In this document: one piece after another, positions 1 to 30,090 of the stretch | Numbering within the stretch: position 1 is the stretch's first letter | Layout: the number at the start of each line of letters is the position of its first letter | IMG/VR virus record: IMGVR_UViG_3300027917_000130 | Coordinates: 1 to 30,090 of that record | DNA: 30,090 nucleotides | From: a virus | Direction: 5' to 3' (one strand) | Notes under the pieces: model-generated | What the model saw: the letters and a program-made list of their open reading frames with translations, nothing else | Told to the model about the DNA's origin: nothing | The model's database searches: none | Made by a program: the position numbers and the translations under genes

Positions 1-99
1 AAGTAGTTCGTCAAGTAGCGTGAGCAGTTCGTCAAGTTCGTCCTCAAGTTCGCTAAGTTCAAGTAGTTCGTCAAGTAGCGTGAGCAGTTCGTCAAGTTC
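1..99 (+). repeat. 60-base tandem repeat within polyserine coding sequence
   Basis: Bases 1-39 and 61-99 are identical, giving a 60-base period (20 codons). The copies diverge after that. The repeat begins at the window edge, so more copies may lie upstream. It falls inside the polyserine reading frame and probably reflects slippage or unequal recombination that lengthens the tail. Confidence 0.85.
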
Positions 100-142
100 T
101 TCGTCACTTTCTAGCTCAAGTTCCTCTACAAGTAGTGCATAA
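2..142 (+). CDS. C-terminal end of a polyserine-tailed protein (partial)
   Basis: Frame 2 is open from the window edge to a TAA at 140-142. It encodes almost only serine with occasional V, L and T, ending in T-S-S-A. The start lies outside the window. Serine is encoded by a mix of AGT, AGC, TCG, TCA, TCT and TCC, so the run is kept as protein rather than as a simple DNA repeat. A similar polyserine segment sits inside the protein at 7362-8369. In both cases I infer a flexible linker or tail on a virion surface protein. The function of the missing N-terminal part cannot be judged. Confidence 0.6.
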   Translation, partial: SSSSSSVSSSSSSSSSSLSSSSSSSSVSSSSSSSSLSSSSSSTSSA

Positions 143-145
143 AAA

Positions 146-153
146 TATAAATA
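146..153 (+). promoter_or_regulatory. T4-type late promoter motif TATAAATA
   Basis: An exact TATAAATA lies 30 bases before the ATG at 184. T4 late promoters consist of this octamer, read by gp55 with sliding-clamp activation. The same octamer at the same distance precedes four other late operons in the window. It should drive 184-417 and the portal gene. Confidence 0.7.
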
Positions 154-183
154 TATGTAGTAAAAATAAGGAGGTAATTTGTT

Positions 184-417
184 ATGACTGAAAAAGAAAT
201 GGAAAAACAACAAAAAGAAAATCAGGAAAGAATGTCAAATTGTGCTACGGAACTTTTAGCAGTTTTACATAAGTACGATTGCATTTTAAGTGTTAACTCA
301 CAAGTAGACGCTAACGGTAATGTCAATTCAGGCATAGGCATAATGCCTATAAACCGTAACGTAGGACAAGTAGTAGATAAAGAAGATTTAGAGGAGCCAA
401 AAGAAGATGTATCCTAA
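184..417 (+). CDS. Small hypothetical protein upstream of portal
   Basis: A 77-residue protein with a strong ribosome site (AAGGAGGT) upstream and a late-promoter octamer before it. It has a charged, helical N terminus rich in K, E and Q, a middle segment around residues 27-60 (LHKYDCILSV and GNVNSGIGIM) and an acidic C terminus. It has no gp21-type cleavage tag. It is the first gene of the portal transcript, 24 bases before the portal start, so it is probably expressed late and may be a minor virion or assembly factor. I do not recognise its family. Confidence 0.65.
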   Translation: MTEKEMEKQQKENQERMSNCATELLAVLHKYDCILSVNSQVDANGNVNSGIGIMPINRNVGQVVDKEDLEEPKEDVS

Positions 418-441
418 AAAAATGTAAATGAGGAGTAAATT

Positions 442-2016
442 ATGGCTTTATTAAAAAAAGATACAGAAAACCCACAACCTCTACAGGAAGAGATAAAAGC
501 TTTTCAAGGCAAAGGTAAGTATAAGACAAACTTGAAAAAGATTTTAGCTACCAAAGGTGAAGGATGGGAAACCGTAGCAGAGATTCCTGGCTACGGGGCA
601 ACCCAAATGCAGAGCTTCAATGTTTTCTACAGTACCTATATCAATAGAGTATTTGAAAACGAACTCCAGAGAATTGAGGAATACAGATCAATGGCAATGA
701 CTGGAGAGGTTTCGGATGTCATTGAAGATGCTGTAAATGAATCCACTCAGGAAGATGACATTGGAGAAGTGTTCCATCTAGTCATTAAGGATAAGGCTTT
801 ACAGAAAAATGATAACATCGTTAAGAATCTAAAAGCCGAATTCCATGATCTGTTTAGAGAAAAACTATGCATGAAAGACAAAATTTGGGATCTTCTCTGG
901 ACTTACTATATTGATGGAAGAGTGTATTATGAAAGAATCATAAACACTCAGCATCCAAAAGAAGGTTTCGTCAATATTAAAAAGTTGCCTACTGAAACAA
1001 TGGATTACTTCTATGATCCTATATCTGGTAAGATAATCGGATTCGTGCAATATACCAGACCTAGAACAAAGAAACCAGCTACCATAGACGAAGCACGAAA
1101 GAGAGATGGAAAAGATCTAATATTTTTTGATCCTAACCAGATTGGATTTATTGACTATGGTATTTACGGTAAGACAAGATATGAAATAAGAGGATATCTA
1201 GAAAAAGCCAGAGTGCCTTACAACCAGTTAAAGCTTTTGGAGACTTCTGTTATTATCGCAAGAGTGGTACGTGCTCCTGAAAGGTATGTATTCACAATTG
1301 ATACAGGAAACATGCCTAGAGATAAAGCTCTAAAGTATGTCGAGAAGATCAAAAATAAAATGCAGAAGAAACAAAGCTATGATCCTAAGACTGGTACGCT
1401 TACACATGAACCAGAGATCTTAGCTATCCTTGAAAACTTTTACTTACCTCAATCAGCAGAAGGAAGAGGTTCCAGTATTGATACGATTGGAGGTAACACT
1501 TCAATGTTTTCGGAACTGGATGATATTTATTACTTCCAGAAAAAACTTTACAGATCATTGAAATATCCAGGTAGCAGAGTATCGGCTACTCAGGAAAACA
1601 GAGAAGGAGATATTCTTTTTGGTCAAGGTGGGGTTTCAGAGATATCCAGAGATGAGATCAAATGGGCTAAGTTTTTAGAGCGACAACAAAAGAAACTCTG
1701 TAAAGATTTCTTGGATATGTTTTTACTTCATTTGGAATTCAAAGGTTTAAAAGCCCAATATGAATTGACAAACAAGAAACTTGAAATAAAAATGAATCCT
1801 CCCTCCAGATATGATGAGCAAATGGAGCAAATGTTTAATGACTCCAGATTTGCCAATTACAGTCAATTGGCTGATAGACCAGAAATGTCAAAGTACTACT
1901 TAATGAAAAGATACCTGAAATGGAGTGAAGAAGAAATTCAGGATAATGTTGATGGTAAGAAGAAAGACGTTGAGCTTGGTCTATCAGAAGAAGAAGGTGG
2001 AGGAAAAGGATGGTAA
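442..2016 (+). CDS. 20: Portal protein (T4 gp20-like)
   Basis: This is the dodecameric portal at the single head vertex, which nucleates prohead assembly and is the channel for DNA packaging. At 524 residues it equals T4 gp20 in length. The gp20-like core is visible in segments such as DLLWTYYIDGRVYYER (about 149-164), LPTETMDYFYDP and FYLPQSAEGRGS (about 333-344), and the C-terminal half around KFLERQQKK (about 412-420). It starts with ATG after GAGGAG and is followed by a core protein and the protease in the T4 order 20-67-21-22-23. The C terminus is acidic and Gly-rich. It has no N-terminal cleavage tag, as expected for an unprocessed portal. Confidence 0.93.
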   Translation: MALLKKDTENPQPLQEEIKAFQGKGKYKTNLKKILATKGEGWETVAEIPGYGATQMQSFNVFYSTYINRVFENELQRIEEYRSMAMTGEVSDVIEDAVNESTQEDDIGEVFHLVIKDKALQKNDNIVKNLKAEFHDLFREKLCMKDKIWDLLWTYYIDGRVYYERIINTQHPKEGFVNIKKLPTETMDYFYDPISGKIIGFVQYTRPRTKKPATIDEARKRDGKDLIFFDPNQIGFIDYGIYGKTRYEIRGYLEKARVPYNQLKLLETSVIIARVVRAPERYVFTIDTGNMPRDKALKYVEKIKNKMQKKQSYDPKTGTLTHEPEILAILENFYLPQSAEGRGSSIDTIGGNTSMFSELDDIYYFQKKLYRSLKYPGSRVSATQENREGDILFGQGGVSEISRDEIKWAKFLERQQKKLCKDFLDMFLLHLEFKGLKAQYELTNKKLEIKMNPPSRYDEQMEQMFNDSRFANYSQLADRPEMSKYYLMKRYLKWSEEEIQDNVDGKKKDVELGLSEEEGGGKGW

Positions 2017-2029
2017 GGAGAAAAAAAAA

Positions 2030-2037
2030 TATAAGTA
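2030..2037 (+). promoter_or_regulatory. Variant late promoter TATAAGTA
   Basis: TATAAGTA differs by one base from the late octamer and lies 34 bases before the ATG at 2072, the same spacing as the exact copies. It probably boosts expression of the core protein and protease. Confidence 0.5.
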
Positions 2038-2071
2038 AATATAGAAGTATAACTACAAGGAGGATGTGAAA

Positions 2072-2266
2072 ATGGATAAAAATAAAGTAAGAAAAGCATT
2101 AGATCATTTTGAAAATGACGAATTTGTTGATGCAAAAGAAATTCTAAGTCAGGAAATTAAGGGTGCTGTTAGCACACACGTTAAAGACAAATGCGATTTG
2201 AAAAATGATATAGAACCCACTCCAGAGCCAGAGGGTGAAGGAGATGGAGAAGAAGGAGAAGAGTAA
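2072..2266 (+). CDS. 67: Small acidic prohead core protein (gp67-like)
   Basis: A 64-residue protein placed between portal and protease, where T4 has gp67, a small prohead core component needed for head shape. It has a helical N-terminal half (KALDHFENDEF, DAKEILSQEI) and an extremely acidic tail of E, G, D and P, as gp67 has. I chose ATG at 2072 because AAGGAGG ends 8 bases before it; the GTG at 2066 is too close to that site. Its TAA overlaps the next ATG (TAATG), so it is coupled to the protease. The assignment rests mainly on position, size and acidity. Confidence 0.6.
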   Translation: MDKNKVRKALDHFENDEFVDAKEILSQEIKGAVSTHVKDKCDLKNDIEPTPEPEGEGDGEEGEE

Positions 2267-3108
2267 TGAAAATGGCAAAACTAATTACTGAATACAGCCA
2301 AGACTTTGAGATTACAGAAGAGAATCACGGCAAAGACATGTTTGCTGTGGGTATTTTCTCTTCTGCCGAACTCAAGAATAACAACAAACGGAGATATCGC
2401 AAAGAGATTCTTGAAAGAGAAGTAGGCAAAGTTCAAGAGAAGATTGAGAAGAAATGCCTTTGGGGAGAGTTAGGACATCCTCCGAATCCAGAAGTCAATC
2501 CCGATAAGATTGCTTTAAGGACTGTCAAGCTGGAATGGAAGGGGAATAACTTATACGGAAAGGCTAAAATTCTTGATACTCCAATGGGTCAGATTGCTAA
2601 GACTCTTATCAAAGAAGGAGCTATGGGAATATCTTCAAGAGGACTTGGTACTGTAGGAGATGACGGATACGTGAACGAAGACTTTCATCTGATTACTTGG
2701 GATCTGGTAACTGATCCTAGTAATAAGCCATCATGGGTTAACGGAATCTATGAAGGTCAAGACTTTACTATCCCTGGAACGGATCTGAAAAAAGATCCTA
2801 CAGAGGAAGATGTTAGAAAAGCTCAGAAAGCTCACTACAATCAACTTTTAAGATTTATTGGTGAGTTAAGTGAGAATAAGTTAAATGAGAGAGTTAGATT
2901 ACCAGAACCGAAATTTCCGAATAAAGGAGATTTAGGACATCAACCAGATGTTATAGGTCATCTATATAATATTTATCATACTGCATATGAAGCTATGGAA
3001 ATGTATAAAAATAAACCTACTATATGTTGGCATCATATAGACTCCATTGCACTAAGTTTAAAAATGATGAAAAATACAGATGACTATAAATCTTTGAGAA
3101 AAAGATAA
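2266..3108 (+). CDS. 21: Prohead maturation protease (T4 gp21-like)
   Basis: This is the serine protease of the prohead core (herpesvirus-assemblin-like fold) that cuts capsid, scaffold and internal proteins after [L/I]xE. Visible signatures are KRRYRKEIL (41-49), the catalytic-histidine segment GELGHPP (68-74, H71) and the serine segment GISSRGLG (121-128), which correspond to GELNHPP and SSRGLG in T4 gp21. At 280 residues it is longer than T4 gp21 (212). The C-terminal extension from about residue 180 is helical, with its own His- and Trp-rich segment, and contains a possible self-cleavage site (GELSE|N, about 199-204). Overlap with the upstream gene implies translational coupling. Its specificity explains the tags on many neighbouring proteins. 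Confidence 0.92.
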   Translation: MKMAKLITEYSQDFEITEENHGKDMFAVGIFSSAELKNNNKRRYRKEILEREVGKVQEKIEKKCLWGELGHPPNPEVNPDKIALRTVKLEWKGNNLYGKAKILDTPMGQIAKTLIKEGAMGISSRGLGTVGDDGYVNEDFHLITWDLVTDPSNKPSWVNGIYEGQDFTIPGTDLKKDPTEEDVRKAQKAHYNQLLRFIGELSENKLNERVRLPEPKFPNKGDLGHQPDVIGHLYNIYHTAYEAMEMYKNKPTICWHHIDSIALSLKMMKNTDDYKSLRKR

Positions 3109-3119
3109 GGAAAGTCCTC

Positions 3120-3398
3120 ATGTTTGAAAAAGAGAAGATTCAGGAAGCATACGTGAATTCTATCTTGAGTGAGTCTGTCGAGAGACAGGTATCTCAAGCC
3201 ATATCTAAAGTCTTCCCAGTTAAAGTCAAAAAGGTGGAGATGAAAAAGAAAGTAGTCTTTCACCTTTCTGACTTTGTAGATGAGGAGGACTTTGATAACT
3301 TTGACAAGATAGATGCCGTGACAGATTTCATAAAGAAGAAATACAAAGACGCTATAGTTGACTTCAAAGGGAGAACTATAGAGGTAACGGAGCTATAA
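3120..3398 (+). CDS. Candidate capsid-packaged internal protein, 92 aa
   Basis: A 92-residue protein whose first 20 residues look like a capsid-targeting tag: helical, charged, with NSILSE|S at 13-19 giving an LSE|S cleavage site. The start of the gene at 4236 is related (KEKIQEAYVNSIL here, KERIQRAYENML there), while the bodies differ. The body has a basic beta segment (PVKVKKVEMKKK) and an acidic one (DFVDEEDFDNF). It is the first of five small genes directly after the protease. A packaged protein released by gp21 is inferred; the mature function is unknown. Confidence 0.7.
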   Translation: MFEKEKIQEAYVNSILSESVERQVSQAISKVFPVKVKKVEMKKKVVFHLSDFVDEEDFDNFDKIDAVTDFIKKKYKDAIVDFKGRTIEVTEL

Positions 3399-3400
3399 CT

Positions 3401-3886
3401 ATGAAGATAAAAAAATATCTAAAGGAAGCATCTGAAAAACAATTAGAGGTGGTTTTACAAACTCTAGCTAATTGGGTAGACAAAGGTGGCAAATTAGCTC
3501 ATAAGGGGTTTTCACAATATTTGGCTAAAATTGGATTCAAACCACAAGCAGATACAATGACAGTTAAAGAAGCACTAGATACTTTAGAAGATTGGAATTA
3601 TCATACAGAATATTCAATTCTGGAAGCTCTAATGAAAGGAAATAAAAAAGATGCAGATATCCTAACTATGATAGCTACAGAACACAAAAAAATCGGAAGT
3701 ATGCCTTATGATTTAGCTTCATTGCGTTCTTATATTTCTGATAGAAAAAGGTTTGAACAAAATGTTAAAAGAGGAATAGCTATAGTTGGAGGGCCAATAA
3801 ATTATGCTGAAAAAGTGTTGAAGAAAATGGATAAAAAAGATGCTGAAAAATTCGTAGACTTGTATGCAGAAAGAATGAATCAGTAG
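3401..3886 (+). CDS. Candidate internal protein with N-terminal tag MKIKKYLKE|A
   Basis: A 161-residue protein starting MKIKKYLKEA, very like the T4 IPIII capsid-targeting sequence; a cut after E9 (LKE|A) would release a mature protein of about 152 residues. The body is mostly helical, with segments such as TLANWVDKGGKLAHKGF and a C-terminal YAEKVLKKMDKKDAEKF. The product is basic. No enzymatic motif is visible. It lies 2 bases after the preceding stop, in the same transcript as the protease. Packaging is inferred from the tag; the mature function is unknown. Confidence 0.72.
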   Translation: MKIKKYLKEASEKQLEVVLQTLANWVDKGGKLAHKGFSQYLAKIGFKPQADTMTVKEALDTLEDWNYHTEYSILEALMKGNKKDADILTMIATEHKKIGSMPYDLASLRSYISDRKRFEQNVKRGIAIVGGPINYAEKVLKKMDKKDAEKFVDLYAERMNQ

Positions 3887-3896
3887 AGGAGACATA

Positions 3897-4226
3897 ATGA
3901 AATTTCAAAACTTTTTAAACTTACAATTAGAAGCCAGTATGAGAGTTGCCAATACCATCAAAGACCAGTTAGGACGTAAAGCCTTAGTTATGATGGGAGC
4001 AAAGAATCTTGTAGGTGATAAAAATTCTTTATCTTTTAGAATAGGAAGAAACTCAAAAGGAATTAACTATATAAAAATCACTTTGACTCCTATGGATCTG
4101 TACGATGTTGAGTTTGGTGCAATCAGAGGTACTGACTATAAAGTAAAATATAAAGCAGAAGGAATCTACGTAGACCAGCTACATGATACCATTGAAAGAA
4201 ATACAGGAATGTACTTGAGTCTATAA
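3897..4226 (+). CDS. Candidate internal protein with a conserved phage body
   Basis: A 109-residue protein. The N terminus MKFQNFLNLQLEAS fits a slightly longer tag with cleavage at QLE|A (after E12). The body (GRKALVMMGAKN, SFRIGRNSKGINYIKITL, PMDLYDVEFG, DQLHDTIERNTGMYLSL) looks like a conserved phage protein family that I recognise by pattern but for which I know no function. It would fold as a compact alpha/beta domain. GAGG precedes the start. It is expressed with its tagged neighbours. Confidence 0.7.
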   Translation: MKFQNFLNLQLEASMRVANTIKDQLGRKALVMMGAKNLVGDKNSLSFRIGRNSKGINYIKITLTPMDLYDVEFGAIRGTDYKVKYKAEGIYVDQLHDTIERNTGMYLSL

Positions 4227-4235
4227 GGAGAAGAC

Positions 4236-4835
4236 ATGAACGAAAAAGAAAGAATACAAAGAGCTTATGAAAACATGCTCAATGAAAGAGCAGAAGAAAA
4301 AACCATAGACAAGTATCTTTCAAGTTTGGATGCCATTGAAGAGATAAATGATTTAATAGATGAGAAATGGGCTAAAGACGTTGATATCAAAAGTACAGGA
4401 GAACACGCTGATAAAACCGTTGCTCAGATAAAGAAAGAAATCGAAGCTCTCAAAGGTAAAGCTGGTAATAAAGAGAAAATGGGAGAACTTCTTTTCGCTT
4501 TAAGATCTAAAACAGGATGGAAGAAAGGTAAAGGAGCCGCTGGTATAGGAGAAAGCTATTTAAATGAAGCCAAAAAAGGTGGCAAAAAAGAAAGCGAAGA
4601 GTTAAATGAAAAGGAAAATCCAGATGCGAAATATAGTAAAGCAGTAAAAGATATGAATCAAGCATATAGCAAGTTCCATAATGTCTACAGAAAGTCATTG
4701 GATACTATGATTTCCAACAGGACTGAAAAAACAGGATCAGTAACATATAAGCTACATAGAGATGAAATAGTAGATGCTGTTACAAAGTTAGATACTTTAC
4801 TTACACAACATGATAGAATGGTAAACAGAAAATGA
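4236..4835 (+). CDS. Candidate internal protein, 199 aa, with two possible cleavage sites
   Basis: A lysine- and glutamate-rich helical protein. The N terminus NEKERIQRAYENMLNE|R resembles that of the gene at 3120. A second site, SYLNE|A, lies near residues 109-114, so gp21 could split it into two domains. The first domain has SKTGWKKGKGA (about 91-101); the second is a helical segment ending VTKLDTLLTQHDRM. The TGA at 4833-4835 overlaps the ATG of the next gene. The role is unknown; packaging is inferred. The R after the first site is not ideal for gp21. Confidence 0.7.
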   Translation: MNEKERIQRAYENMLNERAEEKTIDKYLSSLDAIEEINDLIDEKWAKDVDIKSTGEHADKTVAQIKKEIEALKGKAGNKEKMGELLFALRSKTGWKKGKGAAGIGESYLNEAKKGGKKESEELNEKENPDAKYSKAVKDMNQAYSKFHNVYRKSLDTMISNRTEKTGSVTYKLHRDEIVDAVTKLDTLLTQHDRMVNRK

Positions 4836-5017
4836 GATTCAAAGAACACTTAGACGAAGCAAGTGCCGCTCAAGCGGTAGACAGAGGAGAAGAGTTACAT
4901 AAACTTCTAATGGATAAAAATGCACTAGAGAAATTAGAAGATGCTCACATGAAAGTAAAGAAAGAAGCCGCAAAAGTATTTCAGCAAGCCATAAACATAC
5001 TCAAAGGATTAAAATAA
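4832..5017 (+). CDS. Very small candidate internal protein MRFKEHLDE|A
   Basis: A 61-residue protein overlapping the upstream stop by ATGA. The tag MRFKEHLDEA fits the internal-protein pattern, with cleavage after E9. The mature part, about 52 residues, is Ala-, Lys- and Glu-rich and almost entirely helical (EELHKLLMDKNAL, MKVKKEAAKVFQQAINIL), likely a small basic helical hairpin. T4 internal proteins are similarly small and basic. No homologue is recognised. Confidence 0.68.
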   Translation: MRFKEHLDEASAAQAVDRGEELHKLLMDKNALEKLEDAHMKVKKEAAKVFQQAINILKGLK

Positions 5018-5080
5018 ACACCTTCCTAATTTAAGAAATATCCTGCAATCACGTCAAATTTAAACCATATATAAAACATA

Positions 5081-5088
5081 TATAAATA
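5081..5088 (+). promoter_or_regulatory. T4-type late promoter motif TATAAATA
   Basis: An exact TATAAATA lies 33 bases before the scaffold start at 5122, in a 104-base non-coding gap of almost only A and T. It should drive the scaffold and major capsid genes. Confidence 0.72.
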
Positions 5089-5121
5089 TATATAGAAATA
5101 GTATAGGAGGTAATATAGCTT

Positions 5122-5976
5122 ATGGAAAAACTTCTTGAATTACTAGGTGTTCAGAAATTGGAAGAAAGTGAACAGGAAGTCATCAAAGAGAAGCTACAAA
5201 CTCTTATCGAAGTCAAAGCCCAAGAGCTTATGGAGTCAAAGCTTGAGGATGAGAAGACAAAACTGATCGAAGCCTATGAGGAAAAGTTTGAGACTTACAA
5301 AGAAGACATTACTGGTAAGTTCTCTAATTTTGTCGATGAGATCCTTGAGCAAGAAGTTAAGATTCCTGAAAAGGTTCTTGAGTATGCCAGAAAGGGTGAG
5401 CTTTACGCTGATCTGATTGAGCAGTTTAAAGTCCGTCTAGGCGTTGACGAAGGTTTACTGGATGAGGAAGTCAAAGCTCTTCTGAAAGAAGCCAGAGAAG
5501 AGATTGTTAAACTCAGAGATGAGCTAAACGAATCAATTTCTGAAAAGCTACAAACAAAACAGGATGCAACCGAATTGGCGGCAGAAGTCTATCTACATCG
5601 TAAGACCAAAGGCTTAACAGAAGGACAGAAAGAACACGTCCTAGAGATGCTTGATGGTGTTACCGATAGAGAAGAGATTGACCGCAAATTTGACATTATC
5701 GTTGAAGCCTACAATGGAAAAAACGGAAACGGAAACGGAAACGGAGATGATGACGAAGATGAGGATGAGGATGAGGATGAAAACGGTAATGGCAAAAAGA
5801 AGAAAAAGAAAAACGGAAACGGAAACGGAAACGGAAAAGAGATGAAAGAGGATGAAGATGGAAAAGGAAAAGTGGATGGAGAGGAAGATCCTCCAAAGCT
5901 AGATGAGGAAGATAACAGTCCTTTTAAACAACATCTCGATGGTTATGTGAAAACTCTCAGAGAGAGTAAGGTTTAA
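5122..5976 (+). CDS. 22: Prohead scaffold core protein (T4 gp22-like)
   Basis: The major internal scaffold, assembled inside the prohead and then cut to peptides by gp21. At 284 residues it is close to T4 gp22 (about 269). It is almost entirely helical and charged. The segment KTKGLTEGQKEHVLEML (161-177) matches the T4 segment containing DLTESQREKVSAL. Several protease-like sites occur: LIE|A (48-51), LKE|A (121-124), LTE|G (165-168), IVE|A (193-196), as expected for a protein that is shredded. Residues 198-240 are a low-complexity block (Asn-Gly repeats, acidic run, Lys run). It sits directly before the capsid gene. Confidence 0.88.
   Translation: MEKLLELLGVQKLEESEQEVIKEKLQTLIEVKAQELMESKLEDEKTKLIEAYEEKFETYKEDITGKFSNFVDEILEQEVKIPEKVLEYARKGELYADLIEQFKVRLGVDEGLLDEEVKALLKEAREEIVKLRDELNESISEKLQTKQDATELAAEVYLHRKTKGLTEGQKEHVLEMLDGVTDREEIDRKFDIIVEAYNGKNGNGNGNGDDDEDEDEDEDENGNGKKKKKKNGNGNGNGKEMKEDEDGKGKVDGEEDPPKLDEEDNSPFKQHLDGYVKTLRESKV
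5722..5835 (+). repeat. Asn-Gly / acidic / poly-Lys low-complexity block in scaffold
   Basis: AACGGA hexamers occur four times at 5722-5745 and again at 5812-5835, encoding NGNGNGNG. Between them lie GATGAG repeats (Asp-Glu run, residues 209-220) and an AAG/AAA run (K6, 225-230). The block divides the helical scaffold core from its acidic C terminus. Confidence 0.85.
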
Positions 5977-6000
5977 AAATAGAACAGGAGGAAATGACTT

Positions 6001-7236
6001 ATGAATATTAAAGATCTGGTTAAGAAATGGGATGCAGTTCTCTCAGAGGGGAAGGAGATTAAATCTGAAAGAGTAAAGAAAGCTACTGCTATCATGCTTG
6101 AAAACCAGCATAATCACCTGATGGAAGGCGTTACATGGAGTGGGCCGAATGACTCATTAGGAGCAGGAGATGGTAGAGGTATTAGTGGTACTACATATCC
6201 TACTAGTGGTATGTTTCACAAAATCGCTGTTCCAATGGTTAGGAGAACCTTTCCTGAACTAGTCGCCCATCAACTAGTCGGAGTTCAACCGCTGACTGGC
6301 CCTGTCGGTCTTGCGTTTGCTCTGCGTTTTAGAGCAGGAACAACCGCTGGTAGTTATGTTGCTAACGTGACAGAACTGGGATATAACACCATTGATTCAA
6401 CTTACTCAGGATCATACATTACTTCCGCTGGTGAAGCTTTAGGTTCTAAAGCTGGTTCTGGTGTAGGAAATGATATCGGTCTTGGTGTTGGTGCTGGTAC
6501 TCATATCAGAGAAGTCAACTTAACCGTTGAAAAAACTCAGGTCGAAGCAAAGACTAGAAAGCTTAGAAGCCGATGGTCTTTGGAAATTGCTCAAGACCTA
6601 AAGGCTATGCATGGTCTTGATCTTGAGGAAGAGATGATGGACATCCTTGCTTACGAAATCACGCAAGAGATTGACCGTGAACTTATTGCGGCTATTGACG
6701 CTACAGTACGTGGCGTTGCTGGTTACGATACTACATGGGATTTCCTAGCGAGTGCTCAAGGCGTTAAAGGACGTTGGGAGATGGAGAGATACAGAGAACT
6801 CTATCACCACATCATTCGTAGAACTCAGGATATTGCAATTAATACTCGTAGAGGATCTGCTAATTGGATCGTGGGTAATCCAAGAGGAGTTGCCATTCTG
6901 GAAACACTAGCCGCTTTTGCTATTGCTCCAGTTCCAGGTGACGTTACTACTCAGCCTACAGGAGTTTCAAGAATTGGTTCTCTTGACGGTAGACTGGTTG
7001 TTTACAGAGATACCTTTGAGAGCAGGGATCAGTTCATCGTGGGTTACAAAGGCCCAAGCGAGTATGATACTGGAGTCATCTACTTGCCGTACATTCAGTT
7101 GTTAGCAAGCAGAGCAGTATTTGAAAATAGCTTCCATCCTACAGTTGGTCTAATGAGTCGTTATGCGATTCACAATCATCTGTTTGGAGCTAGAGAATAC
7201 TACCAGTTGATTCGACTAACCAATATCCCACAATAA
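6001..7236 (+). CDS. 23: Major capsid protein (T4 gp23-like)
   Basis: The HK97-fold hexamer protein of the head. At 411 residues it is shorter than T4 gp23 (521). Recognisable segments include VRRTFPELVAHQLVGVQPL (about 80-98), the Lys/Arg-rich VEAKTRKLRSRWSLEIAQDL, a segment beginning HGLDLEEEM, and near the C terminus FIVGYKGPSEYDTG. The pro-sequence has two gp21-type sites, LSE|G (14-17) and LME|G (40-43). By analogy with T4 (FLTE|A at 65) I take the second as the maturation site. Expression is shared with the scaffold and is followed by a strong terminator, consistent with very high output. Confidence 0.95.
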   Translation: MNIKDLVKKWDAVLSEGKEIKSERVKKATAIMLENQHNHLMEGVTWSGPNDSLGAGDGRGISGTTYPTSGMFHKIAVPMVRRTFPELVAHQLVGVQPLTGPVGLAFALRFRAGTTAGSYVANVTELGYNTIDSTYSGSYITSAGEALGSKAGSGVGNDIGLGVGAGTHIREVNLTVEKTQVEAKTRKLRSRWSLEIAQDLKAMHGLDLEEEMMDILAYEITQEIDRELIAAIDATVRGVAGYDTTWDFLASAQGVKGRWEMERYRELYHHIIRRTQDIAINTRRGSANWIVGNPRGVAILETLAAFAIAPVPGDVTTQPTGVSRIGSLDGRLVVYRDTFESRDQFIVGYKGPSEYDTGVIYLPYIQLLASRAVFENSFHPTVGLMSRYAIHNHLFGAREYYQLIRLTNIPQ

Positions 7237-7261
7237 TGTAGTAATCTTACTGCTGAACAAA

Positions 7262-7308
7262 AAAGGGATTTCCTTTAACTAGGAGATCCCTTTCCTTTTT
7301 TTATTTTA
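7262..7308 (+). terminator. Rho-independent terminator after capsid gene
   Basis: A 12-base stem, 7262-7273 with 7282-7293 (AAAGGGATTTCC / GGAGATCCCTTT, one G-T pair), has an 8-base loop and is followed by a T-rich tract. It ends the scaffold-capsid transcript. Confidence 0.85.
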
Positions 7309-7319
7309 CTTCTTTTTTT

Positions 7320-7327
7320 TATAAATA
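7320..7327 (+). promoter_or_regulatory. T4-type late promoter motif TATAAATA
   Basis: An exact octamer 34 bases before the ATG at 7362 and just after the capsid terminator, giving the polyserine protein its own late transcript. Confidence 0.72.
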
Positions 7328-7361
7328 TACATAGAAGAAGAATATTTAAAGGAGAACAAAA

Positions 7362-8369
7362 ATGCAGAAACTAATCTTTAATTCCCTACCTGTAGTTGAT
7401 ACACGAATACAAGCATTAGCATTATCAATAGGTACTTATTTTCTATTTACCGAAGATGCTTGGCAACAAAACAATCCCGATATTCAAAGGATAACATATT
7501 GGCAGAGAATACCTAGACATAAAACTGGTGGGCCTTATCCTTTGCCTAGTAATCCAGCAAAGAATACAACACAAGAAGCTCAACCAGTTTCGGCTGGTGG
7601 GCCTTTCCCTCCTAACTGCCCTGGATACACAGAGATATATTTTCCAGAAGATGGAGTTATAAAAGGTCAAGGTGGGATAGGATATGTAAAAATTTATGAC
7701 TTCTTTGAAAATGAGCCATCTTCAATTTCTAGTTCAAGTTTAAGTTCCAGTTCTAGTAGCTCTCTAAGTTCAAGCTCAAGTTCAAGCTCAAGTTCTCTTT
7801 CAAGTTCCTCTAGTTCAAGCAGTTCAAGCTCAAGTTTAAGTTCTAGTAGCTCAAGTTCAAGCTCAAGCAGTTCTCTTTCAACCTCAAGCAGTTCCTCTTC
7901 ATCGTCAAGCAGTTCAAGTTCTAGCTCAAGCTCAAGCAGTTCTCTTTCTACAAGTTCTAGCTCAAGCTCTTCATCTGCAATTTCATTTACTGATAGGACA
8001 AGTAATACTTATTGGGCAAATGATGTTGGAGGGCCATGTACTACAACTTGGAACGCTAGTGCTGGTGCGTGGGATAGTTGTTTGTATGCCGCTGCTGGAT
8101 GGTATTGGTGCTATTTACAGGATGTAGGTGTATGGACAAATTCATATAGACCTTCTTACATGAAAATAACATGGACTGGAAATGCAACATTGAGAGCAAT
8201 TGTTTTAAAGGATTCAACAAATGCTATAATTGCAGGAAATACTGGTGGTGGTTTTACTTCACCAACAATATTACCTATTAGCTTTGGTGCTAATGATATA
8301 GCTCATTTAGAGTTAGATACAGGATCAGGACAATCATCATTTTCTGTAACAGGAATTGAATTCGCCTAA
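7362..8369 (+). CDS. Polyserine-linker surface protein, possible capsid decoration
   Basis: A 335-residue protein in three parts. Residues 1-118 form a compact, Pro- and Gly-containing N-terminal domain (GPYPLPSNP, GGPFPPNCPGY). Residues about 119-206 are nearly pure serine with regularly spaced Leu, Ile or Thr. Residues about 207-335 look like a beta-sandwich (WYWCYLQDVGVW, MKITWTGNATLRAIVL), as in carbohydrate-binding or fibre-tip domains. No signal peptide or membrane segment is present. With its own late promoter and its place next to the capsid gene, a head-decoration or fibre role (Hoc-like in concept, not in sequence) is likely, with serine as a flexible spacer. The family is not recognised. 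Confidence 0.75.
   Translation: MQKLIFNSLPVVDTRIQALALSIGTYFLFTEDAWQQNNPDIQRITYWQRIPRHKTGGPYPLPSNPAKNTTQEAQPVSAGGPFPPNCPGYTEIYFPEDGVIKGQGGIGYVKIYDFFENEPSSISSSSLSSSSSSSLSSSSSSSSSSLSSSSSSSSSSSSLSSSSSSSSSSSSLSTSSSSSSSSSSSSSSSSSSSSLSTSSSSSSSSAISFTDRTSNTYWANDVGGPCTTTWNASAGAWDSCLYAAAGWYWCYLQDVGVWTNSYRPSYMKITWTGNATLRAIVLKDSTNAIIAGNTGGGFTSPTILPISFGANDIAHLELDTGSGQSSFSVTGIEFA
7717..7979 (+). repeat. Polyserine-coding low-complexity tract
   Basis: About 85 codons, nearly all Ser. TCN and AGY codons alternate often (TCAAGT, TCAAGC, TCTAGT), so the DNA is a degenerate hexamer array. CTT, CTA or TTA (Leu) interrupts at intervals of about 7 to 20 codons. Confidence 0.9.
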
Positions 8370-8374
8370 AAAAA

Positions 8375-8402
8375 GAGGGATTCTCTAGGGAATCCCTCCT
8401 TT
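8375..8402 (+). terminator. Hairpin terminator after polyserine gene
   Basis: GAGGGATTC (8375-8383) pairs perfectly with GAATCCCTC (8390-8398) around a 6-base loop, flanked by A-rich sequence on the left and CTTTCC on the right. Since genes converge here it may work from both sides, although the U-tract on the plus side is short. Confidence 0.7.
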
Positions 8403-8410
8403 CCATTGTC

Positions 8411-8458
8411 TCCACTTTTGAGTCAAATGTGGAGTTAATTGACTCAGTTATTGAGTCA
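8411..8458. promoter_or_regulatory. Two adjacent inverted repeats with repeated GAGTCA core
   Basis: TCCAC-TTT pairs with AAA-GTGGA across 8411-8433. TGACTCA (8440-8446) pairs perfectly with TGAGTCA (8452-8458) around GTTAT. The core GAGTCA or its complement appears three times in 40 bases. The second repeat overlaps the last codons of the minus-strand gene at 8456. This may be a 3' transcript-end structure for the minus operon or a protein-binding site. Confidence 0.45.
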
Positions 8459-8857
8459 TTTATTTTTCAATAATCTTGGATCTGTACTAACAAATCCTTT
8501 TACTACATCTTTATCGTCTGGATCTATCAAAGTAGCCATAGCATACATTTCATTAAGAGATAAAATCTTTCGTGGACTATGACAATTACACTCCGTTATT
8601 CTGTTTTGTCCAGACAGTCTTAATTCAAAAAGAGCACACTTAGCAAATACCTTATCATGTCCAGCGAATTCAGACCTACAGTAATGTAGTTCTTTGCAGT
8701 TATGACATATCCCTACAGCATCTTTAAGAAATTGCTGATCATGGGAATCTATATAAGCTTCATAAGAATCCATTCCCAAGCTGGATGACTTTGCTTCTAA
8801 TTCCTCTTCTATGTTTCTTCTATCATTTGATTCTAGATCTGATAATTTTCTTCCCAT
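8456..8857 (-). CDS. Cys-rich zinc-finger-like hypothetical protein
   Basis: A 133-residue protein read leftward. The middle holds probable metal ligands in a spaced pattern: CHNC, HYC, KC and CNCH, roughly residues 51-94. The N terminus is charged and helical (RRNIEEELEAK); the C terminus after the cysteines is helical (LSLNEMYAMATLI). It is the second gene of a minus-strand pair, 3 bases after the deaminase stop, with GAGG of its ribosome site inside the deaminase end. A DNA- or RNA-binding or regulatory role is possible. The family is not recognised. Confidence 0.65.
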   Translation of the reverse strand: MGRKLSDLESNDRRNIEEELEAKSSSLGMDSYEAYIDSHDQQFLKDAVGICHNCKELHYCRSEFAGHDKVFAKCALFELRLSGQNRITECNCHSPRKILSLNEMYAMATLIDPDDKDVVKGFVSTDPRLLKNK

Positions 8858-8860
8858 ATT

Positions 8861-9499
8861 TTAATCCTCAATGAAGTCAAATTTTCTAATAGCTAAACCA
8901 CTCTCCTCAAGCTGATATTTACAGGATCTATCAAAATCATAAAAAGCAATATCGGTACAAACGATTTCTGTAATGCCAGCATTTTTGATTTCGATTAGAC
9001 AAGGAGTACAAGGCACTCCGCATGTCATATAGATAGAGCATCCCTCCAGCGGTGGCATACCTTTTCTTGCGGCATTGACAATAGCGTTCCTTTCGGCATG
9101 ACCAGCCACACACCACTCCAGACATTGACCAGATTTACATCCCATTTCCTTAACGTAGCGTGGACATTTACCATAGAATTCTTCCCTGTATCTTGGAGAA
9201 GATAGAGTTAGAGTAGTGATAACCTTATCGCTTCTACCTCTTTCCGTTACTCTTCTATTGTATTCCTTACGTATTTCTGGATCTACTAACCAGCGTCCAT
9301 CACACCTTCTAACATCTCTGGATGGGCCATTGTAGCCAGTTGAGATGATTGTATGACCGCTAGCTATTACTGCTCCTATCTTACGTGATAGGCATTTAGA
9401 GTTACTTGCTACCGTTACAGCAATTCTATAAAAGTACTCATCCCATGATTCAGGATTTTCTGCATCTACCGTGTAGTGATTAATAACATCTTTTTTCAT
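8861..9499 (-). CDS. dCMP deaminase
   Basis: It converts dCMP to dUMP, feeding dTMP synthesis for phage DNA. The product is 212 residues. The zinc-dependent deaminase signature is intact: H134-A-E136 and P-C164-T-P-C167. STGYNGPSR (53-61) is also typical. An insert between about 61 and 130 has C66, C112, C121, C126 and C130, which may bind a second zinc as in T4 deoxycytidylate deaminase. I chose the ATG at 9499 because GGAGG precedes it and a promoter lies upstream; a longer reading of 263 residues would run through that promoter. It is the first gene of the only nucleotide-metabolism operon in this window. Confidence 0.88.
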   Translation of the reverse strand: MKKDVINHYTVDAENPESWDEYFYRIAVTVASNSKCLSRKIGAVIASGHTIISTGYNGPSRDVRRCDGRWLVDPEIRKEYNRRVTERGRSDKVITTLTLSSPRYREEFYGKCPRYVKEMGCKSGQCLEWCVAGHAERNAIVNAARKGMPPLEGCSIYMTCGVPCTPCLIEIKNAGITEIVCTDIAFYDFDRSCKYQLEESGLAIRKFDFIED

Positions 9500-9530
9500 A
9501 TTGACAAACCTCCGTATTTCTGATATGACC

Positions 9531-9558
9531 ATTATAACAGAATTCACCAAATTGTAAA
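9531..9558 (-). promoter_or_regulatory. Sigma70-type promoter for the deaminase operon
   Basis: On the minus strand TTTACA (9553-9558) and TATAAT (9531-9536) are separated by 16 bases. The start codon at 9499 follows about 30 bases downstream of the -10, with GGAGG between. It is an early/middle type of promoter, distinct from the late octamer. Confidence 0.7.
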
Positions 9559-9573
9559 CATTAAATTTTTTCC

Positions 9574-9602
9574 TTGACATTTTCTTGTTACTGTGATAAA
9601 TA
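9574..9602 (+). promoter_or_regulatory. Promoter for small terminase and PrkA cassette (hybrid type)
   Basis: TTGACA (9574-9579) is followed after 17 bases by TAAATA (9597-9602). The same place reads GATAAATA (9595-9602), one base from the late octamer. It may therefore be active both early (host sigma factor) and late. It is divergent from the deaminase promoter and 27 bases before the ATG at 9629. Confidence 0.6.
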
Positions 9603-9628
9603 TCTATAAAAGCTGGAGGTTTGTTTCT

Positions 9629-10159
9629 ATGGAAAAAGAAAAGAAAGAACAAGAACTGGATCTGAATATGTTGGATGAGGTATTCGGATTGAATTATAAT
9701 GATTTGCCAGAAGGAAGAGAAGTAAAAGAAAATGAGATGGAAGAGATAGAAGTCAATTATGATGATCCTGTAGACATCTTAAAAGCCAATATCAAAAAAG
9801 CTAACCTTATATTAGACAGAATCAATGAGGAAATCGGCAAAGGAAATTTTACAGCACGAATGGTTGAGGTAGCTGGCAATATTATAAATGGTATAACTGC
9901 CGCTAGCAAGGAGATAATCACCAAAGAAAATTACTCTGGTTATTTGGAAGTCCGAAAAGAATTAAATGATCTAAAAGAAAGAGAAGTCATCCTTAAAGAA
10001 AAAGCTGGAATCAGAGGAGGACACATAACCAATCAACAAAATATCATAGTAAGCAGTAGAGAAGATCTTTTGAAGCTTATGGAAAATAGAGAAAAACCTA
10101 AAAAGATTGAAGGTAAAGTAGTAAAACAGATACCACAAAAAACAGATGAAAGGAACTAA
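9629..10159 (+). CDS. 16: Small terminase subunit (T4 gp16-like)
   Basis: The DNA-recognition ring that regulates packaging by gp17. At 176 residues it compares with T4 gp16 at 164. The arrangement fits: an acidic N terminus (LDLNMLDEVFGL), a long central coiled coil (about 52-125, DILKANIKKANLILDRI) and a C-terminal NQQNIIVSSREDLLKLM, which parallels NIQNATVFMGSPTELM in T4 gp16. I start at 9629 because of GGAGG and the promoter; a 12-residue upstream extension would begin inside the promoter. Unusually, it is more than 9 kb from the large subunit and heads the PrkA cassette. Confidence 0.75.
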   Translation: MEKEKKEQELDLNMLDEVFGLNYNDLPEGREVKENEMEEIEVNYDDPVDILKANIKKANLILDRINEEIGKGNFTARMVEVAGNIINGITAASKEIITKENYSGYLEVRKELNDLKEREVILKEKAGIRGGHITNQQNIIVSSREDLLKLMENREKPKKIEGKVVKQIPQKTDERN

Positions 10160-10161
10160 TT

Positions 10162-12165
10162 ATGGAAACATTAAATGGTGACAACAAAGATTTTAGAGAC
10201 ATTATTCTGGAGCAACAAAAAGACGCTCCTCCTGCCAAGTGGTCGGGGTCTTTGCTTGACTACATGAAAGAGGTAGAGAAGAATCCAGAGATAGCAAATC
10301 TTTCTCCTGCCAGAATCTACAACATGATTATGAGACATGGAACACGTCCAGTAGACGAATCCATTAAAACAAAGGGCTACGAAGATCTAGTCTGGTATAA
10401 ATTCTTTGACGGTAAGATATTTGGAAACCGTACAGCGGAAGCAATCCATGACATTATGAAATTCCTTAAAGCTTCTGCGAAGAGAACAGAGACAGGCAAA
10501 AGAATCCTCATGCTTGTAGGCCCAGTCGCTTCTGCCAAGTCAACTATTTCCGCTCTTATTAAAAAAGGTCTGGAGATAGATGAGACTCCTAAGTATGCCA
10601 TTACAGGATGCCCTTTACATGAAGAGCCATTACATGCTATTCCAGAAGCAAATAGACCTACATGGGAAGAGAAGTTAGGAGTCAAGATTGAAGGTGATCT
10701 ATGTCCAGTCTGTCAGTTAAGGATAGACCAAGAGTTTACCAATGAGGACGGAACGGTTAGGTGGCATGAGATTCCTGTAGAACTAGTCAAAATTTCAGAG
10801 CAGAGAAGATCTTGTATCGGAACCTTCATTCCTTCTGATCCTAAGAGCCAAGATATTTCAGAGCTTATCGGAAGTGTCAACATGGGTAAGGTAGCAATGT
10901 ACGGTGAATCAGATCCAAGAGGATACACTTTTGACGGTGAGCTACAGGTTGCCAATGGTGGGATTATAGAATACATTGAGATCTTAAAAGCAGACATTAA
11001 ATTTCACCATGTTCTTTTAACTGCCGCTCAAGAGCAAAAGATTAAAGCTCCTAGATTTCCTCAAATGTATATTGATACATTAATTCTATCTCATACGAAC
11101 TTTACGGAATTTCACAAGTTCCGAAACAATAAAGAAAATGAAGCACTACATGATAGAATGTTTGTCATCAAAGTTCCTTGGAATGATAGAGTCAAAGATG
11201 AAGTAGAGATTTACAAGAAGATAATCGCTGAATCAGCATTTACAGGAGTGCATATATCTCCTCAAGCGTTGGAAGTTGCCGCTCAATTTGCAGTACTTTC
11301 CAGATACCATGATTCGGAGAAGATAAATCTAATCAAAAAAATGAAGCTTTACAATGGTGAATATCTAGAAGAGTTTGCCAAAGGTAAAGATTACGATATC
11401 CGAAAGCTCCGAGAAGAAGGAAAAGACCATGAAGAATGTTTAAGTGGGATTTCTCCAAGATTCATTATGAACGCTTTGAATATCATCTTAGGAGTAAAGG
11501 AAAATCTGGATACAGGGAATCCAGAATATTGCGGTTGTATTACTGCATTAGATATGATTCGTGAAATTCGCAATACCTTTGAACATCATATTGGACATGA
11601 GGAGAAGGAGAGAAAAAGATTTGAAGAGCTTCTCATTGCTGATAAAGACTCTATTTTAGCGGAGTACAAAGAATTTGCGAAAAGAGAAGTCAGTAAAGCA
11701 TTTGTTCATGCCTATGATGACCAAGCAGATGAACTATTTGCTAGGTATATGATCAATGTTTCCGCTGATTGCAAAAACGAAACAGTTCTTGATAAGATAA
11801 CTGGGGAGTACAAAGAACCAGACGAAGATATTATGAGAGCAATCGAAGAGCAGATTGGTATCCCTCAAGAATCCAAGAAGATTTTCCGAAACGGAATTTT
11901 CGTTTACGAAGCAGATGCTTTAAAACAGGGTAAACATTTCACTTGGAAAACTTATCCACCTTTGAAGGATGCAATAGAGAAAAAACTTATGAGTGATCTT
12001 AAAAATGTTGTTACGCTTTCTATTGCAGACAGTACAGTTACCAATCCGAAAGCAGAGAAGAGAAGAGAAGCCGCTATGCAGACTTTACTTGAAAAGGGTT
12101 ACTGTAAGAATTGTGCCAAACACCTTCTGTCTTTTGTAGGAGAACTGCTACGTAGGGAGAACTAA
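10162..12165 (+). CDS. prkA: PrkA-family serine kinase/AAA ATPase (YeaG-like)
   Basis: PrkA (Bacillus) and YeaG (E. coli) are AAA-type ATPases with a kinase-like C-terminal region, linked to sporulation and nitrogen-starvation responses. At 667 residues it is near the usual 630-645. The P-loop is GPVASAKST (120-128; usually GPVGGGKS), preceded by GKRILMLV. Other family marks are GCPLHEEPLH (149-158), CPVC (181-184), SDPKSQDISELIGS (225-238) and NGGIIEYIEILK (265-276). It lies 2 bases after gp16 and directly before the YhbH-like gene, so the bacterial pair is kept. Whether the altered P-loop is active cannot be told from the sequence. Confidence 0.92.
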   Translation: METLNGDNKDFRDIILEQQKDAPPAKWSGSLLDYMKEVEKNPEIANLSPARIYNMIMRHGTRPVDESIKTKGYEDLVWYKFFDGKIFGNRTAEAIHDIMKFLKASAKRTETGKRILMLVGPVASAKSTISALIKKGLEIDETPKYAITGCPLHEEPLHAIPEANRPTWEEKLGVKIEGDLCPVCQLRIDQEFTNEDGTVRWHEIPVELVKISEQRRSCIGTFIPSDPKSQDISELIGSVNMGKVAMYGESDPRGYTFDGELQVANGGIIEYIEILKADIKFHHVLLTAAQEQKIKAPRFPQMYIDTLILSHTNFTEFHKFRNNKENEALHDRMFVIKVPWNDRVKDEVEIYKKIIAESAFTGVHISPQALEVAAQFAVLSRYHDSEKINLIKKMKLYNGEYLEEFAKGKDYDIRKLREEGKDHEECLSGISPRFIMNALNIILGVKENLDTGNPEYCGCITALDMIREIRNTFEHHIGHEEKERKRFEELLIADKDSILAEYKEFAKREVSKAFVHAYDDQADELFARYMINVSADCKNETVLDKITGEYKEPDEDIMRAIEEQIGIPQESKKIFRNGIFVYEADALKQGKHFTWKTYPPLKDAIEKKLMSDLKNVVTLSIADSTVTNPKAEKRREAAMQTLLEKGYCKNCAKHLLSFVGELLRREN

Positions 12166-12166
12166 A

Positions 12167-13465
12167 ATGACAATCGTATATCACGATGATTGGAAAATAG
12201 ATAAAGGCATTAAAGATGCCGCTAGACATAGAAAGAAAGTAGACAAGGCAATCAGGGAGAATATTCAGAATGTCATTGGAGAAGAGTCTATTATCACTAG
12301 ACCAGATGGTAAGAAAACCGTAAGAGTGCCGATTAAAGGACTAAGAGACTACAAGTTTATTTACGGTAAAGGTGGATCGGCTGGTGTCGGTCAAGGTGAT
12401 AAGAAAGCTGGTGACGTTCTGGATGAACGTCATAGTAGTAGTGGCAAAGGTGGTGCTGGTAGCAATAAAGGAATTGACTTCATAGAGACAGAAGTTGATA
12501 TTGATTATCTTCTTGAGATCATGTTTGAAGATCTTGGATTGCCACATTTAGAAGAGAAAGACAAAGCAAGTACAATAGTACATAAGGGATGGAAGACAGA
12601 TTCCATTTCTAAAATTGGCCCTCTCTCCAGAATCCACAAAAAGAAAACTATGTTGGAAGCAATTAAACGAAACGCTATTTATACTGGAGAAATAAGAGAG
12701 CAAACTGGTTGTGATAATGACTCCGCATGTAGAGCATTAAAGCAAGCTAAAGGTGATCTTCTTGAAGCTATCAATATAATTAACGAAGGAAGATTAAATG
12801 GAGATAAAGAATCCTCTATCATTATAGATGATATTGATCTAAGATTTAAAACCATAGATGAGGATATAGAAATTTGCTCTAATGCTGTGGTGATCGCAAA
12901 GATGGACGTATCTGCTTCTATGGATGTCAAGAAGAAATATCTTGTTAGAAGTCTTCTTTTTTGGTTAGTCGAATTCCTAAGAAGTAAATATGAGCAAGTA
13001 CATATCAGATTTATTCAACATGCAGAATCCGCTATAGAAGTGGATGAAGATACCTTCTTTAATAGAGGTACTACTGGTGGTACTTACTGTCATACAGCCA
13101 TTGACAAGGCTATAGAAATGATAGATGCTGAATATCCATTGGACGAATGGAATATTTATAGTGTTTACTGCTCCGATGGAGAAGATTTTAGAGAAGACAT
13201 GACTGTATCCAGTATTGAGGATCTTCTTGAAAAAGTCAATATGTTTAGCTATATCGAAGTGAAACCTACTGGTGACTATTCTAATTTAATGCCAGCAATG
13301 AAGAAGAAATGGAAATTTGAAGAACGTAAAATTGAGAACCAAGGAAACTTTTGGATAAATGAGGAGAAAAGATATTACATGTCAGTAATACGTGACAAGA
13401 AACATGTAAGACTTGCTCTACAACATATGCTAAGATTAAAGAAAGAGAAAAGAGGAAAGATATGA
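12167..13465 (+). CDS. yhbH: YhbH/YeaH family protein (DUF444) with UBA-like insert
   Basis: The usual partner of PrkA; it carries a von Willebrand A-like domain. At 432 residues it has the N-terminal YhbH region (GGSAGVGQGDKKAGDV about 69-84, LEIMFEDLGLP about 116-126, GPLSRIHKKKTM about 151-162), DLRFKTI (224-230) and the metal-binding motif DVSASMD (247-253) with TTGGTYC and CSDGED. Between about 172 and 209 is a segment (REQTGCDNDSACRALKQAKG) that looks like the UBA/TS-N domain of elongation factor Ts; I do not expect it in ordinary members. It starts 1 base after PrkA and overlaps SpoVR by 4 bases. Confidence 0.9.
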   Translation: MTIVYHDDWKIDKGIKDAARHRKKVDKAIRENIQNVIGEESIITRPDGKKTVRVPIKGLRDYKFIYGKGGSAGVGQGDKKAGDVLDERHSSSGKGGAGSNKGIDFIETEVDIDYLLEIMFEDLGLPHLEEKDKASTIVHKGWKTDSISKIGPLSRIHKKKTMLEAIKRNAIYTGEIREQTGCDNDSACRALKQAKGDLLEAINIINEGRLNGDKESSIIIDDIDLRFKTIDEDIEICSNAVVIAKMDVSASMDVKKKYLVRSLLFWLVEFLRSKYEQVHIRFIQHAESAIEVDEDTFFNRGTTGGTYCHTAIDKAIEMIDAEYPLDEWNIYSVYCSDGEDFREDMTVSSIEDLLEKVNMFSYIEVKPTGDYSNLMPAMKKKWKFEERKIENQGNFWINEEKRYYMSVIRDKKHVRLALQHMLRLKKEKRGKI

Positions 13466-14964
13466 ATTCAAAAGAACTCAAACGTCTAATAAAAATTGAA
13501 GATAGAATTTATGAGATTGCTAGAGAAGAAGGTCTTGAGTTTATACCTATAGAATTTGATATTGTTCCTGAAAACAAAATGCTTGAGATTATGGCATATG
13601 GTATGCCAGGGCAAATCTCCAATTGGAAGTTTGGAAGAGACTACGAAAGGCTAAGAACCATTTATGAACACTCCGTAGGTAGTCTTCCGCTGGAAGTAGT
13701 TATTACTACAAATCCTGCCAGATCCTATCTAATGAAAAACAATACCTTTGCCGTTCAAGTTTTAACTGTAGCTCATGTGGTGGGTCACGTTACTTTCTCC
13801 ACAATGAACAAATACCATGAAGAACTAGACAAGGATCTTGTTTCTAAATTGATCGCTGGTGGTAGAAGGTTTGATGACTATGAAAGAAAATACGGCATAG
13901 ACATAATTGAGAAAACAGTTGATGCTGGACACGCTATACACTTACACTCTTCTCCGTTTGAATCCAATGAGACAGAAGAAGAAAAAAGAGAAAGAATATT
14001 TAAACAGAAAAAACAAAAAGCACATGAAAGAACTCCTACTGAATTCGATGATCTATTTGAAACATCTAATAAGGAATTAGAAAAGGCAGAAATAGAAAGA
14101 GATCTTTACAATCATAATCTTTGGATGAAGTTGAAAAACCAGATTCCAGTAGAGCCTACAGAAGATCTACTCCGTTTTATTATAGACAACTCCAGAGTTC
14201 TATCAGACTGGCAAAAAGACATCCTTGAAATTTTGCGTCAGCAAGGAAGATATTTCTGGCCCCATGTCAAAACAAAATATATGAATGAGGGTTTTGCAAC
14301 ATATTGGCATGAGAATATAATGAGGAAACTCTTCAATGAAAATCTCTTGACTCCAGAAGAACATGCCGAATACAATTATACTAATTCATTCGTTAAAGCT
14401 AAGAATCCATTTTCCATGAATCCTTATCTGATAGGAAGTGAGATATGGTATGATATTGTTAAACGATGGGATAGAGGAATGTACGGAGATGCATACGAAG
14501 AAGAAACTGATATGGAAGCAAAGCTAAATTGGAATACTGGAGAAATGAATGGAAAAGAAAAAATGCTTGAAGCTCTAAGGACTCATAGCGATTGGTTCTT
14601 CATGCAGAATTTCCTAACTGATGAACTTGTAAGAGAGCTTGAACTTTACCTCTATGTAAAGCAAAAAGATTTCTACTCTGAAAAAATAGTAGTAGCGGAT
14701 AAGACAAAAGAAGAAGTCAGAAATCTTATTATCAAGAGCTTTGCACATTCAGGAATTCCTAAGATCCTTGTCAATGATGGAAGAAGAGAATTGCATCTTG
14801 AGCATAGACATGTTGGAATGGATCTTGATCAAGAATACACACAAAAAACTCTGGATCACATAGCCTACCTTTGGGGAGACACCGTTCATTTGAGCACGAA
14901 ATTTAACAAGGCAAACAAGGTGTATAAAGCCGATTCTCCCTATAAAATAGAAAAAGACGAATAA
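13462..14964 (+). CDS. spoVR: SpoVR family protein (YcgB-like)
   Basis: SpoVR is needed for spore cortex formation in Bacillus; the E. coli homologue YcgB is a stress-linked protein of unknown biochemistry. At 500 residues it is full length. Family marks are MPGQISNWKFGRDYE (48-62), AHVVGHVTF (104-112; usually AHVYGHSDF), YFWPH (264-268) and MNEGFATYWH (274-283). A charged stretch at about 170-215 is variable. The start overlaps the DUF444 stop, so all three genes form one translational unit. It is the last gene before a tandem promoter region. Confidence 0.92.
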   Translation: MNSKELKRLIKIEDRIYEIAREEGLEFIPIEFDIVPENKMLEIMAYGMPGQISNWKFGRDYERLRTIYEHSVGSLPLEVVITTNPARSYLMKNNTFAVQVLTVAHVVGHVTFSTMNKYHEELDKDLVSKLIAGGRRFDDYERKYGIDIIEKTVDAGHAIHLHSSPFESNETEEEKRERIFKQKKQKAHERTPTEFDDLFETSNKELEKAEIERDLYNHNLWMKLKNQIPVEPTEDLLRFIIDNSRVLSDWQKDILEILRQQGRYFWPHVKTKYMNEGFATYWHENIMRKLFNENLLTPEEHAEYNYTNSFVKAKNPFSMNPYLIGSEIWYDIVKRWDRGMYGDAYEEETDMEAKLNWNTGEMNGKEKMLEALRTHSDWFFMQNFLTDELVRELELYLYVKQKDFYSEKIVVADKTKEEVRNLIIKSFAHSGIPKILVNDGRRELHLEHRHVGMDLDQEYTQKTLDHIAYLWGDTVHLSTKFNKANKVYKADSPYKIEKDE

Positions 14965-14993
14965 AATCAATAAGTTACAAAGCAAAAAAAAAC

Positions 14994-15022
14994 TTGACAT
15001 TCTATCTAAAATAAGGTAGAAT
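14994..15022 (+). promoter_or_regulatory. Strong sigma70-type promoter, first of a tandem pair
   Basis: TTGACA (14994-14999), a 17-base spacer and TAGAAT (15017-15022). The spacer ends CTAAAATAAGG, almost the same as in the second promoter. It drives the accessory operon. Confidence 0.8.
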
Positions 15023-15057
15023 GTAAAGTATATCGGCAAAGGTAGATTTTTAATATC

Positions 15058-15086
15058 TTGACATTTCAACCAAAATAGGGTATGAT
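15058..15086 (+). promoter_or_regulatory. Strong sigma70-type promoter, second of a tandem pair
   Basis: TTGACA (15058-15063), a 17-base spacer and TATGAT (15081-15086). The spacer ends CCAAAATAGGG, like the first copy. Its expected start point falls at or just after the ATG at 15088, so that short gene would be read only from the upstream promoter. Confidence 0.75.
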
Positions 15087-15087
15087 C

Positions 15088-15228
15088 ATGGAAGAGAGAA
15101 TTAAAAATTTAGCAAAAAGCATGACAGGTGACGTTTACGAAGTTGCAAAGAAGATCCAGACTATTCTTCTTTGGGATTTGAACCAAAACGTACCATTAAA
15201 ATTTATAATCGAAAGCATAGCAAAATGA
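15088..15228 (+). CDS. Short leader protein, 46 aa
   Basis: An open frame of 46 codons beginning ATGGAAGAG, with AGGG seven bases upstream. It ends in TGA that overlaps the ATG of the next gene (ATGA at 15225-15228), the same coupling used by many genes here. The product is helical and amphipathic (NLAKSMTGDVYEVAKKIQ). It could be a small regulatory protein, or a leader whose translation controls the next gene. The evidence is the overlap and the position behind the tandem promoters. Confidence 0.5.
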   Translation: MEERIKNLAKSMTGDVYEVAKKIQTILLWDLNQNVPLKFIIESIAK

Positions 15229-15521
15229 CAAACAGAGGAAATACAATCAACGGTGAATTTCACTTTATCTCTTCCAATGTTACGGAAGAAGATAAGGAGT
15301 TATTTTTCGGGCCGCTGACTGGAGAAGAAGAGTTTATGGTCATGGAAGACAATTGGAAGATGCCACATATCTTACATGCCGCTGGTATTTTTCCGTCAGT
15401 AGTACAAGCTAGAAAAAATCAAAGAGCATTAGGGATTAGTGATTTTATTCCCGATGGGTTTACAGAGCTTGTACGTGGCAAAAACAAAAACCGAAAACGA
15501 ATTTTTATATTGAATATATAA
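15225..15521 (+). CDS. Hypothetical protein, 98 aa, in accessory operon
   Basis: Reads MTNRGNTINGEFHF and on. I chose the ATG at 15225, which overlaps the upstream stop; the same frame is open back to a TTG at 15171, which would add 18 residues and is less likely. The middle, EEDKELFFGPLTGEEEF, is acidic; the C terminus (RGKNKNRKRIFIL) is very basic. ARKNQRALGISDFIPDGF could be a nucleic-acid-binding element of the kind in phage homing or regulatory proteins, but I do not recognise the family. The stop abuts the next ATG. Confidence 0.65.
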   Translation: MTNRGNTINGEFHFISSNVTEEDKELFFGPLTGEEEFMVMEDNWKMPHILHAAGIFPSVVQARKNQRALGISDFIPDGFTELVRGKNKNRKRIFILNI

Positions 15522-15890
15522 ATGGATATTCCAAAATACAAAAGGCTTTTCGGAATCAAAGTTCCTCTGGAAGAGTTTTCTCCTAAAGAGTTAAAACGGA
15601 GATGGAGAATACTTTGTAAAAAATATCATCCAGATCATGGTGGTCTTAAAGAGCACTTTGAATTTGTACAAGAAGCATATGCATACTTGAAGGAACATTG
15701 CAAAGGCATTAAAGATAGCAATGCTACGTCCTTTGAATCTATATTAGATGGATATGAAGTCAATTTGGAAAACGGTGAGAGCATGTATATTTGGGATACT
15801 GGTTATCCTCCGAATCCAGCAAAGAGACAAGCATATGAAAAAAGACATCCGAATAGATTTAAAGGAAGAAATTTAAATGTCCGTATATAA
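15522..15890 (+). CDS. J-domain protein (DnaJ-like, short)
   Basis: A 122-residue protein whose first 65 residues form a J domain: helix II ELKRRWRILCKKY, the HPD motif at 36-38 (YHPDHGG) and helix III FEFVQEAYAYLKEH. Such proteins stimulate host DnaK-type chaperones. It has no Gly/Phe or zinc region; the rest (about 66-122) is a short specific tail ending in a basic patch. It begins immediately at the previous stop (TAA|ATG) with no clear ribosome site, so translation probably depends on coupling. A role in virion assembly or in recruiting the chaperone to accessory proteins is inferred. Confidence 0.85.
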   Translation: MDIPKYKRLFGIKVPLEEFSPKELKRRWRILCKKYHPDHGGLKEHFEFVQEAYAYLKEHCKGIKDSNATSFESILDGYEVNLENGESMYIWDTGYPPNPAKRQAYEKRHPNRFKGRNLNVRI

Positions 15891-15905
15891 CGAAAGGGAA
15901 GACAA

Positions 15906-17006
15906 ATGAAGAATAATGAAGAAGGATGGGTAATTGTAGCGGCTTTGCTAGTGCTTTGTGTTCTTACTCTCATTGGTACTGCAAGCGTTAGTGTAAGCAG
16001 GACTGAATTGCTTATTGTTAAAAATTTTCAGATCCACCATAAGAATTTTTATACGTCAGAAGGTGGTCTTTTAATGACTCCTGCTTGGCTGAAAAATGAA
16101 CTAACAGAAGCCGACTATAAGAATGTTGACTATGTTGGAAACTTTGATAAAGATTACTGGACGTGGAGTAATGGGTTTTTCAAAAATCAATTCTTCTCCG
16201 TTGTGGTAAAACACCAAGTAAGAACTGATCCATCCGATGGAGTCAAAAAAGTTTTACTATATGGTGATGAAGACGGAGACTATCTAAATGAAGTCAATTT
16301 CAATGTAGGGATACCGCTGGAAATTTCTGTTAGTGATGGTACACATACATTTCATGGTGGACAAGTAAAAATAGAAGGTCGCTGGATGTATGAATATATT
16401 TTCGTCATGCCTAATGCCGCTTTACGTGTTAATTCCAGCGTTAACGGCAACGGAGTAAGCGGAAGCATTATCGGAGAAGGAGAATATGGCTCTGGTTGCG
16501 GAGATGTAGCGGATATTATGTATGATGTTGCTGGTGGCACAATTGACTATAGCGGTGATATGGGAACCACTCCAAGAATCGAAGCAAGCGGTGGTATGTA
16601 TCCATATCCTATTTTGAAGCCCATTTTACAGAGAAACGCTACACAAACTTTAGATCCTGTAAATGGAACTGTTAAAGCAGATGACATCATTACTAGTGAA
16701 ACCGAAACAGGTGTTATCTTTATTACTGGAGATGCCAAAATTACTAACTTAACTGGTTATGGTATTCTGGTAGTAGATGGAATATTTGAGTGTGCTGGAA
16801 ACCTTGATTGGTATGGGCTAATCATAGTTGGAAATAACATTGTCCTTTCTGGTGGTGGAACAAAAACAATTTATGGTTCCGTTGTAGCCACAGGAGAAGC
16901 GGTTGCTATCAATGGCTCTGTAGATATTCAATATGACTGTAATGTATTGAGAGATTTACAAGATAACCATTCACGGTACAAATTGACTAGCTGGAGACAA
17001 CTATAA
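15906..17006 (+). CDS. PilX-like type IV pilin/minor pilin
   Basis: A 366-residue protein with a class III prepilin start: a short charged leader MKNNEEG, probable cleavage after G7, then a hydrophobic helix at about 8-30 (WVIVAALLVLCVLTLIG). The pattern and the following FYTSEGGL (about 47-54) are those of PilX N-terminal proteins of type IV pilus systems. As in some PilX/GspK-type pilins the mature protein lacks Glu5. The C-terminal 150 residues look like a beta-rich domain (GYGILVVDGIFE, WYGLIIVGNNIVL). It would be inserted in the inner membrane and could join the host pilus. AAAGGGA precedes the start. No other pilus gene is present. Confidence 0.82.
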   Translation: MKNNEEGWVIVAALLVLCVLTLIGTASVSVSRTELLIVKNFQIHHKNFYTSEGGLLMTPAWLKNELTEADYKNVDYVGNFDKDYWTWSNGFFKNQFFSVVVKHQVRTDPSDGVKKVLLYGDEDGDYLNEVNFNVGIPLEISVSDGTHTFHGGQVKIEGRWMYEYIFVMPNAALRVNSSVNGNGVSGSIIGEGEYGSGCGDVADIMYDVAGGTIDYSGDMGTTPRIEASGGMYPYPILKPILQRNATQTLDPVNGTVKADDIITSETETGVIFITGDAKITNLTGYGILVVDGIFECAGNLDWYGLIIVGNNIVLSGGGTKTIYGSVVATGEAVAINGSVDIQYDCNVLRDLQDNHSRYKLTSWRQL

Positions 17007-17662
17007 TGGATAGATCTAACAAGTACGTAAACGAATTCTTTGACCTTACTTGTTATCCTGATATATTGGATATCCTTAACCCGATATCTAACCGTAAGAA
17101 AGAAATAACAGAGTCTATGGCAGTAATTAAATACTTGCGTAGACTGGCATTGAAGAATCCAGAGAAGAAATATTTTCTCTATGATTTTTGCGCTGGTAAT
17201 GCATTGACTTCTGTTACTACGGCTTTCCTGTATAAGAATATTTCTTGTTATGCGATAGATAAAGCAAAAAGAGATAGAAACTGGGATAAAGTAAATCACT
17301 TCATGTATCTGCAAAGTGATATTCAAGAAGAGAACTGGGAATACATGTTACATCAAATGAGAGTGGTTTATCCTTTAACAGAAATAATTATAATCGGTGT
17401 TCATCCATGCAGGGAGCTAGCAAAGAGAATAATTGATATCTACAATAAATCTAAAGTGGATCATTTGATTCTTATGCCTTGCTGTACTGGTGGAAAGTAT
17501 AAATTTTCTCTCCCACAAGTCATAAAAGAGAAAGTGGGAGACTATTTAACATGGTGTGTGTACCTCTTAGACCTTGTAGAAGGGAAGAAAAGATTAATAG
17601 TAGATGAGAGTATACTATCACCTAAAAACGCCTTAATTATAGCAGATAGGAGCGGAAAATGA
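17006..17662 (+). CDS. Probable SAM-dependent methyltransferase
   Basis: A 218-residue protein. YDFCAGNALTS (about 59-69) fits the SAM-binding glycine loop, followed by an acidic residue after the next strand (YAIDKAKRDR). The later IGVHPCRELAKRI (about 131-143) and LILMPCCTGGK (about 154-164) resemble the TRM13/METTL25-type methyltransferases (MPCC motif), which modify RNA or proteins. Which substrate is used here is unknown. Its ATG overlaps the pilin stop (TAATG), and the neighbouring tRNA genes make tRNA a possible substrate. Confidence 0.6.
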   Translation: MDRSNKYVNEFFDLTCYPDILDILNPISNRKKEITESMAVIKYLRRLALKNPEKKYFLYDFCAGNALTSVTTAFLYKNISCYAIDKAKRDRNWDKVNHFMYLQSDIQEENWEYMLHQMRVVYPLTEIIIIGVHPCRELAKRIIDIYNKSKVDHLILMPCCTGGKYKFSLPQVIKEKVGDYLTWCVYLLDLVEGKKRLIVDESILSPKNALIIADRSGK

Positions 17663-18120
17663 AACTTTTTTTAATATGTTCTGGACTAGCTTTGATAGTT
17701 GTAGTAATTTGGAATCGTTTTAAACGATACTCTGAAAGAATGGCTATAGAATCACAAATCTTTTCAGATGAACTGAAAAAATCTCTGGAGAAAAGTGCAG
17801 AAGAGACTATGAAAATGAAAAGTGGTGAAACTCCATCTGATGAAGATATTGATAAATACTATAGAATGTATTGCAAAAAATTTGAATTGGATACAGAAGA
17901 CGAATGGACTACCGCAGAACTATTGACATTTGAAGAGTTTGAAAAAGACGCAAAGGATAAAGGATATAGATTTCTAATCTCAATGACTAGTGATGCTTTT
18001 TCTTTTGATCCATCTACTGGTCAGTCAGTTATGTGGAGATATATAGATTATGAATCAATGATTGACGAAGATTATCATTTCGATCAAGAAACCATAAATA
18101 AACAACTAGATATAGAATAG
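17659..18120 (+). CDS. Membrane-anchored hypothetical protein
   Basis: A 153-residue protein with one N-terminal membrane helix (LFLICSGLALIVVVIW, about 3-18) followed by basic residues (NRFKRY), which suggests that the rest stays in the cytoplasm. The soluble part is acidic and helical (SDELKKSLEKSAEETMKMK), then a compact region (WTTAELLTFEEFEKDAKDK). It could be an envelope-associated accessory or superinfection-exclusion factor, but this is inference. The ATGA overlap links it to the methyltransferase. The last base of its TAG stop is the first base of tRNA-Thr. Confidence 0.65.
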   Translation: MKLFLICSGLALIVVVIWNRFKRYSERMAIESQIFSDELKKSLEKSAEETMKMKSGETPSDEDIDKYYRMYCKKFELDTEDEWTTAELLTFEEFEKDAKDKGYRFLISMTSDAFSFDPSTGQSVMWRYIDYESMIDEDYHFDQETINKQLDIE

Positions 18121-18196
18121 CCGCTGTAGCTCTTAACGGTAGAGCGTCTGACTTGTAATCAGAGGGTTGGGGGTTCAAATCCCTCCAGCGGCTCCA
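18120..18196 (+). tRNA. tRNA-Thr (anticodon TGT)
   Basis: A full cloverleaf: acceptor GCCGCTG / CAGCGGC, D arm GCTC...GAGC, anticodon stem TCTGA / TCAGA with loop CTTGTAA, T arm GGGGG-TTCAAAT-CCCTC, discriminator T and an encoded CCA at 18194-18196. The anticodon TGT reads ACA, which is useful in an AT-rich phage. The first base is shared with the upstream TAG stop, so the tRNA must be excised from the operon transcript. Confidence 0.95.
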
Positions 18197-18204
18197 GAGC
18201 AAAA

Positions 18205-18441
18205 ATGTTCACAAAAATGAAGAAGAAAACAAGTTTTCGGAAGAAACAACCATTACATAGATGTCCTAAATTCCAGACATGTGTAATGGATTGTCATCAT
18301 AGAGAACCACATGAACCTGATAAATGGTGTTTCGCTAGACATATAGATGATGTGTTTGAAAATAATCCAGAATGTCCTTCATGTGTAGAAGAAATAAAAT
18401 CAGATATTACTTTTTTTCCAGAGGACTTTGAAATAGAATGA
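18205..18441 (+). CDS. Small Cys/His-rich protein between tRNA genes
   Basis: A 78-residue protein with a very basic N terminus (KMKKKTSFRKKQ) and a Cys/His cluster: C-PKFQT-C-VMD-C-HH, then WC and later CPSC. Spacing suggests one or two zinc sites. The C terminus is acidic and hydrophobic. It sits 8 bases after tRNA-Thr and overlaps the next gene by ATGA. A second ATG at 18217 is possible. A nucleic-acid-binding role is plausible; the family is not recognised. Confidence 0.6.
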   Translation: MFTKMKKKTSFRKKQPLHRCPKFQTCVMDCHHREPHEPDKWCFARHIDDVFENNPECPSCVEEIKSDITFFPEDFEIE

Positions 18442-18650
18442 CACCAAAATTCATATGTTGTCCAGAATTAAAAGTCTATAATGACATGGGCTGGAATTCT
18501 GATAAAGGTGAATTTGTACATACAGGAATATCTACATGCGAATGTCTTGCATATCAGCAAGGAAGAAAATGCAGGAACAGAGGACGTTGTATTATTGCTA
18601 GAGAAGACGAAACTTGGATGCAAGTAAATTCAAAAAGTTGGGGAGTATAA
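18438..18650 (+). CDS. Small Cys-rich protein before tRNA-Trp
   Basis: A 70-residue protein with cysteines at ICC (near 7-8), TCEC, KC and RC, probably a small zinc-binding fold. It shares the Cys-rich character with its neighbour but not obvious sequence. The ATG overlaps the preceding TGA, and its TAA ends at the base before tRNA-Trp. Function unknown. Confidence 0.58.
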   Translation: MTPKFICCPELKVYNDMGWNSDKGEFVHTGISTCECLAYQQGRKCRNRGRCIIAREDETWMQVNSKSWGV

Positions 18651-18727
18651 GCACCTGTAGCTCTAACGGCTAGAGCATTGGACTCCAAATCCAAGTGTTG
18701 AAGGTTCAAATCCTTCCAGGTGTGCCA
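18651..18727 (+). tRNA. tRNA-Trp (anticodon CCA)
   Basis: Acceptor GCACCTG / CAGGTGT (first pair G-T), D arm GCTC...GAGC, anticodon stem TTGGA / TCCAA with loop CTCCAAA, T arm GAAGG-TTCAAAT-CCTTC, discriminator G and an encoded CCA at 18725-18727. It reads TGG. It starts directly after the stop of the preceding gene. Confidence 0.94.
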
Positions 18728-18731
18728 GAAA

Positions 18732-18765
18732 AAAAGCAGAAGAGAATTACTTCTCCTCTGCTTTT
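18732..18765. terminator. Bidirectional terminator between convergent operons
   Basis: AAAAGCAGAAGAGAA (18732-18746) pairs with TTCTCCTCTGCTTTT (18751-18765), one mismatch, 4-base loop. The A-rich left arm and T-rich right arm let it stop the plus-strand tRNA operon and the minus-strand kelch gene. Confidence 0.85.
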
Positions 18766-18774
18766 ATTTATTTC

Positions 18775-19824
18775 TTACATATAAACCCAAACTTTGTTAT
18801 ACTTATCCCATTGATCATATGGGTTCTCTCCACCTATTACATAAATTCTTCCTCCAAATTCACAAGCTCTTGCGTATGCAATTGGAACTGGAAATGGATC
18901 AATACTAGTGAAACTGCTAAAATTAGTAGTTACTAAACAAGTTCTAAAATCTTGTCCATAATAACCACCACCTATTAACCAATGTGTTCCGTTTGCTTGA
19001 CTAGCCCAAATTAATTTGGTAGGATTTATTTCGTGAATATATGAAGGTAAATCCCAAGGATAAGATTGTACTCCCCATTGTAATCCATTTTGAGTTATAA
19101 ATACCCAGTTTTGTCCTTTAATTTTTAGCATAACAAACTGAGCTATCTGACCCAAACCTTGTATCGTATAATCCCAAGAAGGTTGCCAAGTTGAACTTGA
19201 AAATGTAGGTATCAGAACTATAGGTTCTGTATCTGCTACATATTGCCATCCATTATCAGTCCAAGTATATGTTCCGTTTTGCCAAAGATTTCTGTCTTGT
19301 GTTTTTCTTTGTAGAACAGCAGGAATTGGATCACCATGAGAAAGAAGTTGCCAAGGCCCACCACCTTTAGTTATTTCTTTTTTATAGATAACTTGGTGAT
19401 TTGATAACAAAGCAAAAGCAGAATTTCCAACTTCAAAAGCTTTCCACCATAGACCTATTGCTGTATTTCCTCCTTTAGTGTTTCCAGCACTTCCCCATCT
19501 TATCTGAACTCCTTTTGTTGTAGCACTTCCACTAGAAACCCATTGAGCGGTTTGTTTACCTCTTTGACTAGTAAGAACTCCTCCTCCAAGAACATAGGCT
19601 CTTCCTTGAATAGTTTTACCGACTCCTTCTAAATGTGCGTTATCCAAATCATTGTCTATTCTTTCCCAGTTTACTGCATCTGAGCTTCTCCATACAGCGG
19701 CACTTGGAGCTTTCCCACCTGGTACGGTAACTTCTCCACCAGCCACTATTAAATCTCCAAGTTGATCAAAATATGGAAATCTACTTCCATAAAATGGTAT
19801 TTCTCCTACTTGTTGCCATCCCAT
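18775..19824 (-). CDS. Kelch-like beta-propeller protein
   Basis: A 349-residue protein, rich in Trp, Gly and aromatic residues, with repeated blade-like turns: DLIVAGGE (near 24-31), AYVLGGG, HWLIGGGYYG and RIYVIGGEN near the C terminus, which fit degenerate kelch repeats. There is no signal peptide. It is alone on the minus strand between tRNA genes and the large terminase, with a strong ribosome site (AGGAGG) and a late-like octamer upstream. Propellers of this sort occur in phage tail fibres and adhesins, so a receptor-binding or virion surface role is a reasonable inference. It has no N-terminal fibre-attachment motif that I can recognise. Confidence 0.7.
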   Translation of the reverse strand: MGWQQVGEIPFYGSRFPYFDQLGDLIVAGGEVTVPGGKAPSAAVWRSSDAVNWERIDNDLDNAHLEGVGKTIQGRAYVLGGGVLTSQRGKQTAQWVSSGSATTKGVQIRWGSAGNTKGGNTAIGLWWKAFEVGNSAFALLSNHQVIYKKEITKGGGPWQLLSHGDPIPAVLQRKTQDRNLWQNGTYTWTDNGWQYVADTEPIVLIPTFSSSTWQPSWDYTIQGLGQIAQFVMLKIKGQNWVFITQNGLQWGVQSYPWDLPSYIHEINPTKLIWASQANGTHWLIGGGYYGQDFRTCLVTTNFSSFTSIDPFPVPIAYARACEFGGRIYVIGGENPYDQWDKYNKVWVYM

Positions 19825-19862
19825 AATTTTTTCCTCCTATATTAAATTTCTTTTCTCATTAT

Positions 19863-19870
19863 TATTTATC
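19863..19870 (-). promoter_or_regulatory. Variant late promoter GATAAATA on the minus strand
   Basis: On the minus strand this reads GATAAATA, 38 bases before the ATG of the kelch-like gene, with AGGAGG between. One base differs from the late octamer. It is back to back with the terminase promoter. Confidence 0.5.
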
Positions 19871-19906
19871 TTTTTTTTCTAAAACAGAATTTTTTGGATA
19901 ACTTAT

Positions 19907-19914
19907 TATAAATA
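19907..19914 (+). promoter_or_regulatory. T4-type late promoter motif TATAAATA
   Basis: An exact octamer, 29 bases before the large terminase ATG at 19944. Confidence 0.7.
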
Positions 19915-19943
19915 TAACTAGAATAAGTATATGAGGTTTATAT

Positions 19944-21497
19944 ATGGCTATACGATATGATGACTTTGTAAAACGACCTAACGAAGAACTTGAATATACT
20001 CCAGAACAGATTGAAGAGTTAATGAAATGTAAGGAGGATGTTCATTACTTTGCTATAAAATATATTAAAATTGTTACTCTGGATCATGGAGAAGTATCTT
20101 TTGATCCATATGAATATCAAGTAACTACAATTGACTTACTCCATAAAAATAGATTTTTCGTGGGGCTATGGGCAAGACAGTCTGGAAAGACTACAGTAGT
20201 TTCTATTTACGCTTTGTGGTATGCGATATTCCATCCTTTAAAGAATGTAGGTATTGTCTCCAATAAAGAAACTTCCGCAAAACGTATTCTGGATACAATG
20301 AAGAGAATGTATGAAAGGTTGCCAGTCTGGTTGAAACCAGGCGTCACAGAATATCAAAAGACCTCCGTACATTTTGACAATGGCTCTAACTTAATCATTT
20401 CGGCTACTACTGCCGATGCCTTTAGGGGCTGGCCCATGAACCTAGTCATTTGTGATGAGTTTGCTTTCGTGCCTGGAAATCAAGCAGAAGAGTTTTGGGC
20501 GGCTAACTATCCTACACTATCATCCTCCAAAACATCAAAGCTGATAATTATTTCTACTCCTAATGGTATGTTCAATATCTTTCATAGGATCTGGACTCAA
20601 GCTCAAGTAGGAGATAACGAATTCAAACCGTTTAAAGTCATTTGGGATCAGGTTCCAGGAAGAGATGAAGCTTGGGCTTCTACAGAAGTAGCCAATATGG
20701 GATTGCAAGCGTTCAATCAAGAATATGCTTGTAAGTTTTTAGGATCTACCAATACTGTTATTCATCCAGAATGTCTACGTACTTTAATGAGCATGGATAA
20801 AGAACCTATCTTCTATGATCTACAAGATAGACTTAGACTTTGGGAGAAGCCAAAAGAAGGAGCATGGTATATTTTGGGGTGTGATCCAGCCAAAGGTACG
20901 GGGGAAAATGCTTCTGGTATCCAGATCCTAAAGATTAATTCCGTCAATCCCATAGACCTAGACCAGATAGGAGTCTTTGAAGACAACCTAACTGATGTCT
21001 ATGAGTTCTCCCATATCATAAACAAGCTCTCCTATTACTTTAACAATGCCTTTATCATGTGCGAAAATAACGGAGAAGGAGCGGCAGTAATAGCGGAGCT
21101 TTGGTGGCACTTTGAAAATGAGAACCTAGTCAATTCAGGTAGTAAAAAGAAAAGCCTTGGTATCCGTTCACAGAAAGACACAAAACCAAAAGCAGTACTT
21201 CTAATGAAGAAGGTTATAGAGGACGGTAGTATAAGACTCAGAGACAAGGAAACTATTGAGCAATTAGGATCATTCATAGAAGAGAAGAACAAATTTTTCG
21301 GGAAAGATAAACCAGATGATTTAGTTTCTGCTTTATATTGGGGAACTTATGTCTTTATGATGAACATCATAGATGAGGAATTCAAGTTCAAAAAAAGTAA
21401 AATGGACACGAATGATGCATGGGGTATCTTGTCAGATATAGAAGATGATATAGATGATTGGAGTTGGCTAACTAAATCAACAATTTGGGATCAATAA
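19944..21497 (+). CDS. 17: Large terminase subunit (T4 gp17-like)
   Basis: The packaging motor and headful nuclease. At 517 residues it is shorter than T4 gp17 (610). Walker A is ARQSGKTT (77-84), Walker B LVICDE (167-172), and the coupling motif STP is at 204-206. The RNase H-like nuclease has the expected acidic residues: D313 in LGCDPAKGTG, E374 in IMCENNGEG and D458/D459 in KPDDLVSALYWG. It forms the motor with the portal (442-2016) and is guided by the small subunit at 9629. ATG follows GAGG and a late promoter. Confidence 0.95.
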   Translation: MAIRYDDFVKRPNEELEYTPEQIEELMKCKEDVHYFAIKYIKIVTLDHGEVSFDPYEYQVTTIDLLHKNRFFVGLWARQSGKTTVVSIYALWYAIFHPLKNVGIVSNKETSAKRILDTMKRMYERLPVWLKPGVTEYQKTSVHFDNGSNLIISATTADAFRGWPMNLVICDEFAFVPGNQAEEFWAANYPTLSSSKTSKLIIISTPNGMFNIFHRIWTQAQVGDNEFKPFKVIWDQVPGRDEAWASTEVANMGLQAFNQEYACKFLGSTNTVIHPECLRTLMSMDKEPIFYDLQDRLRLWEKPKEGAWYILGCDPAKGTGENASGIQILKINSVNPIDLDQIGVFEDNLTDVYEFSHIINKLSYYFNNAFIMCENNGEGAAVIAELWWHFENENLVNSGSKKKSLGIRSQKDTKPKAVLLMKKVIEDGSIRLRDKETIEQLGSFIEEKNKFFGKDKPDDLVSALYWGTYVFMMNIIDEEFKFKKSKMDTNDAWGILSDIEDDIDDWSWLTKSTIWDQ

Positions 21498-21509
21498 TAA
21501 TTAAAAAAA

Positions 21510-21517
21510 TATAAATA
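21510..21517 (+). promoter_or_regulatory. T4-type late promoter motif TATAAATA
   Basis: An exact octamer followed by GTATT, 34 bases before the ATG at 21552. The copy at 30030 has the same flanks (AAAAAAATATAAATAGTATT). Confidence 0.72.
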
Positions 21518-21551
21518 GTATTGTAAGAGTACACTTTTTTTCGGAGGAATT

Positions 21552-22040
21552 ATGGATTTAATAGAGAAGTATTTAGGAGAAGGAAGAGATGTAAGAGGAA
21601 TTGTTAAATCTGGAAAAGTACCTCTAGATACAGACATTGACTTCCAGAGACAAATTTTGAATCAGTCTTACCATTCTAGAAAAAGCCTTGCGGCAGGAAA
21701 TATGATATCAAAAGCACTAGGAGCCAAAAGAACCACAGAACCAGTCTCTCAAGAGGAAATAGAAAAGATATATAAAGAGTCAAAGAAATATTGGAAGGAA
21801 GGTGGGGAGTATATCAAAGTAGAAGGAAAGCCTGTTTTTCTTGCATTGCATTTCGATAATCATAATCCATCTCAAGGCCAATATTATGCTTCATATTCTT
21901 GGGGAGGATGGGTAGGTTCTACTAAGATATTCAAAAAACCTGACCAAGCTATGAAAGCTATAGAAAAACAATTAATGAAGACAGTTAAAGAAAAGGGATC
22001 TTTAAGATCTGGAAACCTTCCTGCTTCATGGAGAGAATAA
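21552..22040 (+). CDS. Candidate internal protein MDLIEKYLGE|G
   Basis: A 162-residue protein whose tag MDLIEKYLGEG gives LGE|G cleavage after E10 and is nearly the same as the tag of the gene at 29093 (MDLIDKYLGEA). The body has a basic helical part and, near residues 85-115, an aromatic-rich stretch (YIKVEGKPVFLALHFDNHN, YYASYSWGGW) that looks like a small alpha/beta domain. Its TAA overlaps the next ATG. First gene of a late transcript. Function of the mature part unknown. Confidence 0.72.
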   Translation: MDLIEKYLGEGRDVRGIVKSGKVPLDTDIDFQRQILNQSYHSRKSLAAGNMISKALGAKRTTEPVSQEEIEKIYKESKKYWKEGGEYIKVEGKPVFLALHFDNHNPSQGQYYASYSWGGWVGSTKIFKKPDQAMKAIEKQLMKTVKEKGSLRSGNLPASWRE

Positions 22041-22252
22041 TGGACATTGTAGACAAACTGGAACTGTTTGAAGCAAGACCTAAATGGGCTAAAGGAAAAA
22101 ACATACCAGCTAAATTTGATCCTAAAAATCTACCAGACTTTGGAGAGGATTTCTATAAAGGGGTCGGTGGACAACGATTAAATATTTCCGATGACGAACT
22201 AGATAAAATATTAGGGAAGAAAAAGAAGAAGAAAAAGAAGAGGAAAAAATAA
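22040..22252 (+). CDS. Small basic candidate internal protein MDIVDKLELFE|A
   Basis: A 70-residue protein. I chose the ATG at 22040 (TAATG overlap, GGAGAG upstream) rather than an in-frame ATG at 22028, because it gives MDIVDKLELFEA, which matches MDIVDRLDMYEA of the next gene. Likely cleavage is LFE|A after E11. The C terminus ends in a strongly basic run (KKKKKKKRKK), suitable for binding packaged DNA. The gene pair probably arose by duplication of the 5' part. Confidence 0.66.
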   Translation: MDIVDKLELFEARPKWAKGKNIPAKFDPKNLPDFGEDFYKGVGGQRLNISDDELDKILGKKKKKKKKRKK

Positions 22253-22449
22253 TGGATATAGTAGATAGATTAGACATGTACGAAGCGGAAGCAAAGTCAT
22301 GGGGAGGAGCACTAGCAAAAAAACATCTTCCTAAAAAAGTACATTCGCTTCTTAAAAAGAAATTAGAAAAACTTGAAAAGGAACATGGATATGTTTCTAC
22401 TTCCATGCTTACCAAAAAAGAGCGAGAACAACTGGAGAAAAAGAAATAA
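22252..22449 (+). CDS. Small basic candidate internal protein MDIVDRLDMYE|A
   Basis: A 65-residue protein starting at a TAATG overlap. The tag MDIVDRLDMYEA suggests cleavage after E11 (MYE|A, a variant of the usual site). The mature part is Lys-rich and helical (KKHLPKKVHSLLKKKLEKLE, KEREQLEKKK). Small, basic and probably DNA-associated in the head; this is an inference from composition. It is directly followed by the gp13-like gene with a 1-base overlap. Confidence 0.66.
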   Translation: MDIVDRLDMYEAEAKSWGGALAKKHLPKKVHSLLKKKLEKLEKEHGYVSTSMLTKKEREQLEKKK

Positions 22450-23363
22450 TGGCACTAGACATTAGACAATCTAAGGCTGATTTAGCCGAAAGAATTAAAA
22501 GACGGTTAGGACATCCAGTAGTAAAAGTAGAATTAGATCCTCAACAAATATATGATGCTATTGACTATGCAAGAGACAAGTGGATCAAGTGGGCTGTAGG
22601 TCAAGCTACCGCTGAAACATTTTTTACAGTTGTGCTTTCCGCTGGAAAAGTTTTTTATGATCTTCCATTGGGAGTGACAGAAGTAGTTGACTACTATGAT
22701 AACGGAATTGGTCTTACTGGAGGGATAAACACTTTATTTACTCTGGATAATTTTCTTTATACTAGAGATACTGGAATATACGCTTTTCTATGGAACAGAG
22801 GATATGACTATAGTTTCGTTAGTTACCATTTAGCATTGGATTTTCTGAAAACATTAAAAAGATATACTCCTACAATCTATAACTACAAATATCATCCTTT
22901 TACAAACCAAATAGAAGTACAACCAGCCCCTCCATGTGGAAATGCTTTAGAGATTCCTGTAAGTGGTAGAGAATGTGATGGAACTCTTGTTACCACTACA
23001 ATTGACTCACCAGGTTTTATTCTCTTGAGAACTTTTATGATTGAAGGTAGTCATTATTCTGGAATGGAAACGGAAAACAGAAACGCATCTCCTTGGAGAA
23101 GAAAACAAGACTCCAGACATAGCGGAAATATGAATGAAAACTTCTTTGTTTCAGATTGGATTTTTGACTATGCACTTGCGGAGTCCAAAATAATCTTAGG
23201 TAGAATACGAAGCAAGTTTGCTGGATTTACTTCTATAGGTAATACTGGAATTGACTTAGACGGAGCGGATCTAATATCGGAAGGAACTACCGAAAAAGAA
23301 AGACTGGAGGAGACTTTGAGACTTGAAGAAAACTATGAAGGATATCCCATTTTTTGGGGTTAA
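22449..23363 (+). CDS. 13: Neck/head-completion protein (T4 gp13-like)
   Basis: A 304-residue protein close to T4 gp13 (309). The start KADLAERIKRRLGHPVVKVE and the following DPQQIYDAIDYARDKW match the pattern of gp13 in T4-like phages, which seals the portal after packaging together with gp14. The middle is aromatic-rich (YDYSFVSYHLALDFL), and there is a C-terminal helix. It lacks the cleavage tag, as expected for a neck protein. It stands in the T4 order ahead of gp14 and gp15, with small genes inserted between them. Confidence 0.8.
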   Translation: MALDIRQSKADLAERIKRRLGHPVVKVELDPQQIYDAIDYARDKWIKWAVGQATAETFFTVVLSAGKVFYDLPLGVTEVVDYYDNGIGLTGGINTLFTLDNFLYTRDTGIYAFLWNRGYDYSFVSYHLALDFLKTLKRYTPTIYNYKYHPFTNQIEVQPAPPCGNALEIPVSGRECDGTLVTTTIDSPGFILLRTFMIEGSHYSGMETENRNASPWRRKQDSRHSGNMNENFFVSDWIFDYALAESKIILGRIRSKFAGFTSIGNTGIDLDGADLISEGTTEKERLEETLRLEENYEGYPIFWG

Positions 23364-23372
23364 GGAGGACTA

Positions 23373-23876
23373 ATGAGTTTAGTAGACAAATATCTAGGTG
23401 AAGGTAAAGTAGATATGGGTAGAGCATATGATAAAGGATTAAAAGATTTGAAATATGCCGCTACTCCAGAAGAAGTTAGAAAAATTATTAAAAAGTACAA
23501 AATGAAATTATTCAAATCTTCAAAACAGAAAGCCGTTAGTGGTGGAGAACTTGAGAATTTCATAATTGATTGGGATGGATATAGAATAACACTTGCTGAT
23601 ATAGGAAAAGCGGCTGTTGAAAGACAGAAAAAATACGGAAGACATATAGATAGATTTGGAGTTGCCCATATTTGGAAAAATGAATCAGTTAGTGAAGGTG
23701 GGCCATATCGTGGTATGAGTGTTCATGGTTTAGCTAGTCATATTAAGAAAAAATACGGAAGAACAATTAAATCTAATGATCTTATGAGACTAATGGCAGA
23801 AGAGGGGCTTCATGGTGACGATGACTGGGCTGATATGGAAGACGCTTTAAGAGCCGTTGGTGTTAAGATAAAATAA
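23373..23876 (+). CDS. Candidate internal protein MSLVDKYLGE|G
   Basis: A 167-residue protein with tag MSLVDKYLGEG, LGE|G after E10, and GGAGG upstream. The body has ATPEEVRKIIKKYKMKLF and a later helical segment (MSVHGLASHIKKKYGRTIK, NDLMRLMAEEGLHG) that may be a helix-turn-helix-like unit. The basic and His content suggests nucleic-acid contact, but no family is recognised. It is one of two tagged proteins between the gp13 and gp14 genes. Confidence 0.7.
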   Translation: MSLVDKYLGEGKVDMGRAYDKGLKDLKYAATPEEVRKIIKKYKMKLFKSSKQKAVSGGELENFIIDWDGYRITLADIGKAAVERQKKYGRHIDRFGVAHIWKNESVSEGGPYRGMSVHGLASHIKKKYGRTIKSNDLMRLMAEEGLHGDDDWADMEDALRAVGVKIK

Positions 23877-23890
23877 GGAGAGAATAAATA

Positions 23891-24268
23891 ATGAGAACAT
23901 TCAGAAATTTTATAACAGAAGGATCTGATAAAGACGAAAATATATACAATGAAATTATGGATTTTTTTGCAGACAATCCTAATCCACCAGATGAAGAGGT
24001 ACATGACCTTGCTGAAAAATTAGGCATGGACGCTCACAAGTTTGAAAGATATATCTACTCTGTACTGGGGTCTATATTGGGTACTGGACAAGCAAAGAAG
24101 AAAAAAATAACAGAAAAAGATGTTGACAAGAAAGAATTGGAGATGGGAATAAAAGTAGAAATGGAGCATACAAAAAATAAAGCTATCGCTAAACGTATAG
24201 CATTAGACCATTTAGCGGAGTTGCCAGATTACTACTCAAGATTAAAGAAAATGGAAGGTGAACATTAA
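23891..24268 (+). CDS. Candidate internal protein with DUF5661-like C terminus
   Basis: A 125-residue protein. The tag MRTFRNFITEG (ITE|G after E10) is the one most like T4 IPIII. The C-terminal segment ELEMGIKVEMEHTKNKAIA followed by LDHLAELPDYYSRL resembles DUF5661, a small family of unknown function also seen in other phage and bacterial proteins. The N-terminal part has a short acidic helix and a PNPPDEEVHDLAEKLGM helix pair. Late expression with its neighbours. The mature role is unknown. Confidence 0.72.
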   Translation: MRTFRNFITEGSDKDENIYNEIMDFFADNPNPPDEEVHDLAEKLGMDAHKFERYIYSVLGSILGTGQAKKKKITEKDVDKKELEMGIKVEMEHTKNKAIAKRIALDHLAELPDYYSRLKKMEGEH

Positions 24269-24279
24269 AGGAGGTAAAG

Positions 24280-24666
24280 ATGTCAGAACATAGCAAAATT
24301 TTGGAGAAGTATGAAAAGATGTTTGAGGATGGTAGTGCCTTTAAACCCATTCATATCAATCAACCAGAACCAAGTATAGGTTCAATAACAGGAGCAGTAG
24401 AAGAGAAACCAAATATACCTTTAGGTCAGCAAGTAGTAAAAGAAGAGTTTATGGATGATCCTCATACTGATTACACTCATTTCGATGAGACAATGCAAAG
24501 TAGGATTAATGAGATGAGAAACAAAAATCCACACAATAACAATCCGAATGTTAGTGTGCAAAATAATGGTGATTATAGAAAGCTTGAGAAGAGAATTGAA
24601 ATGCTGGAGCAAGCTTTAACACTAGTCATGGAAACTCAAACAAAGTTAATCAAAGAAGCTAAATGA
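24280..24666 (+). CDS. Hypothetical protein with C-terminal coiled coil, before gp14
   Basis: A 128-residue protein with strong ribosome site (AGGAGGT). The N terminus KILEKYEKMFEDG is helical and faintly like the tags (MFE|D), but this is a weak match. The middle is Pro-, Asn- and Gln-rich and probably disordered (NKNPHNNNPNVSVQNN), and the end is a coiled coil (KLEKRIEMLEQALTLVM). It overlaps the next ATG (ATGA). The layout suggests a small oligomeric assembly factor. Not recognised. Confidence 0.62.
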   Translation: MSEHSKILEKYEKMFEDGSAFKPIHINQPEPSIGSITGAVEEKPNIPLGQQVVKEEFMDDPHTDYTHFDETMQSRINEMRNKNPHNNNPNVSVQNNGDYRKLEKRIEMLEQALTLVMETQTKLIKEAK

Positions 24667-25379
24667 AATCACACAAATTAACAAAGCCAAAATGGGATTT
24701 ACACCATTTACAGAATAACGTAGAACATGATCTATTTGAATCCGTAATCGTAGAGTTTACGGATATATCAGGAATAGAGTGTTTGTACTATATCAGAGAT
24801 CAGCAAGTTAAAAAAGATTACTTCTATGGTGAATCAGATAGAACAAGATATCTGGAACCAAAGTTAACACGTTTGATATATGAGCCTACGGAGGAACCTT
24901 CTCTAACTACTGGATTTGGTATATACTCAGAAGAGGTAATTTCATTTGCTTCAATTCCGAAACTGACATTGACTAGAGATGTTAGTGCTGGATATCATCC
25001 GAAGCCTGGAGATGCAATCATAACGCTATGGAATGACAGAGCCTATGAAATAGCAGACGTTGGAGAAGAAGAAAAGATTTTCCAATTGAAGAAAATGATT
25101 TGGGGATTTGTTCTAAGACCTTACCGCTTTAGCGAAGAATCAGAATCAGCGGAAAGAATTGCAAGGTTCAATAGAGAACCAAGTCCTCCGTTGGATACTG
25201 ACAGAGATAAAGTCGATGGTGTGGACGATGACGATCCTACAATTCCTGTAAGAGAAACAGGAACATTGACTACTCCGTTAACTGCATACGGAGATAATAA
25301 ACCGCTTGAAGAAGAAAGCGATGAAATTTTTGATTATGATAAGGACATAGATATTGACTCAACAATATATGGATTTTAA
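24663..25379 (+). CDS. 14: Neck protein (T4 gp14-like)
   Basis: A 238-residue protein, near T4 gp14 (256). Pattern features are an N-terminal segment with YYIRDQQVKKDYFYGE (about 41-56), a beta-rich central part (ISFASIPKLTLT, HPKPGDAIITLWNDRAYEI) and a short segment of predicted turn (WGFVLRPYRFSEE) preceding an acidic, disordered tail. These fit the gp14 neck proteins. It starts at an ATGA overlap. It carries no cleavage tag. The assignment is from pattern and gene order. Confidence 0.72.
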   Translation: MKSHKLTKPKWDLHHLQNNVEHDLFESVIVEFTDISGIECLYYIRDQQVKKDYFYGESDRTRYLEPKLTRLIYEPTEEPSLTTGFGIYSEEVISFASIPKLTLTRDVSAGYHPKPGDAIITLWNDRAYEIADVGEEEKIFQLKKMIWGFVLRPYRFSEESESAERIARFNREPSPPLDTDRDKVDGVDDDDPTIPVRETGTLTTPLTAYGDNKPLEEESDEIFDYDKDIDIDSTIYGF

Positions 25380-25390
25380 GGAGAAGTAAT

Positions 25391-26080
25391 ATGAGATTCA
25401 AACATTATTTAACAGAAGGTGGGAAATACAATCTTAATGTGGCTAAAGTGCCGCTGGATAAGGCAAGAGCCTATGCAGAGAAAATATTTGGAAGCAAAGA
25501 AGCACTAGACAAAGCTATTCCAAAATTTGATACTAACTATCAAAGACTTCAAGACTTGTACAAGAAAGAAGCTCTGAATATTCCAAGGATAAAGATGCCT
25601 GTCATCGAACCAGAGGACATGAAGAAGTTCGATGAGAGATTGAAGAAAGGACAAATTGATATCTTCAAACCTTTCGCATTAAGTAAAGCAGAATATGAGA
25701 AGGTTGCTAAAAAAGAAGGAGAGACTTGGATTCAGTTAGGACAAAAAGATGGTAATCCAGATGACGATAAGATTCTTGCTAAATGGACATCCTTACCAGG
25801 TAGTCAATTGAAACCGTTGCAGGGTCAGTTATGGCTGGAGAAGTTAGTCGGCAACATTAATAAATGGGGAGCACCTAAAGCTGGTTCTCCTGTTTTGAAG
25901 ACTACTATCATCGTATCTAAAGAAGGATATATTTTAGACGGTCATCATAGACATGGACAAGTAATGCTTGCAGATCCAAGCTTGAAGATGCAAGCTCTAC
26001 ATATACCACTAGACATTAAGACATTGCTTAAAATGGGAAGAGCCTACGGAGATGCAATTGGCAACAAACCGAAAGCATAA
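25391..26080 (+). CDS. Candidate internal protein with ParB/sulfiredoxin-like motif
   Basis: A 229-residue protein with tag MRFKHYLTE|G (LTE|G after E9). Near residues 178-190 is the segment KEGYILDGHHRHGQ, the GHHR box of ParB/sulfiredoxin-fold proteins, which bind nucleotides or cut or bind DNA. The preceding conserved part (LWLEKLVGNINKWG, LKTTIIVSK) fits the small alpha/beta domain. The rest is helical and basic. If cleaved and injected, it could act on host DNA or nucleotide-dependent proteins; this is inference. It may overlap the start of a small gene at 26052. Confidence 0.72.
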   Translation: MRFKHYLTEGGKYNLNVAKVPLDKARAYAEKIFGSKEALDKAIPKFDTNYQRLQDLYKKEALNIPRIKMPVIEPEDMKKFDERLKKGQIDIFKPFALSKAEYEKVAKKEGETWIQLGQKDGNPDDDKILAKWTSLPGSQLKPLQGQLWLEKLVGNINKWGAPKAGSPVLKTTIIVSKEGYILDGHHRHGQVMLADPSLKMQALHIPLDIKTLLKMGRAYGDAIGNKPKA

Positions 26081-26171
26081 AGGATTTAATCATTATTGCG
26101 CTAAACATGAGATTTGGTATCATACTTCTAAGCACAAGAGTTGTCCTAAATGTAAGAAGGAGAAGAAGTAA
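26052..26171 (+). CDS. Microprotein with zinc-ribbon-like Cys/His pattern, 39 aa
   Basis: An overlapping frame, missed by length cut-offs, starts at ATG 26052 inside the previous gene's last codons and ends TAA at 26169-26171, right against the next ATG. It encodes HYCAKHEIWYH and CPKCKKEKK, so the Cys-x2-His and Cys-x2-Cys pairs are about 13 residues apart, a plausible zinc knuckle with basic flanks. CGGAG is adjacent to the start. It fills the 91-base gap exactly. It could be fortuitous, but the spacing and the filled gap favour a real gene. Confidence 0.5.
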   Translation: MQLATNRKHKGFNHYCAKHEIWYHTSKHKSCPKCKKEKK

Positions 26172-27002
26172 ATGAAATTCTTAAAATACCTGAAAGAAGG
26201 TGCAGGAAGATTTGAGTATATGTCTAAAAGAGATCAAGAGCAACACCGTTCTCTTGAAAGCCTAGTCAAAAGCAATAATGGTATATTCAAAAGTACTAAA
26301 CAAAAATGGTTCTTGACTAAAGGATGGGAATACAACGATAAGGTAGGTGGAGGAAAAGATCCCACATTCAGGAATTCTTCCGATGTAAAAAAACTTAGAG
26401 GAATTAGCGGTGTCAAAGATGGAGAATATGTAGTAGGCATTAATGCCGTAATGATATTTGGTAAAAAAGGTGCTGGACAAGGCACTAGACGTTTAGAATG
26501 GGTATACATAGTTGATGACGTAGGTGTAAGAGAGAAGTATAAATTAGGATTTGAATACTATAAAGGTGGGGGATCTGGACTTGATCTTAGCAAGACAAAA
26601 AGAGAATGGAAGCGTGACGAAAAAGATCCTAGAATACAAGACTTCCAAGAAGATGTCGCTCAAGAAAAAGTAGGAAAACTAAAAAAGAAACTTCTAAATA
26701 AACAAGCTCTCAAAAAGAGTGGATATATCGGTGTTATTGGTGAAAGAGTAAAAGGATTGGAAGTAGAAGTCATTCGTAAACATTCATTTGAAACCAGATT
26801 TGGCTGGAGTTCCATTACTGTAATGAAAGACAATGAAGGTAATATGATTCAACATTTTGGAACCAATAGACTTTCAAAAGGAGACAAGAAGAAAATTGAT
26901 TTTACAGTCAAAGACCATGAAGTAGCAGAAATAAATAAATGGAATGAAGTTCCTTATAAATTTACATCAGTACAAAGAATAGCGATATCAAAAGAAAAAT
27001 GA
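26172..27002 (+). CDS. Candidate internal protein MKFLKYLKE|G, 276 aa
   Basis: The largest tagged protein. MKFLKYLKEG gives LKE|G after E9. It has a basic helical first part and, at about residues 200-276, a segment (YIGVIGERVKGLEVEVIRK, WSSITVMKDNEGNMIQHFG, KIDFTVKDHEVAE) that reads like an OB-like or small beta-barrel domain found in other phage proteins. No catalytic motif is obvious. It starts directly at the stop of the microprotein and overlaps the next gene (ATGA). Confidence 0.72.
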   Translation: MKFLKYLKEGAGRFEYMSKRDQEQHRSLESLVKSNNGIFKSTKQKWFLTKGWEYNDKVGGGKDPTFRNSSDVKKLRGISGVKDGEYVVGINAVMIFGKKGAGQGTRRLEWVYIVDDVGVREKYKLGFEYYKGGGSGLDLSKTKREWKRDEKDPRIQDFQEDVAQEKVGKLKKKLLNKQALKKSGYIGVIGERVKGLEVEVIRKHSFETRFGWSSITVMKDNEGNMIQHFGTNRLSKGDKKKIDFTVKDHEVAEINKWNEVPYKFTSVQRIAISKEK

Positions 27003-27616
27003 GATTCAGACAATACCTAAATGAGTTATTTGATCAACCAGTAGATGTCAAGGTTATAGAAGATAAATGGAATAAATTCAAAGCAAGCTTTGAAGTAGCC
27101 AATGACACTTATATAGTTTCTGCTAGAAGAGTAGGTATGAAGCTACTGGCAGATAAGACTCTGACAAATAAGGAATTAAAAAAGTTTACTGGTAAAGATA
27201 GAAACGACATATCTCAAGAGACAAAAAGGATTAAGAAGGATAGAGAAGAAGGTAAACAAAGAATACCTCTAAATTTTGCATGGTATACAATAGAACAATT
27301 TTTTGGAAACCATGATATTTGGGTTATAAGTTTTGTAAGTAAAAAATTCGGAGACAAGATTTTAGATATCAGAACGAAGAAGGAAGTTTTTACTATATAC
27401 TCTGGTGTGAAAAAAGGAGTAGAAGAGTTTATTAGAAAAAATAAATTTCCCTCATTCATAATCATAGAAGCCAAAGATCCAAAAAGACTTGCTATATATA
27501 AGCGATTCGTGGATGAGATAGTAAAGCGTGGTGGATATAAAATAATAGGTGGGCAAAGAGAAATAGACTACGGAGAAGGAATAAAAACCAAAGGATGGAT
27601 TCTATTTAAAGGATAG
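26999..27616 (+). CDS. Candidate internal protein MRFRQYLNE|L
   Basis: A 205-residue protein overlapping the previous stop by ATGA. The tag MRFRQYLNE ends in the expected way but is followed by Leu rather than Ala or Gly, so cleavage is less certain. The C-terminal region (IIIEAKDPKRLAIYKRFVDE, RGGYKIIGGQREIDYG) resembles a small alpha/beta domain seen in some phage proteins, possibly GNAT-like, but no cofactor site is clear. Basic, helical N-terminal half. Function unknown. Confidence 0.68.
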   Translation: MRFRQYLNELFDQPVDVKVIEDKWNKFKASFEVANDTYIVSARRVGMKLLADKTLTNKELKKFTGKDRNDISQETKRIKKDREEGKQRIPLNFAWYTIEQFFGNHDIWVISFVSKKFGDKILDIRTKKEVFTIYSGVKKGVEEFIRKNKFPSFIIIEAKDPKRLAIYKRFVDEIVKRGGYKIIGGQREIDYGEGIKTKGWILFKG

Positions 27617-27625
27617 GAGAGTAAA

Positions 27626-28018
27626 ATGAAAAAATTTCAAAACTATATAACAGAAGCACTAAAAGGTGGGTTGTTTGACGAATATTCAAAACTTCATAGA
27701 AGTCTTATGAATACAATGGAAAATGCTTTTATGAGAGCATTTGGAAAAAAAGGTGGATTCAAAATAACATGGAGAGATGATAAATTAGCATCTGGTTATG
27801 CGTTTTCTATGGAAGGTGTAAACAGAAGCGATTTATCTACAGAGCTTATGGTAATTTTTACTGTAACGAAATGGACTCCATCTATATTTAGAATGATCAT
27901 AACTATAAAATCAGTAGACATGCATACTAGTAATGATGTTATAAATAAAGAGTATAAGTTTGCTGATTATGATCCAGCGGCTTTTGCTAAAATCACAGCA
28001 CAAATGTTAGGATGGTAA
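27626..28018 (+). CDS. Candidate internal protein MKKFQNYITE|A
   Basis: A 130-residue protein with tag MKKFQNYITEA (ITE|A after E10), closely parallel to T4 IPIII MKTYQEFIAEA. The body has a helical region (HRSLMNTMENAFMRAFGKK) and then beta strands (GFKITWRDDKLASGYAFSM, LMVIFTVTKW, FRMIITIKSVDM), a compact alpha/beta fold. GGAG precedes the start, and the gene ends 1 base before the gp15-like gene. Function unknown. Confidence 0.72.
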   Translation: MKKFQNYITEALKGGLFDEYSKLHRSLMNTMENAFMRAFGKKGGFKITWRDDKLASGYAFSMEGVNRSDLSTELMVIFTVTKWTPSIFRMIITIKSVDMHTSNDVINKEYKFADYDPAAFAKITAQMLGW

Positions 28019-28019
28019 A

Positions 28020-28787
28020 ATGAAGAATTATTTCTTTTTTCATGTGTTTAGAAAAACGCTAATACAATTTTTAGATGCCTTTAATGACATCAAGATTGCT
28101 AGGTATACTCCAGACGGAAAATCAATTGAGAAATATGTTGAAGTTCCTATAAAGCTATCAGTCAAGGAGAAGGTTTACTACTGGTTAAACACCAGAAAAG
28201 ATGACATAACTCTACCTATGATAACTGCATGGGTATCTTCTATTGACTGGGCTTCCGAAAGACAGGTAAACGATAAATTTGAAATATGCAAAGGAGCCAA
28301 TACAGAAACAGGAGAGTTCCTAAAATATCTACATCCAATTCCATATAATCTAACTGTTACCATGAATATATGGACTTTACATATGGTAGATATTGATCAG
28401 ATCATGGAGCAGATATTACCTTTTTTTGCTCCTCATATTTTCATAAGAGTAGGACTAGAAGAAGTAGGTATTGAATTCGATGTTAAAGTAATTTTCAGAA
28501 GTGCTACTCCAGAAGTAAGTCACGAAATGCCAGATGAAGAGTATAGAGTAATTAACTATACTCTGGATTTTGAAGTACAAACATGGTTCTTTAAACCACT
28601 ACAATCAACCAAGCTTATCCAGAAGATTTTTGCTAGTATGTTTACCGATCCAGATGCTTTCTGTCAGTACGTTGGTGATACGGATTCCACGTTCACATCA
28701 GGAGCTTCGGGAGGAACCATCATAGATCTCAGAGGTAAGATAGAAGACGGAGATTTGATTGTTAAATACAATCTCTTTGAACCATGA
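28020..28787 (+). CDS. 15: Tail terminator (T4 gp15-like)
   Basis: The ring that caps the tail tube and sheath and joins it to the neck. At 255 residues it is close to T4 gp15 (272). Matches in pattern include FRKTLIQFLDAFNDIKIAR (10-28) with RRYATLMGDLFSNIQIKR in T4, VEVPIKLSVKEK (about 41-52), YNLTVTMNIWTL (about 108-119), MEQILPFFAPH (about 128-138) and INYTLDFEVQTWFF (about 179-192). It is the last neck/tail-joining gene before the tail tube. No tag. Confidence 0.88.
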   Translation: MKNYFFFHVFRKTLIQFLDAFNDIKIARYTPDGKSIEKYVEVPIKLSVKEKVYYWLNTRKDDITLPMITAWVSSIDWASERQVNDKFEICKGANTETGEFLKYLHPIPYNLTVTMNIWTLHMVDIDQIMEQILPFFAPHIFIRVGLEEVGIEFDVKVIFRSATPEVSHEMPDEEYRVINYTLDFEVQTWFFKPLQSTKLIQKIFASMFTDPDAFCQYVGDTDSTFTSGASGGTIIDLRGKIEDGDLIVKYNLFEP

Positions 28788-28799
28788 CAGAGCGCAGAA

Positions 28800-28817
28800 C
28801 CTCTCTAGGTAGAGAGG
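28800..28817 (+). promoter_or_regulatory. Perfect hairpin before the tagged gene at 28834
   Basis: CCTCTCT (28800-28806) and AGAGAGG (28811-28817) form a perfect 7-base stem with an AGGT loop, 17 bases before the ATG, followed closely by AAGGAGGAG. It has no U-tract, so it is not a normal terminator; it may be an mRNA stability or processing element. Confidence 0.5.
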
Positions 28818-28833
28818 AATAAGGAGGAGTAAA

Positions 28834-29082
28834 ATGAAAAATATAGATAAATATTTGGGTGAAGCCACTCCGCTAGGCTGGAAAAAAGGACTAGATGCTG
28901 TAGCTGGTAAAGGACTAAAACGGTTACAATATCTTTTAGATGAAAAAGTATGGAAGTATGAATTTATAAAACCTCTATTAAATGAAGCTATGAGAGATAA
29001 AAAGATACATAAATTATCAGAAGATTTGTATAAAAGATTATACGAAATAGCTAAAGAATTAGATGAGATTAATCTACCGTAG
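28834..29082 (+). CDS. Candidate internal protein MKNIDKYLGE|A
   Basis: An 82-residue protein, tag MKNIDKYLGEA (LGE|A after E10). The DNA from the ribosome site to the tag (GGAGGAGTAAAATG, then ATAGATAAATATTTGGGTGA) is nearly the same as at 29093, showing a recent duplication of the 5' end. The body (GKGLKRLQYLLDEK, DKKIHKLSEDLYKRLYEIA) is helical and basic. Function unknown. Confidence 0.72.
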   Translation: MKNIDKYLGEATPLGWKKGLDAVAGKGLKRLQYLLDEKVWKYEFIKPLLNEAMRDKKIHKLSEDLYKRLYEIAKELDEINLP

Positions 29083-29092
29083 GAGGAGTAAA

Positions 29093-29455
29093 ATGGATTT
29101 AATAGATAAATATTTGGGTGAAGCAATGACCAAAGACCAATATAAAGAAATGCTTATGAATACCCAAGAAGTAGCTCAAAAAGCAGAAAAAGACTATAAA
29201 AGATTTGTATCTCTAATGAAGAAGAAAAATATAATGGATTATGCTACAGAGATACAAAGACTAGTAAAGGGATTCCAAGCAATTACATATGGAACCATTT
29301 TTGACTATCCATTGCGGCAAGGTGGATTTGGTGACTATTTAGCAAGTGTGTCATCAGCTTCAATGGCGGCTAAAGAAATAAAGGACATGCAGACAAGAAT
29401 AGCAAATTTTGAGAAATGGAGAAAAACCAGTCCTACTCAAAGAAAAATGTTCTAA
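29093..29455 (+). CDS. Candidate internal protein MDLIDKYLGE|A
   Basis: A 120-residue protein. I chose the ATG at 29093 because GGAGGAG precedes it and it gives the shared tag MDLIDKYLGEA; the longer frame at 29063 begins inside the previous gene. The body is helical (QYKEMLMNTQEVAQKAEKDY, ATEIQRLVKGFQAI) with a glycine-rich middle (RQGGFGDYLASVSSASMAA). Mature part about 110 residues, unknown function. It lies directly before the tail tube gene. Confidence 0.72.
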   Translation: MDLIDKYLGEAMTKDQYKEMLMNTQEVAQKAEKDYKRFVSLMKKKNIMDYATEIQRLVKGFQAITYGTIFDYPLRQGGFGDYLASVSSASMAAKEIKDMQTRIANFEKWRKTSPTQRKMF

Positions 29456-29465
29456 GGAGTAATAA

Positions 29466-29996
29466 ATGACTATAAGTTGCGGTCAATCACCTATAAACAG
29501 CATTGACAAAGCTACACCTACGAATTTTCAGTTGATATTCCCGAAACTGCCAACGGAGAGTAGTATTACTGCTAACAATCCTTTTATTATGAATATCTTC
29601 TCCGCTGTAATTCCAAGTGTGTCTTTATCAGAAGAAGAGCTACGCTGGCAGAGCCATAAGACAAAGCATGTGTTAGAGCCTATGGAATTTGATACATGGC
29701 TGGTGAGTTATGTTGTGGATGCAAATATAAAGAACTGGCAATTGCTTTTCAAATGGATGAGCTACGTCAATGATAATCAAGTAAAACATGAAGAGCATAG
29801 AGACTATGCTGTAGATGCAAGCCTAGTGGTATTCTCCAACTATAGAGTACCAGTAGTAGAACTTCAATTTGTAGACATCTGGCCCTCCACTTTGGGAGAA
29901 CTTTCTTTCAGCACAAGGGAGGGAGATGTGTATTTAGAAAGTACCGTCAATTTCACCTATGATTACTTCATAGTAAAGACACCCACAAACGTATAA
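29466..29996 (+). CDS. 19: Tail tube protein (T4 gp19-like)
   Basis: The inner tube subunit of a contractile tail. At 176 residues it is near T4 gp19 (163). The pattern is TPTNFQLIFPKL (18-29), then a beta-rich middle with a tube-type loop, and near the C terminus LQFVDIWPSTLGELSFS (about 137-153) matching LWPTNVGELQLDW in T4 gp19. It is preceded by AGGAG. The sheath gene (gp18), which normally precedes gp19, is not in the window before it. Confidence 0.82.
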   Translation: MTISCGQSPINSIDKATPTNFQLIFPKLPTESSITANNPFIMNIFSAVIPSVSLSEEELRWQSHKTKHVLEPMEFDTWLVSYVVDANIKNWQLLFKWMSYVNDNQVKHEEHRDYAVDASLVVFSNYRVPVVELQFVDIWPSTLGELSFSTREGDVYLESTVNFTYDYFIVKTPTNV

Positions 29997-30029
29997 AACC
30001 TTATTTTTTCTTCAAAAAAGTAAAAAAAA

Positions 30030-30037
30030 TATAAATA
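30030..30037 (+). promoter_or_regulatory. T4-type late promoter motif TATAAATA at window end
   Basis: An exact octamer in the 94-base non-coding end of the window, with the same flanks as the copy at 21510. It must serve a late gene starting just beyond the window. Confidence 0.68.
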
Positions 30038-30090
30038 GTATTAGAGAAGTTACTTCTTTTCTTATAAGTAATATAGGATAGAAGTATATC

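Follow-up and report, generated by a model that had tools for sequence, protein, structure and literature searches.

The window analysed here, the whole of IMG/VR virus record IMGVR_UViG_3300027917_000130 (positions 1-30,090, one strand), represents part of the genome of a T4-type myovirus. The PrkA, DUF444 and SpoVR genes that it carries in one block are effectively a core gene set of a large uncultured T4-like lineage, in which they lie between the genes for the small (TerS) and large (TerL) terminase subunits. In these viruses the trio seems to be standard equipment and not a stray passenger. Phages with a complete trio were already known, namely Thermus phages and huge phages; what is new here is that the trio, derived from a stress operon of bacteria, forms a core cassette of a phage lineage, and this cassette is real and well conserved. 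In the explanation that we prefer, with a probability of about 0.45, a single old capture of a bacterial operon supplied a remodelling machine composed of an AAA+ ATPase, a MIDAS adaptor and a metalloprotein, which would be expressed late from the TerS promoter and would keep the infected cell, or its envelope, in working order.

Genomic setting and fixity of the cassette

Pfam and PHROG profiles reveal a T4-type head and packaging cluster in the window, which includes the portal (442-2016), protease (2266-3108), scaffold (5122-5976) and gp23 capsid (6001-7236) genes of the head cluster, TerL (19944..21497, plus strand), and Ad2 and Hc2 matches. Head-tail connector genes were also matched. TerL and the capsid protein are about 37% and 35% identical, respectively, to those of cultured phages, the nearest of which are cyanophages. 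The probable TerS corresponds to an ORF at 9593..10159 (plus strand, 188 aa), with its start probably at 9629. Its profile match is weak (phrog_445, E 5e-4), and the assignment is supported because the probable TerS occupies the same place, immediately upstream of PrkA, in 54/54 of the PrkA-drawn relatives that are long enough; the proposal made from the sequence alone, that the trio stands behind the small terminase, is thereby borne out.

Three full-length ORFs follow on the plus strand. The first encodes PrkA (10162..12165, 667 aa), with an AAA+ ATPase domain and the PrkA C-terminal domain; the second encodes the DUF444/YhbH protein (12167..13465, 432 aa), which by Pfam and predicted fold is a vWA protein with a MIDAS; and the third encodes a SpoVR family protein (13462..14964, 500 aa), assigned by Pfam and modelled with a gluzincin-like fold. 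An ORF check and Pfam confirm this order, together with the 1-base gap and the 4-base overlap between the genes, as given in the sequence-only reading, and the family motifs quoted there (GPVASAKST, DVSASMD, AHVVGH and MNEGFATYWH) are all present. The Pfam matches cover nearly the whole length of each protein: AAA_PrkA (PF08298; 1.9e-102, 343 bits) and the PrkA C-terminal domain (PF06798; 3.6e-62, 211 bits), both against cut-offs of 25; DUF444 (3.6e-86, nearly full length); and SpoVR (1.8e-94, 317 bits) and SpoVR_C (1.7e-10, 41 bits), both above their cut-offs. Between SpoVR and TerL, a small J-domain protein is encoded at 15522..15890 (plus strand; HPD motif; Pfam DnaJ 30.6 bits, above the cut-off). 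This ORF occurs at that position in the window's own sub-clade, and each of the 12 loci with the ORF has the HPD motif.

Every junction of the cassette is found on separate contigs of the window virus and is therefore not the product of a chimeric assembly. The TerS-PrkA junction is identical in one independent contig (L002), and the PrkA-DUF444, DUF444-SpoVR and SpoVR-downstream junctions are identical in another (L001). Together with a layout common to about 60 relatives, this rules out host contamination.

The fixity of the cassette was evaluated in two samples. The first comprised 60 T4-like contigs from IMG/VR scans, which were found through PrkA (56-82% identical to that of the window). 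Among these PrkA-drawn contigs, DUF444 follows PrkA in all 48 that are long enough, all three genes are present in the 41 relatives with enough sequence (41/41), and TerL lies downstream of SpoVR on the same strand in 25/25 contigs of sufficient length. The gap between TerS and PrkA has a median of 14 bases in the relatives. Because contigs drawn by PrkA carry a risk of selection bias, a second, independent sample was drawn by TerL alone, consisting of the best 80 TerL relatives chosen without the use of PrkA. DUF444 and SpoVR are present in each of the 46 TerL-drawn loci with at least 4.5 kb upstream, and the complete trio in 36 of the 37 with at least 7 kb upstream, the sole exception being a truncated contig that starts inside DUF444. 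Six further TerL-drawn loci without SpoVR, which retain 0.97-3.2 kb upstream of TerL, were counted as uninformative since, in a window-like layout, the contigs end before SpoVR is reached. In two relatives (L112 and L148) the flanking structural genes are inverted, and TerS-PrkA-DUF444-SpoVR-TerL still forms one block. Comparison of the window with the relative L094 gives dN values of 0.125, 0.174 and 0.141 for the three genes against dS values of 1.2-1.7, which corresponds to purifying selection.

Features of the three proteins

The solved structure 9xip is a relative of the window PrkA (E 3.6e-116). The AAA+ residues are retained, including those of the Walker A motif, the acidic Walker B region, the sensor Asn and an Arg; in the two alignments inspected (A1 and A5), residues G120, K126, S127, E270, E273, N313 and R332 are invariant. 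The Walker A motif of the window, GPVASAKST (10519..10545, plus strand), has Ala in place of the Gly that precedes the Lys, at position 125. This is a minor variant; most relatives have GPVxSGKST, and GPVASAKST was rejected as a phage hallmark. Among bacterial members of the family, PrkA of B. anthracis is required in sporulation and osmotic stress, while its kinase and protease activities in vitro are negligible (PMC13001217), and a role in nitrogen starvation is described for the family member YeaG (PMC4664914). The kinase or protease activity of PrkA is disputed even for bacterial members.

The DUF444 protein displays a MIDAS motif, DVSASM (DxSxS; 12905..12922, plus strand), whose D, S and S are invariant in 65/65 sequences; the full set of MIDAS residues (D247, S249, S251, T306 and D337) is likewise invariant in these 65. 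The predicted fold matches vWA domains in the PDB, including the MIDAS domain of Rea1/MDN1. The protein scores only 325 bits against the NCBIfam equivalog spore_yhbH, which has a cut-off of 467.95 bits, and is thus a DUF444 family member and not the sporulation equivalog. A domain of the UBA/TS-N (EF-Ts/alpha-NAC) type, modelled as three helices with high pLDDT, is inserted in the protein (12662..12793, plus strand). A profile built from 32 inserts hits archaeal NAC in its UBA domain (1tr8, E 4.6e-7) and E. coli EF-Ts in its TS-N domain (1efu, E 1.1e-6); this similarity comes from the profile, individual inserts being mostly below the Pfam threshold. The insert, of about 40 residues, is present in 31/31 T4-like copies compared. 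It is common only to the T4-like phages and their sister clade of bacterial operons, and is lacking in the copies of other phages and in most bacterial copies.

The SpoVR protein was modelled with a pLDDT of 92. In VIA-align, the list of matches to the model is filled by clan-MA metallopeptidases (M1, M2, M32, M61, M48, M49 and others) with a best Z of 12.4, a gluzincin reading that comes from a single aligner, in which helical models may receive inflated Z values. A Foldseek search of the PDB with this model gave no significant match, and in BFVD a zincin of phage AR9 was found at rank 2 (E 9e-3). The candidate metal ligands are the same His-His-Glu triad as in gluzincins: H105 and H109 of HVVGH (13774..13788, plus strand; HxxxH) and E276 of NEGFATYWH (14284..14310, plus strand; NEGxA), all three invariant in 79/79 sequences. 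Position 283, in the second motif, is His in 62 sequences and Asp in 17. By contrast with the gluzincins, SpoVR lacks the catalytic Glu of HExxH, since residue 106, which follows the first His, is Val or Ala in 79/79, and for that reason the protein is not filed as a peptidase. A peptidase detectable at the sequence level was also considered and found no support from Pfam or PDB profiles. SpoVR thus looks like a putative metal-binding relative of the gluzincins and not a demonstrated peptidase.

Origin of the cassette and other carriers

The T4-like phages form one clade in the PrkA, DUF444 and SpoVR trees, with SH-aLRT support of 96, 100 and 100, respectively, so that the phage copies do form a clade of their own. 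In each of the three trees, which are quick trees with several long branches, the sister is the same clade of bacterial operons from Spirochaetota/Myxococcota MAGs. Distances between the phage proteins are correlated among the three families (r 0.71-0.79) and also with the TerL distances (0.58-0.81). The congruence of the three trees rejects recent separate insertions of the genes, and neither decaying frames nor a chimera was found. The suggestion that genes kept together work as a unit is strongly supported by their co-retention, the congruent trees and dN/dS values well below 1. The unit, its synteny and the trees point to one old capture of the whole bacterial operon by a T4-like ancestor followed by vertical inheritance, in which the direction from bacterium to phage is inferred; this capture is part of the preferred explanation and shares its probability.

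The closest bacterial matches (L014-L016) are PrkA-YhbH(YeaH)-SpoVR(YcgB) operons of the Spirochaetota/Myxococcota MAG type. They share with the window the gene families, their order, the tight spacing and the DUF444 insert, with identities of 52-54% for PrkA, about 40% for DUF444 and about 43% for SpoVR. Unlike the window cassette, they are chromosomal and lie beside ordinary bacterial genes, outside any phage packaging cluster. The possibility that they are phage contigs in MAGs was rejected on the basis of these ordinary neighbours and the lack of matches to any other window gene.

The rarity of a phage trio implied by the sequence-only reading does not hold, as a phage database search found several other groups with all three genes, among them the Thermus phages YS40_Isch, phiLo, MN1 and Lalka8 and huge metagenomic phages. 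In the Thermus phages (YS40/TMA, phiLo, MN1, Lalka8/27), the three genes are clustered as in the window, and in Lalka8 they are near TerL and the portal gene. Their trios differ in the order DUF444-SpoVR-PrkA, in a PrkA only 31-37% identical and placed in a separate clade, and in the absence of the UBA insert, and represent a separate capture. The SpoVR of the phiYS40 type is too distant for BLAST and is annotated in YS40_Isch. The trios of huge phages (LR756511 and the IMG/VR loci L187-L212) are intact and have the gene order of the window, but their PrkA is 30-34% identical and forms a clade of its own (support 100), the neighbourhood is that of DNA polymerase, and the UBA insert is missing. 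The Thermus, huge-phage and YeaG-like phage copies are placed elsewhere in the PrkA tree, which implies more than one capture of the operon.

The Ralstonia jumbo phage RsoM2USA encodes SpoVR (ORF28) and PrkA (ORF30) close together; its best matches are gammaproteobacterial, and the genes are listed singly with no description of a module (PMC8504454). Elsewhere, individual genes of the trio are listed for phages under 'sporulation' or as kinase genes (PMC8940887, PMC8504454), and a survey of oxygen-minimum zones included spoVR among its 'sporulation' viral genes. The open-access literature searched gave no account of the trio as a core cassette of phages. PHROGs already hold families for the three proteins, without names.

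Expected timing and possible roles

A late-promoter-like site, GATAAATA (9595..9602, plus strand), which matches the T4-type late promoter TATAAATA at all but one position, is located 34 bases before the likely TerS ATG at 9629, with a ribosome site, GGAGG (9615-9619, plus strand), between them. A TTGACA at 9574-9579, upstream of GATAAATA, makes an additional promoter of the sigma70 type possible. Before TerL, the exact TATAAATA is found at 19907..19914 (plus strand). The exact motif occurs 10 times in the window against 3.7 expected, with several copies lying 30-40 bases upstream of genes for the head or for packaging. Across 30 genomes of the lineage, it precedes TerS in 15/30, TerL in 18/29, scaffold in 13/27 and portal in 9/20, against a background of 3% in random stretches, and it precedes PrkA, DUF444 and SpoVR in 0/30 each. 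The presence of the motif before TerS but not before the trio genes, together with the 14-base median gap, makes late co-transcription the simplest reading. The trio is thus probably co-transcribed late with TerS, as judged from motifs and from a window site that is itself one mismatch off, and the adjacency to TerS and TerL in the T4-like lineage also favours late action.

According to the preferred explanation, the ancestor of the T4-like lineage would have taken up a whole operon of the Spirochaetota/Myxococcota type once and set it between TerS and TerL. Transcription of the trio would start mainly at the late TerS promoter, and the three proteins would appear with the packaging motor. Fold and motifs suggest that PrkA forms an AAA+ ring, that DUF444 serves as its vWA/MIDAS adaptor and offers an additional docking site in the UBA/TS-N domain, and that SpoVR may be a metal-site client or effector. 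Such an architecture would be that of AAA+/MIDAS remodellers, as in Rea1/MDN1, where an AAA+ ATPase and a vWA/MIDAS domain act on a client. MoxR-vWA pairs, such as RavA-ViaA and CbbQ-CbbO, similarly combine an AAA+ ATPase with a vWA/MIDAS adaptor on a client. PrkA differs in being a separate AAA+ family, and the likeness is predicted here from fold and motifs. The benefit would most probably be that an energy-poor infected cell, and above all its envelope, stays serviceable until the large virions are filled. A late cell or envelope machine is favoured by the stress and sporulation roles of bacterial PrkA and by the sensitivity to antimicrobial peptides of Salmonella yeaH mutants and bacterial ycgB mutants, the latter given there as unpublished data (PMC2375023); envelope protection during infection would be an extrapolation from these bacterial mutants.

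A somewhat improbable alternative is that the trio is an auxiliary gene set that mimics the starvation or stress response of the host, with the terminase location reflecting late timing only. The family roles in nitrogen starvation (YeaG), osmotic stress and sporulation agree with it, as does the repeated, independent capture of the trio by unrelated phages in several genomic contexts, but auxiliary genes tend to be distributed patchily across a lineage, whereas the trio is retained at about 100%. The preferred explanation is an envelope-centred version of this alternative, and the two are not fully separable.

The main rival to a late cell-maintenance machine, which we also consider unlikely, is a morphogenesis or packaging factor, in which the AAA+/MIDAS pair would remodel the terminase, portal or a capsid intermediate and SpoVR would act in maturation. 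The constant position between the two terminase genes, which inversions have not disturbed, is what would be expected of such a factor, and the trio is also near TerL and the portal gene in Lalka8 and near TerL in YS40_Isch, L184 and L186. The trio of huge phages, however, lies near DNA polymerase, so that a packaging role is not general, and in L178 the neighbours are UvsX, DnaB and RNR; moreover, well-studied T4-like phages package their DNA without the trio, and all three genes are ordinary bacterial stress genes. Very improbable is a takeover or counter-defence role, in which the phage proteins would take the place of the host trio or the UBA/TS-N domain would seize a host factor such as EF-Tu: the insert most resembles the TS-N domains of alpha-NAC and EF-Ts, but the bacterial sister operons also have it, so it is not a phage invention, and a PADLOC search gave no meaningful match for any of the three proteins.

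The several independent captures and the terminase-like constancy argue for one working machine that is useful in lytic infection. A stronger version, which we regard as doubtful, is that the trio is an essential late machine of a major T4-like lineage, in which the PrkA ring and the MIDAS and UBA/TS-N adaptor would work on or through SpoVR, a metalloprotein of gluzincin fold without the usual catalytic Glu, with a host factor docked via the TS-N-like domain. TS-N is part of the EF-Ts/EF-Tu complex, and EF-Tu would be one candidate for this factor. If this version is true, the phage proteins would reveal the biochemistry of a widespread bacterial stress module. The families PrkA, YhbH/YeaH and SpoVR/YcgB occur widely among bacteria, and the phage trio offers a compact new system for finding their function, with the predicted gluzincin-like fold of SpoVR and the UBA/TS-N insert as concrete leads.

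Genes between SpoVR and the large terminase

The interval separating SpoVR from the large terminase (TerL) contains a gene for a small DnaJ-type J-domain protein with an HPD motif (15522-15890). This gene, seen in the window and in the loci L094-L104, is restricted to the window's own sub-clade, and its product might recruit the host DnaK. Further downstream of the trio lies an ORF (15906-17006) for a 366-aa protein whose hydrophobic N-terminus resembles that of type IV pilins or PilX (Pfam PilX_N, E 4e-4, below the cut-off), odd company for phage packaging genes, and then a methyltransferase-like protein (17006-17662; Methyltransf_32, 36 bits, above the cut-off).

The same interval includes genes for tRNA-Thr(TGT) (18120-18196) and tRNA-Trp(CCA) (18651-18727). 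Likewise, a tRNA-Thr sits between the trio and TerL of the Thermus phage YS40_Isch. Just before TerL, the minus strand carries a Kelch/beta-propeller-like ORF (18775-19824), for which no counterpart was found in L094.

An ORF following the capsid gene

The capsid gene is followed by an ORF (7362-8369) that encodes a long, almost pure serine tract, with a late-promoter-like site located 35 bases upstream.

Interrupted and oversized SpoVR and TerL in other phages

In a huge phage (L010, LR756504), SpoVR (14537-16441) is split by an intein-like insert of ~140 residues that enters within the conserved NEG/A motif, as though insertion had been aimed at this metal-site motif. The SpoVR reading frames of L137, L189, L193, L194, L200, L202 and L205 span ~900-1370 aa, ~2-3 times the normal length, and the TerL of L137 is also oversized (1131 aa); these enlarged proteins possibly represent inteins or fusions.
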